Origin: Asaia lannensis NBRC 102526
Lineage (GTDB): Bacteria; Pseudomonadota; Alphaproteobacteria; Acetobacterales; Acetobacteraceae
Assembly: GCF_024054035.1 (NCBI RefSeq)
Contig: NZ_JAMXQU010000009.1
Span: forward strand, 62,001-126,000
Length of the DNA stretch: 64,000 nt
Reading direction: 5' to 3'
Shown here: positions 1 to 64,000 of the stretch, piece by piece
How the letters are laid out: each line of letters starts with the position of its first letter
How positions within the stretch are numbered: the first letter of the stretch is position 1
Program-made: the position numbers and the translations under genes
Notes under the pieces: model-generated
Told to the model about the DNA's origin: nothing
Databases searched by the model: none
Seen by the model: the letters and a program-made list of their open reading frames with translations, nothing else

Positions 1-1029
1 GACGATGGAACAACACCAATCGCGCCACCCCAGCGCCTCGACCCAGCAACCGGGTCGACCGGTCATATCGGTCTCATGCAGGCTTCCGACGCCCAGATGC
101 AGATGGTTACAGGGCAATATCAGGCGGAGATGGGCGCACCAAGCAACGAGAAATCAGGCCGCGCCATCAATGAACGGCAGCGCCAGTCCGACACTGCGAA
201 TTACCACTATACCGACAATCAGGGCATGGCGCTCCGACTTGCCGGGCGCATCCTGATCGACGCCATCCCTTACGTTTACGACACCCAGCGGGCCGTGCAG
301 GTGATGGGCGCAGACGGCACGCAGACGAGCGCAGTGGTCGATCCGCAGGCACAGCAGGCGGCGCAAGTGGTGCTCCCTCCCGGTCAACAGGTGCAGCCGG
401 GCATGACATTCGAGCAGCAAGCCGCAATCGAGGGCGCGATTATTGCGATCAATCCGACCGTTGGCAGATATGACGTCGAGGCAGATGTCGGGCCCGCTTT
501 TGCAACGCGTCGCCAAGACACGTTCAACAGCCTGATGCAGGTCTTGCAGGCAAATCCGGCCATCATGGAAAAGATCGGTGATCTGTTCTTCAAGGCGGCT
601 GATTTCCCGCTTGCTGACGAAATTGCTGACCGACTGAAGCCAACCTCTGACGATCCTCGCCTTGGGCAGGCACAGCAGCAGATCCAGCAGATGCAGGAGC
701 AGATCGGGCAGCTTATGCAGCAGCTCAAGGACAAACAGGCTGAGCAACAGCATACGGTCGTGAAGGACGCTATGGCGGCGGATACGAACCAGTACAAGGC
801 CGAGACGGACCGCATGGCCGCCATTGGATCGACCGACCCCGAGGCGCTGCGTGTTCTCGTCCATCAGCTCGTTTTCGAAGCACTGGGCCATGGCACTCCA
901 CAACATCAGGAAGCCCCGGCGACGATACCGGATGGTCCAGCGCATGAACTGCCGCGTATCCCCTCGGCAAATCCCCCTGGCGGCGTGATCCACGCACCTA
1001 ACCCCATCAATGGAGCCGTTGACGTATGA
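1..1029 (+). CDS. P22-like phage portal protein, C-terminal part
   Basis: The reading frame is open from the first base of the window, so the 5' end is missing. The visible 342 codons contain a conserved block with GRAINERQRQSD followed by a YHYTDN-like stretch and LIPYVYD-type sequence, as seen in the C-terminal half of P22-type portal proteins. The end of the protein is a Gln-rich helical segment (about residues 220-250) with many QQ pairs, resembling the barrel/helical tail of that family. In the virion the portal is the dodecameric DNA channel at one capsid vertex. It overlaps the next gene by ATGA and heads a long rightward virion operon in P22 order. Assignment rests on family memory plus gene order; the N-terminal half cannot be checked here. 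Confidence 0.85.
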   Translation, partial: DDGTTPIAPPQRLDPATGSTGHIGLMQASDAQMQMVTGQYQAEMGAPSNEKSGRAINERQRQSDTANYHYTDNQGMALRLAGRILIDAIPYVYDTQRAVQVMGADGTQTSAVVDPQAQQAAQVVLPPGQQVQPGMTFEQQAAIEGAIIAINPTVGRYDVEADVGPAFATRRQDTFNSLMQVLQANPAIMEKIGDLFFKAADFPLADEIADRLKPTSDDPRLGQAQQQIQQMQEQIGQLMQQLKDKQAEQQHTVVKDAMAADTNQYKAETDRMAAIGSTDPEALRVLVHQLVFEALGHGTPQHQEAPATIPDGPAHELPRIPSANPPGGVIHAPNPINGAVDV

Positions 1030-1316
1030 TGCAAGCATTTAACAGGATTAGTTCGCCCCACCCCGAAGTAGATGTAGGGTCATGTCTGCCACCTAATGAG
1101 AGTATCATTGGCGTGCTTCGCGATATCTATAAGCTGCATTCCGAAATCAGCGAGCGTACATCGCTTCTATGTTCATCGCTTACGGGTCCCATGCCAACGA
1201 CCAACGCTCCAGTTACAGACGGCACCTATCTACTGGGGACCCTGAAAGGCCTTCGCGACGAAATGCGAGAGACGCAGCGGCAGGTTTGTCACCTTCATGA
1301 GGAGTTGGTCGGATGA
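1026..1316 (+). CDS. small phage protein between portal and scaffold, unknown function
   Basis: A 96-residue protein whose ATG overlaps the portal stop codon (ATGA) and whose own stop overlaps the start of the scaffold-like gene, so it is translationally coupled on both sides. I do not recognise a family. The C-terminal third (LRDEMRETQRQVCHLHEEL) is a charged heptad-like helix that could form a coiled coil; the middle is Ser/Thr/Pro-rich. There is no signal peptide or membrane segment. P22 has no gene of this kind at this point, so it is an insertion in the conserved order. Its place suggests a structural or assembly role, which is inference only. Confidence 0.7.
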   Translation: MMQAFNRISSPHPEVDVGSCLPPNESIIGVLRDIYKLHSEISERTSLLCSSLTGPMPTTNAPVTDGTYLLGTLKGLRDEMRETQRQVCHLHEELVG

Positions 1317-2179
1317 GCGAGGCCATTCAAGCCCCTGCCGAGGAAACCAACATCCTGACCGGCATCGATTTCGGTAGCGACCAGCCAGAGGGACAGGCGC
1401 AAGCGCCTTCGCCCGAAGCGCCGCGCCACGAGCCTGGAACGCCGGGAACCGAAGCCGAGCAGGAAGCTCAGCAGGTCGAGCGCAAGACGGAAGAGCCTGC
1501 GTGGTTCTCTCGTCGCATCGGCGCAATCACAGCCAAGCGACGGGAAGCCGAGGAACGGGCCGCGCAGGCTGAACAGGAGTTGGCAGAATATCGCCGGGCT
1601 CTTGCCGCAGCTCGTGGCGAGGAAGAGTCGCGCCAGCCGGAAATGACGCCTGACCAGATACGTCAGCAGGAACGCGAAAGCATTGCTACGCAGGAAGCCC
1701 AGCGGCGGGACGTTGAAGACTTTGGTGCCGCAACCGTGAAGGTTGCAGACGCACTGGCTGCACTCCATGGCCGCGAGGCGATCACTGCGGCTACACAATC
1801 GCTTATCGAACGATCCGGGCTGGATTTCGCTGATCGTGGCCATCAGCAGATCATCCGCGATATTTCAGAATTGCCCAATGCTGGCCAGGTGTATTATGCT
1901 CTGGCCAACGATCCAGACGCGGCAAGCGCGCTGCTCGATGCTCCCGAGCGCAGACAGTACGCCATGTTGCAGAAGTTCGCTGACGGGCTGACCAAGGCCG
2001 AGACGAGCGCGAAACAGGCGGAAACTCCTGCACCTCGTCCCGCGCCTCAGATATCCCGGACGCCTGCTCCTGTAGCCGCCGCCACGGGTTCGGCACGCGC
2101 CGTTACTGGCGGCCGTTCTCTGTATGACCCGAGCCTGTCAGCAGAGGATTTCGCCACCATGCTCAACAAGCGCAGTTGA
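1313..2179 (+). CDS. phage scaffolding-like protein
   Basis: A 288-residue, very polar protein rich in Glu, Gln, Ala and Arg. Residues about 55-110 form a long predicted helix of AEERAAQAEQELAEYRRA type, and the rest is mostly helical with disordered, Pro-rich termini. It ends with a short SAEDFATMLNKRS tail. This composition, and its place between the portal and coat genes, match scaffolding proteins of P22-type phages (gp8), which guide procapsid assembly and leave before packaging. Sequence identity with P22 gp8 is not evident to me, so the call depends mostly on context and composition. Start ATG overlaps the previous stop by four bases. Confidence 0.65.
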   Translation: MSEAIQAPAEETNILTGIDFGSDQPEGQAQAPSPEAPRHEPGTPGTEAEQEAQQVERKTEEPAWFSRRIGAITAKRREAEERAAQAEQELAEYRRALAAARGEEESRQPEMTPDQIRQQERESIATQEAQRRDVEDFGAATVKVADALAALHGREAITAATQSLIERSGLDFADRGHQQIIRDISELPNAGQVYYALANDPDAASALLDAPERRQYAMLQKFADGLTKAETSAKQAETPAPRPAPQISRTPAPVAAATGSARAVTGGRSLYDPSLSAEDFATMLNKRS

Positions 2180-2343
2180 GCAAAGCCGAGGGGCTTTAAA
2201 CCGACCGTTTCCCGGTATCGAATAACCGGGCGCCAACGGGCGCGACAGCCACGGGTGGTTTCCGGTCGTAACCGGCACACGTTCTGACGCAAGTCGAGAG
2301 CGGGACACGAGGCGCACAGGCGCCATGCGTGAGAACCCAACCC
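2180..2343 (+). other. leader between scaffold and coat genes with hairpins
   Basis: A 164-base gap, the only sizeable one in the virion operon. It holds two evident short dyads: AAAGCC-gag-GGGCTTT soon after the scaffold stop (about 2190-2206), and CCCGGT-atcgaata-ACCGGG (about 2212-2231). Neither is followed by a T-run, so they look more like mRNA structures or processing sites than intrinsic terminators. A role in boosting coat-gene expression relative to the scaffold is an inference. Confidence 0.3.
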
Positions 2344-3639
2344 GTGGCAAACAATCTTATCAATAACCAGATGATTACGAAGATGGCCCTTGCCATTCGT
2401 CGTAACCAGAATTCCCTCGTGCAGAATGTCGACCGTTCCTATCAGGATCAGTTCGCCCAGAATGGCGGCAAGATCGGCGATACTGTCAACGTTCGCCTGC
2501 CGAACGATAACGTGGCGATCCAGGGCGCGGTCGTTAACCCGCAGAGCATGCAGGAGCGGTCCATCCCGCTGACGATCAGCTCGCGCTGGAATACGTCGCT
2601 CTCGTTCACCACCCAGGATCGTACCCTGAAGGTGGACCGCTTCGCTGAACGCTACGTCGCGCCCTCGGTCAACGTGCTTGTCGGTGCCCTGGCTGCCGAT
2701 CTGATCGGGCTCTCGCTTCAGTTCTCGAACCTCGTTCGCAATACTGACGATCAGGGCAACACGATCACGCCGTCCTCGAACACCTGGCTCCGCGCGAATG
2801 CGATCCTGTCCGAGTGTAACGCTGAAGCGGCCAATCGCTACGCCATCCTCGATCCTCTGTCCGAGGCCGACACCGTTGCGGGGCTGATGGGCATGTTCAA
2901 CCCCGCCGGCGAGATTTCGGACATCAACCGATCGGGCCGCATGGGCTCGCGTCTGCTCGGCGTTCAGGGGTGGATGCAGGACAATACGGTCATCGTGCAT
3001 CAGACTGGTTCCTATGACGGTCAGGCCACGTCAACGGGAGCGGTCAACTCGTTCACGCCGACAGGTCAGGTTGTGCCGTCGAGCAACATCAGTGCTGTTG
3101 CCTCGCCGCATATGTCTCTGATCTCGGTCAGTGCTGTGAACGGCGGTCTGAACGCTGGCGACATCATCACGATCACCAACGTCAACCGCGTCAACCGTGT
3201 GACCAAGCAGTCTCGCGCCATTCCGATGCAGTTCGTGGTGGCTCAGAACGTGGCATCAGGCGCGACCTCGATCCCGATTATGCCCGCACTGATCCCGCCC
3301 AATTCGGACGGCAGCCCGGCGCTTTACCAGACCGTTGATTCGGCCCCGGCGAGCGGAGCCAAAGTCAACCTGATCGGCAAGGCTGGCGAGGTCACGCGCC
3401 GTAACTTCATCTACCACAAGAAGGCGATGACGCTTGCGACGGTCGATCTGGAAATGGTCACGGGCGCAACGATCGATTGCGGTCGTGACAACCTCGACGG
3501 CATCAGCCTGCGCACACTGACCTACTATGACGGCCCGGTCGACGTGCGGGGAACACGTATGGATCTGCTTTACGGCAAGGCCATGCTTCGCCCCGACTGG
3601 GGCGTGATCGTCCCGTCTCCCACGGATGACGGGTTCTGA
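2344..3639 (+). CDS. major capsid protein, P22 coat (gp5) family
   Basis: About 431 residues, the length of P22 coat protein (430). The chosen GTG start gives MANNLINNQMITKMALAI, a typical start for this family; an in-frame GTG 15 bases upstream (2329) is the alternative. The N-terminal 120 residues carry the HK97-fold N-arm and E-loop-like region, an inserted beta-rich segment lies around residues 220-330 (similar in place to the P22 I-domain), and the C-terminal part has the NFIYHKKAMTLATVDLEMV block common in P22-coat relatives. Forms the icosahedral head. It overlaps the next small gene by one base. Confident from family features plus position. Confidence 0.88.
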   Translation: MANNLINNQMITKMALAIRRNQNSLVQNVDRSYQDQFAQNGGKIGDTVNVRLPNDNVAIQGAVVNPQSMQERSIPLTISSRWNTSLSFTTQDRTLKVDRFAERYVAPSVNVLVGALAADLIGLSLQFSNLVRNTDDQGNTITPSSNTWLRANAILSECNAEAANRYAILDPLSEADTVAGLMGMFNPAGEISDINRSGRMGSRLLGVQGWMQDNTVIVHQTGSYDGQATSTGAVNSFTPTGQVVPSSNISAVASPHMSLISVSAVNGGLNAGDIITITNVNRVNRVTKQSRAIPMQFVVAQNVASGATSIPIMPALIPPNSDGSPALYQTVDSAPASGAKVNLIGKAGEVTRRNFIYHKKAMTLATVDLEMVTGATIDCGRDNLDGISLRTLTYYDGPVDVRGTRMDLLYGKAMLRPDWGVIVPSPTDDGF

Positions 3640-3821
3640 TGCGGTATCCGCGCTCAATTCTCTCGCCTGACGGCTGCACATTCGTGACCGTCAGGGACGC
3701 AGAGCAGGAGGCGCGGGTTCGCGCTCGTCTCGAAGGGCGCCCCGAGCCTGCGGGCAAAGGGCGCCCGCCCCGGACTGTGATGCGCCCGAAAGGACGTTCG
3801 TCCAATGTCAGAAAGCCTTAG
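3639..3821 (+). CDS. small basic phage protein, unknown
   Basis: A 60-residue protein that starts within the coat stop codon (TGATG) and overlaps the start of the gp4-like gene by 17 bases. The first half (RYPRSILSPDGCTFVTVRD) looks folded and the second half is Arg/Pro/Gly-rich and probably disordered. I do not recognise it. Tight coupling on both sides makes it a real gene despite its size. A role in head completion or decoration would fit the position but nothing in the sequence shows it. Confidence 0.6.
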   Translation: MRYPRSILSPDGCTFVTVRDAEQEARVRARLEGRPEPAGKGRPPRTVMRPKGRSSNVRKP

Positions 3822-4650
3822 CAGCGCCCCTGGCGTGCGGGGATATCTCGTTTCAGATCTCGTCGGTATGGCGCTTGAACAACTCGGGATCGGTGTTGGT
3901 GGCGTCAATATAGACCCGCAAGGCATCAAATCCGGCGTCATGCATCTGAACATGATGCTTGCACAGTGGCAGCGCCGTCACTGCCTCGTGCCGAACCTCG
4001 TCGACCTGTCAGTCGTATCGAGCGGCGCGAGCGTTTATTATATCGGCCCGGGCGGTGATATCGACACTCCCGCACGGCCTTCTCAAATTAACGCCGCTTA
4101 TGCACGACTGCTCACCAACGGACAGGCTGTACAGCAGGGTGATTTCTCGCCTGTCGATTTCGCCGGTGGTGATTTCGACACTGGCAATGACGGCCTGTCG
4201 ACTGGCAACCCTATCGATTACGCGCTGACAGAAATCCCGTCTTATGAGGATTATGCCTCGATCGGTCTCAAAGGCCTGCGGACCTGGCCGAGCTACTTCT
4301 TTTATAATCCGACCTTCCCGCATGGCGAATTGCGCGTATGGCCTATTCCGGCTGGCTCAGTCTGGGAATTGCACGTTATCGCTTCCGAGCCGCTTCCGGC
4401 CACCCTGTCAGAGAACGATGCCATAAACCTGCCCCCGGAATACTGGGACGCCATCATGTGGTCGCTCGCCAAGAGGCTGGCGCCGTCCTACGGGCAGGAG
4501 CCGAGCCCGACTGTGGTGGCTGAGGCGCGCGGGGCTCTCGCCACAATCAGAACTGCAAACCTCAAAACCCCTACCCTCGGAATGCCCGCAGCCCTCACCG
4601 CTGGCGGCGCGCCGTTCTACTGGCCCGGATTGGAGATCCAGAAACTATGA
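3805..4650 (+). CDS. P22 gp4-like head-completion / tail accessory protein
   Basis: A 281-residue protein. The N-terminal 60 residues (VSDLVGMALEQLGI then MLAQWQRRHCLVPNL) match the helical start of P22 gp4-type tail accessory factors, which bind below the portal and add the first ring of the tail machine. The C-terminal part has NLPPEYWDAIMWSLAKRLAPSYG, also typical for the family. It is longer than P22 gp4 (166 residues) because of a middle beta-rich insertion; such longer forms are common in phages of other hosts. Its position right after the coat gene agrees with P22. A weak AAAGG-type ribosome site precedes the ATG. Confidence 0.8.
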   Translation: MSESLSSAPGVRGYLVSDLVGMALEQLGIGVGGVNIDPQGIKSGVMHLNMMLAQWQRRHCLVPNLVDLSVVSSGASVYYIGPGGDIDTPARPSQINAAYARLLTNGQAVQQGDFSPVDFAGGDFDTGNDGLSTGNPIDYALTEIPSYEDYASIGLKGLRTWPSYFFYNPTFPHGELRVWPIPAGSVWELHVIASEPLPATLSENDAINLPPEYWDAIMWSLAKRLAPSYGQEPSPTVVAEARGALATIRTANLKTPTLGMPAALTAGGAPFYWPGLEIQKL

Positions 4651-5738
4651 AGCGCCTCATCCTCCTGGCGGGACTGTGCGCTCCCGCCGTTGCTCTGGCA
4701 CAGTCAGTGCCCACAATGAACCCGCGCGTGACTCTTGCCGGACCGAACGGGCTGAATGCAGCCATGGCGACGAAAGCAGATACCAGCAAACCTGTCATTT
4801 CGAACCCGACAGTCTCGGGCCCCACTCCCTCGGTCGATAACGTGGATACGACTGCATCCGCCGACCTTGGCCGGTGGCGGTGGACCAACAACAACGGCAC
4901 GTTCGGCCTCAGCGCAGTGAATGACGCTCAATCGGCGATCAATTCGGTTTTGTCCTGTACCCGCAACGGGGCCGTACCGACCGGATGCACGTTCTCGGTT
5001 CCGATCACGACCCCGGACGGCGTTTTCGGACAGCCCCTTACCGGTGATATTCTTGGCACATGGCCAAACCTGTACCTTGCGCCGAATGTCACCGTGACGG
5101 GCGGGATCACGCTTGCAAACTCGTCCTCGCCGCAGCTTACGCTCCAGTCGACGCTTGCGGCCAATCCTGTGACTTTCTGGCAGGACAAAAGCGGAAACGG
5201 CAATTTCTCGACCAATTCCAGCAGTTCGGTCTTCGCGTTTTACACAGCCAACGGTGCGCTCGAAGTGCATGACACGGGAACCGGTGGAGCGGGTAAGATC
5301 AACCTGTATGGTCAGGGTGATACCATCCCGGCATCGGTATGGCAGGATACCGGAGGGGGGCTATATATGTCTCCCGGCTCCACCAATGGCAGCACGTCCA
5401 TCTATTCGAACGGCACGGGCGGGATCGCTCTTTACGGCAATCACGTCCAGTTGCATGGAACCGCATCGGGTGGAACAAACGGCGCGGTTCTCGATTTCTT
5501 CGGGCCGGGGCAGTCCAGCCCCGCGTCGATCTGGCAGGACCAGTATTCGAATATGTATGTAGCGTCCCAGGTCGGGAATAGCTGGGTGAATATCCAGGCT
5601 GCCGGGACGGGCTATGTAAGCATCCAGAGCCCGATACGGAACGGCAAGATGCCCACATCCGCCCCGTCTTCAGGTACGCATTTCGTCTGCGTTGATGATG
5701 CTGGCGATCTCTACCGGAGTGACACTTCATGTCGATGA
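4647..5738 (+). CDS. secreted-type beta-rich phage protein beside the dextranase gene, unknown
   Basis: A 363-residue protein that starts with a clear Sec signal peptide: MKR, a hydrophobic core, and an AQS cleavage region near residue 19. The mature part is Gly/Ser/Thr/Asn-rich with repeated short motifs such as SVWQD / SIWQD / TFWQD followed by GN or TG (about residues 170-310), suggesting a repetitive beta-helix or tail-fibre-like fold. The C-terminal end has two Cys residues in a VDDAGDLYRSD context. It overlaps the gp4-like stop (ATGA) and the dextranase gene start by ten bases, so both are coupled. An exported protein inside a virion operon is unusual. It may be a receptor-binding or polysaccharide-binding partner of the hydrolase; this is inference. 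Confidence 0.65.
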   Translation: MKRLILLAGLCAPAVALAQSVPTMNPRVTLAGPNGLNAAMATKADTSKPVISNPTVSGPTPSVDNVDTTASADLGRWRWTNNNGTFGLSAVNDAQSAINSVLSCTRNGAVPTGCTFSVPITTPDGVFGQPLTGDILGTWPNLYLAPNVTVTGGITLANSSSPQLTLQSTLAANPVTFWQDKSGNGNFSTNSSSSVFAFYTANGALEVHDTGTGGAGKINLYGQGDTIPASVWQDTGGGLYMSPGSTNGSTSIYSNGTGGIALYGNHVQLHGTASGGTNGAVLDFFGPGQSSPASIWQDQYSNMYVASQVGNSWVNIQAAGTGYVSIQSPIRNGKMPTSAPSSGTHFVCVDDAGDLYRSDTSCR

Positions 5739-7687
5739 TCAAAGGCGCGCTCGCAGGTGTCGCAGTGTTGTTTGCCGCAGGGACTGCCTATGCTGAGCCC
5801 GTTTTGTCCGGACCTCTTATCCAGTCTGTGAACACCGATCTCTCCCGCTATAAGGGTGGGGAGCAGGTGCGCATGATCGTCACCCTGTCGAACAAGACAG
5901 GGGCGCCATTCACCGGCACGATTACCGGCACCGTCACCGGTCGAGGCGTGCAGGTCGGCAGTCCCGTGGCAGCCACGGTTACGGCCCTTCCAGCGGGCGG
6001 CACAGCAACGGCGGAGTTGCGTTTCCCGTCCAGCCAGACAAACTGGCAGGGATATTTCGTCAGTCTGGTCGCCGCCGATCAGAACGGGCACCAACTCGAC
6101 CAGGAAGGCGGTGCATTCGATATCTCGTCCGATTGGTCGACCTACCCGCGTCAGTGCTGGGTTGTGGGCGCCTATACCGATTGGGGCGGGTGGAAGCCAC
6201 CGTTCTTCTCCGGCGCGCAGGCCGATCTTCAGAGCCTGAACGCCTACAAGTGCAATAACCTGCAATTCTACAACATGCTCTATCGCTGGCATAAGCCGTG
6301 GGTCAGTGGCGCGTCGTGGATCAATGGCGACGGGCAGAACATCAGCACCGACCTGATCAAACAGCATGTCGCCGCCGCAAAGTCGCTGCGCATGGGCACG
6401 TTCATGTATATGCCGGTCTACGGGGCGAATTACGGCATCGCGCCGGATTTCACGAAAGACGGCTCGGGTGCCCAGCTCTCCTGGGGGATGTTCACAAGCG
6501 CATGCGGCGCCAATGGCGGCTCGTGTCAGATCAGCGATCTTTGGACGTATAACGACAAGATCGCCTACATGAACCCGAACAACACCGCGTGGCAGGCGTA
6601 TTGGGGGCAGCAGGCGGAACTGATGCGCCGGCGTCTTGGTTTTGACGGGATGTTTGCGGATACCTACGGCACGATTTATCGCGCTTTGTGGGACGCCTCA
6701 GGTAATCGCATCATCATGGATACGGCCTACTCGTCGTTTCTGAACACGGTTGCCGGATACATGAACGGCCCGATTATTCTCAATCCGGCAGGCTCGTATC
6801 TTGAGCAGGATCTCGTACAGTCTCTTCGTGAGGCTTATCATTTCGTGGAGCGCTGGAACAACCCGACCGATATCGGCAATTTTGGCACATTCCTGACCAA
6901 GGCACAGCAGGTCTGGGGATGGGCCAGTGCAGCGGGGAAAAAGCAGTCTCTGGGGCTCGACTGGGACATGGGCATGAACAAGACCCTTGGCGCATCCGGT
7001 TCATGCACGATCAACGGCGGGTCAACGAAATGCACGTTCAACACGCCGGGCGTGCTCTATCAGGAAGCGGCCATGCTCGCGACCGGCGCGCACCATGCCT
7101 GGATCGTGGACGGTCAGCAGAACCAGGGCGACGGCGCACGTTTCATCAGCAACGACGATTTCCCTGTCGGCAACATGCTCAGCCCCAAGGCGGACATGGT
7201 GCAGGGCGAATATGACTATCAGACGTTCGGGGTGGCTTATGAAAAGCTCCTGCGCCTGAACATCAGCGCTTCAACAGCCGCGGCGCCCTCGATCACCTCC
7301 GGCGCAACGGGAAGCACGACAGCAGCGGCTGGCTCGGTCTGGATGTTCCAGAACCATCGTTCGGGTTTCGATATCCTGCACCTGCTCAATTACCAGCAGA
7401 TGAGCAGCGCGTCTTTCTCTGACGTGAACGACAACGCAGCCAATGCCGCCGCACCGACGACAACGGGTGCCTTGCAAGTCAAGATGTACGTCACCGCAGG
7501 CGGCACGCTTGGGAACCTCTACACGGCCAGCCCGGACGTGAACCACGGGGCGCCTGTTAGCCTGACCTATGCTACCGGCTCGGATAGCTCGGGCAGCTAT
7601 ATCACCTTCACGCTGCCTTCCCTCGCCTATTGGGATATGGTCTGGCTCGAAAACGGCCTTTCCTCCAGCGACTATGTGACGCCCTGA
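5729..7687 (+). CDS. glycoside hydrolase family 66 (dextranase-like), secreted, phage-encoded
   Basis: A 652-residue protein with a Sec signal peptide (hydrophobic core GALAGVAVLFAAG, likely cut after AYA near residue 23), an Ig-like N-terminal domain (about 25-130, DLSRYKGGEQVRMIVTLSN), a TIM barrel (about 135-500) and a C-terminal beta domain. Barrel motifs fit GH66: WQAYWGQQ, then GFDGMFADTYG with Asp311 as likely nucleophile, and YHFVERWNN with Glu374 as likely acid/base; later come YQEAAMLATGAHH and AYEKLLR. GH66 enzymes cut alpha-1,6-glucan or make cyclic isomalto-oligosaccharides. In an acetic-acid-bacterium phage it probably digests dextran-like capsule. ATG 5729 is preferred because GGAG lies nine bases upstream; ATG 5735 is the alternative. 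It sits between connector genes, not at the usual tailspike position. Confidence 0.85.
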   Translation: MSMIKGALAGVAVLFAAGTAYAEPVLSGPLIQSVNTDLSRYKGGEQVRMIVTLSNKTGAPFTGTITGTVTGRGVQVGSPVAATVTALPAGGTATAELRFPSSQTNWQGYFVSLVAADQNGHQLDQEGGAFDISSDWSTYPRQCWVVGAYTDWGGWKPPFFSGAQADLQSLNAYKCNNLQFYNMLYRWHKPWVSGASWINGDGQNISTDLIKQHVAAAKSLRMGTFMYMPVYGANYGIAPDFTKDGSGAQLSWGMFTSACGANGGSCQISDLWTYNDKIAYMNPNNTAWQAYWGQQAELMRRRLGFDGMFADTYGTIYRALWDASGNRIIMDTAYSSFLNTVAGYMNGPIILNPAGSYLEQDLVQSLREAYHFVERWNNPTDIGNFGTFLTKAQQVWGWASAAGKKQSLGLDWDMGMNKTLGASGSCTINGGSTKCTFNTPGVLYQEAAMLATGAHHAWIVDGQQNQGDGARFISNDDFPVGNMLSPKADMVQGEYDYQTFGVAYEKLLRLNISASTAAAPSITSGATGSTTAAAGSVWMFQNHRSGFDILHLLNYQQMSSASFSDVNDNAANAAAPTTTGALQVKMYVTAGGTLGNLYTASPDVNHGAPVSLTYATGSDSSGSYITFTLPSLAYWDMVWLENGLSSSDYVTP

Positions 7688-9132
7688 TGGCGCGCATTAA
7701 TCTCACCGGGGGATCGTATCAGGCGCGATCCCTCGCAGCTTCCGCACAGCGCTGCCTCAACCTGTATCCGGAGCCCTTGCCGCAGCAGCAACAGGAGCCA
7801 ATCCAGTTTGCGCACTACCCGACGCCCGGAACCCGCGCATTTTCCACACCTGAAACCGGCGCGGTTCGCTGCCTCTATCAGTCCAGCCAGGGCGATCTTG
7901 TCGCCGTAGTCGGGTCGGGAGTTTACGTCACCACCGCAGCCGGCAACGCAACGAAGATCGGCACCATCTCGGGCGGAACCGGTCAGGTCAGAATGCAGGA
8001 CAATGGGCTGACGCTCTTTATCGTCGACGGGACGCCAAAAGGTGGCTGGTATTGCTCGATCCCGCAAAAGCCGAGACAGGGCGAATACGGCACGCTTACC
8101 CGGATCTCCGACCCGGCCTTCTATGGTTCCAGCACGATTTCCGTGCTCGATACATTCTTTCTTTTCACAAATCCCGGCACGACAAACTGGTATGTGTCGC
8201 CGGCCAATTTCACGGATGAGGCCACGACGCCATTCGACTCCCTCTATGTGGCAAGCAAGACAAGCTATCCCGATACCATCATGGGGGTGGATGTCGTCGG
8301 ACAGACGATCTGGTTGTTCGGCACGCAGGAGACTGAACTCTGGTACACGTCCGGCGCGGCCGATTTCCCTTTCCAGCGCATGCCCTCTCTGACGATCAGT
8401 GCGGGCTGTATTGCGCCTTATTCCATATCGTCAAACGGCGATGCCGTGATCTGGCTTGGCTGCGACAACATGGGACTACCTCGCGTTTATATGGGACGCG
8501 GCACGGAAGCGCAGGCCATCAGCACGTTTGCAATCGATAACGCTATCCAGGGGTACGGTGACGCAGCCGACGCGATCGGCTCCCTGTATCAGCAAGGCGG
8601 CCATGTTTTTTACGTTCTGAGCTTTCCCCGGACAGGTGCAACATGGGTGTACGATCTGTCGGTCGGGCTCTGGCACGAGCGGTGCTCGCTCGACAGCAGG
8701 ACGCTCACAGAAACCCGCCTCCGGGCAAATGCGTGGGCGAATGCCTACGGGAGAGTCTTTTGCGGGGATTACGAGACCGGTGCGATTTGCGAAGTCACGC
8801 TCGATCTCGATACCGAGGCTGGAGTGCCGATCAAGCGGCAGCGAGCGTGCCCCCATGCAATCGGTGACGGCAGGCGTATGATTCACCGCAAACTGATGCT
8901 CGACATGCAAAACGGAAGTGGTGCAACCGTGCAGGTCGACTGGTCCGACGATCGGGGATCGACATGGAGCCATCCGTTTTTGCAGATGCAATTGGGAACA
9001 ACCGGTAACGCATGGCCGACTGTCTGGCGTCTCGGAATGGCGCGTGACCGGATCTATCGATTGACCTGGACGGGTGGACAGGGAGCCGCGCTGATGGGCG
9101 CTTTTCTGGACGTGGATACCGTATCGTCATGA
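7687..9132 (+). CDS. P22 gp10-like packaged DNA stabilisation protein
   Basis: A 481-residue, beta-rich protein starting MARINLTGGSYQARS and containing NLYPEPLP near residue 27, the usual opening of the P22 gp10 family (472 residues in P22). Gp10 binds below gp4 in the tail machine, forms a hexamer and stops packaged DNA from leaking. Repeated beta-propeller-like blades (GVDVVGQTIWLFGTQETELW, then a C-terminal beta sandwich) fit the family. The ATG overlaps the dextranase stop by one base (TGATG); an upstream in-frame ATG inside the hydrolase gene was not chosen because it would add 19 unrelated residues. It overlaps the next gene by ATGA. Confidence 0.85.
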   Translation: MARINLTGGSYQARSLAASAQRCLNLYPEPLPQQQQEPIQFAHYPTPGTRAFSTPETGAVRCLYQSSQGDLVAVVGSGVYVTTAAGNATKIGTISGGTGQVRMQDNGLTLFIVDGTPKGGWYCSIPQKPRQGEYGTLTRISDPAFYGSSTISVLDTFFLFTNPGTTNWYVSPANFTDEATTPFDSLYVASKTSYPDTIMGVDVVGQTIWLFGTQETELWYTSGAADFPFQRMPSLTISAGCIAPYSISSNGDAVIWLGCDNMGLPRVYMGRGTEAQAISTFAIDNAIQGYGDAADAIGSLYQQGGHVFYVLSFPRTGATWVYDLSVGLWHERCSLDSRTLTETRLRANAWANAYGRVFCGDYETGAICEVTLDLDTEAGVPIKRQRACPHAIGDGRRMIHRKLMLDMQNGSGATVQVDWSDDRGSTWSHPFLQMQLGTTGNAWPTVWRLGMARDRIYRLTWTGGQGAALMGAFLDVDTVSS

Positions 9133-9620
9133 GCGAAACCAAACCCGCCAATTACTACATGCCCTATTATTCGGGGCCCGTAACAGACAGCAAAGGCAAT
9201 GCCACCCCTGCATTTACCCGCTATCAGCTCGCACTGTTCAACCGGACGGGCAAGGAGCAGGGCATGGATGCCGTCTATGACACGCAACAGATCACGCTTG
9301 CACTGGACACGGCCAATAAAGCCGAAGCGGACGCGCAGACAGCCATAAGGAATGCAGCAACGGCTCAGGCGGCAGCAGAAGCAGCGGCGCAACAGGCCGC
9401 CGATGCCGAAACGGACGCTCTTGCGGCGCAATCGGCAGCAGCCCAAGCGGAAGCAGACGCGCAATCTGCTTTGAAGGCAGCACAGGACGTGCTAGTAATG
9501 ACCTTGCTCACGTCCAGCAGCCTCACGGCAAAGACGGGTCAATCTTTAGATGATGCGGCGCTACTGTCCGCACAAAGTCAGATATGGCCGTCACTTCTCT
9601 TGCAATCCAGCCAGGCATAA
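9129..9620 (+). CDS. Ala-rich coiled-coil phage protein, tail-needle candidate
   Basis: A 163-residue protein. After a short N-terminal segment with NYYMPYYSGPVTD and a YQLALFNRTG block, residues about 60-125 are nearly all Ala, Gln, Glu and Asp in a heptad-like pattern (repeats such as AEADAQ and AAAEAAA), a strong candidate for a trimeric coiled coil. In P22 the gene after gp10 is gp26, the coiled-coil needle that plugs the tail channel. Position and predicted shape agree, but I see no clear sequence match to gp26, and many tail-fibre adaptor proteins look the same. It overlaps gp10 by four bases and the next gene by 37. Confidence 0.6.
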   Translation: MSETKPANYYMPYYSGPVTDSKGNATPAFTRYQLALFNRTGKEQGMDAVYDTQQITLALDTANKAEADAQTAIRNAATAQAAAEAAAQQAADAETDALAAQSAAAQAEADAQSALKAAQDVLVMTLLTSSSLTAKTGQSLDDAALLSAQSQIWPSLLLQSSQA

Positions 9621-9901
9621 ACCTGAGCGCATCCTCGCAGGTTGTCGCTACCGGTAGCGGATCCTCAACGACAATCACCACCGCCGTTATCGCCAATCCG
9701 GGCACGGCAGCGGTCGTTCTATCGGTCAGCGTGACGCGCAAAGGCGGGGGATCGTTTCCTGTCATCGTTGGGCGCTCGATCGCGGCGAACAGCAGTTCGA
9801 TCCCCGCCGAACTGGCCGCGTTTTCACTCGCCAACGGCGATACGATCAGCGCAACAGGGAACGGCTTGTCGATGATCCTCAACGGGTTCGTCGTGTCATG
9901 A
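9584..9901 (+). CDS. small beta-rich phage structural protein, unknown
   Basis: A 105-residue protein with alternating hydrophobic and Ser/Thr residues and no charged clusters (for example TTITTAVIANPGTAAVVLSV and SMILNGFVVS), which suggests a compact beta sandwich. Small proteins of this look sit beside tail fibre genes in many phages. The ATG lies 37 bases inside the preceding coiled-coil gene in a different frame, and the stop overlaps the next gene (ATGA). No family is recognised with certainty. A tail tip or decoration role is inferred from context only. Confidence 0.6.
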   Translation: MAVTSLAIQPGINLSASSQVVATGSGSSTTITTAVIANPGTAAVVLSVSVTRKGGGSFPVIVGRSIAANSSSIPAELAAFSLANGDTISATGNGLSMILNGFVVS

Positions 9902-10260
9902 AATGGCGCACCCGGCAGATATACGGCTTTCCCGTGCCACACTGCGCAGAGGTCTTTTCCCGCTTTGGGGCAGTTGCCGTCTTTATTCCCGTAGCGGGGC
10001 ATGACGCATGGGAGGTGCATGTCTCGTCACGGCCAGACGCGAACCGCCGCTCTGTGATGGTTGCATTCCGCCAGTTCCTTCGACGTTGGAGCGCGCGTCA
10101 TCCGGGCGTTGCGCTCTATGGCCCGATCCGGCGCGATAATGCCCCTGCCCGCTTCCTGGCTGGAGCGTTTGGGTTCCGCCGTTGGCAGACGGGGCCGATG
10201 CTTTGGCCGGATGGCTCCATGATTGACACCGTCATTTTCAGAAAGGACGCAGCACAATGA
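9898..10260 (+). CDS. GNAT-like small phage protein at the gp14 position
   Basis: A 120-residue protein. The segment WEVHVSSRPDANRR, then FRQFLRRW, then YGPIRRDNAPARFLAGAFGF resembles the end of the GNAT acetyltransferase fold, where an Asn-Xaa-Ala-Xaa-Arg-Phe turn precedes a GF strand. As I recall, P22 gp14 and T7 gp13 type internal virion proteins belong to this superfamily, and here the gene lies exactly where P22 has gp14, just before the ejection-protein genes. The canonical acetyl-CoA loop (R/QxxGxG/A) is not visible, so catalytic activity is doubtful. Coupled at both ends by ATGA overlaps. Confidence 0.6.
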   Translation: MKWRTRQIYGFPVPHCAEVFSRFGAVAVFIPVAGHDAWEVHVSSRPDANRRSVMVAFRQFLRRWSARHPGVALYGPIRRDNAPARFLAGAFGFRRWQTGPMLWPDGSMIDTVIFRKDAAQ

Positions 10261-11063
10261 GTGGCGGCGCTGTAGGAGCCGGCGTATCCGGCGTTGGCAG
10301 TCTGGTCAGCGGGGCGCTTGGCGCTTCCGGCGCAGCGTCAGCAGCAAAAATACAGGCACGCACAGCTTCTGCGCAGGCGGCTGCCCTTGGGCAGGCCGGA
10401 CAAGCCGCACAGGATTACCTTAATCCTTATGTGGCGGCGGGCCAGAATGCACTTGGCGGCATCCAGAGCAATATGTCCCTCTGGGGTAATATCAATAACG
10501 GATACACCGATCAGGCTCAGGGCGTGCAGAATACCGCAGCCAATAACCTGACCAATCTTGCCAATAACGGGATCACCCAACAATCGATCGAGAACACCCC
10601 TGGCTGGTCTCAGATCAATGCGCTTGGACAGCAGGGCGTTACGAACGCTTCTGCCGCTCGCGGCCTTGCAAACAGCGGTGCCGCAATGAAGGGCGCAGCC
10701 GATTACGCGACGACGCAAGCCAACCAGACATACCAGAACCTGTATAACGATCAGATCAGCAGCAATAACGCGCTCTTGGGTGTGGGAAATGGCTTGCTCG
10801 CGACCAACGAAGCAAACCAGGGCAATATCAATAACGCATTCAACCGTGAAAATGCCCTGCTAGGTTATGGAGCATCGGCGGCAACCAACAGTGCCCAGAA
10901 CGCACTGACAGCCGCAGGGGCTTCCGCCAATTACGGCGCGCAATCCGGCAATGCTCTGGCGTCCGGCGTAGTGGGTAGCAGTAACGCTCTGGCTTCTGGT
11001 CTTAATGGCGCAGGCAATTCCTATCTGCTCTATCAGGCGCTTCTGAACGGGAAGAACTCCTAA
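10257..11063 (+). CDS. gp7-like DNA ejection (internal virion) protein
   Basis: A 268-residue protein made nearly entirely of Ala, Gly, Asn, Gln and Ser. Residues 1-30 form a Gly/Ala-rich helix of the glycine-zipper type (GAGVSGVGSLVSGALGASGA), then come long amphipathic helices with repeats such as NALLGVGNGLL and NALLGYGASAA, ending YLLYQALLNGK. Low-complexity Ala/Gly/Gln helices are usual in P22-type ejection protein gp7, which leaves the head with DNA and helps build the conduit across the envelope. Position is as in P22 (gp14 then gp7, gp20, gp16). Assignment is by position and composition. Confidence 0.65.
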   Translation: MSGGAVGAGVSGVGSLVSGALGASGAASAAKIQARTASAQAAALGQAGQAAQDYLNPYVAAGQNALGGIQSNMSLWGNINNGYTDQAQGVQNTAANNLTNLANNGITQQSIENTPGWSQINALGQQGVTNASAARGLANSGAAMKGAADYATTQANQTYQNLYNDQISSNNALLGVGNGLLATNEANQGNINNAFNRENALLGYGASAATNSAQNALTAAGASANYGAQSGNALASGVVGSSNALASGLNGAGNSYLLYQALLNGKNS

Positions 11064-12541
11064 TGGCCGGCGAGATCGACACCTCCATCGCGCTCCAGGC
11101 AGGGCGCCCCTCGATCAATATGCTGAACCCGCTTGAGGTGGCGCGCCAGGGTGCAGAATACCGCAATGCTTTGCTTGGCAATAAAATCCGGCAGAGTGAG
11201 TATGATGCTCGCGTCGCTCAGGGGAACGCCCTGCTTGGTGCAACCGGTGCCGATGGGCAGGTCGATTATGCCAAGGCACGTGCCGCCATGGCGCGCGATC
11301 CGGCAGCAGCCTATGGAGCCGTTGACGCCTACCGGCAGCAGAACGCATCGCGCAACGATGACCTGCAAAATGCGGAAGCGTCCAAGAATGCCGTGGGCTC
11401 CATCATGTCGTTTGTGGGTGCCAACCCCGACGCAGCGCATCTGGACGCAGGCGCACGTATGGCGAAGGCCGTACTGCCAAAAAGTCAGTGGGGCCAGATC
11501 GACGCGATCGTGCATCAGATCGGGAGCCATCCGAACGGTATTGCGGGTGGTGTGGCTCAGATTACGAACTCGATGCAGGCGCCGCAGGGTCAGGAGCAGA
11601 ATGTTTATGGCACGGCGGGTGCTACGGTCGATAACGGGCAGCAGACGATTATCGGGACACAGGGCAGCGCGATGACTGGCGGGCAGTTCCGGCCTGCAAC
11701 GACTGTGCAGAAAGAGACATCGCCGGAATTCAATTCAGCTCCGACCGAGGTCATCAACCCCGATGGGTCACGCAGCTATGTCCGGCGCGATCAGATCGTC
11801 GGGACTGGCGGCGGAAGGCCGACCGTGCCCCCTGAGGCTATGGGGTCGGGGCGTTATCCGTCGCAGCAGGCCGGAAATCCCGGCTATCAGGCGGCGCCTG
11901 CGGCAGGTCAGACAGAAGCCATTGCAGCAACCGCGAAAGCGGGAGCGGAAGGAGCGAATGCACTCATGCAGGCTTCTGCGAACCGCAATGACCGCATGGC
12001 TATGCTAGGGAATATGGCTTCCGACCTTGAGGGCTTTACCTCCGGTCCCGGACGGGAGCGTTGGCGCAATATAGAAGCGACTTGGAACAACTGGACGCCC
12101 TACTCAGTTCATTCTGGTGAGAGTGAAATCGAAAAAGCTCAGTCGTTCAATAAATGGGCACAGAACCTAGCCAATGCTCAGTCGCAGGCGCTCGGCACCG
12201 GTACCGATAGTAAGTTAGCCGCTGCGGTCCATGCCAGCCCGAATAGCTCACTCCAGGACAGCACAAATCGTCTGATGATTCACCAGTTGCAGGGCAATGA
12301 GGATGCAATCAACGCCAAGGCGCAGGCGTGGAAATCTTCCGGATTGCAACCCGCTCAATTCCAGCAGTGGAACCAGCAGTTCAGTCAGAGTTTCGACCCG
12401 CGCGCCTTTCAGATGATCCGCATGACGCCGGCAGAGCGGACCACCTATATCGAAGGGCTGAAAAAATCCGGTCAGTTCGATGAGCTGAAGAAAAACTATA
12501 ACGCCATGGCGGCAGCCGGGCTGGTCCCTGATGGTCGCTGA
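11063..12541 (+). CDS. gp20-like internal virion protein candidate
   Basis: A 492-residue polar protein with Ala/Gln-rich helices, including AYRQQNASRNDDLQNAEASKNAVG near residue 100, a Gly/Thr/Gln-rich disordered middle (about 175-290), and a helical C-terminal half rich in Asn and Gln. It starts in the TAATG overlap with the gp7-like gene and overlaps the transglycosylase gene by 11 bases. It lies where P22 has ejection protein gp20, and length (471 in P22) and composition agree. I do not see a diagnostic motif. Likely released into the host cell with the DNA. Confidence 0.6.
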   Translation: MAGEIDTSIALQAGRPSINMLNPLEVARQGAEYRNALLGNKIRQSEYDARVAQGNALLGATGADGQVDYAKARAAMARDPAAAYGAVDAYRQQNASRNDDLQNAEASKNAVGSIMSFVGANPDAAHLDAGARMAKAVLPKSQWGQIDAIVHQIGSHPNGIAGGVAQITNSMQAPQGQEQNVYGTAGATVDNGQQTIIGTQGSAMTGGQFRPATTVQKETSPEFNSAPTEVINPDGSRSYVRRDQIVGTGGGRPTVPPEAMGSGRYPSQQAGNPGYQAAPAAGQTEAIAATAKAGAEGANALMQASANRNDRMAMLGNMASDLEGFTSGPGRERWRNIEATWNNWTPYSVHSGESEIEKAQSFNKWAQNLANAQSQALGTGTDSKLAAAVHASPNSSLQDSTNRLMIHQLQGNEDAINAKAQAWKSSGLQPAQFQQWNQQFSQSFDPRAFQMIRMTPAERTTYIEGLKKSGQFDELKKNYNAMAAAGLVPDGR

Positions 12542-14909
12542 TCTCGACCGCCACTATGACGAAGCCGGTCGATACTGGAATGTCGACCCCAATGTGCTGC
12601 GAGCAGTTCATCAGGTCGAAGACCCGCGAGACGATCCCCTTGCGAGATCAAAGGCCGGGGCGATCGGGCATATGCAATTCATGCCCGACACAGCGCGTCG
12701 ACTGGGCATAGATCCGACAGACCCGGTGCAGAGCATCTACGGAGCCGCCCGGCTTCTGGACGAGAATATCAGGCGCTACGGCAACCTCCCGGATGCTCTC
12801 CGAGCCTATAACGGCGGGACGAACCGCGCAAAATGGGGGAACCCCGAGACAATGGCTTATCCCGGCAAGGTCGCTGCCAACTATCAGCCACAAAAGCAGC
12901 CTGCCCCAGACGCAGACAAAGACGCATTTGGCGCTATGTTCGGCTCTCCTTCACCAATGAAGGCGGGAGCATCTAAAACATCGCCTTCCGACGATGCTTT
13001 CAATGCTGTTTTTGGCAATGGCGACAGTCAGAAACCCGAGAAGCATGAGCCTGTGCAATCTGGGCTGTCAAAGGCTTGGACGGTCACGAACGACACGGTG
13101 AATGCAGCAGGACGTGAGATCGATCGCACCTTCGGCGTGGGCGTCCCTCATCTGTTGAGCTGGGCCGCATCGGCTGGGCATCGTTACGATAATGCGGCCT
13201 CTAGGGCTTTGCATGATGCTGGCGATTATGTCGCCCGTCACGAGGACGCGGATGAGGCCGCCCGCAAGGATGACTATGGGTCGGGGGTATCGAATACAGT
13301 AGGCACGCTTGCGGGTGCCGTATTGGCGACGGAGCTGGGTGGTCGCGCCATTCGTCCGGCAGCCGGCGCGTTGGAGAGCAATCGCGCAGGTCGCATTGCT
13401 TCGAACGTGCTCAAGGGTGACGGCCCATTCGTCACCAGGATCGCGAACAATGCGCTTGCCGCTGGCGCTCAAACCGCCCTCGCTGGCGGCGATGGAACGC
13501 AAGCCGCTGAGGTGGGCGGCATCCTGGCGGCGGGCATCCCCGTGGCCGGGAAAGTAATCTCCCCACTCATGCAGAAAGGTGGAAACGCACTTGCCGGAGG
13601 CGTGCGCAGGGTCGGCGATTATCTCGATCCGACAGGTGTATCGCGCGAGACGCCTGCCCCGTCCGGTGCATCGGGGGTGACATCCGGCGCAAATGATGCT
13701 GCGTCTATATCTGCCCAGAAAGCGGAAGAGAAAGCGCAGTCCAAGGCGCTGCGTGGCGTCGGTGCGTTCACCGACCCCAAGAAAGCAGCTGATGCCATCA
13801 TAAGCGCCTTTACCAGCCCGGACGGCACGCGGATTTATGAAGCCCAGACGCCGGGTGTTTTCCATACCAAGGCCACCCGGACGCAGGATGTGAAACTTGC
13901 CGCGCTTGAGGATAATCTTCGCGACCTGCACCCGGAGGCGTTCCGGGCGCTCGATGAAGCGAACGACCACGCCTATACCACGCACGTCCGAGGCACGATC
14001 GGCACGCCTGAGCAGATCGAGAAGCTCACGCAGGAACGGCAGGCTTTCGAACAACAGCACCGCGAGGCGGCGTTTGCCAACGAGCAGCCTGTTTCGACAG
14101 ACGCGCTCCATGGCATTCTGAACGAGAACATAGAGGCCAGCCGAGGAAACGCGCCCGTCAAAGCAGCGCTCACCAAGGCGCGTGATTATCTGGCCGACGC
14201 TACAGATGAGGATGGGACGGCCCTACCCTCCAATCTATGGAATGTGCGCAAGGCGATTGGATACGGGCTTCAGCAGGCATCAGCATCGGAGTCCGCGCAC
14301 ATGCGAGCCGCTGCCTCTCGCCTGTCGCCGTTCATGGACGACCTGGCGCACCATATCGAGGAAGGCGCACCGGGTTTCCGCGATTACCTTAACGGTTATG
14401 CGCAACGATCTTCCGATATCGACAGCAAGCGGTTTTTGCAGAGCAAGGGACTTTTGCAGGCGTCGAACGAGTCACCCACCGGCGAAACGGTGAACTACAC
14501 CGCTCTCAAGAGGCTGATCGGCCAACTCGACAAAAACGAAGTCTCAGTGTCCAAAAAGGGTACGGACGCCGTCACGCCTGAGCAGGAGGCGGCTTTACGC
14601 TCGGCATATCGCGACATGCTGGCAGAGCGCGAGACGCGCGCAGCAGGCCGGTCAAGCGGCGCGTCCAAGACATTCAAGGCGGCTATGACGCAACGAGCGA
14701 AAGAGGTTCGCGGCGGGACAGGCGGCGCTCTCCTTGGCCCCCTTGGCGGCGCACTTGGCGGCCAGGAGGTCGGGGCGCTTGCTGGTGGCGCGATCGGTTC
14801 TGCACTTCATGCAGGCAATGCGCTGCTAGGCCATGCGCTGACAAACCGACGACTGACGAACGCCAACAAGATCGATCAGGAGGTTATCAATCGCCTCTTA
14901 CATCCCTGA
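12531..14909 (+). CDS. gp16-like ejection protein with lytic transglycosylase domain
   Basis: A 792-residue protein. Residues about 5-115 are a lytic transglycosylase domain: VLRAVHQVED with Glu30 as catalytic acid, AIGHMQFMPDTARRLG, and ALRAYNGG. The rest is Ala-rich helical sequence, with a Gly/Ala stretch near residue 720 (GGALLGPLGGALGGQEVGAL) that may insert in a membrane. P22 gp16 and T7 gp16 are ejected before the genome, and T7 gp16 opens peptidoglycan with such a domain. This is the last rightward virion gene; it overlaps the following leftward gene tail-to-tail by 23 bases. The start ATG is the only one that includes the full domain. Confidence 0.82.
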   Translation: MVADLDRHYDEAGRYWNVDPNVLRAVHQVEDPRDDPLARSKAGAIGHMQFMPDTARRLGIDPTDPVQSIYGAARLLDENIRRYGNLPDALRAYNGGTNRAKWGNPETMAYPGKVAANYQPQKQPAPDADKDAFGAMFGSPSPMKAGASKTSPSDDAFNAVFGNGDSQKPEKHEPVQSGLSKAWTVTNDTVNAAGREIDRTFGVGVPHLLSWAASAGHRYDNAASRALHDAGDYVARHEDADEAARKDDYGSGVSNTVGTLAGAVLATELGGRAIRPAAGALESNRAGRIASNVLKGDGPFVTRIANNALAAGAQTALAGGDGTQAAEVGGILAAGIPVAGKVISPLMQKGGNALAGGVRRVGDYLDPTGVSRETPAPSGASGVTSGANDAASISAQKAEEKAQSKALRGVGAFTDPKKAADAIISAFTSPDGTRIYEAQTPGVFHTKATRTQDVKLAALEDNLRDLHPEAFRALDEANDHAYTTHVRGTIGTPEQIEKLTQERQAFEQQHREAAFANEQPVSTDALHGILNENIEASRGNAPVKAALTKARDYLADATDEDGTALPSNLWNVRKAIGYGLQQASASESAHMRAAASRLSPFMDDLAHHIEEGAPGFRDYLNGYAQRSSDIDSKRFLQSKGLLQASNESPTGETVNYTALKRLIGQLDKNEVSVSKKGTDAVTPEQEAALRSAYRDMLAERETRAAGRSSGASKTFKAAMTQRAKEVRGGTGGALLGPLGGALGGQEVGALAGGAIGSALHAGNALLGHALTNRRLTNANKIDQEVINRLLHP

Positions 14910-15162
14910 AGCGGATGCCGTTCAAGAGCCGATCCATCTTCGCGGCTCGGTAGCGTTTGATCGCGTAGGGTATAAAAAATGCAGCCGCCAGGAGCGCACA
15001 ACTCGCCCAATGATCGACGCCATAAGTCACATGATGAAGGATGGCATCGTCATAATTAGCAACTGCGAGGAAGAGAGGAACAGGAAGCGCTGCCCAAAGC
15101 GCGCCCCTCACCCAGAAATAGGCCCAGACGCAGAATACGGCGGCAGCGATGAGGATGGTCAT
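14887..15162 (-). CDS. small membrane protein, candidate superinfection exclusion factor
   Basis: A 91-residue protein with about three membrane segments: residues 2-17 (ILIAAAVFCVWAYFW), 20-35 (GALWAALPVPLFLAVA) and 52-67 (ASCALLAAAFFIPYAI), then a basic tail. Its ATG overlaps the stop of the 155-residue gene (ATGA), so it is the last gene of the leftward HEPN operon. It converges with the ejection gene. In P22 the leftward gene at this place is sieA, a membrane protein that blocks DNA entry of related phages. The place, direction and topology agree, but I see no sequence similarity; function is inferred. Confidence 0.7.
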   Translation of the reverse strand: MTILIAAAVFCVWAYFWVRGALWAALPVPLFLAVANYDDAILHHVTYGVDHWASCALLAAAFFIPYAIKRYRAAKMDRLLNGIRFRDVRGD

Positions 15163-15626
15163 GCGGCGAGCAGTTCCTTCACGCGCGCGTCGAATATTCG
15201 GGCTCGTTCTCCAGCCTTCCTATCCAGCGAACGCATCCTGTAGATGACCATTGCGGAAATGCCGTGTTGCTGAACTTCTTCATTTGAAACGTGGTAGAGA
15301 TTTTTGGCAGCTAAATCAGGCACGTCCAGAACCTGTTGCAGATCGTGGAACCGCGCCTCTCTTGGGCTAACCAAATGGATTTCAAGAGGCGTGATCCCCT
15401 CAGGAAAACTGATCACACGCAAGCCAGAGAGTAGCCGATGATAGACCCAGTCTGGGCCTTGGCTATCGATGAGAGGGGTGACGAGGAAGAACTTCCACCG
15501 CGTAGACCCGATTGACTGATACCAACCTGCACCACTGGCATTCAGGCCGAGTTCATCGGTTTTCAGAAGAAGCTTATATCCAGCGTCTCTACGCTCTTGC
15601 GACACGCCAATTATCTCAACAGCCAT
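15159..15626 (-). CDS. unknown protein of the HEPN operon
   Basis: A 155-residue soluble protein I do not recognise. It shows alternating strands and helices (EIIGVSQERRDAGYKLLLKT, WKFFLVTPLID, LEIHLVSPREARFHDLQQVL) and lacks the GSxxxG...DxD pattern of the MNT nucleotidyltransferases that often partner HEPN proteins. Its start lies 16 bases inside the HEPN gene and its end overlaps the membrane gene by four bases, so all three are one translational unit. It could be an antitoxin, a sensor or a second effector. GC and codon use are slightly lower than in the virion genes. Confidence 0.65.
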   Translation of the reverse strand: MAVEIIGVSQERRDAGYKLLLKTDELGLNASGAGWYQSIGSTRWKFFLVTPLIDSQGPDWVYHRLLSGLRVISFPEGITPLEIHLVSPREARFHDLQQVLDVPDLAAKNLYHVSNEEVQQHGISAMVIYRMRSLDRKAGERARIFDARVKELLAA

Positions 15627-16036
15627 TCGATTAACCCCATACCATCAGCAGCGTTCAGGAAGCCCCGAGCCATTTTTTCAGGAAAGGCATCGGGGTTATG
15701 ATAGCGCATTTCGATATGCCAGTCTTTAACAATCACCCAGGCGCATAAGTGCGAGGGTGGGTCAGCCTGCGCCAGCAGTCGAGCAACTTCAGCCTCGTTC
15801 ATGAAAAGAGCAAATAGGTCTTCAAGGTCATGGGTCCAGAGGTCGCGCCTCTCATGCCTGTCCGGCCACCTGTTAAGACGCAAGTGCCGCATGATCTTGC
15901 ACTTGAGAGCGCATTCAATCGCTATGCCGCCGTGCTGGTAAACCTGCTTCCATTTCCTGGCCGCGAGCATAATTCTGGCAGATTCAATCTCGTCCTTGGC
16001 AAGGCGTTCCCAATCATCTGCGCATTCAGCTTCCAT
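15611..16036 (-). CDS. HEPN-domain protein (putative RNase toxin or effector)
   Basis: A 141-residue protein. Residues 9-75 follow the classical HEPN pattern: a first helix LAKDEIESARIMLAARKW, a second helix with GIAIECALKCKIMRHL, and then RRDLWTHDLEDLF. The last contains the RX4-6H signature (Arg64, His69) used by HEPN ribonucleases. Such proteins serve as toxins in toxin-antitoxin and abortive-infection systems. Here it is the first gene of a three-gene leftward operon at the sieA position of a P22-like prophage. The ATG is preceded by a G-rich stretch rather than a good Shine-Dalgarno. Catalytic activity is inferred from the intact motif. Confidence 0.75.
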   Translation of the reverse strand: MEAECADDWERLAKDEIESARIMLAARKWKQVYQHGGIAIECALKCKIMRHLRLNRWPDRHERRDLWTHDLEDLFALFMNEAEVARLLAQADPPSHLCAWVIVKDWHIEMRYHNPDAFPEKMARGFLNAADGMGLIEWLLR

Positions 16037-16044
16037 ACCCCCAC

Positions 16045-16072
16045 CCCATCACCCCGCCCGGAGTCGGGTCAA
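16045..16072. repeat. imperfect direct repeat, copy 1
   Basis: A 28-base element matching 24 of 28 positions with 16529-16556 in the same orientation. Read on the minus strand it begins TTGACCCGAC and ends GGTGATGGG. This copy lies just upstream of the HEPN gene start. TTGACC could serve as a -35 box, but no good -10 is seen. Confidence 0.6.
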
Positions 16073-16074
16073 TC

Positions 16075-16365
16075 TCACCAGTGGGCGTGGACGTAACAGG
16101 CGCACCATGTCAGCGCGATCGCATAGATTGCGAAGGTCAACGCCGCTCGCGGGGTGGCGAGAGGACGAAAATCCCATTCCAATCTTACCGAGATTTTTTC
16201 GCTTGGATCGTTCACAGGCCGAAGATCTTCACCAATAACGGCGTTGTCTCCCGACAGAAAATACCGAATGAAATCATCATAATCGACAGATTGAGACACA
16301 AGCGTGTTGACCGGCTCATGGGAAACTCCGCCTCGAACTTGCCCAGCGCACCCAACGCAAAGCAT
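16075..16365 (-). CDS. possible small protein with C-terminal membrane helix
   Basis: A 96-codon frame ending 38 bases upstream of the HEPN gene. The part from about residue 27 on (SVDYDDFIRYFLSGDNAVIG, then a C-terminal hydrophobic stretch LTFAIYAIALTWCACYV) looks protein-like, but the N-terminal residues are not convincing and the ATG has only a weak ribosome site. A better ribosome site (GGCGGAG, six bases before ATG at 16319) would open a different, 35-codon frame. It lies between the two copies of the 28-base direct repeat and could be an extra first gene of the HEPN operon. Weakly supported. Confidence 0.35.
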   Translation of the reverse strand: MLCVGCAGQVRGGVSHEPVNTLVSQSVDYDDFIRYFLSGDNAVIGEDLRPVNDPSEKISVRLEWDFRPLATPRAALTFAIYAIALTWCACYVHAHW

Positions 16366-16528
16366 ATGCTCGTTCTATCAGATTTTCCCGATTTCTGTAC
16401 AGGAATGCGGGGCATAGACCGTCAGGTTTCTGAACTGGTTGTCCCGCCCTGAGATGCCTCAGTCGTGTGATTAGAATGCCGTGATTACGCACCAGAGTCC
16501 AGAATTTCGACCGGCCTCGGGTCAAGCG

Positions 16529-16556
16529 CCCATCACCCCACCCTAGGTCGGGTCAA
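16529..16556. repeat. imperfect direct repeat, copy 2
   Basis: Second copy of the 28-base element described at 16045-16072 (24 of 28 identical). It lies 164 bases upstream of the possible small gene at 16075-16365 and 38 bases past the end of the Mnt-like gene. The interval 16366-16593 otherwise contains no gene that I can support. Confidence 0.6.
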
Positions 16557-16593
16557 CGGACGAGGGGGAGGGATGTTGATTGCAAGTCACTCC

Positions 16594-17007
16594 TTATTCC
16601 TTGAGTGATCGCAGCCTGTCCTCTAGTATCCGCACTTTTTTGTGCAAATCTTCTGCTTCCGCATCAGTTTCCTGAATTCTTTTTATCAAAAACTTTCTAT
16701 AATTAGAGGTGTCTCTATCTTCACTCCTCTCGGATTCGACGATATTTCTTGAAAAGTTTGATATATCATCATTTAAAGAATTGATTCTATACCATAAGAA
16801 ATTAATTTCTTTTTCTAGATTCGTCTTGTTTTCGTCATGGTTAAATGGCGGCGGCTTGTACCCTGTTGGGAGCTGAGCGAGCGCATCTTCTAAAAGATCA
16901 ATGATCGCTTGATTCATCGACGTTCCCATCGCCTGAGCATGCCGACTAACCTGCTCCTTGAGAAAGAGAGGGAGTCTTATTTTCATCTGTGGGTCGCTGG
17001 CAGCCAT
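16594..17007 (-). CDS. Mnt-like ribbon-helix-helix repressor
   Basis: A 137-residue protein from ATG 17007 (upstream in-frame ATGs at 17043 and 17019 would extend it into the operator). Residues 4-45 are an Arc/Mnt domain: DPQMKIRLPLFLKEQVSRHA (beta strand plus helix A) and GTSMNQAIIDLLEDAL (helix B). A charged segment after residue 65 is long and helical with coiled-coil heptads, and may give tetramerisation as in Mnt, although it is longer than Mnt's (82 residues in total). It is divergent from an Arc-like gene that shares the DPQMKIRLPL block, and both flank a dyad-rich operator. By analogy with P22 immI it would repress the antirepressor promoter in the lysogen. No clear Shine-Dalgarno. 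Confidence 0.8.
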   Translation of the reverse strand: MAASDPQMKIRLPLFLKEQVSRHAQAMGTSMNQAIIDLLEDALAQLPTGYKPPPFNHDENKTNLEKEINFLWYRINSLNDDISNFSRNIVESERSEDRDTSNYRKFLIKRIQETDAEAEDLHKKVRILEDRLRSLKE

Positions 17008-17011
17008 AAAA

Positions 17012-17083
17012 TGGACCATGGACCACTTTCGTGGTTGCATCAAGAAACCATATGTGGTTCATTTTCGTGGTCCATTAGGACCA
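17012..17083. promoter_or_regulatory. immI-like operator region between mnt-like and arc-like genes
   Basis: The 91 bases between the divergent repressor starts hold three dyads with four-base centres: ACCAC-tttc-GTGGT (17022-17035), AACCA-tatg-TGGTT (17046-17059) and a perfect TGGTCC-atta-GGACCA (17068-17083). GGACCA also occurs twice in tandem seven bases apart (17013 and 17020). The GGTCC/GGACC half-sites recall the P22 Mnt operator as I remember it. They probably bind the two ribbon-helix-helix proteins and cover divergent promoters. Confidence 0.7.
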
Positions 17084-17098
17084 AAGAGAAGTGGAGAT

Positions 17099-17284
17099 AT
17101 GAAACATACAGACCCCCAAATGAAAATCCGTCTTCCGCTTGATGTTCACCGGCACGTTAAGTTGTCGGCGAAGCGCCAAGAGCGGACGATGAATGGCTAC
17201 ATCGTCTTTCTGCTTCGGCAGGAGATGGAAAAAGAAAAGACGGAAGAGGCTATGCTTGGCGGCACCTCTCCCGTCTCTGAGTGA
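17099..17284 (+). CDS. Arc-like ribbon-helix-helix repressor
   Basis: A 61-residue protein, close in size to P22 Arc (53). It has the beta strand DPQMKIRLPL at residues 5-14, helix A (DVHRHVKLSAKRQE) and helix B (TMNGYIVFLLRQEMEKE), the whole of an Arc fold with a short tail. ATG 17099 is chosen because the GTGGAG ribosome site lies just upstream; a longer frame would run through the operator. It is followed after 19 bases by the antirepressor gene, as arc precedes ant in P22. It probably limits antirepressor synthesis early in infection. Confidence 0.8.
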   Translation: MKHTDPQMKIRLPLDVHRHVKLSAKRQERTMNGYIVFLLRQEMEKEKTEEAMLGGTSPVSE

Positions 17285-17303
17285 ACCACGAAGGAACACG
17301 AAA

Positions 17304-18104
17304 GTGACGAATAACACATCTCTCACCATCATTTCCACTGCCATCCGTCAGGACGCCGAAGGACGCTACTGCCTGAATGACTGCCACAAGGCATCAGGTG
17401 GTGAAAAATCCAAACAGCCCGCAAATTTCATGCGGCTTGACACGACGAAAGCGCTGATTACGGAAATTTCTCACTCCTCAGATCTGAGGACTGGTCCCGT
17501 TGATACCGTAAACGGCGGAACTTCCCCCGGCACCTACGTCGCCAAGGAACTCGTCTACGCCTATGCGATGTGGATCAGCCCTTCGTTCAACCTGACGGTC
17601 ATCCGGGCGTTCGATGCGATGGTGCAGGGCAAGGCTGTAACAACCGCGCCCAAGCGCACCCGCAAACCCGCCTTCGACACGACATACACGCGCCTTCTCA
17701 AGATCGCCCGGACCCTCCCTGGCTTTGACGAGAACCAGCAGCGCCTCCACGCGGCGCGTGGCACGTTCAACATGACGGGCGTTAACCCGCTGGAGATCAT
17801 GGGCGTGACCTCGATCGCAGCCCCGAACAATGACGCCTACCTGACGGCCACCGAGATCGGGAAAGAGATCGGCCTCAGTGCCGTGGCTGTGAACAAACTG
17901 CTGATTGCGGAGGGCTATCAGATCAAGGTCCAAGCATCGTCTTCGGGCTCGGATTATCAGGCCACGGAAAAGGGCGCACCGTTTGGGCGTATGTTCGACA
18001 CGACGCGCAAGGGCGGCAAAGGGTCACAAGCAACCCTGAAATGGTCCAACCGGATCGTGAAGCATCTGCGCCCTTTCTCCCGCCCGAAGGAGGCAGCGTC
18101 ATGA
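17304..18104 (+). CDS. KilA-N domain phage antirepressor
   Basis: A 266-residue protein from a GTG start that follows AAGGA by eight bases. Residues about 5-110 are a KilA-N DNA-binding domain (SLTIISTAIRQDAEGRYCLND, then TYVAKELVYAYAMWISPSF and LTVIRAFDAM). Residues about 190-260 form a KilAC-like C-terminal domain (AYLTATEIGKEIGLSAVAVN, then YQATEKGAPFG). Such antirepressors inactivate the prime repressor of temperate phages and drive induction. It lies downstream of the arc-like gene as in P22 immI, though P22 Ant itself has a different N-terminal domain. Its end overlaps the next small gene by four bases. Confidence 0.85.
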   Translation: MTNNTSLTIISTAIRQDAEGRYCLNDCHKASGGEKSKQPANFMRLDTTKALITEISHSSDLRTGPVDTVNGGTSPGTYVAKELVYAYAMWISPSFNLTVIRAFDAMVQGKAVTTAPKRTRKPAFDTTYTRLLKIARTLPGFDENQQRLHAARGTFNMTGVNPLEIMGVTSIAAPNNDAYLTATEIGKEIGLSAVAVNKLLIAEGYQIKVQASSSGSDYQATEKGAPFGRMFDTTRKGGKGSQATLKWSNRIVKHLRPFSRPKEAAS

Positions 18105-18232
18105 GCGAAATCGAGGAAGAGCGGGCATTGCTCGAACAGATGGAGGGGCTTTGTCACAGGGCAGCTCTGATGTTCGAACGAAAGCGTCTGGACGAGAAGA
18201 TAGGTCCGGTTGAGCGCCCCGCCCTCACCTGA
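18101..18232 (+). CDS. 43-residue acidic protein coupled to the antirepressor
   Basis: A short gene (MSEIEEERALLEQMEGLCHR...) whose ATG overlaps the antirepressor stop and which has a very good ribosome site (GAAGGAGG, seven bases upstream). It is predicted to be one or two charged helices. No family is recognised. Translational coupling suggests that it acts with the antirepressor, perhaps as a modulator. It is followed by an intrinsic terminator. Confidence 0.6.
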   Translation: MSEIEEERALLEQMEGLCHRAALMFERKRLDEKIGPVERPALT

Positions 18233-18286
18233 CCACTTGCCTCTTCCAACCTCTCACGCTATCGTGAGGCGTCTGTGGTAGACATT

Positions 18287-18316
18287 CGCCTCCGCGTCAT
18301 CCGCGGGGGCGTTTTT
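18287..18316 (+). terminator. intrinsic terminator after the antirepressor operon
   Basis: GC-rich stem CGCCTCCGCG, loop TCAT, and CCGCGGGGGCG followed directly by TTTTT. It would end transcription of the arc-like, antirepressor and 43-residue genes. Confidence 0.8.
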
Positions 18317-18325
18317 CGTTTTGAG

Positions 18326-18433
18326 TCAGTTTGTCGGATTTTCAGGCGCATCCGGCAGCGGCGCATTCTCACCCGGCTTGGGCTTGGGCGCTGGATGGCT
18401 TGGATCGTATGTCGGTGTCGGTTTTGAGGTCAT
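18326..18433 (-). CDS. tiny Pro-rich protein, second of an overlapping pair
   Basis: A 35-codon frame on the minus strand (MTSKPTPTYDPSHPAPKPKP...) whose ATG overlaps the stop of the preceding small Pro-rich gene (ATGA). It is nearly a third proline and surely disordered. The exact four-base overlap and the shared composition of the two frames favour real, coupled genes, but they are too short to prove it. A plus-strand frame across the same bases reads as low-complexity Gly/Leu and looks like its shadow. Confidence 0.4.
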   Translation of the reverse strand: MTSKPTPTYDPSHPAPKPKPGENAPLPDAPENPTN

Positions 18434-18567
18434 GCTGGTTTTCCTCCGTCCTCAGGATGATCAGGATGCTCGGGCGCGTCGTCCTGCTGCGGGCTCGTGT
18501 CGGGATACGGCTCAAATGGCTCGTTGCTCCCTGGCTTGGCTGGGTTCGGCTGATTTGTCATCGTCAT
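18430..18567 (-). CDS. small Pro/Asp-rich protein, first of an overlapping pair
   Basis: A 45-codon minus-strand frame starting MTMTNQPNPAKPGSNEPFEP, rich in Pro, Asp and Glu, ending GGKPA. A second ATG lies six bases downstream of the first. It is probably disordered. It stands alone on the minus strand between the antirepressor operon and the lysis genes, so it may be a separately transcribed accessory gene. No family recognised. Confidence 0.4.
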   Translation of the reverse strand: MTMTNQPNPAKPGSNEPFEPYPDTSPQQDDAPEHPDHPEDGGKPA

Positions 18568-18734
18568 TTTCCAGAGGTGAGATGACTCAAGTACATTGAA
18601 GCCTGAGAGTTGCCTGATCATTCGGCACCCTCCCGCCTGTGGGCTTTTTCATTGCGCAAAATTCCGCTTTCCAGTACAAAAAACATACGACGCGCCAGTA
18701 ATGGCCGGGCGGGAAAATCAGACCGGTATTCCCC

Positions 18735-19247
18735 ATGCGTCGGCTACTCTTCATCCTGCCATTTGTGCTTCCCGGCGCTGCCTTCGCGCAGTCTCAGGCG
18801 GCCAACCCTGTTACGCCCTTTTCTGAGGGGCAGCGGGTCGGGACCTCGTCAAATCCCATCATTGCGGCACTCTCATCCGTAGTCCCTTCCGCGTCTGCAT
18901 CGTCTGGGCAGGCGGCGGCCCCCGTTGAGCTGTACAGCTATGGGCGCCGGGTCGGCACACAATCCAACCCGCTGTATGTCAATCTTGGCAACGCCCTCTC
19001 CGGCTACCTCACGCAATCGCAGGCGGCTTCGACTTATCTCCCCCTCACGGGCGGCACGATTACCGGGCCTCTCTCTGGTGGTTACTATATCCCCCACTGC
19101 TACACCGTTGCCGATCTGAAGGCTCTTCCAGCCCCGTCCGGTGCTGCATATGCGTGTTATTTCGACGCGAATAACGGGAACCAGCCGAACATCGCCGTTT
19201 ATGCGCTCGGGGCTTGGCACTTCCTCCCCTTAGGGAACGCACTGTGA
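18735..19247 (+). CDS. phage protein with Sec signal peptide and tail-fibre-like motif
   Basis: A 170-residue protein starting with MRRLLFILPFVLPGAAFAQS, a clear Sec signal peptide cut after AFA. The mature part carries two similar segments, EGQRVGTSSNPI and YGRRVGTQSNPL (about residues 31 and 73), which look like an internal duplication. It then has YLPLTGGTITGPLSGG, a motif very common in phage tail fibres. The C-terminal 50 residues hold two Cys and a WHFLPLG end. It heads the lysis-gene cluster and overlaps the next gene by one base. Its job is unknown; its export would place it in the periplasm or outside. Confidence 0.65.
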   Translation: MRRLLFILPFVLPGAAFAQSQAANPVTPFSEGQRVGTSSNPIIAALSSVVPSASASSGQAAAPVELYSYGRRVGTQSNPLYVNLGNALSGYLTQSQAASTYLPLTGGTITGPLSGGYYIPHCYTVADLKALPAPSGAAYACYFDANNGNQPNIAVYALGAWHFLPLGNAL

Positions 19248-19576
19248 TGGGCGATGTCGTGCTGCCTCTCACGATTGATCAACGGCTCGATGATCACGAG
19301 CGCCGTCTTGTCGATGTCGAGGCACGATCTGTGCGGATCGAGCAAGGCCAAACGGCCATGAGCGAGAAGATATCGGAGCTGCATGGCGAAAACCGTGCCC
19401 GCGCGGAACATGCTGAGAAAGCCATGGAGCGTGGCTTCGCTGCGATTCAATCTGATGTGGGGAGGATCAATTCAAAGCTCACCCTACGATCCACGATCAT
19501 TGCCGGAGCCTCGGGATTGGGTGGCGGCGTCTCGGTTGGTCTCTATGCTCTCTTGCATAGCCTGGGCAAGATATAA
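19247..19576 (+). CDS. coiled-coil protein with C-terminal membrane anchor, lysis-associated (XhlA-like)
   Basis: A 109-residue protein from the ATG in the TGATG overlap. Residues 10-75 form a charged coiled coil (RLDDHERRLVDVEARSVRIE onward), followed by one membrane helix (about 82-105: IIAGASGLGGGVSVGLYALL). This topology is that of XhlA/hemolysin-type proteins encoded beside phage holins and endolysins. Immediately downstream is the endolysin. I infer a part in lysis, possibly as holin partner or spanin-like linker. Confidence 0.65.
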   Translation: MGDVVLPLTIDQRLDDHERRLVDVEARSVRIEQGQTAMSEKISELHGENRARAEHAEKAMERGFAAIQSDVGRINSKLTLRSTIIAGASGLGGGVSVGLYALLHSLGKI

Positions 19577-20070
19577 TGCCCGGCATCGACACGTCTCAGC
19601 TCAAGCAGTTCGTCGTCGTCCCGACGCTTCAGCAGATGGGTTCGGGCTTCGCCAGCATGGCTGCCATCAATCTCGTGGTTGGCACGGCCCTTGCCGAAAG
19701 CAACGCGTCCTACCTGCGCCAAGTCACAAATGGCAGCTATGGGCCCGCGCGTGGTCTTTGGCAGATGGAGCCATTCACGCACGATGATTGCTGGTCGAAC
19801 TGGCTACGTTTCCCGGCGCAGTCCAAGGCAGCTACGTCGATCAGAGCTATGATCGGCAACGTTCCCGCTGTGGCGGATCTGATGGTGGTTCATCTTGCCT
19901 ATGCCTGCGCCATGTGCCGCGTGAAGTATTTCCGCGCAGCGCCGGCACTCCCTCGATTCAATGATGCAGAGGGGCTGAGCCTTTACCACAAGCAATTTTA
20001 CAATTCGGCGCTCGGCGCGGCTGATCCGGTCGCGAACGTCGCCCATTTCCGCGAGGCGATCCAAGCATGA
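19576..20070 (+). CDS. phage endolysin, transglycosylase/lysozyme-like
   Basis: A 164-residue protein. LVVGTALAESNASYLRQV puts a candidate catalytic Glu at residue 41, followed by YGPARGLWQMEPFTHDDCW, the usual SLT-type pattern in which GLWQME follows the catalytic Glu by some 20 residues. The C-terminal half has a helix-rich LAYACAMCRVKYFR segment. It cuts peptidoglycan at the end of the lytic cycle. There is no signal peptide, so a holin is needed for release. Starts in a TAATG overlap with the coiled-coil gene and overlaps the next by four bases. Confidence 0.8.
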   Translation: MPGIDTSQLKQFVVVPTLQQMGSGFASMAAINLVVGTALAESNASYLRQVTNGSYGPARGLWQMEPFTHDDCWSNWLRFPAQSKAATSIRAMIGNVPAVADLMVVHLAYACAMCRVKYFRAAPALPRFNDAEGLSLYHKQFYNSALGAADPVANVAHFREAIQA

Positions 20071-20306
20071 ACATCGACTGGCAGACTCTCTTTGCCCAGA
20101 TCCTCCCCTTCGTCCCTGCCGCCTATGTGGGCGACATTACGACGATCGGTACTTTCCTCATCGCCCTGGCGGCGGTGATCGCGCGCTACTGGCCCCGTCC
20201 GGCTGACGGGTCGAAGTGGCTCCCCCTCTACAATCTCGTCAACAGCATCGGCATGAACGGCAAGCACGCCGCGAATGCGGATGACACGAAAGGCGCTACC
20301 AAATGA
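20067..20306 (+). CDS. small membrane protein, holin candidate
   Basis: A 79-residue protein with one strong membrane segment (about residues 24-41, ITTIGTFLIALAAVIARYW) and a weaker one near residues 8-20. The tail is polar, with WLPLYNLVNSIGMNGKHAAN. Size, topology and place directly after the endolysin fit a holin. The conserved-looking tail is not typical of classic holins, so another membrane role is possible. Confidence 0.6.
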   Translation: MNIDWQTLFAQILPFVPAAYVGDITTIGTFLIALAAVIARYWPRPADGSKWLPLYNLVNSIGMNGKHAANADDTKGATK

Positions 20307-20638
20307 AACGACTTTTTGCCTTATTCGCGCTGATCGGCTTTGTCGGCCTGACGGCATGCTCCAACGTAAGCCAGACCAATCTGCGCAAGGCCGGTTACGC
20401 CACCATCCAGGCATACAATGCCACGGCCCCGCTCGCCCTCGCCTACGCCCAGCAGCCGAGCGCAGACCCGGCAATCAAAACCGAGATCAAGACGGCCAGT
20501 GCCGATGCGATGAAAGTCATCACGCCGCTCGGGACCGATCTTCAGTCATCCAACCCCCTCACCGCGCTTGAGGTGTCAGCCGCGACAGCCGCCGTTGCCG
20601 CGCTTCAGACCAAGATCGCCACGGAGACCGTGAAATGA
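20303..20638 (+). CDS. phage lipoprotein in the lysis cluster
   Basis: A 111-residue protein with a lipoprotein signal: MKRLFALFALIGFVGLTAC, lipobox LTAC with Cys19. The mature part is Ala/Thr-rich and helical. In Gram-negative phages an outer-membrane lipoprotein near the endolysin is often the outer spanin; this one is not Pro-rich as many o-spanins are. Overlaps both neighbours by ATGA, so it is part of the lysis operon. Confidence 0.7.
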   Translation: MKRLFALFALIGFVGLTACSNVSQTNLRKAGYATIQAYNATAPLALAYAQQPSADPAIKTEIKTASADAMKVITPLGTDLQSSNPLTALEVSAATAAVAALQTKIATETVK

Positions 20639-20823
20639 ACGCCGCACTCATTGCCGCAATCGTGCAGGGCGTCGTCGCCGCTGTTGAGGAAGTGCCGAAT
20701 ATCATTCAGGTGATCGAGGACGCTATCGCTGCCAGCAAGGCCGGTGATGGCCCGACGACTGAACAGATCGCCGCTGCGCTCAAGCAGGCGCAGGCTACGG
20801 ACGCTGCCATTCAGGCTTCGTGA
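20635..20823 (+). CDS. 62-residue Ala-rich phage protein, last gene of lysis operon
   Basis: Short, mostly helical protein (MNAALIAAIVQGVVAAVEEV at the start) with an amphipathic N-terminal half and a polar Gln/Ala-rich second half. Coupled to the lipoprotein gene by ATGA. No family recognised. The N-terminal helix could lie on a membrane. Confidence 0.55.
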   Translation: MNAALIAAIVQGVVAAVEEVPNIIQVIEDAIAASKAGDGPTTEQIAAALKQAQATDAAIQAS

Positions 20824-20831
20824 AATCGAGT

Positions 20832-20870
20832 GCGGCCCGGTCAGGAAGTACCCCGTCCAAACCGGGCCGC
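20832..20870. repeat. 10-bp perfect inverted repeat after the lysis operon
   Basis: GCGGCCCGGT (20832-20841) and ACCGGGCCGC (20861-20870) with a 19-base loop. It starts nine bases after the last stop codon and probably forms a transcript-end hairpin, but no T-run follows, so an intrinsic terminator is uncertain. Confidence 0.5.
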
Positions 20871-20944
20871 TCGTACGCTTATGCATCGCGCCCCATCTTC
20901 ATAACGCACGATGCGGAGTCGAGTAACGTAAAAATAACGTTTCG

Positions 20945-21223
20945 TTATTCCCGCTCGTTATGTGGTTTATGAATTGGGTCCACATCCTTTTCCCGCCATG
21001 CCAATGAGTAGTCTGGCGCCTCGTGCGCGGGCGCTCCCGGCCCCCTATGTGGCCACAGGTTCGACCGCTTCAGCTGCTCGGTGATTTTCTGGGCCAGCGC
21101 ATCGATCTCAGCCCCACTCATCTTCGCGTTTACGCGCCTCGGCTTGCCCCGATAGTCGAGCGAGATCGACATCCGGATAGCGAATGTCACGTCTTCTTCG
21201 GAGGCTGGGGTTAGGTCGGTCAT
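20945..21223 (-). CDS. small phage-end protein, unknown
   Basis: A 92-residue leftward gene converging on the lysis operon. Residues 10-55 (VTFAIRMSISLDYRGKPRRV and then EIDALAQKITEQLKRSN) look like a beta-strand plus helix, and the tail is polar with several His and Pro. No family recognised and no strong ribosome site. It is the last gene of the element before the tRNA. A small regulator or an orphan accessory gene are both possible. Confidence 0.5.
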   Translation of the reverse strand: MTDLTPASEEDVTFAIRMSISLDYRGKPRRVNAKMSGAEIDALAQKITEQLKRSNLWPHRGPGAPAHEAPDYSLAWREKDVDPIHKPHNERE

Positions 21224-21293
21224 GACAGAGAACAGAGCGCGAACAAGCGCAGGAAGTCAATCGAAACCAATCGACATACAGACTCGCGGAAAG

Positions 21294-21321
21294 TGGCACG
21301 GATCTGGCACGACTTGACACG
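21294..21321. repeat. three TGGCACG-type direct repeats near the tRNA
   Basis: TGGCACG at 21294 and 21305, and TGACACG at 21315, about one helical turn apart. A GGTACG...CGTACC dyad follows (21321-21345). The 194 bases 21224-21417 between the last phage gene and the tRNA hold no gene. These repeats could be integrase arm-type or excisionase sites; this is inference. Confidence 0.4.
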
Positions 21322-21417
21322 GTACGAATCGGATCAGAACGTACCGGGATGAACCGAAACAGACTGATACCTATCGAGGCCAATCTTCAAAAAACGGCAG
21401 TTTTCTGCGGGTGAGGA

Positions 21418-21492
21418 TGGTGGGTGCGACAGGGATTGAACCTGTGACCCCTGCCGTGTGAAGGCAGTGCTCTACCGCTGAGCTACGCACCC
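21418..21492 (-). tRNA. tRNA-Val (anticodon CAC)
   Basis: Read on the minus strand the gene starts GGGTGCGTAGCTCAGC and folds as a full cloverleaf: acceptor GGGTGCG/CGCACCC, anticodon stem CTGCC/GGCAG with loop TTCACAC (anticodon CAC, decoding GUG), and T-arm ACAGG-TTCAATC-CCTGT. The 3' CCA is encoded (21420-21418). The 3' end points to the phage genes, which is the usual arrangement when a prophage has integrated into the tRNA 3' half. Confidence 0.95.
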
Positions 21493-21558
21493 ATCCTGCG
21501 GTGCCGCGTCTCTAGCAAAGCCTGTGAGACGCGGCAATATGCAAAACGAAAAAACTGA

Positions 21559-23445
21559 TCAGAAACCGAACATATGGTCGAGCGAGAAGCCACCTGCTGC
21601 GTTTTTCTGACCGTGATAGCCGAACAGACGGCAGCTCAGATCGCGTATGAGCACATAGCCCCCAATACCGGCCTCAGCGAGTTTTTCCTCTCCGAATATC
21701 TCGTGAGGCCACACCATGAACGATCCCGACGGGTTGATGCTGATCCGGCGGCGTTCCATCTCGACGCCATCCTTAGAATAAAGCTGAAGGATCGTATCGG
21801 AAGGTGCTGTGCCCTCAACCGAAGCCGGGTGGATCAGGCAGGAGAAGCTGTGATGGCCTTCCTGTCCAAGCTTGAGAAACAGGCGCGTGGTAAGCCCCGG
21901 CGGCGGACCTGCGTAGGATTGCGGCTCGCTGCGCCAGGTCATGAGCGTGTTGAAGATATGCCCGCCGAAGCTCGTTTCTGCGGCATGGCCGTTTTCACGA
22001 TCTTCGTAGCGCATCAGGGCGTGCATCCAGCCATCGCCCTCACCGCCGTCACGGAAATCGTAAACCAGATCCGCATGACCGGGGCGATCGGTCAGTTCAT
22101 GCAAGGCAATGGCCGTTTCATGATTGCGCGGCAGATTGCCCAGGAATTTCTGATCGAGCAGCGTGCCCTCTTCGTCGAAAATATCGAGGCGTAGCGGCAG
22201 GCTCGTAATTTTCTCCGACATCGGGTTCGGCTGAACCACGCTGGTGAACCGTTTGGGGTCCAGGATCGGGAAAGGCAAAACGAAGCCGCGCCCCATGGAA
22301 TCGGGAAGGTTGCGCAGAGATGGCTCGGGAGCGAGGTCACGTCGTTCGACGTTAAGATGCGCGATACGGGTCAACGCACCCTCGGTAATCTCGTAGCGGG
22401 GGCGCACGACATGATTGCCCGAGCGCAACTCAAGCTGCGCTGGCCAGACGACTGGATCGACAAGCGCGCCGACATCCAGCGCATAGGTTGCGAACGGTCC
22501 GACTTCAACCGGAACAGGGAAATGCTTGTCCTCACCCATCTGGTTGATGGTGATTGCACCAGCGGGAATCGGCGTTGCATGGCTGTTCTGAATCCACAGA
22601 ACAAGCTTTTCACCCGGGCGCGGCGCGGGGAGCGTTGCAAAACGCGGCGACGGCCAGGCATTGGCATCATGCGTGACGGAAAGGCTGGGCTCGTCACCCT
22701 TGCCATAGGTGTCGAGCGCATATTTCACGACATCATGGCCGCGTGCGCCCAGCACATGAACGAAAAGCTGCCCGCAGAATGCAGGAAGCCCGAACCGCTC
22801 ACGTACAGCCGCACTATCGACGACAATACCAGCGGGAGCATCGGGAATCTCTTCTTCCCACTCCGCAAGAATGCTTCCCTTGTCGTCATACAGACGCAGC
22901 CAGTAGCGTACGTCCTTGGCGTCGTAGTTGCACCAGTAATTGGCTGTCACCAGCCGTGTGCTGAAGCGTTCGTCATCGCGGAAGAACGCGAAATTCGTCG
23001 CAAAATTATGCTTGTCGAGATAGTTGCGCGGATTGCTCAGCATCGTATCCGGCAGTTTGGCCTCCTCCAGAGAGAAGATCCGCTGGTCGGCATGAGTAAC
23101 ACGCGTCAGACGAGACAGCATTTTTTCATGCTCAAATGACAGGGCGAGAACCTGCTTCGCCTCGCTTTCCGCAAGATCGGTCAGGGCGCGCTTCGTACCG
23201 CCAAGCCCGTCGGGTTTTCCAACCTGTTCGCTGTCATGCGTGTAAACGCCAGCTTGGGGTTTAAGTCCCGGATAAAGTGCGACCAGCGTCTGCAGCACAT
23301 TAGCGGGATCGTAAACTGCAAACACCCCCCCTTCTGCCAGTGTCGCTTCCAGCCTGTCCAATGCCTGGCTCGCCAAAGGATGAGCGAGCGCCTTGTAGAG
23401 GATGTTTCCGCCGCCCTGAGCGTCGAAGGTGATGATATCGAGCAT
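21559..23445 (-). CDS. large conserved protein of unknown function
   Basis: A 628-residue protein starting MLDIITFDAQGGGNILYKAL. The ATG at 23445 is chosen because AGGA lies seven bases upstream; an in-frame extension to 23544 has no support. There is no signal peptide or membrane segment. It consists mainly of beta-strands with many Trp, Tyr and Asp residues, for example YWLRLYDDKGSILAEWEEE and LWIQNSHATPIPAG, suggesting several Ig- or jelly-roll-like modules. I do not recognise a family. It lies head-to-tail downstream of the ELM1-like gene with a 46-base gap, so the two may be cotranscribed and share an envelope or sugar-related job. Confidence 0.75.
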   Translation of the reverse strand: MLDIITFDAQGGGNILYKALAHPLASQALDRLEATLAEGGVFAVYDPANVLQTLVALYPGLKPQAGVYTHDSEQVGKPDGLGGTKRALTDLAESEAKQVLALSFEHEKMLSRLTRVTHADQRIFSLEEAKLPDTMLSNPRNYLDKHNFATNFAFFRDDERFSTRLVTANYWCNYDAKDVRYWLRLYDDKGSILAEWEEEIPDAPAGIVVDSAAVRERFGLPAFCGQLFVHVLGARGHDVVKYALDTYGKGDEPSLSVTHDANAWPSPRFATLPAPRPGEKLVLWIQNSHATPIPAGAITINQMGEDKHFPVPVEVGPFATYALDVGALVDPVVWPAQLELRSGNHVVRPRYEITEGALTRIAHLNVERRDLAPEPSLRNLPDSMGRGFVLPFPILDPKRFTSVVQPNPMSEKITSLPLRLDIFDEEGTLLDQKFLGNLPRNHETAIALHELTDRPGHADLVYDFRDGGEGDGWMHALMRYEDRENGHAAETSFGGHIFNTLMTWRSEPQSYAGPPPGLTTRLFLKLGQEGHHSFSCLIHPASVEGTAPSDTILQLYSKDGVEMERRRISINPSGSFMVWPHEIFGEEKLAEAGIGGYVLIRDLSCRLFGYHGQKNAAGGFSLDHMFGF

Positions 23446-23491
23446 GGTCGTCCTGTACCCGTTTTCTTCGTTGCGGACCCCTCGCCCTATC

Positions 23492-24421
23492 TCAGAGCGC
23501 GAGACGCCGAAGCATTTCATCGGCCGCTCTGTCGGTATCGTCAAGCGGCGTTATAGACCAAGGCGACCAGGCACCTGTAAATGGCCTGACGCGGTCCTCT
23601 TTCCCAAGCGTTTCAACGAAAGCGCGAATGCGGCGTGAACGTCCCGGCAGATCGATAATCGTCACGGGTGCCGATGTCGCTACAGCCTCTGAAATCATCG
23701 ATACGCTATCTGTCGTAACGGCAATTCCATCGGCGCAGGCGAGCATGCCCAGATAAGGATTCTCTCCTGCGCCATCCCAGATATAGGCTGGCGACGTGCG
23801 CAGGGCGTCACGCAGTGCGGCAAGCGCCGCCGGGTCCGTGCGTCGCGACGGGGTGAGCGCAACATTCACGGCATGATCACGCGTGATGGACGCGAGCTGA
23901 GCGCCAACACGCCTTGCTTCATCCACACCGAAACTGAAGCGGCCATTGGCCCCCCCGATCAGCACCGAAACGAGGGCTCGATCTTTCTGACGCAGACGGT
24001 CAGCCCAGCGCGCGCGCGCCTGTGCGAGCTTCTGCTGCGTCACTCCATGCATCGCCGTGCGTGCGGAAACAATATTCCCCCCCGCAATGCCATCGTGAAC
24101 ATTGGCTACGATCAGATCGAAATCACGTGTTTTCATACGTGGGTTCTGGATCTGAACGAGAGGAAGTCCTGTTCGATGCTTGAGCGCCAGAGCGACGGCG
24201 CCGCCGGTGCCGCCCACGCTTACCAGCAGCCGGGTATGCTCTGGCAGAACAAGCGGCGCAGTGGCACGCAGGGGAAACGGACAGAAACGTGTGGGGATTT
24301 TTCGCCACAGTCCCTCGATGCGTACGGGATGGAAATGCCATTCCAGCCCGGCCCGCTCGACAAGACCGCTCGCCTGGGCACGCATTCCAGCAAAATCTTC
24401 AGCAATAATGGCTACACTCAT
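23492..24421 (-). CDS. mitochondrial fission ELM1-family protein
   Basis: A 309-residue protein with the features of the ELM1/DUF1022 family: GGTGGAVALALKHRTG near residue 70, LPLVQIQNPRMKTRDFDLIVAN near 85, VLIGGANGRFSFG near 155, and ITTDSVSMISEAVAT near 235. Bacterial members are common in alphaproteobacteria and have a glycosyltransferase-B-like shape; their substrate is not known to me. It is divergent from the helicase gene, with 45 bases between starts, and is followed by the large unknown gene. Confidence 0.85.
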   Translation of the reverse strand: MSVAIIAEDFAGMRAQASGLVERAGLEWHFHPVRIEGLWRKIPTRFCPFPLRATAPLVLPEHTRLLVSVGGTGGAVALALKHRTGLPLVQIQNPRMKTRDFDLIVANVHDGIAGGNIVSARTAMHGVTQQKLAQARARWADRLRQKDRALVSVLIGGANGRFSFGVDEARRVGAQLASITRDHAVNVALTPSRRTDPAALAALRDALRTSPAYIWDGAGENPYLGMLACADGIAVTTDSVSMISEAVATSAPVTIIDLPGRSRRIRAFVETLGKEDRVRPFTGAWSPWSITPLDDTDRAADEMLRRLAL

Positions 24422-24466
24422 AACTCGGTAATTCCTTCACAAGCCGAATTTTGGCAAGAAGCGTTC

Positions 24467-25591
24467 ATGACCGATGCCCCTGCTCCTCTACCCTCCCCCT
24501 TCGACCCGCTCATCACCGCCGGTCTCAAACAACTCGGTATCGAGAAGTCCAATGACGTGCAGAACCGCGTCTGGCCCGAACTGCTGACCAAGAAAGACGT
24601 GCTGCTGATCGCCCAGACCGGGTCCGGCAAAACGGCTGCCTATGCCGCGCCGGCTTTTCAGCATCTTCTCAATTCGCGCGACACACGTCAGCCCGGCGCG
24701 CCCCGCGTGCTCATCCTCGCCCCCACGCGCGAACTGGTCACACAGATTGCAGGCGTATGCCGCCAGATCGGGCGTCGTCTCCCCTTCCGAACGCGCCTGC
24801 TCTGCGGCGGCCTGCCGAAAGATGCCCAGATCGAGGCGCTGGCCGAGGGAGTCGATATTGCCGTAGCGACGCCGGGACGGTTGATCGATCTCCTGATGAG
24901 CGGTGCCTGTCGCCTGGACCTGACGAGCATGCTTGTTGTCGATGAGGTCGATCAGATGCTGGACGAGGATTTCCTCGCCGCGATGGACGAGATCATGCCC
25001 CATCTCCCCAGAGAACGTCAGGCCATGCTGTGCTCGGCCACCCTTCCGCCTGCCGGTCGTGAGCTGGCAAAGCGCCTGCTGCACAAGCCGGTGGAACTGG
25101 AGTTCGCCAGCCAGACCGTTACCCCGCGTCGGATCAAGCAACGTGCGATGTTCGTCGAGACGGAAGAAAAGCTCGCGACCCTGACCAGACTATGCAGTGA
25201 AACGGATGGACGACAGATCGTTTTCGTGCGGACCAGAGCGTCTGCCGATACGATCGGCAAGCATTTGCGCAAGGCGGGCCTGCCCGTGGCCGTGCTGCAT
25301 GGCGATCTTGCGCAAGGAGCGCGCCAGAAATCCGTCGAATTCCTGCGTGACCGACGTCAGGCGATTCTGGTCACCACAGATGTCGCAGCGCGTGGGCTGG
25401 ATATCGATGATGTCGCTCTCGTGCTTAATTACGACCTTCCTGAAAAAGCGGAAACCTATGTACATCGCATCGGGCGCACTGCGCGTGCTGGCAAACGCGG
25501 GGCCGCACTCTCGTTCTGCACCCGCGACGAACGCCTGATGCTGAGGGCGATCGAGAAAGAAATCGGCTATCGCATCAGTATCGTCTCCTGA
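24467..25591 (+). CDS. DEAD-box family RNA helicase with a DEVD motif
   Basis: A 374-residue core helicase with all motifs: Q-motif region FDPLITAGLKQLGI, motif I AQTGSGKT (residues 49-56), Ia PTRELV, Ib TPGR, II VDEVD, III SAT, V TTDVAARGLDI and VI HRIGRTARAG. Motif II reads DEVD instead of DEAD; DEVD proteins exist and should still hydrolyse ATP. There is no C-terminal extension, so it is a short form of the RhlE/RhlB type. The start is ATG 24467, after AAGAAG; a much longer in-frame reading would run through the divergent gene and is rejected. Role: remodelling of RNA or RNP in the cytoplasm. Confidence 0.88.
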   Translation: MTDAPAPLPSPFDPLITAGLKQLGIEKSNDVQNRVWPELLTKKDVLLIAQTGSGKTAAYAAPAFQHLLNSRDTRQPGAPRVLILAPTRELVTQIAGVCRQIGRRLPFRTRLLCGGLPKDAQIEALAEGVDIAVATPGRLIDLLMSGACRLDLTSMLVVDEVDQMLDEDFLAAMDEIMPHLPRERQAMLCSATLPPAGRELAKRLLHKPVELEFASQTVTPRRIKQRAMFVETEEKLATLTRLCSETDGRQIVFVRTRASADTIGKHLRKAGLPVAVLHGDLAQGARQKSVEFLRDRRQAILVTTDVAARGLDIDDVALVLNYDLPEKAETYVHRIGRTARAGKRGAALSFCTRDERLMLRAIEKEIGYRISIVS

Positions 25592-25608
25592 TAGCGCGCG
25601 GCCCGTTT

Positions 25609-25636
25609 CAAAAAGCGCCTGTCCATAGGACAGGCG
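25609..25636. terminator. hairpin between helicase and argE
   Basis: Perfect stem CGCCTGTCC-ata-GGACAGGCG (25616-25636). Read on the minus strand it is followed by GCTTTTTG, the form of an intrinsic terminator. On the plus strand the T-run comes only 15 bases later. It probably ends helicase transcripts and blocks leftward read-through. Confidence 0.5.
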
Positions 25637-25642
25637 ATGGCC

Positions 25643-25671
25643 TTGAGGTTTTTGCCGGGCGAGGTCTAAAC
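25643..25671 (+). promoter_or_regulatory. putative promoter giving a leaderless argE mRNA
   Basis: TTGAGG (25643-25648), a 17-base spacer, and CTAAAC (25666-25671). The expected start of transcription is about eight bases later, at or next to the argE ATG (25680), and no Shine-Dalgarno is present. This would make a leaderless transcript. Confidence 0.4.
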
Positions 25672-25679
25672 TCTTTGTT

Positions 25680-26855
25680 ATGACCTCACCCAAGACCCAG
25701 ACGATGGATATCTCAACGATTCTGGAAAAGCTCGTCGCTTTCGACACGACGAGCCGTCACCCGAACGCACCTGTCATCGACTGGATCGAGACCTGGCTAA
25801 AGGCTTATCGCGTGCCTTACACACGCAGCCGCGGGCCGGAAGATGGCAAGTGGAATCTCCATGCCATTCTGGGGCCTGCCGGACCGGGCGGCCTTGCCTT
25901 GTCAGGCCATGTCGATTGCGTGCCCGTCGAGGGTCAGGACTGGACGCGCGACCCGTTCACGCTTGCAACGCAGGATGGGCGTTGTTACGGCCGTGGGGCT
26001 GTCGACATGAAGGGATTTGTGGCGGCAATGCTCGCCGCCGTTCCGACCCTTGTTGCCATGCAGCTTGATAAGCCCGTCCATCTGTTTTTCACATTCGATG
26101 AGGAAATCACCTGCAACGGCGCGCGCTATCTGATCGACGATGTCGCGTCTCGGGGCATGATGCCCGATCTGTGCGTCGTCGGCGAACCCACAATGCTCGC
26201 TCCGATCATCGCCCATAAGGGGCGATTTACCATTCGTGTCGATTTCAAGGGGCGCCCTGCGCACTCGTCGCAACCAGCACTGGGCGAGAACGCGCTGCAT
26301 GCCATGGGCCGGGCCATCGCCATACTGGCCGATATGGCAGACACGTTCGAACGCGAAGGTCCCCATGTCAGCGGCTTCGTTCCAGATCACACCACGTTGC
26401 AGGTCGGTCTGGCTCAGGGGGGCAGCATTCTCAATATCGTGCCCGAACATGCCAGTTTCGAATTGGAGTGGCGGGCGGTGCCGGGCGACAGCAACGAGGC
26501 AATTTTTGCGCGAATACGCGAGAAGCTCGCGCCGATCGACGATGCAATGAAAAAGGCCGGGGCCGAATACGGACTGAGCTATACACCCCTTGTCGACCTT
26601 CCACCTCTGGACCTCTCTCCCGATGCACCGCTGGTCAACCTGCTTCAGCAGATTACGGGACGCAACGAGGCAGGCTATGTCTCTTACGGCACAGAGGCCG
26701 GAATCTACCAACAGGCCGGATTGCCCACCATCGTATGCGGCCCTGGGGATATCGCTCAGGCCCACAAACCGGATGAGTGGATCTCCATCGATCAGCTGGA
26801 GCGATGCGAACGCATGATCGACCGGCTGGTGCGGCGGGTCTGTCTGGCTTCATGA
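25680..26855 (+). CDS. argE: acetylornithine deacetylase
   Basis: A 391-residue M20-family metallohydrolase that removes the acetyl group from N-acetylornithine in arginine synthesis. Metal ligands and catalytic residues are visible: SGHVDCVPV (His with the Asp two residues later), GRGAVDMKG (bridging Asp), FDEEITCNGA (catalytic Glu pair) and the late PTIVCGPGDIAQAHKPDEW (His ligand). Length fits ArgE rather than DapE. The start may also be the ATG at 25704, but a probable leaderless promoter points to 25680. The stop overlaps the next gene by ATGA, so the two are one operon. Confidence 0.88.
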   Translation: MTSPKTQTMDISTILEKLVAFDTTSRHPNAPVIDWIETWLKAYRVPYTRSRGPEDGKWNLHAILGPAGPGGLALSGHVDCVPVEGQDWTRDPFTLATQDGRCYGRGAVDMKGFVAAMLAAVPTLVAMQLDKPVHLFFTFDEEITCNGARYLIDDVASRGMMPDLCVVGEPTMLAPIIAHKGRFTIRVDFKGRPAHSSQPALGENALHAMGRAIAILADMADTFEREGPHVSGFVPDHTTLQVGLAQGGSILNIVPEHASFELEWRAVPGDSNEAIFARIREKLAPIDDAMKKAGAEYGLSYTPLVDLPPLDLSPDAPLVNLLQQITGRNEAGYVSYGTEAGIYQQAGLPTIVCGPGDIAQAHKPDEWISIDQLERCERMIDRLVRRVCLAS

Positions 26856-27880
26856 GCTGCGGGGCTTCACCGCGTGACCATCATCCCGTCCGCCGACGAC
26901 GGCAGCGCCTGCTGCCTTCTCTTGCCTTGCCCAGACGCCTGCCCGATTTCCCTGTCCTGATCGAACCGCCGGATCTCTCGGCATGGCGCGCTGGCAATAA
27001 CGGCATACCCGGTGTCATCGAGCGCGATAGCGGTCGACCGGGCCCGGAAATCACCGTCGTCGCACTCACCCATGGCAACGAATTCGCCGGCGCTGCAGCG
27101 GCAGACAGGCTGCTCCGCGACGGATTATCGCCCCTCTGTGGAATCCTGCGTGTCGTCTTTGCCAATATGGCCGCTTTCGAGCGCTTCGATCGTCGTCAGC
27201 CCACGGCATCCCGCTTCATTGCCGAGGATCTGAACCGCGTCTGGTCGCATGACCGACTGTCTCATCCACCGAGCTCACCCGAGATGGCACGCGCCATCGA
27301 GCTGCTTCCAATCATCGAGAGAAGCGATTTCCTGCTCGATCTGCATTCCATGCTATGGGAATCGTCACCGCTTTTCATTTCTCCGCAGACCGAGCGCTCC
27401 ATCACTCTGGCCGGATTACTCTCGTCGCAGGCGGACACACAGTTTTTGACATTGACGGATCTGGGCCATGTGGGCGGCTCGCGTCTGATCGAACACCAGC
27501 GTTTCATCGCGCAACCGGGATCAGGACGAAGCGTACTTCTGGAAGCTGGGCAGCACTGGCGTCCCGAGACGGTCGAGATCAGCGCGCGTGTCATACGCCA
27601 TTTTGTCGAAAATGCCTGCTTCGTTCACTGGGGTACCCGGGGCGAGCCGGGCATCGCCGCACGTCAGGCTGTCGTCACCGATAATGTGGTCGCACGCAGC
27701 GCCAGCTTCGGGTTTGTCAGCCCTTTTCGCGGCGGGCATGTCATTGAAAAAGCAGGCACGGTGATCGCGCTCGATGGCGACGATGAAATCTGCACACCCT
27801 ACGATCACTGCGTGCTGATCATGCCCAATCTCTGCGTCAGGCGTGGCCAGCTCGCCGTGCGTCTGGCCCGCCGGCTTTAG
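26852..27880 (+). CDS. succinylglutamate desuccinylase/aspartoacylase family protein
   Basis: A 342-residue zinc carboxypeptidase-like protein. Ligands are seen in ALTHGNEFAG (HxxE) and in LLDLHSM (His). A later EAG motif (VLLEAGQHW) holds the probable catalytic Glu. The C-terminal 90 residues form the beta-barrel extension common to the AstE/AspA group (GFVSPFRGGHVIEKAGTV). Members deacylate N-acyl amino acids. The four-base overlap with argE suggests a related amino-acid deacylation job. The chosen ATG is the one overlapping the argE stop; the protein's exact substrate is unknown. Confidence 0.82.
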   Translation: MSCGASPRDHHPVRRRRQRLLPSLALPRRLPDFPVLIEPPDLSAWRAGNNGIPGVIERDSGRPGPEITVVALTHGNEFAGAAAADRLLRDGLSPLCGILRVVFANMAAFERFDRRQPTASRFIAEDLNRVWSHDRLSHPPSSPEMARAIELLPIIERSDFLLDLHSMLWESSPLFISPQTERSITLAGLLSSQADTQFLTLTDLGHVGGSRLIEHQRFIAQPGSGRSVLLEAGQHWRPETVEISARVIRHFVENACFVHWGTRGEPGIAARQAVVTDNVVARSASFGFVSPFRGGHVIEKAGTVIALDGDDEICTPYDHCVLIMPNLCVRRGQLAVRLARRL

Positions 27881-27905
27881 GCAGCGCCAGTAAGCCGAAA
27901 AATGC

Positions 27906-27978
27906 AGGGGGCAAACGGCGCGCCCCTTTGGTAGTCGATCTTTCGAAGGAAGGCCCCTCAAAAGAGGCCTTCCCGAAA
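27906..27978. terminator. two hairpins in the convergent gap before glyA
   Basis: Near the rightward gene lies AGGGG...CCCCT with TTT after it (27906-27929). Next to the glyA stop lies a strong dyad: TTTCG-aa-GGAAGGCC, a ten-base loop region including AAAA, and GGCCTTCC-CGAAA (27941-27978). The second probably ends both the glyA message and read-through from the other side. Confidence 0.6.
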
Positions 27979-29286
27979 TCAGGCTCCCGGATAGGCCACG
28001 TCATAAATCGGGAAACGACGGCACAGCGCCTTGACCTCGTCATGAACGCGCTCCTCGACCGCATCCTGCGTGTCAGTGCCATAGGCGCTCAGAACCTCAT
28101 CGATCATGCGGGCAATCGTGCGGAACTCTTCGACACCGAAACCGCGCGACGTTGCCGCCGGGCTGCCAAGACGGATGCCGGAAGTGACGAAAGGCTTCTC
28201 GGGGTCGAACGGGATGGCATTCTTGTTGGCGGTGATCCCGGCACGCTCAAGCGCCGCTTCCGCAATTTTGCCGGTTACCTTCTTGGGACGCAGATCGACC
28301 AGAACGAGATGACAATCCGTGCCGCCCGTTACGATGTCGAACCCGCGTGCAACCAGCTCTTCAGCCAGAACGCGTGCATTCTCGGCAACGGCCGTCTGAT
28401 AGGCCTTGAACTTTTCGCCCTGTGCCTCACCGAAGGCGACAGCCTTGCCTGCAATCACATGCATGAGCGGACCGCCCTGAAGACCCGGGAATACGGCCGA
28501 ATTCACCTTCTTGGCGATATCGGGATCATTCGTCAGAACGACGCCCCCACGCGGACCGCGCAGGGTCTTGTGCGTGGTGCTGGTCACGATATGCGCGTGC
28601 GGAACGGGGCTCGGGAACAGACCCGCGGCCACCAGACCGGCGAAATGAGCCATATCCACCATCAGATAGGCACCGACTTCGTCAGCGATGCGGCGGAAGC
28701 GTGCGAAATCGATATGACGCGGATAGGCCGAACCGCCTGCGACGATGATTTTCGGCTTATGTTCGCGCGCCAGACGCTCCATTTCCTCGTAGTCGAGGGT
28801 GCCATCCTCAGCGCGCACGCCGTACTGCACCGCATTGAACCACTTGCCCGAATAGTTCGGTGCAGCGCCATGCGTCAGATGACCGCCGGCCGCGAGGCTC
28901 ATGCCCAGCACCGTGTCGCCCGGCTTGCCCAGGGCCATGAAAGCGGCCTGATTGGCGTTGGCACCCGAATGAGGTTGCACATTGGCAAACTCGACACCGA
29001 ACAGCGTCTTGATGCGCTCGATCGCAAGGTTTTCCACACGGTCGACATCGACACAGCCGCCGTAATAGCGCTTGCCCGGCAGGCCTTCGGCATATTTGTT
29101 GGTCAGCACCGAACCCTGCGCCTCGAGAACGGCGAAAGACGTGATGTTTTCGGAGGCGATCAGCTCGATCCCGTCCTGCTGGCGCAGCAATTCGGCATTG
29201 AGAATTTCTGCAACCTCAGGGTCGGCTTCGTTCAGACCGCGGTGGTAGAAATCGTGCTGGGGGGACATGTTCTCGCGAGTAGTCAT
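27979..29286 (-). CDS. glyA: serine hydroxymethyltransferase
   Basis: A 435-residue PLP enzyme converting serine and tetrahydrofolate to glycine and methylene-tetrahydrofolate. The signature is [14 protein letters not shown] with the PLP lysine in [14 protein letters not shown] near residue 37 and the YGGC(V)DVDRVE block are typical of the family. Length matches bacterial GlyA (about 420-435). A GGGAG ribosome site precedes the ATG. It is a monocistronic gene, divergent from the permease, and supplies one-carbon units that the purine genes in this region consume. Confidence 0.97.
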
Positions 29287-29409
29287 TCTTTTCTCTCCCG
29301 GAGGGGGCGCACAGACGCGGAAAATGGCGTATCAGCTAGGCCAATATCCCAGATTTCCCCCCGCCGCCAACCCGTTAAGCGCGGAGGAGACGTTTTAGAG
29401 GAAGACTGA

Positions 29410-31868
<2,459 letters not shown>

Positions 31869-31879
31869 TACGCCCTATC

Positions 31880-32254
31880 GTGACACGGGCACGCCAGATA
31901 CGAGGCGGCATTGCCTATGCTGCCGGTATCGCGGCGGAAGCTCGCACGCGTGACGCACTGGCTGGCAAAGGCTTCACCATTCTTGCCAGTCGATGTCGCA
32001 CGCCATTCGGGGAAATCGATCTCATCGCCGCAACAGGCGATCTTCTCGTCTTTATCGAGGTCAAGCGACGCCGCAAACTCGACGACGCCGCTTTCGCACT
32101 GGCGCCGGTTCAGCAGGCAAGGCTGCTCGATGCAGCAGAGTACCTGCTCCAGACCCGACCTGACTGGCAACGCGACAATACGCGTTTCGACCTTGTCCTG
32201 GTCGACGAGGCCGGGCAGATGCGATGGATCGAAGATGTACTAAGGCGCTGGTAG
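31880..32254 (+). CDS. YraN/UPF0102 endonuclease-like protein
   Basis: A 124-residue protein from a GTG start 12 bases after hemB. Restriction-endonuclease-like motifs are evident: AAEARTRDAL (Glu), FGEIDLIA (Asp) and LVFIEVKRRR (E-x-K), the layout of the UPF0102/YraN family. Its function in cells is not settled; a role in DNA processing is assumed. It probably shares the hemB transcript. Confidence 0.88.
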   Translation: MTRARQIRGGIAYAAGIAAEARTRDALAGKGFTILASRCRTPFGEIDLIAATGDLLVFIEVKRRRKLDDAAFALAPVQQARLLDAAEYLLQTRPDWQRDNTRFDLVLVDEAGQMRWIEDVLRRW

Positions 32255-32284
32255 CCCCAGGAGCGATGCGAAAGCATCAGGGGC
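32254..32284. terminator. hairpin after yraN
   Basis: GCCCC...GATGC-gaaa-GCATC...GGGGC, a stable stem with GNRA-type loop beginning at the yraN stop. No T-run follows, so it may be a 3' stabiliser or a Rho-linked end. Confidence 0.45.
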
Positions 32285-32458
32285 ATCATGCATGTTAGAT
32301 CAGCTTCGTAAGACCGGGACAGCGTTGCGCGCCACAGAGTGGTCGTGCGTGAAGATATGGCTTCCGGGCCCAAAACACAGGCACAAGCTGAAACTGGTCG
32401 ATGATCGTCAGTCCCCAAGCCTGCACATCATGGCGCAGGCTTGCACAGTCAGGGGAAA

Positions 32459-32767
32459 TCAGCCGTGGCGGCGCGCGTGGTGCTTGCTGCTGACCGGTGC
32501 CTTGGCATGGTAAACAACCGTGTGGACCAGAGCGCGGCGGGAAGGCGTAACGCTGTGGTGAGCCGCAACCGTGTGCACTGCGGCACCATGACGATGCGTA
32601 TAGGTGGTAACGGGACGATGGTAGACCGGTGTTGCGGTCAGTGCGTCGAGCGTCAGCTTCGAGGCTTCCCAGTCTGTGATCTCTCTTGCGCTGGCACCCT
32701 GTGAGGCAAAAGCGACGCCTGCCGTGATGACCGAAGCTGCAAGTTTGATGACTGAGTGACGCCGCAT
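32459..32767 (-). CDS. small secreted His-rich protein
   Basis: A 102-residue protein with signal peptide (MRRHSVIKLAASVITAGVAF, cut after ASA near residue 28) and a mature part rich in His, Thr and Val, for example YHRPVTTYTHRHGAAVH and SSKHHARRHG. The ATG at 32767 follows AGAGGGAAC. The His clusters might bind metals in the periplasm, but no known family is recognised. It stands alone between yraN and the glutaredoxin gene. Confidence 0.65.
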   Translation of the reverse strand: MRRHSVIKLAASVITAGVAFASQGASAREITDWEASKLTLDALTATPVYHRPVTTYTHRHGAAVHTVAAHHSVTPSRRALVHTVVYHAKAPVSSKHHARRHG

Positions 32768-32870
32768 TTCTTGTTCCCTCTGAGTGACTTGCGACACGTT
32801 AGGCAAGAGGGGGAAGGCTCAACAAGAGGCGCGGGGTCGATTTTTTGACAAGCTCTGTGCGCGTTGCAAT

Positions 32871-32902
32871 CCTGCCACAGTTTAAGACAAAACCGTGGCA
32901 GG
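32871..32902. repeat. 8-bp inverted repeat downstream of grx
   Basis: CCTGCCAC (32871-32878) and GTGGCAGG (32895-32902), 16-base loop, lying 31 bases beyond the glutaredoxin stop on its transcript. A possible transcript end without a clear T-run. Confidence 0.4.
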
Positions 32903-32933
32903 ACGCCGTCTTTATGGCGCAATCAAGGCAGGA

Positions 32934-33272
32934 TCAGGACACCTTTTTGGCGACCTGCTTCTCCTCGAACAAGGACTCGAGCTCACCGCTCTGGAACATG
33001 TCGGTCACGATGTCGCAGCCACCGATGAATTCACCCTTGACGTAAAGCTGGGGCACGGTCGGCCACTGCGAGAAATCCTTGATGCCCTGACGCAGCTCCG
33101 GGCTGGCCAGAACATTGGCCGTCTCGAAATCGACGCCCATGTGACCGAGGATCTGCACCACGCGTGCGGAGAAGCCGCATTGCGGGAACAGCTTGTCACC
33201 CTTCATGAACAGCATGACCGGGTTTGAATCGATGAGCTGCTGGATCTGCTGGAATACTACGGCTTCAGCCAT
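32934..33272 (-). CDS. grxD: monothiol glutaredoxin (CGFS type)
   Basis: A 112-residue Grx4-type protein: [20 protein letters not shown] with the single active Cys in CGFS, then [19 protein letters not shown] (cis-Pro and GG motif for glutathione). It carries a 2Fe-2S cluster with glutathione and a BolA partner. ATG 33272 is chosen for its AGGAGAG ribosome site; an upstream ATG is not supported. The bolA gene is immediately upstream, which supports a Grx-BolA iron-sulphur pair. Confidence 0.95.
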
Positions 33273-33344
33273 TTGTCTCTCCTGTGCGCAGAACGCGCGT
33301 TGGGTCACTCGTAACGGGATTATAGACCCAACCGGTCTCGATTG

Positions 33345-33575
33345 TCAGGGGGTTTGTGTTTTCAGGGCCAGAGCATGCAGCTCCGTCCCCATACGTCCGC
33401 CAAACGCGTCATAGACGAGCTTGTGCTGACGCACCCGTGGCAGCCCCGCGAAAGCGGTGCTGGTCACGGTGGCGGCATAGTGATCGCCGTCACCGGCGAG
33501 ATCGTGGATCTCGATCACGGCATCCGGCAAGGCAGCCTTGATGGTACGTTCGATCTCTTCTGCACTCATGGGCAT
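33345..33575 (-). CDS. bolA: BolA family protein
   Basis: A 76-residue protein of the BolA/IbaG group: IERTIKAALPDAVIEIHDLA, then HYAATVTSTAFAGLPRVRQH with the conserved His in RQHKLVYDA. It partners CGFS glutaredoxins in iron-sulphur handling. It follows purL by three bases and precedes grxD, a gene order common in alphaproteobacteria. Start could be either of two ATGs six bases apart. Confidence 0.92.
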   Translation of the reverse strand: MPMSAEEIERTIKAALPDAVIEIHDLAGDGDHYAATVTSTAFAGLPRVRQHKLVYDAFGGRMGTELHALALKTQTP

Positions 33576-33578
33576 GGT

Positions 33579-35777
33579 TCAGCGCTCCATCAGTTTCGGG
33601 AAGAATTCCCCGTTTACCTTGCGCATACGCTCCGCCGAGAGCGCCATGCCGTCGGAGAGAACAAGCGAATGACCGCCCGTGCGCCCGAGGTGACGCACAG
33701 GTACATGCGCCTTTTCCGCGGCATCGATGATCGCCATGGCCTGCTTCGTGGCAATCACATAGCAGGCCTGGTCCTCACCGAAATAATAGGCCTGCAGGCT
33801 CGTGCCGTAATGCGGCTTGTCGAGATGACAGCCAACACCGCTTGCCATGACCATTTCGGCCACAGCCACGAGCAGACCGCCATCGGCGATATCGTGACAG
33901 GCCTCTACTCGTCCCTCTCCGATCATCCTGCGCACGAAATCGCCATTACGACGCTCGGCATGAAGATCGATGATCGGTGGCGCACCGTCTTCGCGATGGC
34001 AGATCTCACGCAGCCAGAGCGACTGACCGAGCTCGCCGCGTATCTCACCGATAAGCACCAGCTCGCTATGGTCGGGCATGCCCAGACCCACTGCCTTGGT
34101 CACGTCATCGATCACGCCGATAGCGCCGATCGCGGGCGTAGGCAGAATGGGCTGGCTGAGGCCACCCGGATGGCTCGTCTGGTTGTAAAGCGAGACGTTA
34201 CCGCTCACGACGGGGAAGTCGAGCGCACGGCAGGCCTCGCCCATGCCTTTGATGGCATCGGCGAACTGCCCCATGATCTCCGGCTTCTCGGGATTGCCGA
34301 AATTGAGGTTGTCGGTCACGGCCAGTGGCAGGGCGCCAGTCGCTGTGATGTTGCGCCAGGCTTCTGCAACGGCCTGCGCACCACCGGCTTCGGGATCGGC
34401 CTGACAATAGCGCGGCGTGCAATCCGTCGTCATGGCAAGGCCGCGCCTGGTACCCTCGACGCGTACGATCGCTGCATCGGCAGCGCCGGGGCGACGTGCT
34501 GTCTGGCCGCCCACACCGCTATCGTACTGGTTCCAGACCCAGGCACGCGAAGCGAGATCCGGGCAGGCCAGCAGGGTTAGCAGGGCATGCTCGATACCGA
34601 CAGGATCGGCCACCGTTCCCAGACGGGCAGGCTTTTCGGCATGCGTCATGGGTCGGTGATAGAGCGGCGCTTCATCGGCAAGCGGTGCGAGCGGGATATC
34701 CGCTTCGACCTTACCATGATGCTTGACCGTGATATGCGCTGTGTCGGTCAGCACGCCCACGATGGCGAAATCGAGATCCCATTTTTCGAAAATGGCGCGT
34801 GCCACATCGGTCCGCTCGGGCTTGAGCACCATGAGCATACGCTCCTGGCTTTCGGACAGCATCATCTCATAGGCCGTCATACCCGTTTCGCGCTGCGGCA
34901 CATGATCGAGATCGAGCTCGATGCCAACGCCGCCCTTGCCCGCCATTTCGACGGCAGACGACGTAAGACCTGCCGCACCCATATCCTGGATAGCCACAAT
35001 GGCGTCGGTAGCCATCAGCTCGAGGCAGGCCTCGATCAGCAGCTTCTCGGTAAACGGATCGCCAACCTGCACCGTGGGGCGCTTGGAGGCTGCGTGCTCA
35101 TCGAACTCGGCCGACGACATGGTTGCACCATGAATACCGTCACGCCCTGTCTTGGAGCCGACATAGACGACCGGATTACCGATACCCGCCGCTGCTGACA
35201 GGAAGATCTTGTCCTGGCTGGCGATACCGACCGTCATCGCGTTGACGAGCGGATTGCCGTTATAGGCCGGATGGAAGTTGATCTCGCCGCCGACTGTCGG
35301 CACGCCCACGCAGTTGCCGTAACCGCCAATGCCACGCACCACGCCATCGATCACGCGCTGCGTCACCGGAAGCGACGGATCGCCGAAGCGCAGGGCATTC
35401 AGATTGGCAACGGGACGCGCACCCATGGTGAACACGTCGCGCAGGATGCCGCCCACACCTGTCGCTGCGCCCTGATAGGGCTCGATGAACGACGGATGGT
35501 TGTGACTCTCCATCTTGAAGACCGCAGCAAGCCCATCGCCGATATCCACGACGCCGGCATTCTCGCCCGGACCATGAATAACCCAGGGTGCCTTGGTCGG
35601 CAGCGTCTTGAGATGAACGCGTGAGGACTTATAGGAGCAATGCTCCGACCACATGACGGAGAAGATACCGAGCTCGGTAAGGCTCGGCACGCGGCCCATG
35701 ATGTCGAGAACCTTCTGGTATTCCTCAGCGGAAAGACCGAAGCGGGCGGCGAGTTCAGCGTTGACGATCATGCTCAT
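33579..35777 (-). CDS. purL: phosphoribosylformylglycinamidine synthase subunit II
   Basis: A 732-residue small-type PurL, the ATP-dependent synthetase that works with PurQ (glutaminase) and PurS. AIR-synthase-like features include [18 protein letters not shown] near residue 45, [21 protein letters not shown] near 88, and [12 protein letters not shown]-type [18 protein letters not shown] near 265. The C-terminal half repeats the fold ([26 protein letters not shown]). It overlaps the purQ stop by four bases and is followed at once by bolA. Confidence 0.97.
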
Positions 35778-36475
35778 GCGACGAGACTCTTCACCAGACC
35801 CGAGAACAGCGGCACGCCATCTGTCGCACCAAGATCGGGATCGACCAGATTTTCAGGATGGGGCATCAGCCCGCAAACACGCTTGTTGGCACTCAGGACA
35901 CCGGCGATCGAGCGCTGGCTGCCATTGGGGTTGCTGACGCGGCTCGCCGCATCCAGCGTCCCGTGGGGGCAGACATAGCGGAACGCCACCCGGTCCTCTC
36001 CTTCGAGACGATCGAGTTCGGCTTCCGACGCCGTGTAATTGCCATCGCCATGTGCCAGAGGCGCACGGAACACGTCGCCCTTGGACCAGTCGCGGGTGAA
36101 GGCCGTGTCGCTGGTTTCGACGCGCAGGAAACCGTCCTGAGACAGAAAGCGCATACCTGCATTGCGCAGCAGCGCACCCGGGAGAAGCTGCGCTTCCGTC
36201 AGGATCTGAAAACCGTTGCAAACGCCCAGAACGTAGCCACCGCGCTCGGCGAAGGCGCGGACTTCGCGCAGGATAGGCGAATGTGCGCCCATCGCGCCGG
36301 AGCGCAGATAGTCACCGAAGCTGAAACCGCCCGGCAGGACGATCAGATCCAGTTCGGGCAGGCTTGTGTCACGATGCCAGAGCATGGTGGGGGCCTTGCC
36401 ACTGACGAGACGAAGCGCCTGCGCCATATCGCGCTCACGGTTGGTCCCCGGAAAAACGACAATACCCGCCTTCAT
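35774..36475 (-). CDS. purQ: phosphoribosylformylglycinamidine synthase subunit I (glutaminase)
   Basis: A 233-residue class I glutamine amidotransferase that gives ammonia to PurL. The nucleophile Cys is in [11 protein letters not shown], and the His-Glu pair in [24 protein letters not shown] is typical of PurQ. The ATG at 36475 ([10 protein letters not shown]) is used; the eight codons before it belong to the end of the neighbouring gene. It overlaps both neighbours by ATGA. Confidence 0.96.
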
Positions 36476-36873
36476 GGCTTTCCTCCCTGCCCCGAGCACG
36501 GATACGCATCATGCAGGGCGGCGAATACCGATTTACCGACAGGATATTTCAGCACATCCTGATGGCTCTTGAGCCATGAGATCACCTTGCCGCGCATGGC
36601 GTCGGTCGTCTCGGCATCGGGAACGCAAAAACCGACGACCGCAGCGCTGTCGCCGTTGCTCTTGGCATTGAGCGCGGACAGGGCACCTGAATCGGCCATA
36701 CCGGCAATATAGGCATCGCACACGGCCTTGCCCTGCGGCTTGGAGCAGATCGCGCCGAAGCGGCCCGCCTGCATGGAGGAGAGACGATGCTCGTCGGCCT
36801 GGGCCACACCGGCAAGGCCGCCTGCGGGCAGCGCAAGCGCGACTGCCGTCAGGAGAGCCAGCTTGCGGATCAT
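36472..36873 (-). CDS. secreted Rap1a/Tai-like protein embedded in the pur operon
   Basis: A 133-residue protein with a Sec signal peptide ([20 protein letters not shown], cut after AQA near 26). The mature part has four Cys and the pattern C...[15 protein letters not shown]...VGFCVPD followed by a helix-rich tail with [12 protein letters not shown]. This resembles the Rap1a/Tai type VI immunity-like family, whose members are often simply periplasmic proteins of unknown task. It overlaps purS and purQ by four bases each, so it is translated as part of the purine operon though exported. No purine role is known to me. Confidence 0.7.
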
Positions 36874-37112
36874 CCAACGACCTCGACAGCAAAGTCCTCG
36901 ATCACGAGATTGGCCAGCAGTTCACGCGCCATGGCCTCGCCCTGGGCAAGAGCCTTTTCGCGGTCGTCGGTCGCAACTTCGAGTTCCATGGTCTTGCCCA
37001 CGCGCACTTCGCCCACATTGGCAAAACCGAGCACCTCAAGGGCGTGACCGATGGCCTTGCCCTGGGGATCGAGCACGCCTTCCTTCAGCATGACATTGAC
37101 GCGAATTTTCAT
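36870..37112 (-). CDS. purS: phosphoribosylformylglycinamidine synthase subunit PurS
   Basis: An 80-residue protein starting [20 protein letters not shown], the standard opening of PurS, followed by [11 protein letters not shown]. It bridges PurQ and PurL in the three-part enzyme. The true start is 37112, overlapping the purC stop; a much longer in-frame reading would run backwards through purC. Confidence 0.95.
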
Positions 37113-37873
37113 TGCATGACCTCCGGTCCTTTGAGATCGCCATTCCCTGCTTCGGGCAGAATGCCAAGACGGCGGGCGACTTCCTGATAGGCTTCTTCGA
37201 CACGCCCCATATCCCGGCGGAAACGGTCCTTGTCGAGCTTCTCGCTCGTCTTGGTATCCCACAGGCGGCAGTTGTCGGGTGAAATTTCGTCGGCGAGAAC
37301 GATGCGCATCTCGTCGTTTTCCCACAGACGGCCGAATTCCAGCTTGAAATCGACAAGCTGGATGCCGATGCCCTGGAACATGCCGGTGAGAAAATCGTTG
37401 GTGCGCAGCGCATAGGCATTGATCTCGTCGAGATCCTGGGCATTGGCCCATCCGAACGCTGTCACATGCTCTTCCGACACCATAGGGTCGTTGAGCGCAT
37501 CGTTCTTGTAGTAATATTCAAGGATCGAGCGCGGCAGACGTGTGCCTTCCGCCAGACCGAGCCGCTTGGCAATGGAGCCCGCAGCCACGTTGCGCACGAC
37601 CACTTCGAGCGGAATGATCTCGACTTCGCGTATCAGCTGCTCGCGCATGTTGAGGCGACGGACGAAATGCGTCGGGATACCGATTTCATGCAGGCGCAGC
37701 ATGAGGTGTTCGCTGATACGGTTGTTCAGCACGCCCTTGCCGGTAATGATGCCCTTTTTCACGCCGTTGCCGGCGGAGGCGTCATCCTTGAAATACTGGA
37801 CGAGCGTCCCGGGCTCGGGCCCCTCGAACAGGATCTTGGCTTTTCCTTCATAGAGCTGACGACGGCGTGCCAT
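37109..37873 (-). CDS. purC: SAICAR synthetase
   Basis: A 254-residue enzyme (phosphoribosylaminoimidazole-succinocarboxamide synthase). Motifs: [12 protein letters not shown] near residue 7, [13 protein letters not shown] near 94, and [12 protein letters not shown] plus [14 protein letters not shown] (SAICAR signatures) near 175-205. First gene of the purC-purS-x-purQ-purL-bolA-grxD string. A 96-base gap separates it from the MFS gene upstream. Confidence 0.97.
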
Positions 37874-37969
37874 GACGATCTTTCAAAAACGGTGAACGGC
37901 GTTGTCCCGCATATAGCAGCGGAGCAACGCCGTTCATACCCATGATCGCCCCAAGCCGCAGCGCTAAAA

Positions 37970-39358
37970 TTACTTCGCTTCAGCAGCTCTTTCGCGCTGG
38001 ATCGGAGCGAATGTCCCATCACGCAGTGAGGCTTCGAGCTGTTCGAGCGAACGACCGCGCGTCTCGGGCACGTAACGCAGCACAAAGAAGAAGGCGAGCG
38101 CGTTCACGGCAGCGAACAGCCAGAACGTTCCGCCGGCTCCGAGCGCTTTCACCATGCTCAGCGTGGTGAGCGAGATGATCAGATCCGCACCCCAGTGGCT
38201 GGCAGCAACAAGGCTCATGCCCGTGCCGCGACAGGAAAGCGGGAAGACTTCTGCGCCGACCAGCCAGACGGCGACGGAAAGACTGCCTACGTTGAACACG
38301 ACGTAACCAACGACCGCAGCAGCCGTGACGAAGGCGCCCCAGCCATGGGTCTGACCCGTGAAGAACATGAAACCGAGCAGAATGAGCGAGACCACGGCAC
38401 CGGGGAGCATACGCAGCATCAGGGTGCGTCGGCCCCAGGCATCGACCGCCCAGCCGCCAAATGCCACCGTACCGACCATCGACACACCGACTGCCACAGA
38501 GGTCAGCAGCGCGGATGACTGTCCGAAACCTGCATCGGCGAAAATCGTCGGCGCATAATACATCACGGCATTGATACCGGTGAGCTGGCAAAGAAGCGCA
38601 ATACCGACAGCGGCGATGGTTGCGGGGCGAACCCAGGGCTTGAACACTTCGGAAAGCGGTGCCTTCTCGTCATGCTGGTCCTGGATATCCTGCAGTTCGC
38701 GATCGGCTGCGGCATCGGAATGACGGACGCTGCGCAGTACTTCACGTGCCTGCTCGAACTCGCCCTGCATTGCCAGCCAGCGGGGGCTGTTCGGCAGAAA
38801 CAGCATGCCGATGAACAGAACAACCGCGGGAATGACGCCCAGACCGAACATCAGACGCCAGGAGTAATCCTGCAGCAGATAACCGGTGACGAACGATATC
38901 AGCTGGCCGAATGCAATAGCGAACTGGAAGGCCACAACCAGAGAACCACGACGCTCGGGCGGTGCGATTTCGGCAATATAGATCGGCACGATCTGCGAGG
39001 AGGCACCGATTGCCAGACCCAGAATCAGACGGGCAAAAGTCAGCACAGAAACGGAGTGAGCGAAGGTCACAATCACGGTGCCGATCAGGAACAGCGTGGC
39101 CGCTGCAATGATCGTACGGCGCCGTCCGAGTCTGTCGGACAGTGGAGCGGCGGAAATGCAACCGATAAGCGCGCCGAGAATAACCGCCGAAGTGACGATC
39201 TCGGCGCTTTCCGTTGTCAGCTGGAACTGAGGCGTAAGCTGCAGCAAGGCCGCCGAGATGATGCCGGTATCATAGCCGAAAAGAAGGCCGCCCGTGGCGG
39301 CGATCACGGCTATGAAGTTGGTGAGTCTGTGCCCTCTCGGGCGTGGTGTGGAAGCCAT
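37970..39358 (-). CDS. sugar porter family MFS transporter
   Basis: A 462-residue protein with 12 membrane helices and the sugar-porter signatures: LFGYDTGIISAALL in helix 1, DRLGRRRTIIAAA between helices 2 and 3, PIYIAEIAPPERRGSLV, QLTGINAVMYYAPTIF in helix 7 and VPETRGRSLEQLE at the end. It resembles GalP/XylE proton-sugar symporters; the exact sugar is unknown. Such transporters are numerous in acetic acid bacteria. It lies between purB and purC with gaps of about 100 bases on each side and is probably transcribed on its own. Confidence 0.9.
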   Translation of the reverse strand: MASTPRPRGHRLTNFIAVIAATGGLLFGYDTGIISAALLQLTPQFQLTTESAEIVTSAVILGALIGCISAAPLSDRLGRRRTIIAAATLFLIGTVIVTFAHSVSVLTFARLILGLAIGASSQIVPIYIAEIAPPERRGSLVVAFQFAIAFGQLISFVTGYLLQDYSWRLMFGLGVIPAVVLFIGMLFLPNSPRWLAMQGEFEQAREVLRSVRHSDAAADRELQDIQDQHDEKAPLSEVFKPWVRPATIAAVGIALLCQLTGINAVMYYAPTIFADAGFGQSSALLTSVAVGVSMVGTVAFGGWAVDAWGRRTLMLRMLPGAVVSLILLGFMFFTGQTHGWGAFVTAAAVVGYVVFNVGSLSVAVWLVGAEVFPLSCRGTGMSLVAASHWGADLIISLTTLSMVKALGAGGTFWLFAAVNALAFFFVLRYVPETRGRSLEQLEASLRDGTFAPIQRERAAEAK

Positions 39359-39456
39359 TGTAGAGCTTTCGTCCTGATCCAGATGAACGTGCTTGAGATT
39401 ACAAACACGTCATTTCCACATCAAGCTACCACAAGGTCAACACACAATGTGGGAAG

Positions 39457-40788
39457 TTAACCAAAAATCCTGTCATAAATCCGGTCAACGGCAACAAGAT
39501 GTCGTGTGCTGTCCATGGCTTCATCCAGTACCTTGGCGTCGACACGACCGGCGACTTCCGGATCGTTGTCCAGATTTTCGCGGAAGCTGCGCCCATCGGG
39601 CTCGCCCAGCTTGGTCCATGTCTCCATCGCGTTACGCTGCACGATACGGTAGGCGTCCTCACGCGAGATGCCCGAACGGGCCAGCGCCAGAAGAACCTCA
39701 CCCGAATGCACGACACCGCCCAGCGATTCGAGATTGGCCATCATGCGCTCCGGATAGACGACAAGCTTGTCCATCATCCCGGCCAGACGCATCAGGGCAA
39801 AATCGAGACCAACGGTCGCATCGGGGCCGATGTTACGTTCGACGGAAGAATGGCTGATATCGCGCTCATGCCACAACGCCACATTCTCAAGAGCGGGAAT
39901 GACATGCGAACGGATCAGACGTGCAAGCCCGGTCAGGTTTTCCGACAGGACCGGATTGCGCTTATGGGGCATGGCCGAGCTGCCCTTCTGGCCCGGATGG
40001 AAGAACTCTTCCGCCTCGCGTACTTCGGAGCGCTGGAGATGACGCACTTCCACAGCCAGACGCTCGATGCCGCTCGCGATCACGGCAAGCGCGCAGAAAA
40101 ACGCTGCATGGCGGTCACGGGGTATGACCTGCGTGGAAACATCTTCCGCTGCGAGCCCCAGACGTGCCGCAACGAATTCCTCAACGCGCGGGTCGATATG
40201 GGCATAGGTGCCGACAGCGCCGGAAATGGCGCAGATGGCGATTTCCTTGCGTGCCACAAGCAGACGTTCGCGGTTGCGTGCAAACTCGGCATAATGACCG
40301 GCAATTTTCAGGCCGAAGCTGGTCGGTTCGGCATGGATGGCATGCGAGCGACCGATCGTAACCGTGTTCTTGTGAGCAAAGGCCTGCTTCTTGAGCGCTG
40401 CCAGCACGGCATCGAGGTCTTCCAGCAGCAGATCGGTCGCCTGAACCAGCTGCACCGAGAAACACGTATCCAGCACGTCCGAAGATGTCATGCCCAGATG
40501 CACGAAGCGGCTCTCGGGCCCGATCTTCTCGGCCAGCCAGGTCAGAAAGGCGATGACGTCATGACGTGTAACCGCTTCGATCTCGTCGATACGGGCGAGG
40601 TCGGCATCCGAAAATGCCGCCATGGCAGCATCGCCGCGCTCGCGAATGATCTTTGCCGCCTCCTTGGGCATATCGCCGAGTTCGGCCATCGCCTCGCAGG
40701 CAAGGGCCTCGATCTCGAACCAGATCCGATAGCGGTTGGTGGGGGACCAGATGGCGGTCATTTCGGGGCGGCTATAGCGAGGCACCAT
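39457..40788 (-). CDS. purB: adenylosuccinate lyase
   Basis: A 443-residue member of the fumarase/aspartase superfamily, acting twice in purine synthesis (on SAICAR and adenylosuccinate). MVPRYSRPEMTAIW opens the short bacterial type. GMTSSDVLDTC, IGRSHAIHAEPTSFG and the signature KGSSAMPHKRNPVLSENLTG are all present. The start fits the standard family start. Confidence 0.97.
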   Translation of the reverse strand: MVPRYSRPEMTAIWSPTNRYRIWFEIEALACEAMAELGDMPKEAAKIIRERGDAAMAAFSDADLARIDEIEAVTRHDVIAFLTWLAEKIGPESRFVHLGMTSSDVLDTCFSVQLVQATDLLLEDLDAVLAALKKQAFAHKNTVTIGRSHAIHAEPTSFGLKIAGHYAEFARNRERLLVARKEIAICAISGAVGTYAHIDPRVEEFVAARLGLAAEDVSTQVIPRDRHAAFFCALAVIASGIERLAVEVRHLQRSEVREAEEFFHPGQKGSSAMPHKRNPVLSENLTGLARLIRSHVIPALENVALWHERDISHSSVERNIGPDATVGLDFALMRLAGMMDKLVVYPERMMANLESLGGVVHSGEVLLALARSGISREDAYRIVQRNAMETWTKLGEPDGRSFRENLDNDPEVAGRVDAKVLDEAMDSTRHLVAVDRIYDRIFG

Positions 40789-40995
40789 GTCGGTCGGGCT
40801 CCTTGGCAGTCGGGGACGCTTGATGCGCCCCTCTTACCCCAACTTGGCGACCTCGAACACCATGCTTGTCATCTGCGCTGCACCGCCCCCCAACCATTGA
40901 CGTAAACGGGCGACAAGATCGCGCCGCATCCTTGCGAATTGCACAGGTGCAGACAGTTCACTAACTTCCATGCAAGCAACCCCATGGAGGAAAAT

Positions 40996-41592
40996 GTGAC
41001 GCCTGATCTTACCTGGCATGCCCTGATCGCGCTCGCCCAGGTCGTCATGATCGACATCACCCTGGCTGGCGATAATGCCGTGGTCATTGGCATGGTCGTG
41101 CGCGGGCTGCCCGCTGCGCAGCGACGCAAGGCAATCGTCGTCGGTGTGGCCAGCGCCGCGCTCATGCGCATCGTGCTCGCTCTTGTGGCCTCAAAGCTTC
41201 TGGCAGTGATCGGCCTCACCCTTGCAGGCGGGCTTCTGCTGCTCTGGGTATGCTGGAAGATGTATCAGGAGATGCGCCACCCCGAAGCGGTGGAAGGCAC
41301 GACGCATCACGGCACGCTCGGTCAGGCCATTTTCCGCATCATCCTGGCCGATCTCTCCATGAGTCTCGATAACGTGCTCGCCGTTGCCGGTGCATCGCTC
41401 GGGCATCCTTACGTGCTTGTGACTGGCCTCGCTTTTTCGGTCGTGCTCATGGGCGTTGCTGCCACGCTCGTTGCAAAACTGCTCGAGCGTTATCGCTGGA
41501 TCGCCTGGCTGGGGCTTGCCATCGTCGCTTTCGTCGCCTGCGAGCTGATCTACAAGGGAAGTATCGAGGTGGTGCATCATGTCGCGGGTTAA
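40996..41592 (+). CDS. TerC family integral membrane protein (YjbE-like)
   Basis: A 198-residue membrane protein with about seven helices. LAGDNAVVIGMVVRGLP and LADLSMSLDNVLAVAGASLG carry the two Asp-Asn pairs of the TerC family, members of which export manganese or calcium in some bacteria. The GTG start at 40996 is preferred because GGAGG lies five bases upstream; the ATG of that site (40984) would be the alternative. No yybP-ykoY (Mn) riboswitch consensus is visible upstream. It overlaps the transglycosylase gene by 14 bases. Confidence 0.85.
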   Translation: MTPDLTWHALIALAQVVMIDITLAGDNAVVIGMVVRGLPAAQRRKAIVVGVASAALMRIVLALVASKLLAVIGLTLAGGLLLLWVCWKMYQEMRHPEAVEGTTHHGTLGQAIFRIILADLSMSLDNVLAVAGASLGHPYVLVTGLAFSVVLMGVAATLVAKLLERYRWIAWLGLAIVAFVACELIYKGSIEVVHHVAG

Positions 41593-43549
41593 GTCTTTTC
41601 TTCTCGCCGGATCCTTTCTCTTTCTGGGGGGATGCAGCTCACACGCTCAGGAGCCTGAGCCCTCATCCCCACAACCTGATTCGCTGTCGCAGGGAGACGT
41701 TTCTTCCGATGCGCTGAACGAAGGACAGATCAGGGCGCTGACACAGAATTCGCAGGGGAGCGATGTCGCTTCCCGTCTGGATATGTGGCTTTCCCTGGTT
41801 CAGGCCAGCACGCCGCCATCGGCGCGCGCCTATGCCGATTTTCTGGACATGACACCGGCCTGGCCTGAGCGCGCTGCCATGCTCGCACGCTACCAGCAGG
41901 CACTCGCGACGCGCACGAGCGACGCCGAACTGCCGCAGCTTTGCCCGCGCGAACCGCTGACCGGCGTTCAGGCTTTCATACGCTGCGCCACCCTTCTTCC
42001 CGACGCGGCCAGTCAGGCCAGACGGATATGGCGCAACGGTGCCGATCGTGAGACGGACGAGAGTCTCATCCTCGCGCAGTACAGCGCTGCACTGACACCG
42101 GACGATCACTGGGCGCGGTTCCAGCGCCAGATCCGCACCCTTCAGTTTACTGCAGCGGGCAGACAGATTGCGCTTCTTCCACCATCAAAACAGGCCGGAG
42201 CGCGTGCCCTTGTCGCGCTGCTATCGAACGCGGCCGATGCCGAGGTCCAGTTCGTTTCCCTGCCTGCTGCTGTGCAGGCCGAACCGCAGATCATGATCGC
42301 GCGGCTCAGGCAGATGCGCAGGGCATCCGATCTGGCCGGTGCCTACGCTCTCTGGCAATCGGGTGGCTTCGCCGCGCAGAAAGCTGCGCCTTCGAGCGAC
42401 TGGACAACCGAACGTCTGGGTCTGGCACGGGCGTTTCTCATGCAGGGTTCGGTTCCGCAGGCCCGTGTGCTTGCGGACGACACGACACTCGGAACGAATG
42501 CGACAGCGGGGCTTGAAGCCCGCTTTCTACGCGGCTGGCTCGATCTGCGCTTTCTCAGAAATCCTGCTCTGGCAAGAGAGGCCTTTGCCCCTCTTGCCCG
42601 CCAGACAAGCCTGATTACCAGAAGTCGCGGGGCTTACTGGCTGGGCCGTGCCTATGAGGCAGAAGGCAACCGGGCGCAGGCGCAGGCTGCCTGGCGTCAG
42701 GCGGCAAGCATGCCGACGACCTATTACGGCCAGCTTGCCCTGGCTGCCATCGCCGGACAGGACAATACGCTCCTGCCGAACGGCAGCGACGTGCCTGGCC
42801 TTTCTCAGGCGCTTGCTCGCCTGCCTGTCCTGCAGAGCGGTGCCATCTCACGCGCCGATCTGATCGAGGCAGCGCGTCTGTTGCATGAGCGTGGCGATGA
42901 CGATCATGCACGCGAATTCCTGATGCTTGGCTATACCCAGGTTCAGGACGCCCCCGGACAAGCGGCTCTGGCGCGTTTTGCGCTTTCGATCGGCTCGCTC
43001 GAACCGGCCGTTTTTGCGGCGCGTCGTACAGGTCGCCTCGGCACGGCACTTTATCCCGAGGGCTGGCCTGTCCTCGATGCGGCTCAGGCTGAAGGAGACG
43101 CCCTGCCCCGCGGCCTTGCTCTGGGCGTTGCACGTCAGGAAAGCAGTTTCGATGCCCATGTGAGCAGCCCTGCGAAAGCCATCGGGCTGATGCAGCTACA
43201 GTCGGGCACGGCAAAAGACGTTGCCCGTCGTGCAGGGCTGAGCGGACTGGACACAAGTATCGCAGGCCTGCGTGATCCGGCCACCAATCTCACACTTGGC
43301 CGCACCTATCTCTCCCAGCTTTTGGCACGGTTCGACAATGTCGTACCGCTGGTCCTGTCAGCCTATAATGCCGGGCCTCATCGCACGGACCAGTGGCTTG
43401 CGAGCCTGCCCCTGCCTCAGCCCCTCACCCAGGAAGGGATGATCGACTGGATAGAGAGCCTGCCTTATGAAGAAACGCGCTCCTATATTCAGCGTGTAGA
43501 AGAAAACATGGCCCTTTATCGTGTTCTGGAGACTAACCAGCATGGCTGA
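41579..43549 (+). CDS. soluble lytic murein transglycosylase (Slt70-like) lipoprotein
   Basis: A 656-residue protein with a lipoprotein signal (LLAGSFLFLGGCSS, Cys near residue 19), a long superhelical TPR-like middle (about 60-500; AYWLGRAYEAEGNRAQAQAAW), and a C-terminal SLT domain: LGVARQESSFDAHVSSPAKA with the catalytic Glu, IGLMQLQSGTAKDVARR, and VLSAYNAGPHR. It cleaves peptidoglycan to 1,6-anhydro products in the periplasm. Overlaps terC by 14 and cinA by 8 bases. Confidence 0.92.
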   Translation: MSRVKSFLLAGSFLFLGGCSSHAQEPEPSSPQPDSLSQGDVSSDALNEGQIRALTQNSQGSDVASRLDMWLSLVQASTPPSARAYADFLDMTPAWPERAAMLARYQQALATRTSDAELPQLCPREPLTGVQAFIRCATLLPDAASQARRIWRNGADRETDESLILAQYSAALTPDDHWARFQRQIRTLQFTAAGRQIALLPPSKQAGARALVALLSNAADAEVQFVSLPAAVQAEPQIMIARLRQMRRASDLAGAYALWQSGGFAAQKAAPSSDWTTERLGLARAFLMQGSVPQARVLADDTTLGTNATAGLEARFLRGWLDLRFLRNPALAREAFAPLARQTSLITRSRGAYWLGRAYEAEGNRAQAQAAWRQAASMPTTYYGQLALAAIAGQDNTLLPNGSDVPGLSQALARLPVLQSGAISRADLIEAARLLHERGDDDHAREFLMLGYTQVQDAPGQAALARFALSIGSLEPAVFAARRTGRLGTALYPEGWPVLDAAQAEGDALPRGLALGVARQESSFDAHVSSPAKAIGLMQLQSGTAKDVARRAGLSGLDTSIAGLRDPATNLTLGRTYLSQLLARFDNVVPLVLSAYNAGPHRTDQWLASLPLPQPLTQEGMIDWIESLPYEETRSYIQRVEENMALYRVLETNQHG

Positions 43550-44045
43550 AACAGCTTTCACGCCGTCCGCACTGTCGGACAAGGCGACCCGCGTTCTCGA
43601 TTTTCTGCGCCAGCGTAACGCGCGACTGGTAACGGCTGAGAGCTGCACGGGCGGACTCATAGCCGCCACTCTGACCGCCATTGCAGGGTCGTCAAATGCC
43701 ATCGAGGGCGGCCTCGTGACCTACTCCAACGCAATGAAAATGAGCGTGCTCGACGTCGCGACACGCACTCTTGAAGATCATGGGGCCGTGAGCGAGGCCG
43801 TTGCCACCGAGATGGCGATGGGCGCGCTCGACTGCGCCGAAAACGCGTCCATCTCTGTTGCTGTCACGGGCATTGCCGGGCCGGATGGTGGAACGCCCGA
43901 CAAGCCTGTTGGCACAGTCTGCCTGTGCATCATGGAGGGCGCGAAAAATCCGATCCTCGAGACCGCCCATTTCTCCGGCGATCGCGAGGCAATACGTCTG
44001 GCAACGGTCTCACGCGCCTTCGACCTGATCCTCACACGTCTCTGA
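43542..44045 (+). CDS. pncC: CinA C-terminal / nicotinamide-nucleotide amidohydrolase PncC
   Basis: A 167-residue stand-alone CinA C-terminal domain: LVTAESCTGGLIAATLTAI with the Ser-Cys active region, GGLVTYSNAMK, and VAVTGIAGPDGGTPDKPVGT. It turns NMN to nicotinate mononucleotide in pyridine nucleotide recycling. ATG 43542 overlaps the slt end. A perfect palindrome follows its stop. Confidence 0.9.
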   Translation: MAETAFTPSALSDKATRVLDFLRQRNARLVTAESCTGGLIAATLTAIAGSSNAIEGGLVTYSNAMKMSVLDVATRTLEDHGAVSEAVATEMAMGALDCAENASISVAVTGIAGPDGGTPDKPVGTVCLCIMEGAKNPILETAHFSGDREAIRLATVSRAFDLILTRL

Positions 44046-44069
44046 CAATACGAACAGCCCAGTGATTTT

Positions 44070-44087
44070 CCCGCCTGCGCAGGCGGG
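44070..44087. repeat. 18-bp perfect palindrome after pncC
   Basis: CCCGCCTGCGCAGGCGGG, 25 bases after the pncC stop. TTTT precedes rather than follows it, so it would act as a terminator only weakly on the plus strand. Confidence 0.55.
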
Positions 44088-44538
44088 ATGACTATGCACG
44101 CGTAAGAACCCGACGCCGGCTCTCGAGAGCCTGCCCCGCTCGCGTCGACAAAAAGTCCGGATCGGACATTCATGCGACGGGGTAAAGGGAAATCACGAAC
44201 GACAAGGCGATACCAACGACCTCGTTCAGGTGGCACACGCGGACCAATTACTGTCCAACTCTGATCCCTCAGATCGCCTCGTATCATAGTTCCTCCATCG
44301 CAACGTCTGCATTGAAGTGAATAATGGATCAGGACTCAGGCCGATCGTGCAGGCATTTTGCCAACGCTTTCTCGCCGGCACGCAACGCCATTCTGCTTGT
44401 CGCTCGCGAAGTATGTTCCTAGCGCACGCCTCTCTCATAGCTCTCACGGCTCTCACGGCGCAGTGGATGTAACAGAATTTGTGCTCGATCCAACATCATC
44501 ATTCGCATAGTCGCCCCGTGCGGCAATGTGTCCGAAAT

Positions 44539-44569
44539 TTGACAGAACGCGCCTTGGGTATCCGCTAGC
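44539..44569 (+). promoter_or_regulatory. putative promoter of the Hint-domain gene
   Basis: TTGACA (44539-44544) and GCTAGC (44564-44569) with 19 bases between; CGCTAG gives an 18-base spacer. About 40 bases upstream of the start codon. The -35 box is perfect, the -10 weak. Confidence 0.4.
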
Positions 44570-44608
44570 GTGAAGGGAAATACCGGTCAGATTGAGAAGT
44601 GTTGATAA

Positions 44609-46417
44609 ATGGCAAATATAAGTTTCCCATCGTTTGTGAGTCATGCAGACGCCACAACTCCTGCCGGTGTAACGAATACCATCACACTCAGCACGGGCGC
44701 CAACTGGTGCTGGACACATGGGCCCAGTGGACAGAATAGCCCGTTCAATGTCGACGGAACATTGATTTTCAATATGGCGGTGAATTCCAGCGTTGCACTG
44801 GGTTCCTATTCAGGCTCCGACTACTATGGAGCCATTATAGGAAGCAATGGTGTAGTGACCGTCAATGGGAGCGGTGATCAGGGAGCAGCCGACGTTTCTA
44901 CCGGCGTAGCGATAGGGTTTTTCAACATAGCCGGACACACGACGAACAACGGAATTCTGAATATTTCCAATTGTTCGCTCCTGAACTGGCAAAATACTGG
45001 AACCATAACTGGATCTGGAGTAATCAACCTCACCAACGTCACTTTGGCAACTGATATATCCAACGATCAGTATTGCTACCAGAATGCGACATTCACAAAC
45101 ATTTCTGGCCAGACTATAAATATGGTCAAATCCCAGATTTCTTTCGGCAGTAATGGTGGCGTGGGATCGCTGGACAATGTAACCATAAATTGTACCGGTG
45201 GAAATAATTACATTGCGATTAATTCAAGCATTATATCCAACGTTAAAGGGCTAAAAATTCGGGGCTTCGGCGCTGGAGATATACTGGATCTGGGTTCCAT
45301 TGGCTCTAATGATAGCTACGTATACGATCCCAAGACAGGTATTCTCACAATCTCAACGAATTATAATGGGGCCACTGTAAGTCTGAATATCGATATTGGT
45401 CTTGGCTATGACCCAAGCGGGTTTACTATTGTAAAAACTTACACAGGATCGACCGATACCGGCGTCAGTTACACTCCGGCCCCGCCCTGTTATCTGGCTG
45501 GCACCATGATCGATACAGCACGCGGGTTGGTTGCTGTGGAGGATATTACTCCATCTGATTATGTACTGGCATATGAGGACGGAAAGCAGATCGCCCGCGC
45601 AGTAATCTGGACAGGTAAAACCCGGGTAGATGCTACACACCCTCCCGTGATTATTCGTACAAATGCACTGGGTGTAAACAGGCCTTTTATAGACCTGTAT
45701 GTTACCGAAGAGCACTGCCTGTTTCTCGATGACTGTTTTGTTCCTGTTCGCATGCTCGTAAACGGTCATTCGATCGTGCTGGATACGTGCTCGCGAAGTT
45801 ACGATGTCTACCACATCGAACTTGAGACACACTCGATCATCCGGGCTAATGGCCTCCTTTCGGAATCATTCCTCGACACCGGCCATATTGCCTTTGAAGA
45901 ACGTGAGAGCCGGAATCTGACCTGGGAAAAAGATGGTGCGGCGCCGTTATGTACCACGCGTGGGTTCGTCGAACCGATTTTCCGAAAGATTGCCGCCCGT
46001 GTTCCAGGACTTGTTGTTACAAGCGATGAGGCAGTCGCTGAAGCGGTGAGTGATGTCGTCCTGCTCCTCAACGACAAGACGCCCGTAGCGCCCACCCGCA
46101 GAAAAGACAGCACTCTGGTATTTACGATCAATGAACCGATCCGTTCATTGAGCATCTTGACCGAGGCGAAAGCGCCCAATGAGCATATTGGCCCATTCGT
46201 CGATGATCGCCGCATGCTCGGGGTTCTGGTTGGCGAAGTGTATCTGTTTTCACCCGAAGGAATGAGCACATTCCGCTCGCACCTCGACGAAAACGCGTTG
46301 ACCGGATGGCATGACCGCGAGAGCGATCTTTATCGTTGGACGGGTGCGCGGGCAGAATTACCTGATATCCGGACCGAATTCGAGACGACGGTAGTCGCGG
46401 TCACAATTCATGCATAA
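44609..46417 (+). CDS. Hint-domain protein with N-terminal beta-helix-like region
   Basis: A 602-residue protein. Residues 1-280 are Asn/Ser/Gly/Thr-rich repeats of beta-helix look (GSGVINLTNVTLATDIS, GGVGSLDNVTINCTGGNN). Residues about 292-430 are a Hint (Hedgehog/intein-like) domain: CYLAGTMIDTARG with Cys294 as autoprocessing nucleophile, VEDITPSDYVLAY, and VTEEHCLFLDDCFVPVRMLV with His369. The C-terminal 170 residues contain beta strands without a known fold. No standard signal peptide is seen. The first half is clearly richer in A and T than its neighbours, suggesting transfer or special composition. Such proteins recur in acetic acid bacteria; their function is unknown, but self-cleavage and surface display are plausible. 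Confidence 0.8.
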   Translation: MANISFPSFVSHADATTPAGVTNTITLSTGANWCWTHGPSGQNSPFNVDGTLIFNMAVNSSVALGSYSGSDYYGAIIGSNGVVTVNGSGDQGAADVSTGVAIGFFNIAGHTTNNGILNISNCSLLNWQNTGTITGSGVINLTNVTLATDISNDQYCYQNATFTNISGQTINMVKSQISFGSNGGVGSLDNVTINCTGGNNYIAINSSIISNVKGLKIRGFGAGDILDLGSIGSNDSYVYDPKTGILTISTNYNGATVSLNIDIGLGYDPSGFTIVKTYTGSTDTGVSYTPAPPCYLAGTMIDTARGLVAVEDITPSDYVLAYEDGKQIARAVIWTGKTRVDATHPPVIIRTNALGVNRPFIDLYVTEEHCLFLDDCFVPVRMLVNGHSIVLDTCSRSYDVYHIELETHSIIRANGLLSESFLDTGHIAFEERESRNLTWEKDGAAPLCTTRGFVEPIFRKIAARVPGLVVTSDEAVAEAVSDVVLLLNDKTPVAPTRRKDSTLVFTINEPIRSLSILTEAKAPNEHIGPFVDDRRMLGVLVGEVYLFSPEGMSTFRSHLDENALTGWHDRESDLYRWTGARAELPDIRTEFETTVVAVTIHA

Positions 46418-47164
46418 CCCAAACGCTGTTTATCATGGATATCCGAGTTCAATTGACAAAAGATGCCAGCATCAGCTCACTCTCGATCAGGTTGAGGTGA
46501 ACGAGCCGGAATTTCCATGTCTTGTCATAGCTCATAGCGCGTGGCGGTACGCTCGAACGACATCATCCTGGTGGTTTCCATTCATAAAAGTAACCCGCTC
46601 GATCACGCCAGAAGCCTTGGGGGCATAGCTCCCAGCATAATTTCAATGCAGCCGGACAACCGGGCAAATACCTTGAAGCCATCTCGGCGTGGCATGATCC
46701 ATTGCGATGAGGCTGATGCAGAGAGTGCCGTTTGACAGTGAGCATCGGGACATTGGAACTGCCGATTAACGTCGCACGTCCGAACGGTAATGACGCCGCC
46801 GCGCAGTCCGCAGCGTCATTACCGTTGTAGTAGTGTTACGACATCGGCGTCATTTGGAAGGCACTCCCGAAGGGACTTGGTCTCCGGCGGATCGCCTCCT
46901 CACGTTTCATCCATCGGATGAAACCCGGCGTATGAGGGAAACCCTCGAAAAGAGGTCTTGACCACTCGTCTCGCGAAAACGCAACGAGGTAGCGGTCGCC
47001 CTACCGGAAAGGACGTATCGCTACCGACACCTCGCTGCGAACCTCCAGACACGTTTCCGGAAATGACGGACCGCTCTAACCGGACTTGAAGGAAAGCCAC
47101 GGCCTCATTGCTCTCTGCGATCACACATGCAACCGCCACGGACCCCAGAGACCTCTGACAGTGG
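46418..47164. other. 747-base gene-poor stretch
   Basis: Between the Hint gene and the haem locus. Short frames exist at 46410-46628, 46541-46735 (both plus) and 46900-47139 (minus), but none has a ribosome site and family support. It contains the 14-bp inverted repeat at 46783-46826 and looks like worn, formerly coding or mobile DNA. Confidence 0.55.
46783..46826. repeat. perfect 14-bp inverted repeat
   Basis: AACGGTAATGACGC (46783-46796) and GCGTCATTACCGTT (46813-46826) around a 16-base GC-rich loop. No T-run follows. It stands alone in a gene-poor stretch. Confidence 0.7.
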
Positions 47165-47479
47165 CTAAGCGTCGATATGCTGGACCACTTCGAAACCCTC
47201 GAAAACCGGCGGACCGAGCGTCAGCGGCTTGTTGCCCCCTGCCCCGGCGTGAGCCTTGCGGAACTGCTCGGACTGGGTCCAGTCGCGAAAGGCCTCCTGC
47301 GAAGACCAGATCGTGTGAGACGACCAGAGAATATGGTCGTCCTTGACCGGACCGCGAAGGAGCGAGAAGGAAACGAACCCCGGCACGGTGGTCAGCAGCA
47401 CTTCGCGATCGAGCCAGCGCTGGCGAAAAGCCTCTTCGCTCTCAGGCAGGACCTGGAACCTGTTCATTGCGATATACAT
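47165..47479 (-). CDS. antibiotic biosynthesis monooxygenase domain protein, IsdG-like haem degradation candidate
   Basis: A 104-residue ferredoxin-like ABM-fold protein (MYIAMNRFQVLPESEEAFRQ, VPGFVSFSLLRGP, ILWSSHTIWSSQEAFRDWTQ). The last contains the Trp and the SHTIWSS segment with a His placed like that of IsdG/HmuQ-type haem monooxygenases. It is the last gene of the hmuTUV operon, 19 bases after hmuV, and would open the imported haem to free iron. ATG 47479 is chosen because AAGGG lies nine bases upstream. Confidence 0.75.
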   Translation of the reverse strand: MYIAMNRFQVLPESEEAFRQRWLDREVLLTTVPGFVSFSLLRGPVKDDHILWSSHTIWSSQEAFRDWTQSEQFRKAHAGAGGNKPLTLGPPVFEGFEVVQHIDA

Positions 47480-47498
47480 CGTCATAACCCTTGTTGCT

Positions 47499-48332
47499 TC
47501 AAAATGAACCGGGCGGAACGAGGTCATGCGGCAGAATGAAAGGCCGCCCCGTCCCGCTATGGTGCCCGGGAACGTAACCGGTCAGACCGAATACGTCTTC
47601 GAGCATCCGGCTTGTCATGATTTGTGTGGCGGGGCCGTCATCATAGACGTGCCCCTCGTGAATCACGACAATCCGGTCGGCAAAGGCGGCTGCCCAGTTC
47701 AGATCGTGCAGGACGGCAAGGCAGGCTCCCTGCCTGCCCGTTACCTCGCCCAGCCGACCGCCCTTGCCCGTATGCGCCCGCGCCAGTGACAGGATCTGTC
47801 CCTGGCGGGCAATATCCTGCGCCGAGACAGGCTCGTCCAGCAACAGGTATCCCTTGTTTCCGTGCCATCGTAGCTGAACCAGCACCCTGGCCAGATGCGC
47901 GCGCTGACGCTCGCCGCCTGACAGTGTGGTCACATCGCGCCCCACCAGTGCCGACAGGCCCACTTCCTCAAGCACGTCTCTCACAAGCGTCTGCAACCGA
48001 CGCCGTTCCTGTATGCCGGACTGCGCAACCACCCCGAAACAGGCCAGCTCCTTTACCGAGAACCGCGCATCGAAGCGGTGATCCTGCGTCAGCATGGCAC
48101 GGCGCGCTGCAAGAACCGGGATCGGGAATTGCGCGAGATCCTGCCCGCCGAGGGTCACGCGTCCGGCACTCGGTCGCAGCAGACCGGAGGCCACACGCAT
48201 GATCGTACTTTTACCGGCACCGTTTGGGCCTATGAGCGCAACCATCTCGCCCGGCGAAAACGCAAAACTCACGCGATCGAGCACGATCTGCCTCCCGGTT
48301 GCGACCGTTACATCATCAAGAACAAGGCTCAT
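47499..48332 (-). CDS. hmuV: haem ABC transporter ATP-binding protein
   Basis: A 277-residue ABC ATPase: Walker A LIGPNGAGKSTIM near residue 36, signature TLSGGERQRAHLARVL, Walker B YLLLDEPVSAQD and switch His in AVLHDLNWAAAFADRIV. The ALIGPNGAGKST and DLNWAA blocks with CVLEEVGLSALVGRDV are typical of HmuV. The start is the ATG in the TAATG overlap with hmuU. A longer reading of this frame (to 49418) runs on the same strand through hmuU in another frame and is not a gene. Confidence 0.9.
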   Translation of the reverse strand: MSLVLDDVTVATGRQIVLDRVSFAFSPGEMVALIGPNGAGKSTIMRVASGLLRPSAGRVTLGGQDLAQFPIPVLAARRAMLTQDHRFDARFSVKELACFGVVAQSGIQERRRLQTLVRDVLEEVGLSALVGRDVTTLSGGERQRAHLARVLVQLRWHGNKGYLLLDEPVSAQDIARQGQILSLARAHTGKGGRLGEVTGRQGACLAVLHDLNWAAAFADRIVVIHEGHVYDDGPATQIMTSRMLEDVFGLTGYVPGHHSGTGRPFILPHDLVPPGSF

Positions 48333-49345
48333 TATGCGATATCCCGATCGCCGAGACGCAGCAGCAGCCACAGGAAAACCGGCGCGCCGATCGCCGCAGT
48401 AATGATCCCGACCGGCATGTCGGAAGGCGGTGCAACGACGCGGGCCAGCGTATCGGACAGTACAAGCAGGATTCCGCCCGAAAGAGCCGAAGCAGGCACG
48501 AGCACCCTGTGGTCCGGACCGCTTATCAGACGCACCAGATGCGGCACGATCACCCCGACGAAACCGATCACGCCCGAGAAAGAGACGGCCGGACCGACGG
48601 CCAGCGTCACGGCGAAGAGGCAGAGATACTTCGTGCGGCGCACATGACATCCCATCAGGGCCGCGTTTTCCTCGCCGGCCAGCAGAAGATTGAGCGGGCG
48701 TGACAGGGCCACGAGAACAACGAGCGCGATAAACATCAGCGGCGCAAGGATGGATATTTCCTGCCAGCGCGCTCCCGAAAGACTGCCCATGGTCCAGAAT
48801 GTCAGATCGCGCAGGGCGGTGTCGTTCGCGCGATAGAGCAGAATACCGGTCCCCGCAGAAGCAAGCGCCCCAAGTGCCACGCCCGCCAGAACCAGTCGGT
48901 TGGTCGATAAAAGCCCCTGACGTGTCGACAGACCCTGAAGCAACATCGTCATGGCGCAGGCCCCTGCCATGCCGCCGGCGGGAATGCCCCAATGTGCAAG
49001 CACGCCCAGCCCGAACCAGACCGGCCCCTGCACAATCATGAGAGTTGCCCCCAGAGCAGCACCGGAAGAAACGCCAATCAACCCGGGATCGGCAAGCGGG
49101 TTGCGAAACATCCCCTGCATCACGGCACCCGCCGCACCCAGCCCTGCGCCAACCAGCACGGCCAGCACGATACGTGGCAGACGGATGCCCAGAACGATCA
49201 GTCGCGCCATCGCGGTATCTCGCGCGTGGGCAGGATTGAAACCGAACCCTGTCGCCCCGCACGCCAGTGCAAGCAGAGATACCCCCAGGAGAGCGACACA
49301 GAGCATGATCAGCACGGGCAGCGCAGGCAGGCGGTGTATCTTCAT
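48332..49345 (-). CDS. hmuU: haem ABC transporter permease (FecCD family)
   Basis: A 337-residue inner-membrane permease with about nine or ten helices. RLPRIVLAVLVGAGLGAAGA and MQGMFRNPLADPGLIGVSSG are hallmarks of the FecCD/BtuC family, as is GVIGFVGVIVPHLVRLISGPDHR. It moves periplasmic haem to the cytoplasm with HmuV. Coupled to hmuT (ATGA) and hmuV (TAATG). Confidence 0.92.
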   Translation of the reverse strand: MKIHRLPALPVLIMLCVALLGVSLLALACGATGFGFNPAHARDTAMARLIVLGIRLPRIVLAVLVGAGLGAAGAVMQGMFRNPLADPGLIGVSSGAALGATLMIVQGPVWFGLGVLAHWGIPAGGMAGACAMTMLLQGLSTRQGLLSTNRLVLAGVALGALASAGTGILLYRANDTALRDLTFWTMGSLSGARWQEISILAPLMFIALVVLVALSRPLNLLLAGEENAALMGCHVRRTKYLCLFAVTLAVGPAVSFSGVIGFVGVIVPHLVRLISGPDHRVLVPASALSGGILLVLSDTLARVVAPPSDMPVGIITAAIGAPVFLWLLLRLGDRDIA

Positions 49346-50274
49346 GCCGGGCGGGTATGAGCGGCAATCTGCTGGGCCAGGTCGAGCGCCGCTTCCGCGG
49401 TTCGCGGCCCGAAGCCAAGCAGCTTCTCGCCCTCCATATCGATGATGGCAGCGTTTTTTCCGGCTGGCGTGAGCATGACAGCTTCGTCCCTGAGCAGGGT
49501 TTCGCGCATGGTCTGGCCGCCCTGGCTCATCATCAGGATCACATCCGGCTGCAAATCGATCAGGGCTTCGCGCTCAAGCGCCTTGTAACCCTGCATCGCA
49601 CCACCGGCATTGACCGCACCGGCAAGCGTGATGATGGAATCGGCCGCCGTACCGGTTCCTGCAGCCATGGGCCGACCATTGACCACACGCATGACAAACA
49701 GAACGCGGTGCTTTTCGGAGTGAAGGTCTTTCCAGGCCTTGAGCGTACGAAGCTGGTTGTCGAACCGCACGACCATCGAGGCGCCCTGTTCACGCGCATC
49801 GAGAATGCTCGACAGGGTCACGATACGCTGACGCACACCATCGAGCGTCGGGGCGGCGTCGATCATCACCACTGGCGTGCCGGACTCGATAAGCTGCTCG
49901 ATCGCGGTCGCCGGGCCTGAATCGTTCATGGCAAGGACCAGATCGGGTTTGAGAGACAGCACGCCTTCGGCATTGAGCTGACGCATATAGCCGACCGAGG
50001 CCTTCTCTCTCAGCGCCGCGACCGGGTAGGTGGATGTGATATCCACCCCAGCAATCCTGTCAGCGAGACCAAGCGCGTAAAGCGTCTCGGTAATGGTGCC
50101 GCCAATGGAGACGATGCGGTTCATCGTGCCCAGAGTGACGGATCGGCCGCGACAGTCCTGAACACGCACGGGCCGTTTTTCACCTGCGCGTGCGCTACGC
50201 GAAGCAGCTCCCGACACACCGGTCGCGAAGGCCGTCAAGCCGAACTGACGTCGGCTGAACAATCTGATGCTCAT
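49342..50274 (-). CDS. hmuT: haem periplasmic binding protein
   Basis: A 310-residue class III binding protein. The N-terminus MSIRLFSRRQFGLTAFATG is a Tat-type signal (SRRQF). RIVSIGGTITETLYALGLAD and SVGYMRQLNAEGVLSLKPDLVLA are typical of HmuT. In the haem-ligand position there is SYP/TYPVAAL with Tyr. First gene of the leftward operon and divergent from the receptor gene across two Fur-box-like sites. ATG 50274 is preferred to an upstream one. Confidence 0.9.
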   Translation of the reverse strand: MSIRLFSRRQFGLTAFATGVSGAASRSARAGEKRPVRVQDCRGRSVTLGTMNRIVSIGGTITETLYALGLADRIAGVDITSTYPVAALREKASVGYMRQLNAEGVLSLKPDLVLAMNDSGPATAIEQLIESGTPVVMIDAAPTLDGVRQRIVTLSSILDAREQGASMVVRFDNQLRTLKAWKDLHSEKHRVLFVMRVVNGRPMAAGTGTAADSIITLAGAVNAGGAMQGYKALEREALIDLQPDVILMMSQGGQTMRETLLRDEAVMLTPAGKNAAIIDMEGEKLLGFGPRTAEAALDLAQQIAAHTRPA

Positions 50275-50370
50275 GAACCCTGACCCTTCCAATGGCGGGC
50301 GGGGGTGCTGTTGCTGCGATCCCTCACCTGACGGGGCGGAGGCTTAAAGGATGTTTTTACATCTTGCAAG

Positions 50371-50385
50371 TGCGAGTCATTCTCA
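50371..50385. promoter_or_regulatory. Fur-box-like site 1
   Basis: TGCGAGTCATTCTCA matches 11 of 14 scored bases of the 7-1-7 Fur consensus TGATAATnATTATCA. It lies in the 154-base gap between the divergent hmuT and hmuR genes. Confidence 0.6.
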
Positions 50386-50403
50386 ATAACCGTTCGCAAC
50401 AGT

Positions 50404-50418
50404 TGATAACGATTCGCA
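50404..50418. promoter_or_regulatory. Fur-box-like site 2
   Basis: TGATAACGATTCGCA, also 11 of 14 scored bases of the 7-1-7 Fur consensus, ending ten bases before the hmuR start codon. Binding here would block the receptor transcript or its promoter when iron is ample. Confidence 0.6.
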
Positions 50419-50428
50419 GGTAGAAACG

Positions 50429-52615
50429 ATGCCCGGGACCAGACAGGCCCTTTTATATTCGACCGCCCTCGCCGTGTTCGCATTGGGGCTCAAACCGGCA
50501 ATCGCCGATGACAGCGCATCGGCGCAGCGCGGCAGTGCACCATCCTACAAGGCGTCTGCCTCGCAGAATGCTGCTCCTGCCGGGCGGCAGGCTCACCTGC
50601 AGGACGCATCGCATGAAATTGCGCTTCCCAGCGTGAGAGTGCGTGGAACCACTGACATCAATGTCCCTCAGGCCAGCTCGACGCTTACCCGCAAGGACAT
50701 GCTCAGGGTTCAGCCGACAGAGCCCTATATGATCCTGACGGGCCTGCCCGGTGTCTATTTCCAGAATGACGGATCGCCCTCTCTCGCCATTTCCATACGC
50801 GGCATGCAGGATTTCGGGCGCGTGAATGTCATGGTGGATGGTGCGCGTCAGGATTTCCAGACCAGCAGTCATGGCGCGAACGGCAGCGTTTATGTCGACC
50901 CGGCCCTGCTTGCCGGTCTGGACGTTTCACGCGGCACCGTTGCAACCGCAGATGGCGCAGGAGCAATTGCCGGCGTGGTGAACATGCATACGCTCGGCGT
51001 GGAGGAACTGGTCGAGCCGGGCAAGCAGTATGGCGTCATGGCGCGCGCCCTTGGCGGGACAAACAACTACGACGGTTCGGGTGTGGTCGGCGCGGGTATC
51101 CGGCTTCGTCCCTGGCTCGGTGTTGCCGCAGCGTTCAGCATGCGCAGTTCGGGCGATTACGAAGACGGTGCAGGTACACGCATTCCCGAAACCTATCAGC
51201 GCATGCAATCCGGCCTGTTCAAGATCGACATCAAACCGGGCGTGGACCAGAGCCTGACACTCGGTACCGTCATCTATCACAATGAATTCGGACAGGGCAC
51301 AGAAGGCATTTATGCTGGCAACACGATACAGAACAACCAGGGCAACATCGAATATCGTTTTACCCCGCACGACAACAAACTCGTATCCCTTCATGTGAAA
51401 GGTTACGTCGTCTCGACGGGGCTCGATAACGCCATGCCAGCCTATCGAGCCATGACGATGGCAGAGGCCAATCTCACAAGATACAATCTGACGACACTGG
51501 GCTTCGAGGCTGACAACACGTCGCAGTTTCCGCTCGGTCCGATACTGGCCTCACTCAATTACGGCGGTGAGTATTATCATGACTCGGTCAATACCAAGGA
51601 CCAGACAGGGTTCGAGGGATCCACGCCTTCGGGCGGGCGTGGCGTCGGCAGCGCCTTCACCCAGCTCGCCCTGAACTGGAAAATTGTCCAGCTGACCGGG
51701 GCCCTGCGCTATGACAGCTATCATGCATCAGGCAGCGGCGTGAATCAGGCCTCTGGCTTCACCTCGATTCCTGCCGGGGCTTTCAGCGCGTCACGCGGGT
51801 CCGATGCGGTCAATCCCAAGGTTACGCTGGCCGTGACTCCGGTCCGCGGTTTGCAGCTCTATGGCAGCTATGGTCTTGGTTTCCGTCCGCCCGCCATGAC
51901 CGAAATGTTCATGGCCAGCTCGCATCCCGGACTGAGTTTCCTCAAATTCATCCCGAACCCCAATCTGGCGCCCGAGCAGACCTATGGCTGGGAGCTTGGA
52001 GCAAAACTCCATTATCGCGACGTGCTGACCGATGGCGACAAGGTGGAGTTCGACGGCGATTATTTCGATACGCGCGTCAAGAACTATATTGCCCAGACAC
52101 GCGTGATCGGCCGTCCGGCAGCGGGTTCGTTTATTCCGGTCTATGGCTACTACTATCAGAACATGGCCGGGAATACGTTCACCCACGGGTTTGAAGGACA
52201 GGCGAAATACGACAACAGGTTCGTTTTCGCGACGCTCTCCTATACCAACACGACAACGAAACTTCCCTACGCCGATTATACAGGTTTCGGCGCCATGCTC
52301 ACTACACCGCCACGCTCGGTTCTGGCTGGCACGGCGGGGATTCACCTTCTCGATAACCGGCTCTCCATCGGTGGGCGCATCAGGGCAGCAACACAGACAC
52401 TCGGTCAGCCCACAAGTCGTGTCGCGGCCTTTCCCAAGCAAGGCGGCTATGTCGTGTTCGATCTGTTCGGCGCCTATCAGCTCACCAAACAGCTACAGAT
52501 GTTCGTCAACGCGGATAATGTGACCAATCGCCGTTATTACACGAGCCAGATTTCAACCATTCCCAATCAGGGGCTTACGGTCATGGGCGGCCTGAGCTTT
52601 GCGCTCTCGCGATAA
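50429..52615 (+). CDS. hmuR: TonB-dependent haem receptor
   Basis: A 728-residue outer-membrane receptor with a signal peptide (cut near ALA/IADD, residue 26), a plug domain (about 60-190, ISIRGMQDFGRVNVMVDGAR) and a 22-strand barrel. In the barrel, GLGFRPPAMTEMF and FIPNPNLAPEQTYGWELG are the FRAP and NPNL motifs that mark haem receptors; here FRAP reads FRPP. The conserved haem-ligand His lies between them in most relatives (SSHPGL here). It takes up haem with TonB energy and passes it to HmuT. Confidence 0.9.
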   Translation: MPGTRQALLYSTALAVFALGLKPAIADDSASAQRGSAPSYKASASQNAAPAGRQAHLQDASHEIALPSVRVRGTTDINVPQASSTLTRKDMLRVQPTEPYMILTGLPGVYFQNDGSPSLAISIRGMQDFGRVNVMVDGARQDFQTSSHGANGSVYVDPALLAGLDVSRGTVATADGAGAIAGVVNMHTLGVEELVEPGKQYGVMARALGGTNNYDGSGVVGAGIRLRPWLGVAAAFSMRSSGDYEDGAGTRIPETYQRMQSGLFKIDIKPGVDQSLTLGTVIYHNEFGQGTEGIYAGNTIQNNQGNIEYRFTPHDNKLVSLHVKGYVVSTGLDNAMPAYRAMTMAEANLTRYNLTTLGFEADNTSQFPLGPILASLNYGGEYYHDSVNTKDQTGFEGSTPSGGRGVGSAFTQLALNWKIVQLTGALRYDSYHASGSGVNQASGFTSIPAGAFSASRGSDAVNPKVTLAVTPVRGLQLYGSYGLGFRPPAMTEMFMASSHPGLSFLKFIPNPNLAPEQTYGWELGAKLHYRDVLTDGDKVEFDGDYFDTRVKNYIAQTRVIGRPAAGSFIPVYGYYYQNMAGNTFTHGFEGQAKYDNRFVFATLSYTNTTTKLPYADYTGFGAMLTTPPRSVLAGTAGIHLLDNRLSIGGRIRAATQTLGQPTSRVAAFPKQGGYVVFDLFGAYQLTKQLQMFVNADNVTNRRYYTSQISTIPNQGLTVMGGLSFALSR

Positions 52616-52710
52616 CGCGGGCCGGACCTGTCGATCTGTTGACCCGGCCAGTCTCTTGCGCTGGCTCACGGAGTAAGGCACTGGCGCGGCAACCGACAAG
52701 GAGCCGCGCC

Positions 52711-53589
52711 GTGAACGCCGCCATTCCCCCTGCCGCCCGATATGACGATACACGCACGCGGGAGCGTCGGCTCGGTGACTGGCTGAAACGCCATATCCCC
52801 GGAACGCCGGGATTATTCGTCCTGTTTGTGCTCAAGCAGGGCTGGGCCTGTCTTTTCGGTGGGCTGATGCTTGGCGCCATTCTGGTCACCCACGCCGTCT
52901 GGTCACCGGACTGGGCTTTTCATCGCTACGATTTCCTGTTCCTTTTCGCAGTTGTCACACAGGGTCTGTTCCTGCTCTTCAGACTGGAAACACGTCAGGA
53001 AGCATTGATCATTCTCATATTCCATGCGACCGGTACGGCCATGGAGTGGTTCAAGGTGCATGCAGGTTCATGGGCCTATCCCGAACCCTGCTTTTTCAGG
53101 ATCATGCATGTCCCGCTTTTTTCGGGCTTCATGTACGCTTCTGTCGGCAGTTACATGGCGCGCGTGATCCGTCTGTTCGACATGCATTTCACGCCCTATC
53201 CCGATTTCAGATTATCTCTGGCTCTGGCGATCGCTATCTACGCCAATTTCTTCACCCATCATTTCATGCCCGATCTGCGCTGGTTGCTGGTGGCAGCGAC
53301 ACTGGCTCTCTACTGGCGCTGCGTCATCCAGTATCGGATCATGACCTCGATCTGGCATATGCGCCTGCCCCTCGCCGCCCTGTTATCGAGTGTTGCCCTC
53401 TGGATTGCAGAGAATATCGGCACATTTACCGGAACCTGGCTCTACGCCCACAGGCATTTCACATGGGTTGTCCACCCGCAGAAACTCGTCTCATGGTATC
53501 TCCTGCTCTATGTCGCATTCATCTCGGTAACGTTGCTTCTGCGTCCTGACCGCGCATCGGCAACGGCGCATACAAAAAGCATCGCATAA
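52711..53589 (+). CDS. DUF817 family membrane protein
   Basis: A 292-residue protein with about eight membrane helices and many Trp, His and Phe (FHATGTAMEWFKVHAGSWAY, MHVPLFSGFMYASVGSYMAR, NFFTHHFMPDLRW). These blocks are typical for DUF817, whose function is not known. The GTG start at 52711 is chosen because AAGGAG lies seven bases upstream; a frame open further upstream lacks support. It overlaps the next gene by one base. Confidence 0.85.
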   Translation: MNAAIPPAARYDDTRTRERRLGDWLKRHIPGTPGLFVLFVLKQGWACLFGGLMLGAILVTHAVWSPDWAFHRYDFLFLFAVVTQGLFLLFRLETRQEALIILIFHATGTAMEWFKVHAGSWAYPEPCFFRIMHVPLFSGFMYASVGSYMARVIRLFDMHFTPYPDFRLSLALAIAIYANFFTHHFMPDLRWLLVAATLALYWRCVIQYRIMTSIWHMRLPLAALLSSVALWIAENIGTFTGTWLYAHRHFTWVVHPQKLVSWYLLLYVAFISVTLLLRPDRASATAHTKSIA

Positions 53590-54026
53590 TGAGAGAAGCG
53601 CCCCGGCAGCGCACAGGCTATAATATCACGGTCGGGATGGCTCCCGTGGTTGCGCTTCTGCTGACGATCATCCTTGCGGGCATCGCCTGCCGGCTGGCCT
53701 CTCTGGGGCTTTCCCCATCCTTTCGCAAATGGAGCGGTTCGGTCCTATGGGGCGGCATGTTCTGGTGTCTTGCTGCCCTGATTGCGCGCGGCAGGTCGCG
53801 CCTTGTCATCCTGGTTCTCGCCCTGTGTGGGGCGACACTCAGCGAGACAGTCAAACTGCTTCATTTCCCATGGCTGGACACCCTGCGCGCGACAGGTGTC
53901 GGCGCGTTCGTGCTTGGCTCGCATTTCGCTTACGCCGACCTCATTGCCTATGCGGCTGGAGCCTGCCTGACAGGATTGCTGATGACGCAGGCACACATGA
54001 CCGGAAATAGGAAAAACAGAAAGTAA
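53589..54026 (+). CDS. DUF2809 family membrane protein
   Basis: A 145-residue protein with four membrane helices. LSPSFRKWSGSVLWGGMFWC and ETVKLLHFPWLDTLRATGVG are typical of DUF2809. ATG shares one base with the end of the DUF817 gene, so the two are coupled and probably act together in the membrane. Function unknown. Confidence 0.82.
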   Translation: MREAPRQRTGYNITVGMAPVVALLLTIILAGIACRLASLGLSPSFRKWSGSVLWGGMFWCLAALIARGRSRLVILVLALCGATLSETVKLLHFPWLDTLRATGVGAFVLGSHFAYADLIAYAAGACLTGLLMTQAHMTGNRKNRK

Positions 54027-54129
54027 TTCTGATTTTATTACAGGTTATGAATAAATTATAATAAGTCAGAACAGTGACAGAACCATGAACGTTTTGTTTA
54101 CGATCCGATTTTAATAAAACCATAATACT

Positions 54130-54146
54130 TTGTCACACCCTGTCAC
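54130..54146. promoter_or_regulatory. Pho-box-like tandem TGTCAC upstream of the receptor-PLC pair
   Basis: TTGTCACACCCTGTCAC: two TGTCAC units ten bases apart, 50 bases before the receptor start; a GTGACAG copy lies inverted at 54074. The PhoB consensus has CTGTCA units 11 bases apart, so the match is partial. The AT-rich gap 54027-54195 holds no gene. Confidence 0.35.
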
Positions 54147-54195
54147 GATATTGACGAGCAGCAACCCGACCTTTTGAAGAAACGGCTCCTCGTCA

Positions 54196-56628
54196 ATGAA
54201 ACTCAGACATCGTCTTGTTCTCTCGGCCAGCCTCCCGGCGCTGATCGTCGCGGCCAATACCCAGGCACAGGCGCAGAGCAGCGCGGCAGACCCCACCATC
54301 CAGAGCCCGGGTAAGGAGAGCGCGACAGCCCGGGGGTTGATGTCCGGGCAAAAGAGCAAAACGACCGGGACCGGGGCAGCCAATAGCGGCAACGGAAAGA
54401 GCCGCAAAACAGCAGGCAATAAATCCGTCGAAGCAAAGGCCCCTGAGTCGATTATCGTTCTTGGCGCAGGTCAGGCCCGAGAAACACAGACGATCTCGCG
54501 TACGGCCATTCAGGAATACACACCCGGAACAAGTCCGTTCAAGGCGCTCTCCAAATTGCCCGGCGTGATGTTCACTTCATCCGATCCGCTCGGTTCCTAT
54601 GAATGGTCCCAGCAGATCATCATCCGCGGTTTCGACCAGAGCCGTCTCGGATTTACCTTCGACGGCGTCCCACTGGGCAATCTCGCCTACGGAAACGATA
54701 ACGGCCTCTCCATCGGGCGCGCGCTTCAGACCGAGAACAACGGACCGGCCACACTCACACAGGGTGCAGGCGCCGTTGGTGTTGCCGCCTCGAACGATCT
54801 GGGTGGCGCATTACAGTTCACCTCGATCGACCCCACCGACAAATTCGGCGCCGATGTAAGCGGCACGATCGGTTCCGCCTCCACATGGCGTACCTTCGCC
54901 CGCATCAATAGCGGTGTCCTCAAGGGCGGTGGCAAATTCTATGTGTCCTACAACCATCAGGACGCCAATAAATGGAAAGGCGACGGCGTTCAGCGTCAGG
55001 ATCAGGCCAACGCAAAATACGTTCAGCCTCTGGGCGAGCATCTGAAACTCACCGTTTTCGGTGACTGGTCCAAGCGCGCCGAGAACGACTATCAGGATCT
55101 CTCCCTCTCCCAGATCAGGACCTACGGTTATAATCTGGACAATATCACCGGCAATTACGCTCTCGCCAAGCAGATCGGCTATGCCTATCAGAACGGCACG
55201 GCATTTCCTACAGGGATCCAGAACCAGGATACCGCCTATTTCAACTCAGCCGGACTGCGTGAAGACGCGATGGGCTATGGCAAGCTGGATTTCAGGGTCA
55301 ATAACCGCCTTTCCGGTTATGTCATGGGCTACGGCCACACCAATACGGGCGAAGGCGTATGGGTGACACCCTATGTCCCGACACCGGCAGCCCTCGGGGG
55401 CTCGCCTCTCGCCACACGCACGACCGAATACGACATTCACCGGGCCGGCTTCATCGGCAGCCTGACATACAAAATTGCCAACCATGCCATCGAAGGTGGC
55501 TTCTGGTTCGAGAACAACAACTTTAATCAGGCCAGACGTTTCTACCCGCTTGCTCTTGATGGGGCGCCATCTTCTACCCACTGGTACCGTAACAATGCCT
55601 TCTACACCCAGTGGCAAAGCGCCTTTAATACCAAGACCTATCAGGTTCATCTGGGCGACACCTGGAAGATCACGCCGAAGCTGAAAGTCAATTACGGCTT
55701 CAAGTCGCTGATCGTCGATAATACGGCACACGCGCTCAACGGGAACTACCTTGGCACGCCCACGCCTACGGCCTATCCCAGTGGATCGCTCAGTGCGAGC
55801 AACGGCTTTCTGCCCCAGATCGGCGCCAATTATCGCTTCAATCACAATCACGAAATTTTCGTCGATTACAGTCGCAACATGGCTGCTTTCGACAGCGCAC
55901 AGACATCGGGACCGTTCTCGACCACCGTGGCAGGTTTTCAGGCGCTTCAGGGCAAGCTGAAACCTGAGATGTCCAATACGGAAGAGCTCGGCTATCGCTA
56001 TCATACCCGCACCTTTCAGGCGACGGTCACCGGCTATTACGTCGAATTCGACAATCGCCTGCTTGCTGTCACACAGGGCGTCGGCATTCAGGGCAATGCT
56101 TCCGTACTTTCCAATGTGGGTGGGGTAATCTCACGGGGCATCGACACTGCGGTCAACTGGCAGTTCGCGCCCAACTGGTCGATCTTCGCTTCCTACGCCT
56201 TCAACAACTCGTTCTATCAGGACGACGTCATGGCAGACGGCAAGGTCTCGGCGGCGATCAAAGGCAAGAACGTTGTTGGCATGCCACGCAATCTGGCCAA
56301 TGTGCAGCTCGGTTACGATGACGGACAGATCTGGGGCAATGTGCTCATGCAGATCCAGGATCGTCGCTATTATACCTACACCAACGACGCCTATGTGCCC
56401 GCCAATGACGTGTTCAACCTGAATCTCGGTTATCGCTTCAAGAGCCATAATTTCTGGCTGCGCGGTCTGGACACGCAGATCAACGTCTCCAACCTGTTCA
56501 ACAAGCGCTATGTGGCAACCGTTGGCAGTAACGGCTTCATCAATTCCGATCCTTCGGGCTCTTTCCAGACGCTTCAGGCGGCAGCACCACGTATGGTGTT
56601 CTTCACCATTCGCAAGCACTTCAACTGA
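54196..56628 (+). CDS. TonB-dependent receptor linked to phospholipase C
   Basis: An 810-residue outer-membrane receptor. The signal peptide (HRLVLSASLPALIVAANTQA, cut after AQA) is followed by a low-complexity linker (about 30-90), the plug (IIIRGFDQSRLGFTFDGVPL) and a barrel ending in F-N (IRKHFN, terminal aromatic region). It differs from the haem and B12 receptors in this window. With a phospholipase C only 17 bases downstream, it may import a phosphorus-containing compound or its metal complex. Regulated possibly by PhoB. Substrate unknown. Confidence 0.82.
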   Translation: MKLRHRLVLSASLPALIVAANTQAQAQSSAADPTIQSPGKESATARGLMSGQKSKTTGTGAANSGNGKSRKTAGNKSVEAKAPESIIVLGAGQARETQTISRTAIQEYTPGTSPFKALSKLPGVMFTSSDPLGSYEWSQQIIIRGFDQSRLGFTFDGVPLGNLAYGNDNGLSIGRALQTENNGPATLTQGAGAVGVAASNDLGGALQFTSIDPTDKFGADVSGTIGSASTWRTFARINSGVLKGGGKFYVSYNHQDANKWKGDGVQRQDQANAKYVQPLGEHLKLTVFGDWSKRAENDYQDLSLSQIRTYGYNLDNITGNYALAKQIGYAYQNGTAFPTGIQNQDTAYFNSAGLREDAMGYGKLDFRVNNRLSGYVMGYGHTNTGEGVWVTPYVPTPAALGGSPLATRTTEYDIHRAGFIGSLTYKIANHAIEGGFWFENNNFNQARRFYPLALDGAPSSTHWYRNNAFYTQWQSAFNTKTYQVHLGDTWKITPKLKVNYGFKSLIVDNTAHALNGNYLGTPTPTAYPSGSLSASNGFLPQIGANYRFNHNHEIFVDYSRNMAAFDSAQTSGPFSTTVAGFQALQGKLKPEMSNTEELGYRYHTRTFQATVTGYYVEFDNRLLAVTQGVGIQGNASVLSNVGGVISRGIDTAVNWQFAPNWSIFASYAFNNSFYQDDVMADGKVSAAIKGKNVVGMPRNLANVQLGYDDGQIWGNVLMQIQDRRYYTYTNDAYVPANDVFNLNLGYRFKSHNFWLRGLDTQINVSNLFNKRYVATVGSNGFINSDPSGSFQTLQAAAPRMVFFTIRKHFN

Positions 56629-56645
56629 ACGCAGGAGTGCACAGC

Positions 56646-58658
56646 ATGAAACCCAGCCGACGGCATTTCCTCAATCTCGGTGCTGCCGCTCTGACTGGGG
56701 CCGTACTGCCCGACAATCTGCGCAAAGCCATGGCCATTCCGGCCCATCGCGAGACGGGAACCATTCAGGACGTCAAGCATGTTGTCATCCTCATGCAGGA
56801 GAACCGTGCTTTCGATCATTATTTCGGCGCGCTTCGTGGCGTGCGCGGGTTCGGCGACCCGCGTGCGGAGCGTCAGCGTGACGGAAGTCCGGTTTTCGCG
56901 CAGAAAGATGCTACGGGTCGGGCCATCTGGCCATTCCTGTTCGATACGGTCCATACCTCGGCAGCTTGCCTCAAGAGCCTCGATCATAGCTGGAAAGGCA
57001 CCCAGGCCGAATGGAATGAATGGGATCGCTGGGTCCCGCATAAATCGCCGATGACCATGGGTTATTTCACCCGGCACGAGATCCCCTATTACTATGCGCT
57101 GGCGGATGCCTTTACCATCTGCGATGCTTATCACGCGTCCATTTTCGGCCCGACCAATCCGAACCGGCTCTATTTCTTCACGGGCACCAACGGTCTTGCC
57201 GTCGACGCAACAGGCAAACAGGCCGTCGATAATGTGGATGACGGCAACTGGTCTGCCGACATGACGCATGACAACCCGGCCTTCACCCCGTTTGACTGGA
57301 CGACCTATCCTGAGCGACTTCAGGAAGCCGGGGTCAGCTGGAAATTCTATCAGGAATACGACAATTTCGGCGATAATCCCCTCGCCTCGTTCAGACAGTT
57401 CCGCAACCTCGACCGCAATGACTGGCGCTTCAGGAACGCACGCGCCATTGCACCAGGCTCGACAAAAGACAACATGCATGAGCTCGAAGGGCGCTATCTG
57501 CTCGACGCCTTCGAAAAGGATATCGCCGAAGGGACATTACCTCAGGTATCGTGGATCGTTCCTCCCGCAGCGCTCTCGGAACATCCCGAGGCCCCTCCTG
57601 GGTTCGGCGAGCATCTGATCTCGAAACTGATCGATATTTTCGTTCGGCATCCCGATACATGGTCGAAAACCGTCTTTATTCTCAATTACGATGAGAATGA
57701 CGGATTTTTCGATCATGTTCCGCCGCCTGTGCCCGATCCGGATGAGCCTCATACCGTACCGCTAACGGGAGAAGCGTATCACGGTGAGCCTGTAGGGCTC
57801 GGCCCGCGCGTACCTGCACTGATCATCTCCCCGTGGACCAAGGGCGGCTGGGTCAACTCCCAGATTTTCGATCACACCTCGGTTCTGCAATTTCTCGAAA
57901 AACGTTTCGGCGTCGTATGCCCGACCATCACGCCATGGCGACGCGCCGTTTGCGGCGACCTGACATCGGCATTCGACTTTTCGACGCCCGATGCATCATG
58001 GACGGCCAACCTGCCCAGAACGGATGATTACCTGCCCAGAACACGCCTCTCCTGTTCGCATCCTCCGCCACTGGTCCCGGCGCATGGCAGCCTGCCGGCA
58101 CAAGAACCCGGACAGCGTCGCAGTCGCGCCCTGCCCTACCGCTTCGAGGTCAGCGTCGCCAGAGATGACCTGTCACGTCTGGATCTCGACAATCCCGGCG
58201 CTCAGGGCGTGGTCCTGCGTATCAGGCAAACCGGCAAGCCAAGCCGTCATGTCACGCTGGCCGGCCACACACGCCAGTCCATACGCTGCGCCGCTGAAGG
58301 TACAATCGAGATTTACGGCCCGAACGGGTTTTATCGTCGCCACGAGCCGCACGGTGGCCTCGCCTTTCAGGCTTTCACCAAAGGCAGCATGCTTCACCTT
58401 GCTCTGGCTGGCGACCCGGCAGAACAGGCAAATCTGGTCCTCACCAACCGGTATAACGGCAGGAGAGACAGCCTCACGCCCGACAAGAAGGGACAGTATG
58501 ATATCGTTCTCGATCTCACGACGAGCGCAAGGTGGTACGACATCGAAATCCATACCCAGAAAGGCTCATGCCTGATGGCCTGCGCAGGCTATGCTGAAAA
58601 CGGCAGACCAGGCCTTTCCGACCCGCATTTCGGGAGCCCGGAGCAGCGTCCCATATAG
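56646..58658 (+). CDS. phosphocholine-specific phospholipase C, Tat-exported
   Basis: A 670-residue enzyme starting MKPSRRHFLNLGAAALTGAV, a textbook Tat signal (SRRHFL). The catalytic domain (about 45-450, phosphoesterase family) has VVILMQENRAFDHYFGALRG with the nucleophile region ENRAFD, FGPTNPNRLY, and NYDENDGFFDHVPPP (metal-binding). Two beta-sandwich repeats (DUF756) at the C-terminus carry FEVSVARDD and WYDIEIH. It splits phosphatidylcholine-type lipids into diacylglycerol and phosphocholine in the periplasm. The ATG lies eight bases after AGGAG. Close partner of the receptor gene upstream. Confidence 0.93.
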   Translation: MKPSRRHFLNLGAAALTGAVLPDNLRKAMAIPAHRETGTIQDVKHVVILMQENRAFDHYFGALRGVRGFGDPRAERQRDGSPVFAQKDATGRAIWPFLFDTVHTSAACLKSLDHSWKGTQAEWNEWDRWVPHKSPMTMGYFTRHEIPYYYALADAFTICDAYHASIFGPTNPNRLYFFTGTNGLAVDATGKQAVDNVDDGNWSADMTHDNPAFTPFDWTTYPERLQEAGVSWKFYQEYDNFGDNPLASFRQFRNLDRNDWRFRNARAIAPGSTKDNMHELEGRYLLDAFEKDIAEGTLPQVSWIVPPAALSEHPEAPPGFGEHLISKLIDIFVRHPDTWSKTVFILNYDENDGFFDHVPPPVPDPDEPHTVPLTGEAYHGEPVGLGPRVPALIISPWTKGGWVNSQIFDHTSVLQFLEKRFGVVCPTITPWRRAVCGDLTSAFDFSTPDASWTANLPRTDDYLPRTRLSCSHPPPLVPAHGSLPAQEPGQRRSRALPYRFEVSVARDDLSRLDLDNPGAQGVVLRIRQTGKPSRHVTLAGHTRQSIRCAAEGTIEIYGPNGFYRRHEPHGGLAFQAFTKGSMLHLALAGDPAEQANLVLTNRYNGRRDSLTPDKKGQYDIVLDLTTSARWYDIEIHTQKGSCLMACAGYAENGRPGLSDPHFGSPEQRPI

Positions 58659-58759
58659 CCGGTTGTTTCATCTGCGCCCGGCTCGGGTTGATGCCCTGCC
58701 CAGCATGTATCCGCGTGGATTTGTATTGACAGCAAAACGGGCTGCGATAGGGTCCGGCC

Positions 58760-58932
58760 CGATGGTTCCCGCTTGCCGGGATGAAAAGGGAACATGGTCC
58801 AACGCCATGACTGCCCCCGCAACTGTAGGTGAAGAGGGCGATATCGTGGGCCGTGAGGTCCAGCCACTGGGTTCTTGTCCCCCGGGAAGGCCAGATGTCG
58901 CGTGACGACGCACAAGTCAGGAGACCTGCCAT
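58760..58932 (+). ncRNA. cobalamin riboswitch
   Basis: Classic elements in order: GATGAAAAGGGAAC (58780-58793), GCCATGACTGCCCCCGCAACTG near 58804, CCACTGGG near 58864, GGGAAGGCCAGATG near 58884, GACGACGCAC near 58905, and the B12 box AGTCAGGAGACCTGCC at 58916-58931. It binds adenosylcobalamin in the mRNA leader and shuts expression of the receptor gene that follows 102 bases downstream. A GGCGGC-ctgaaa-GCCGCT hairpin (58979-58996) may be part of the expression platform. Confidence 0.95.
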
Positions 58933-59033
58933 CTTTCTGGTCACAGACGAAGTCTGACGGGCGGGGTGTCCCTGAAGTGGCGGCCTGAAAGCCGCTTGTC
59001 GTAGTGACGTGAAGACAGGATAAGTCGCGCGCC

Positions 59034-61247
59034 ATGCGTTCTATGCGCTTGCATACTCCCGGCCTGCTTGCCGGTATCTCCCTCCTTGCCCTGTTTCCTG
59101 CAGCCCATGCGCAGGAACGCGAGACGGCCGATGAATATATCACGGCACACGGTCAAAGCACGGGCCTTCAAGCGCGGCCGGCAATCGGCGGAAAGCTCGG
59201 CCTGAGCATTCAGCACAACCCGGCATCGATCTCGATCATCGATCAGAAAGTGATCGCCCAGCGCGGTTACACCCATGCCGAGGAGGCTGCAGATTCTGCA
59301 CCCGGCGTGACCTCTGGCGGTTCGCCCGGAAACCCGGCGCAGCTCATGATGCGCGGCTTCAGCGGCAATCAGGTTCTGGTCCTGCGCGACGGCTTCTATT
59401 TCGGGCCGACAACCATGGTCAACCGCCCGCTCAACGCCTTCAACCTCGAAGCCGTGGAGATCCTCAAAGGGCCGTCTTCGGTCCTTTACGGACAAGGCGC
59501 GGTGGGTGGTACGGTCGATATGCGGCTGCGCATGCCCGATACAGAGCATGTTCGTGCCAACGCGCTCGTCTCATACGGCAGTTTCAACAGCTGGAATGCC
59601 GGCTTCGGCGGCTCGATCCCCCTCTCGCCGAGCCTTGCCATACGAAGCGATTTCAGCCGCACATCTTCCGACGGTTATGTCAAAGGCGCCGATCCGCATA
59701 GCAACGACTGGACAACCACGCTTCTCTGGCATCCGGGCACACGGTTCTCGGCGCGTCTCAGCATGGATTATCTGACAGACGAATTGTCGACCTATTACGG
59801 TGCGCCCCTTGTCCCCGGCACCGCGGTCGGTGACGCCGCTCACGGCCTGCTCCATTCCACGCAAAATCTCGTCATCAGCCGCGCATCGTTGTGGCGCAAC
59901 TATAACGTGTCCAATCCGCGTGCCAGTTCGGTCAACGCCACTCCGACACTTCATCTGGACTGGGCCGTTACCGACCATCTGAGCTTTCATGACAAGGCCT
60001 ATCTGCTTTACGCCAAACGCCGATGGGACAACGCGGAGACCTATAGCTATATTGCCCAGCCCGGCGAGACTGACGCCTCTGGCGGATCCATCGCGCCGGG
60101 TCGCATCGGACGTGACAGGTTTTACGTCTACCAGAACCAGCATCAGGTCGGTGACAGTCTCGATATGCGGTTCGACCACCCGATATTCGGCATGAAAAAC
60201 CGTTTCGTGCTGGGGGGAGACGCCTATTATCTGCGCTTCATACGCAATCGGGGCTTCCCGGACGCAAGCTATGCCGACAGCGTGTCCCTTACAGATCCAG
60301 AAGGCGGGTCACTGGGCAGCTTCGCGGGAGAATACCCGTATCGCAAATCGCCCACGACCATGCTGGACGCCGGTATCTTTCTCGAAGATTCCCTCTCTGT
60401 CACACGAAAGCTGCGCCTTGTAGGGGGCTTTCGCTATGACTGGCTCTCACTCGATCGACAGAACTACAATCAGAACGGTCAATTCAACCCCACGACGAGT
60501 TTCAAAGGGCATTATCATCCCTCCAATTTCCGTATCGGCCCGGTATACGATCTGACCTCGACTGTCAGTCTCTACGGAGTTTACACGACGGCTGAAGACC
60601 CGCCGGGTTCGAATCTTTTCCTTGCCAACAGGGGGCAATTTACGCGGCTCAGTCAGTCGAGACAGGGTGAAATCGGCATAAAAGCGAGCACCCTCTCCGG
60701 GCATCTCGTCACCACACTCGCCCTGTTTGATATCCGGCGCAGCCATGTTCTCGTCCAGACAGGTCAGGACAGCGTATCGACCGCCGGTGTGCAGAAATCG
60801 CGTGGCATCGAAGGTCAGGCTGACTGGCACATCGATCGCCACTGGTCGCTTTCCGGGAATGTGGCCTATACGGATGCGCGCTACGGCACGTTCTTCCCCG
60901 ATGCCAAGACCAATGCCACAGGCAACCGGGTGCCGAACGTGCCCGCAGTGACTGCCAATCTATGGGCTGTCTGGTCGAGCATGCTCGATCTACCGCTCGA
61001 TCTGGGTGCCGGGATGCGCTACGTGTCGAGCCGCAAGGGCGATTACGCCAATACGCTGACGCTCAACCCTTATGCACTGGTCAATGTTTTTGCTGGCTGG
61101 CACATCCGCAAGGGCTTTACCCTCTATGGACGTATCGACAATCTTGCGAACAGACATTTCGTGCAGTGGGCCGATACGAGCTACCCCTCTGAGGTCCTGA
61201 TCGGAGCACCGCGCTCTTTCTCGATCAGTATGCAGGCTGGCTTCTGA
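59034..61247 (+). CDS. TonB-dependent receptor under B12 riboswitch control
   Basis: A 737-residue outer-membrane receptor with signal peptide (LLAGISLLALFPAAHAQ). The plug is of the siderophore class: HNPASISIIDQKVIAQRG, MMRGFSGNQVLVLRDGFYF and VEILKGPSSVLYGQGAVGGT, and the protein ends in an aromatic (QAGF). By sequence class it resembles FhuA/FpvA rather than BtuB, but its mRNA leader is a cobalamin riboswitch, so cobalamin or a corrinoid is the likely cargo. ATG 59034 is used; ATG 59043 is possible. Confidence 0.85.
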   Translation: MRSMRLHTPGLLAGISLLALFPAAHAQERETADEYITAHGQSTGLQARPAIGGKLGLSIQHNPASISIIDQKVIAQRGYTHAEEAADSAPGVTSGGSPGNPAQLMMRGFSGNQVLVLRDGFYFGPTTMVNRPLNAFNLEAVEILKGPSSVLYGQGAVGGTVDMRLRMPDTEHVRANALVSYGSFNSWNAGFGGSIPLSPSLAIRSDFSRTSSDGYVKGADPHSNDWTTTLLWHPGTRFSARLSMDYLTDELSTYYGAPLVPGTAVGDAAHGLLHSTQNLVISRASLWRNYNVSNPRASSVNATPTLHLDWAVTDHLSFHDKAYLLYAKRRWDNAETYSYIAQPGETDASGGSIAPGRIGRDRFYVYQNQHQVGDSLDMRFDHPIFGMKNRFVLGGDAYYLRFIRNRGFPDASYADSVSLTDPEGGSLGSFAGEYPYRKSPTTMLDAGIFLEDSLSVTRKLRLVGGFRYDWLSLDRQNYNQNGQFNPTTSFKGHYHPSNFRIGPVYDLTSTVSLYGVYTTAEDPPGSNLFLANRGQFTRLSQSRQGEIGIKASTLSGHLVTTLALFDIRRSHVLVQTGQDSVSTAGVQKSRGIEGQADWHIDRHWSLSGNVAYTDARYGTFFPDAKTNATGNRVPNVPAVTANLWAVWSSMLDLPLDLGAGMRYVSSRKGDYANTLTLNPYALVNVFAGWHIRKGFTLYGRIDNLANRHFVQWADTSYPSEVLIGAPRSFSISMQAGF

Positions 61248-61320
61248 CGAAACACTGCTCAGCGACCGCCCCTGATGGCAGTGGCGCTATCCTGCCTCAG
61301 GGATCGGATGAACAAGGTGT

Positions 61321-62139
61321 TCAGACCACCTCGTTCCGGTTGGCAGGCGAGGCGTACAGAGCGCCGAGACGGGCAACGCGTCTGGTCATGCGCGGATGAG
61401 TCGAGAAGATCTCGACGAAAAATCCAGCCATACCGGGTACCATCTGTTCCTGCGCGGCAAAAGCGTCACTATGCATGGCGCCATTCAGTCTCTTGGCACC
61501 GCATGCCAGCATCTGAAGCGCACCGAGACCATCACGTATATCCGGCAGCACCGAGGCCGCAACGGCATCGCAGCTATATTCGCGTGCACGCGAATAAGCG
61601 CGGTAGAGAAACGGAACGAAGTAGGCCGGAATACGAAGCCAGTGTTTGAACCCGTTGAGATGACCCAGAACATGATGGGCAATTTCATGTCCGATCACAA
61701 AGCGAAGCTGTGCATCTTCTTCAACCTCGACAAGGGCAGAGGTCAGAAAAACATAGCGGCCGCGTAAAAGTCGGACCGCGAAAGCATTCATTACCCCACT
61801 CGCGTTATGGATAAACGCTGTCGGGACTTCATCCAGTCCGAGCACGCGGGCCATTTCACAATGAATCGCATAGAGTTCAGGGAACTGCCGCTCTGAAAGC
61901 AGAACCATATTGCCCATGGCGTAGGCACGGTAGAGCGCTGCCCCGATCCATGCGAACAACGCGCCGACACCGACATATACGAGCAGGATAAGCAGATGAT
62001 GCAGCATCTGGGGTTTTGCCATTGTAGCAAGAAAAATTCCCCCAAGCACCACAACCCAGACAAGGCTGCCAATGGTTGTCAGCATCCCACCATAGAGACC
62101 CTCATTCGGGTGGCGAAGCTTTCTGATCTCGGGTCTCAT
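61321..62139 (-). CDS. M48 family metalloprotease
   Basis: A 272-residue membrane-anchored protein. Two N-terminal helices (about 17-42 and 50-75), then the peptidase domain with zinc motif VIGHEIAHHVLGHLNG (HEIAH) and a downstream Glu ligand in RAREYSCDAVAA. It belongs to the HtpX-like group that handles damaged membrane proteins. The peptidase faces the cytoplasm in HtpX; here this is assumed. Monocistronic and convergent with the B12 receptor. Confidence 0.9.
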   Translation of the reverse strand: MRPEIRKLRHPNEGLYGGMLTTIGSLVWVVVLGGIFLATMAKPQMLHHLLILLVYVGVGALFAWIGAALYRAYAMGNMVLLSERQFPELYAIHCEMARVLGLDEVPTAFIHNASGVMNAFAVRLLRGRYVFLTSALVEVEEDAQLRFVIGHEIAHHVLGHLNGFKHWLRIPAYFVPFLYRAYSRAREYSCDAVAASVLPDIRDGLGALQMLACGAKRLNGAMHSDAFAAQEQMVPGMAGFFVEIFSTHPRMTRRVARLGALYASPANRNEVV

Positions 62140-62340
62140 GAATATCCTTTTTTTCGATGTTAATTCGAAACATCATAAGCAGCACTTTCTACCTGCAATA
62201 GTGAAATAATGGCGAGACAGATGATTTAAGGTGTCCATGTTCTACTGTTGTGTCTTCGCGCGCTTCGAGAGTAGCGCATGACAGGTTTCACATTTCGATT
62301 AAAGCAAGCTATCCTTTCGTTAATCTAAGAAAGGATTGCC

Positions 62341-63549
62341 ATGAGTGATTTCACTGCACTGGTTGCAGATGCAGGGGTTTTTGTCTGCCTGCCCTGGATT
62401 ATCTGGCGCCTGATCGGCCGCGCAGTGCCGATCGCCGTTATCCCGATCCTGATAGGGATTCTGGCAGCTGTCTGGCACCTTCCCCTGAAGTCGCTCGGTA
62501 TTCCGTCCTTTTACGGAGACACCATCGGCTGGGTGGCCGTACTTGTGCTTGCCTTCACGGCTGGAATGGAAATGTGGCAACACCCGGAAGGAAGCCCGTC
62601 CGAGAATGCTCTCCCCACAACGAGCGTGTCTCGCCTGCTGGGTGGCGCGGCGATGGCTCTGGGGGGCCCTTTCCTGATCGGCACCGTTCTCGTTTATTTC
62701 TTCTTCCTGCCTTTGCCAGGGTGGCACGCTCCTGCGGTGACGCCGCTTATCGCGGCCGCCTCGATCGGTTTGTGTGTGGCTGTCAGTGCGCTGCCCGTGC
62801 TGATCGGTATTGTGCGGGAACTCCCTGTTAGGGATAAACCTATAGGGCAGCTTGCCCTGAAACTTGCAGTCATTGACGATGCGACGCTCTGGATCGGTCT
62901 CGCATTCCTCCAGTTTGCAGCCGAACGCAAAACGGCCATGCATAGCTGGGGCATGCGCGAATGTCTGGCGCTTCTCCTGCTTGCCGGTCTCGGCATCGCA
63001 GGCTCGCTCGCTACACGGCATATACGCAATCCGCCGCGCCTTCTGATCTGGGCGGTCATACCCCTTTATCTCAGCCTTGGATCCTGGGCGAGCATGACGC
63101 TGGGCTTGCACGAGTTGATCGGCGCCTATTTCGCCGGGGCCTTCATGCCGCCTTCATGGGTCAAGCGTCTGCCGTTCGAAGCAATATCGACCTTTTGCCT
63201 GATATGGCTCGCTCCGCTGTTTTTCGGACATAGCGGCTTGCATATCGATGGTGACGCCCTGACATGGCCCTCTGTCATCGCATCATTTTCGCTGGTCGGC
63301 ATATCGATCATCGCGAAAATGGGGTCGATCTACGTCTTCCCGCCCGCGCCCGGCCTGTCACCACGTCAGACACTGAGTCTCGGCGCCTTGTTGCAATGCA
63401 AGGGACTAATGGAAATCGTCGCGGCGACGATCCTGCATGAGCAAGGCATGCTCTCCGAATTCGCCTTCGCCTCGCTGATGGTCCTCGCCGTCATTTCAAC
63501 ACTGCTGACGGGACCACTTTTCAAAATTTTCAGGCCTAAGAGAAGCTGA
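62341..63549 (+). CDS. CPA2-type cation/proton antiporter (Kef/Nap-like)
   Basis: A 402-residue membrane protein with about 12 helices. LAFTAGMEMW in helix 3, PVRDKPIGQLALKLAVIDDATLW (the paired Asp of the ion path) in helix 5, and ELIGAYFAGAFMP and LGALLQCKGLMEIV late in the sequence are the marks of the CPA2 family. No TrkA-N domain is attached. It exchanges Na+ or K+ for H+. AAGGA ten bases upstream supports the ATG. Confidence 0.85.
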   Translation: MSDFTALVADAGVFVCLPWIIWRLIGRAVPIAVIPILIGILAAVWHLPLKSLGIPSFYGDTIGWVAVLVLAFTAGMEMWQHPEGSPSENALPTTSVSRLLGGAAMALGGPFLIGTVLVYFFFLPLPGWHAPAVTPLIAAASIGLCVAVSALPVLIGIVRELPVRDKPIGQLALKLAVIDDATLWIGLAFLQFAAERKTAMHSWGMRECLALLLLAGLGIAGSLATRHIRNPPRLLIWAVIPLYLSLGSWASMTLGLHELIGAYFAGAFMPPSWVKRLPFEAISTFCLIWLAPLFFGHSGLHIDGDALTWPSVIASFSLVGISIIAKMGSIYVFPPAPGLSPRQTLSLGALLQCKGLMEIVAATILHEQGMLSEFAFASLMVLAVISTLLTGPLFKIFRPKRS

Positions 63550-63868
63550 AACCCAGGATAGAGACTGTCATCCCACGCGCGCTATGAATGGGTTCGTGAT
63601 AATGACAGTTCTCCGCCGGTCTGTCTGAAGACAGGACGAGCAGCGCCTGATTTCCTCAGAGAACAAGGCGCACCGCGCTGAGCAAGGAACTGGCTGACCG
63701 CGCAGGCCCGATTATTGGGCTGCATAGTCCGGAAGTGTCTGGGTGTTATCCGCGCGAATGGCTGGTGCTGGAATACGCATGCAGCACCAACACGACGGCG
63801 GCTGGCGGCAATGCGGCCCTTATGGCGCAGGTCTGAGCGAGCGACCTGCCGCACCGATCTGCGGCAGG
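63550..63868. other. 319-base gap without a supported gene
   Basis: Between the antiporter and a leftward gene. A minus-strand frame (63582-63854) reads as Arg/Gln/Ser-rich sequence without family likeness and is not accepted. The ends hold ACTGTCAT/ATGACAGT (near 63567 and 63600) and the strong dyad at 63843-63870. Confidence 0.5.
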
Positions 63869-63870
63869 TC
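63843..63870 (-). terminator. 10-bp perfect hairpin at the stop of the partial leftward gene
   Basis: GACCTGCCGC-accgatct-GCGGCAGGTC. It starts inside the stop codon of the leftward gene. No T-run follows on the minus strand, so it may work with Rho or protect the mRNA end. Confidence 0.45.
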
Positions 63871-64000
63871 AGAGTGATTCGGTGATGAACCCGGCCACTT
63901 TTTCCGGAAAAACGATTTCGGCATCATGTGGAACGGGTTCGGTGCGATAGCGCCACCCCGCCTGCGCTCTGGCATAGGCGCGGCTTGGCTCGATGGAGCC
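63869..64000 (-). CDS. C-terminal end of a leftward gene, alpha/beta-hydrolase-like
   Basis: The minus-strand frame is open from the window end to TGA at 63869-63871. The last 43 residues read GSIEPSRAYARAQAGWRYRT, then EPVPHDAEIVFPEKVAGFI and ESL. A His followed at some distance by E-xPEKVAxFI is the usual end of alpha/beta hydrolases, where His is the catalytic base. The rest lies outside the window, so the family call is tentative. Confidence 0.5.
   Translation of the reverse strand, partial: GSIEPSRAYARAQAGWRYRTEPVPHDAEIVFPEKVAGFITESL

Follow-up and report, generated by a model that had tools for sequence, protein, structure and literature searches.

The window is a stretch of 64,000 nucleotides of Asaia lannensis NBRC 102526, and the gene studied here (5729–7687) belongs to a P22-like prophage of ~38.8 kb located at tRNA-Val, as found by profile searches and comparison of attachment repeats. 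The prophage has ordered genes for a P22-type coat protein and for gp4-, gp10-, gp7- and gp16-like proteins, along with an integrase, identified by reading the ORF, and an attachment repeat. All of the following genes are on the forward strand. The P22-type coat protein (2329–3639; PF11651, 4.3e-30) and the gp4-like tail accessory factor, or head-tail adaptor (3805–4650; PF11650, 1.3e-07; phrog_637), are followed by a fibre-like protein of 363 aa, here called SPfib (4647–5738), and by the GH66 enzyme. Downstream are a gp10-like head closure or nozzle protein (7687–9132; PF11134, 1.9e-06; phrog_578, 1.8e-90), a short protein with a weak tail-fibre/needle-like match (9129–9620; phrog_32829, 5e-4), a gp7-like ejection protein (10257–11063; phrog_598, 2.1e-10), and a gp16-like ejection protein with an SLT transglycosylase domain (12531–14909; PF01464, 9e-16; phrog_2013, 2e-31). 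The enzyme gene is placed between the gp4-like and gp10-like genes, as an earlier sequence-only reading had stated, and SPfib is the single gene separating it from the former. The SPfib and GH66 genes overlap by 10 nt, and the gp10-like gene overlaps the GH66 stop codon by 1 nt. Promoter-like sites in 3600–9200 were at chance level (3, shuffle mean 2.5). The attachment repeat at tRNA-Val marks the right prophage end (21402–21446; exact over at least 40 bp; partner at C9:44656); it was located by comparing both prophage ends, and a tRNA-end pattern search for it gave no match.

The ORF at 5729–7687 starts with ATG, encodes 652 aa, and has no internal stops. The product was matched by Pfam GH66 (PF13199) over profile positions 1–546 of 546 (E = 1.4e-85; 288.5 bits, cut-off 23.7), which was its only Pfam match at E ≤ 0.01. 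In the phmmer search against PDB sequences, 12 distinct chains were obtained, all dextranases or cycloisomaltooligosaccharide glucanotransferases (CITases), with 5axg as the best (3.9e-48). Asp311 aligns with the Asp that is replaced by Gly in 5axh (a D312G mutant according to the PDB title), and Glu374 aligns with a Glu in the 5axg alignment. Among 16 GH66 proteins, Asp311 was retained in all and Glu374 in 15, L065 having Gln. The AlphaFold model (mean pLDDT 80.3, pTM 0.84) superimposed on 5axg_B with TM-scores of 0.80/0.88, and the top 18 Foldseek matches in the PDB were dextranases or CITases. The family and the catalytic pair proposed in the sequence-only reading were thus recovered, and the gene most likely encodes a putative alpha-1,6-glucan hydrolase of family GH66. 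The score against the NCBIfam BT3087 equivalog model was 175.5 bits, below its cut-off of 730. In BFVD, the fold search returned 19 entries with E ≤ 0.001, the best at 1.2e-16 (TM 0.38/0.41); none of the 50 entries listed matched GH66 over its full length. The enzyme has six cysteines in three close pairs; across the 16 proteins, three of these cysteines were kept in 16 and three in 15.

Both the GH66 enzyme and SPfib are predicted to start with a signal peptide. The enzyme begins with MSMIKGALAGVAVLFAAGTAYA followed by EP, which has the textbook form: by rule-based inspection, a positive n-region, a hydrophobic h-region, and small residues at −3 and −1. An alignment of 15 GH66 proteins showed just two fully conserved columns within residues 1–22, Met1 and Ala22, the latter being the predicted −1 position; position −3 was A, V, S, or T in all 15, and −2 varied freely. 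This pattern agrees with the Sec signal that had been proposed for the enzyme. The alignment favours cleavage after Ala22 (signal peptide at 5729–5794, + strand), whereas a simple rule favours a cut after residue 18 in this protein. The PF13199 profile starts at residue 36, directly behind the signal peptide, with a beta domain first. The signal-peptide form has been retained while members of the family diverged to 45–47% identity.

SPfib begins with MKRLILLAGLCAPAVALA followed by Q; its signal peptide is a point absent from the sequence-only reading. All 17 fibre- or spike-like proteins that have the SPfib anchor type or belong to the cassette passed the simple signal-peptide rule, which also passes ~18% of shuffled N-termini and misses one of the 15 GH66 proteins (L064); this sample excludes L028 (start unclear) and the L104 fibre. 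In SPfib-type proteins, position −1 was Ala in 17/17 and −3 was A, S, V, or G in 17/17, with nine kinds of residue at −2. By eye, no signal peptide was seen in the product of the gene that precedes GH66 in the T7-like L032. The signal peptide proposed earlier for GH66 is supported, and it is not confined to the dextranase. Behind its signal peptide, SPfib has four cysteines in two close pairs; exactly four follow the signal peptide in all five SPfib proteins, and the second pair is placed differently in the two subtypes. No Pfam or PHROGs family was matched by SPfib, and its AlphaFold model was set aside (pLDDT 43.4, pTM 0.36). Cysteine richness was weakened as proof of export by a spike-like protein without a signal peptide, which has 14 (L070), and by gp10, which has nine.

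Eighteen gp4–gp10 intervals from acetic acid bacteria phages and prophages were compared, a count that excludes L005 (partial) and distant gp10 relatives (31–37% identity; of these, L078 and L079 were retrieved). Of these, 14 were filled and four were empty. Five held a fibre together with GH66, eight a single signal-peptide protein of fibre- or spike-like type, and the remaining one a spike-like protein lacking such a peptide. The location of the enzyme had been described as not that of a tailspike. This fits the map of P22 itself, where gene 9 (tailspike) sits elsewhere, but in acetic acid bacteria 13 of the 14 filled intervals hold fibre- or spike-like proteins with signal peptides. The interval was empty in all four relatives from other hosts that were opened, out of 43 records matched by gp10. 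The order gp4, signal-peptide fibre, GH66, gp10 is common to this prophage, Acetobacter phage phiAX1, L003, L064, and L065. The fibre and GH66 pair is also present in one T7-like prophage and in two contigs with contractile-tail genes, and the cassette thus occurs in three tail types (P22-like, T7-like, and contractile).

A second GH66 copy in the same genome (C12) is 94% identical to the first. The two differ by a dN of 0.039 and a dS of 0.260 (dN/dS about 0.15), which points to purifying selection between them. Remnants of the fibre gene lie upstream of the C12 copy, its last codons being just 5′ of GH66. Because of these codons, capture from host to phage was rejected as the origin of the C12 copy; judged from the remnants, the C12 gene is an escaped phage gene. 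Escaped chromosomal copies were also found in L097 and L101.

Our preferred reading, to which we give a probability of about 0.5, is a putative alpha-1,6-glucanase that would be made late, exported by Sec and freed at lysis, paired with a fibre-like binder. Both proteins would be produced late in the lytic cycle, exported to the periplasm, cleaved by signal peptidase, and provided with disulfides there. A Sec substrate gets only as far as the periplasm, and exit from the cell requires lysis. Export of GH66 with release at lysis is plausible on these predictions. The freed enzyme would degrade the dextran-like polysaccharide that surrounds the dying cell and nearby cells, which may help the progeny to spread and reach the next cell. 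SPfib would provide binding to the polysaccharide or the cell surface, so that the job of a one-piece tailspike would be divided between a binder and an enzyme. Points for a free enzyme are the full-length GH66 with its catalytic pair, the kept signal peptide, the cysteine pairs, the overlapping genes with promoter-like sites at chance level, the recurring gene order and cassette, and the purifying selection between the two copies; points against it are the pass rate of shuffled N-termini and the missed L064, the many cysteines of L070 and gp10, the periplasmic end point of Sec export, the Gln in L065, the L032 upstream gene, and the lack of GH70. The last concerns the substrate: in the host genome no dextran-making GH70 was found and one GH68 was, so dextran, which had been proposed as the target, is a putative substrate. 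Secretion by the lysogen, proposed earlier alongside release from lysing cells, is unlikely for this copy and was rejected as its chief role because of the gene overlaps and the chance level of promoter-like sites.

Free action after lysis is our first choice over attachment to the virion, which is the first rival. In the latter case, the signal-peptide fibre, and perhaps GH66, would fold in the periplasm and join the tail at or after lysis as a receptor-binding and depolymerase part. In P22-like and T7-like phages, the gap from the adaptor gene to the nozzle gene is filled by signal-peptide proteins; in the contractile-tail contigs, such proteins come after the baseplate wedge gene. These are positions where tail fibres or spikes attach or are encoded. 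The conserved anchor bears varied bodies, some of them spike-like, and P22 tailspikes can join finished heads in vitro. Past gp16, five of six phages with a signal-peptide slot have no spike-like protein lacking a signal peptide, and three of three with an empty slot have one (Fisher p = 0.048), in a table composed post hoc from few related genomes, with L115 and L116 classed by eye and with L070 and L119 (no-signal slot), L075 (past-gp16 region absent from the sample), and L064 and L102 (lysis region outside the sequence) excluded. Against attachment, phiAX1 has SPfib and GH66 plus a GDSL-lipase protein (594 aa) and another protein (258 aa) without signal peptide, no separate anchor domain was found in GH66 by the Pfam search or in the AlphaFold model, and export of tail parts prior to assembly is not known to us from any tailed phage. 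We consider such exported virion parts unlikely. An extension of this reading to acetic acid bacteria phages with short and contractile tails is held with slightly less confidence. In it, the receptor-binding and depolymerase tail parts (spikes, fibres, and GH66) would be completed outside the cytoplasm, gaining disulfides in the periplasm after Sec export and meeting the virion at lysis or later.

It is quite improbable that the pair is cargo with no part in the virion or in release, whose exported proteins would change the surface of infected cells or lysogens (by superinfection exclusion, or as a dextranase that benefits the host). Lambda Lom, a signal-peptide outer-membrane protein encoded among tail genes (PMC12309495), is a precedent for this, and the escaped copies persist in chromosomes, but the promoter signal does not exceed chance and the cassette occupies tail-gene positions in three tail types. 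Very improbable, in our view, is an unused signal peptide inherited on capture of a secreted bacterial enzyme, with GH66 now working in the cytoplasm or as an ordinary tail part. Bacterial dextranases are secreted enzymes, which makes capture with a signal peptide easy; against this, residues 1–22 have kept the form of a signal peptide with no fixed residue other than Met1 and the −1 Ala, and the unrelated adjoining fibre proteins likewise have signal peptides.

The dextranase of Thermoanaerobacter pseudethanolicus (5axg/5axh) has the same family, fold, and catalytic Asp and Glu; identity is 23%, and the enzyme described here differs in its prophage virion operon and in the three cysteine pairs conserved in its clade. 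CITases share the GH66 fold and have a CBM35 domain inserted in the catalytic module. The CITases 3wnk and 5x7g, of about 700 residues, align in two separate stretches, whereas the PF13199 match here is single and continuous, and in the Pfam search neither such an insertion nor a CBM was found. The usual view of phage depolymerases is that they belong to the virion and are both synthesised and assembled in the cytoplasm. P22-type tailspikes and capsule depolymerases likewise cut polysaccharides and are encoded with tail genes; this enzyme, unlike the P22-type tailspike, has a GH66 barrel and a predicted signal peptide. The phiAX1 GH66 (LC644973, PhiAX1_450; 47% identity) has the equivalent place between gp4/SPfib and gp10, and that phage, unlike this prophage, also has a GDSL-lipase protein past gp16. 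The phiAX1 GH66 was deposited as a CITase with a start that trims off the signal peptide, which an upstream start restores. Other phage proteins with signal peptides are endolysin Lys44 of fOg44, which uses Sec (PMC6116005), the Sec-using Lom, and esterase gp40 of PBR31, in which the signal peptide is predicted (PMC10975493); these sources describe lysis or membrane proteins, and among them no hydrolase of exopolysaccharides that is partnered by a fibre.

A recurring cassette of binder and enzyme with predicted signal peptides at tail-gene positions makes the choice between export followed by joining and a lysate with free exoenzyme testable. The escaped copies trace the transfer of a putative secreted dextranase out of a phage and into the chromosome, and the cassette may be relevant to exopolysaccharide when acetic acid bacteria are cultured.

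The window (C9 62001-126000, in a genome of 3.22 Mb) holds part of a prophage of about 38.8 kb, sized from a repeat, identical over at least 40 bp, that is shared by tRNA-Val (window 21402) and C9:44656, the latter beside an integrase-like gene. The named relatives (Gluconobacter, Saccharibacter, Bombella, and Gluconacetobacter) place the hosts among the acetic acid bacteria. The virion gene set was P22-like (coat, gp4, gp10, gp7, and gp16), and the gp4-gp10 interval, here called the slot, contained the fibre-like protein SPfib (4647-5738, +; 363 aa) followed by GH66 (5729-7687, +; 652 aa). SPfib and GH66 overlapped by 10 nt, and the GH66 stop codon was overlapped by gp10. Promoter-like sites in 3600-9200 were at chance level (3 vs a mean of 2.5). 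A 4.1-kb viral contig (L005), covering the final 138 residues of GH66 through the start of gp20, encoded proteins 98.5-100% identical in the same order.

The sequence-only reading had described a GH66 enzyme with Asp311 and Glu374 in place, and this was confirmed. GH66 was the sole Pfam match, covering the entire profile (E=1.4e-85), and both residues were aligned by sequence with the Asp and Glu of 5axg, the top match among 12 distinct chains of solved relatives, every one a dextranase or CITase. The NCBIfam BT3087 endo-dextranase model gave 175.5 bits, under its cut-off of 730, and no PHROGs family was matched at E≤0.01. Structure prediction, proposed earlier as a check, agreed: the first 18 PDB matches found by Foldseek for the AlphaFold model (14 sequences, pLDDT 80.3) were dextranases or CITases. 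The six cysteines made three close pairs; three of the six occurred in all 16 proteins of the comparison, and the remaining three in 15/16. The GH66 of the related sequence L065 (1030-2967) had Gln at the Glu374 position and is perhaps a binding-only or inactive form.

The proposed GH66 signal peptide also held, as predicted export, across 15 aligned proteins: in residues 1-22 only Met1 and Ala22 (predicted -1) were invariant, -3 was A, V, S, or T, and -2 was unconstrained. SPfib began with MKRLILLAGLCAPAVALA, the predicted cut falling before the following Q. Among 17 fibre- or spike-like proteins (13 from P22-like slots plus those of the related sequences L004, L024, L025, and L029), -1 was always Ala and -3 always A/S/V/G, -2 was of nine kinds, and Pro stood at -6 in 14; such a pattern is that of signal peptidase I. 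A simple signal-peptide rule was passed by 14/15 GH66 and 17/17 fibre/spike proteins, and by one of ten other virion genes in the window, but it is weak when used alone, because about 18% of shuffled N-termini also passed. In the Acetobacter phage phiAX1, four of the 60 CDS examined (72 in the record) passed: SPfib, PhiAX1_600, a presumed endolysin, and a presumed spanin-type lipoprotein.

Slot content was surveyed in 18 intervals from phages and prophages of acetic acid bacteria, three of them (L065, L088, and L091) covered by sequence on one side only. SPfib and GH66 filled five (window, L003, phiAX1, L064, and L065). In eight, the conserved anchor and signal peptide were kept with a different body (L067, L069, L071, L074, L076, L077, L088, and L091; broken into two ORFs in L071). 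L070 had a spike-like protein without a signal peptide, and four slots were empty (L068, L072, L073, and L075). Some of the bodies resemble tail spikes: L088 matched a tail-spike PHROG (3e-6), and a Pfam pectate-lyase-like family was matched over the cut-off by L070 and below it by L074 and L091; the slot proteins of L067, L069, L077, and L088 had no Pfam match. Residues 84-273 of the L067 protein matched 15 phage records annotated as tail spike, tail fibre, tail, pectin lyase, or hypothetical, and a sixteenth record, phiAX1, was matched via the anchor. Of 43 records with gp10 matches, four relatives from other hosts were opened, and in all four the slot was closed, the preceding gene abutting or overlapping gp10; in two, PAE2 and PBR31, that gene was annotated as tail accessory factor or tubular protein A. 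L076 and L077 are decaying prophages with fragmented gp10 genes, their slot ORFs still open. L075 encoded, amid virion genes, a 569-aa ATPase/TOPRIM-like protein (6757-8466), OLD-like by eye and possibly a defence gene.

The signal-peptide proteins could be released free at lysis or be receptor-binding parts of the virion, and the region past gp16 bears on both readings. A spike-like protein without a signal peptide was found there in only one, phiAX1, of six genomes with signal-peptide slots (window, phiAX1, and L112, L113, L117, and L118, the genomes of L067, L069, L074, and L071), and such spike/fibre-like proteins in 3/3 empty-slot prophages (L114, L115, and L116). This association (Fisher p=0.048, from a table made post hoc on few related genomes) favours the virion reading, to which phiAX1 is an exception, having a signal-peptide slot together with a 594-aa GDSL-lipase protein and then a 258-aa protein past gp16. 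Given this exception, and since we know of no tail part exported ahead of assembly, free release would be the first choice and virion attachment the second. Further signal-peptide proteins past gp16 were one of about 507 aa in L112 and, in the window, a 170-aa fibre-like ORF (18735-19247, +; beginning MRRLLFILPFVLPGAAFAQ) preceding an endolysin-like gene, with relatives in PhiAX1_600 and L112-L118, not in the related L119. In L114 the empty-slot proteins were a GH32 protein and a second protein whose end weakly matched a gp53-like fibre, below the Pfam cut-off; in L115 and L116 they were 453-aa proteins, fibre-like by eye and without Pfam or PHROGs matches. PhiAX1_610 (32924-34708 in the phiAX1 record, L006) is annotated 'KilA-N DNA-binding', whereas Pfam gives a GDSL lipase domain; it looks like a spike-like esterase. 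The L114 GH32 (2986-4233), levanase-like and without a signal peptide, is a second predicted exopolysaccharide hydrolase beside GH66 in phages of this family.

The cassette was also found with other tail types. In L024/L100, a T7-like prophage from Bombella pluederhausensis, tail genes of phrog_394 and phrog_376, which we take to be tail tubular A and B, flanked GH66 and a fibre with a signal peptide. In L032, a second prophage with the same neighbour proteins, this interval held a GH66 that is distant (26% identity) and carries both a signal peptide and a CBM6; no signal peptide was seen by eye in the preceding gene. L004 and L104, contigs that encode tape measure, baseplate hub, and wedge proteins, had a fibre-like gene and GH66 behind the wedge gene, and in L004 no further fibre-like ORF was listed ahead of a Dam-methylase-like gene (the latter by eye). 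In the GH66 tree, phiAX1, L064, and L065 shared a branch (support 100/100), and the P22-like L003 clustered with L004 and L029 (99/99). Since L003 is so placed, yet the gp10s of L003, phiAX1, L064, and L065 share 69-80% identity with the window gp10, GH66 has been transferred between phage types. Another GH66, about 24% identical, lay in an unrelated setting in a human faecal contig deposited as phage (L007, MT835882; 7812-9617).

GH66 was present in 9/397 genomes of the family, window genome counted. In this genome a second copy, 94% identical, was located on contig C12, its surroundings including a Crp-type regulator, a Hint-domain protein, and an AI-2E transporter; it is of phage origin, because the final codons of SPfib sit directly upstream. 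Between the two copies dN was 0.039 vs dS 0.260, values that show purifying selection. SPfib fragments also preceded GH66 in Saccharibacter (L097) and Gluconacetobacter diazotrophicus (L101).

PMC8566455 gives Acetobacter sp. ATCC 21760 as the source of phiAX1, which PHAST predicted to be incomplete, and terms the particles from 15/177 strains all myovirus-like; 'glucanotransferase' and 'dextran' are absent from its main text. Particles described there as myovirus-like have a 136-nm tail, whereas the sequenced phiAX1 genome (LC644973) is P22-like. In the accessible part of PMC9379143, phiAX1 is named once, and glycoside hydrolase and dextran are absent; PMC10975493 terms phiAX1 a podophage and describes in PBR31 an SGNH esterase that has a signal peptide. 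No paper linking GH66 with a prophage was found in the literature searched. Judged by title, searches on phage and cycloisomaltooligosaccharide glucanotransferase returned none on a phage enzyme, and those on Gluconobacter prophage and dextran only unrelated papers. Within these searches, mostly excluding subscription papers, no earlier description of a phage cassette with Sec-exported GH66 was found.

The substrate of known GH66 enzymes is alpha-1,6-glucan. The host genome had no GH70 match, one GH68 match, and two GH15 matches; the open frames at the latter (609 and 631 aa) are shorter than dextran dextrinase, which in its known form has about 1,300 aa. Dextran may be supplied by neighbours, e.g. 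lactic acid bacteria; alternatively, the enzyme may act on a different alpha-glucan.
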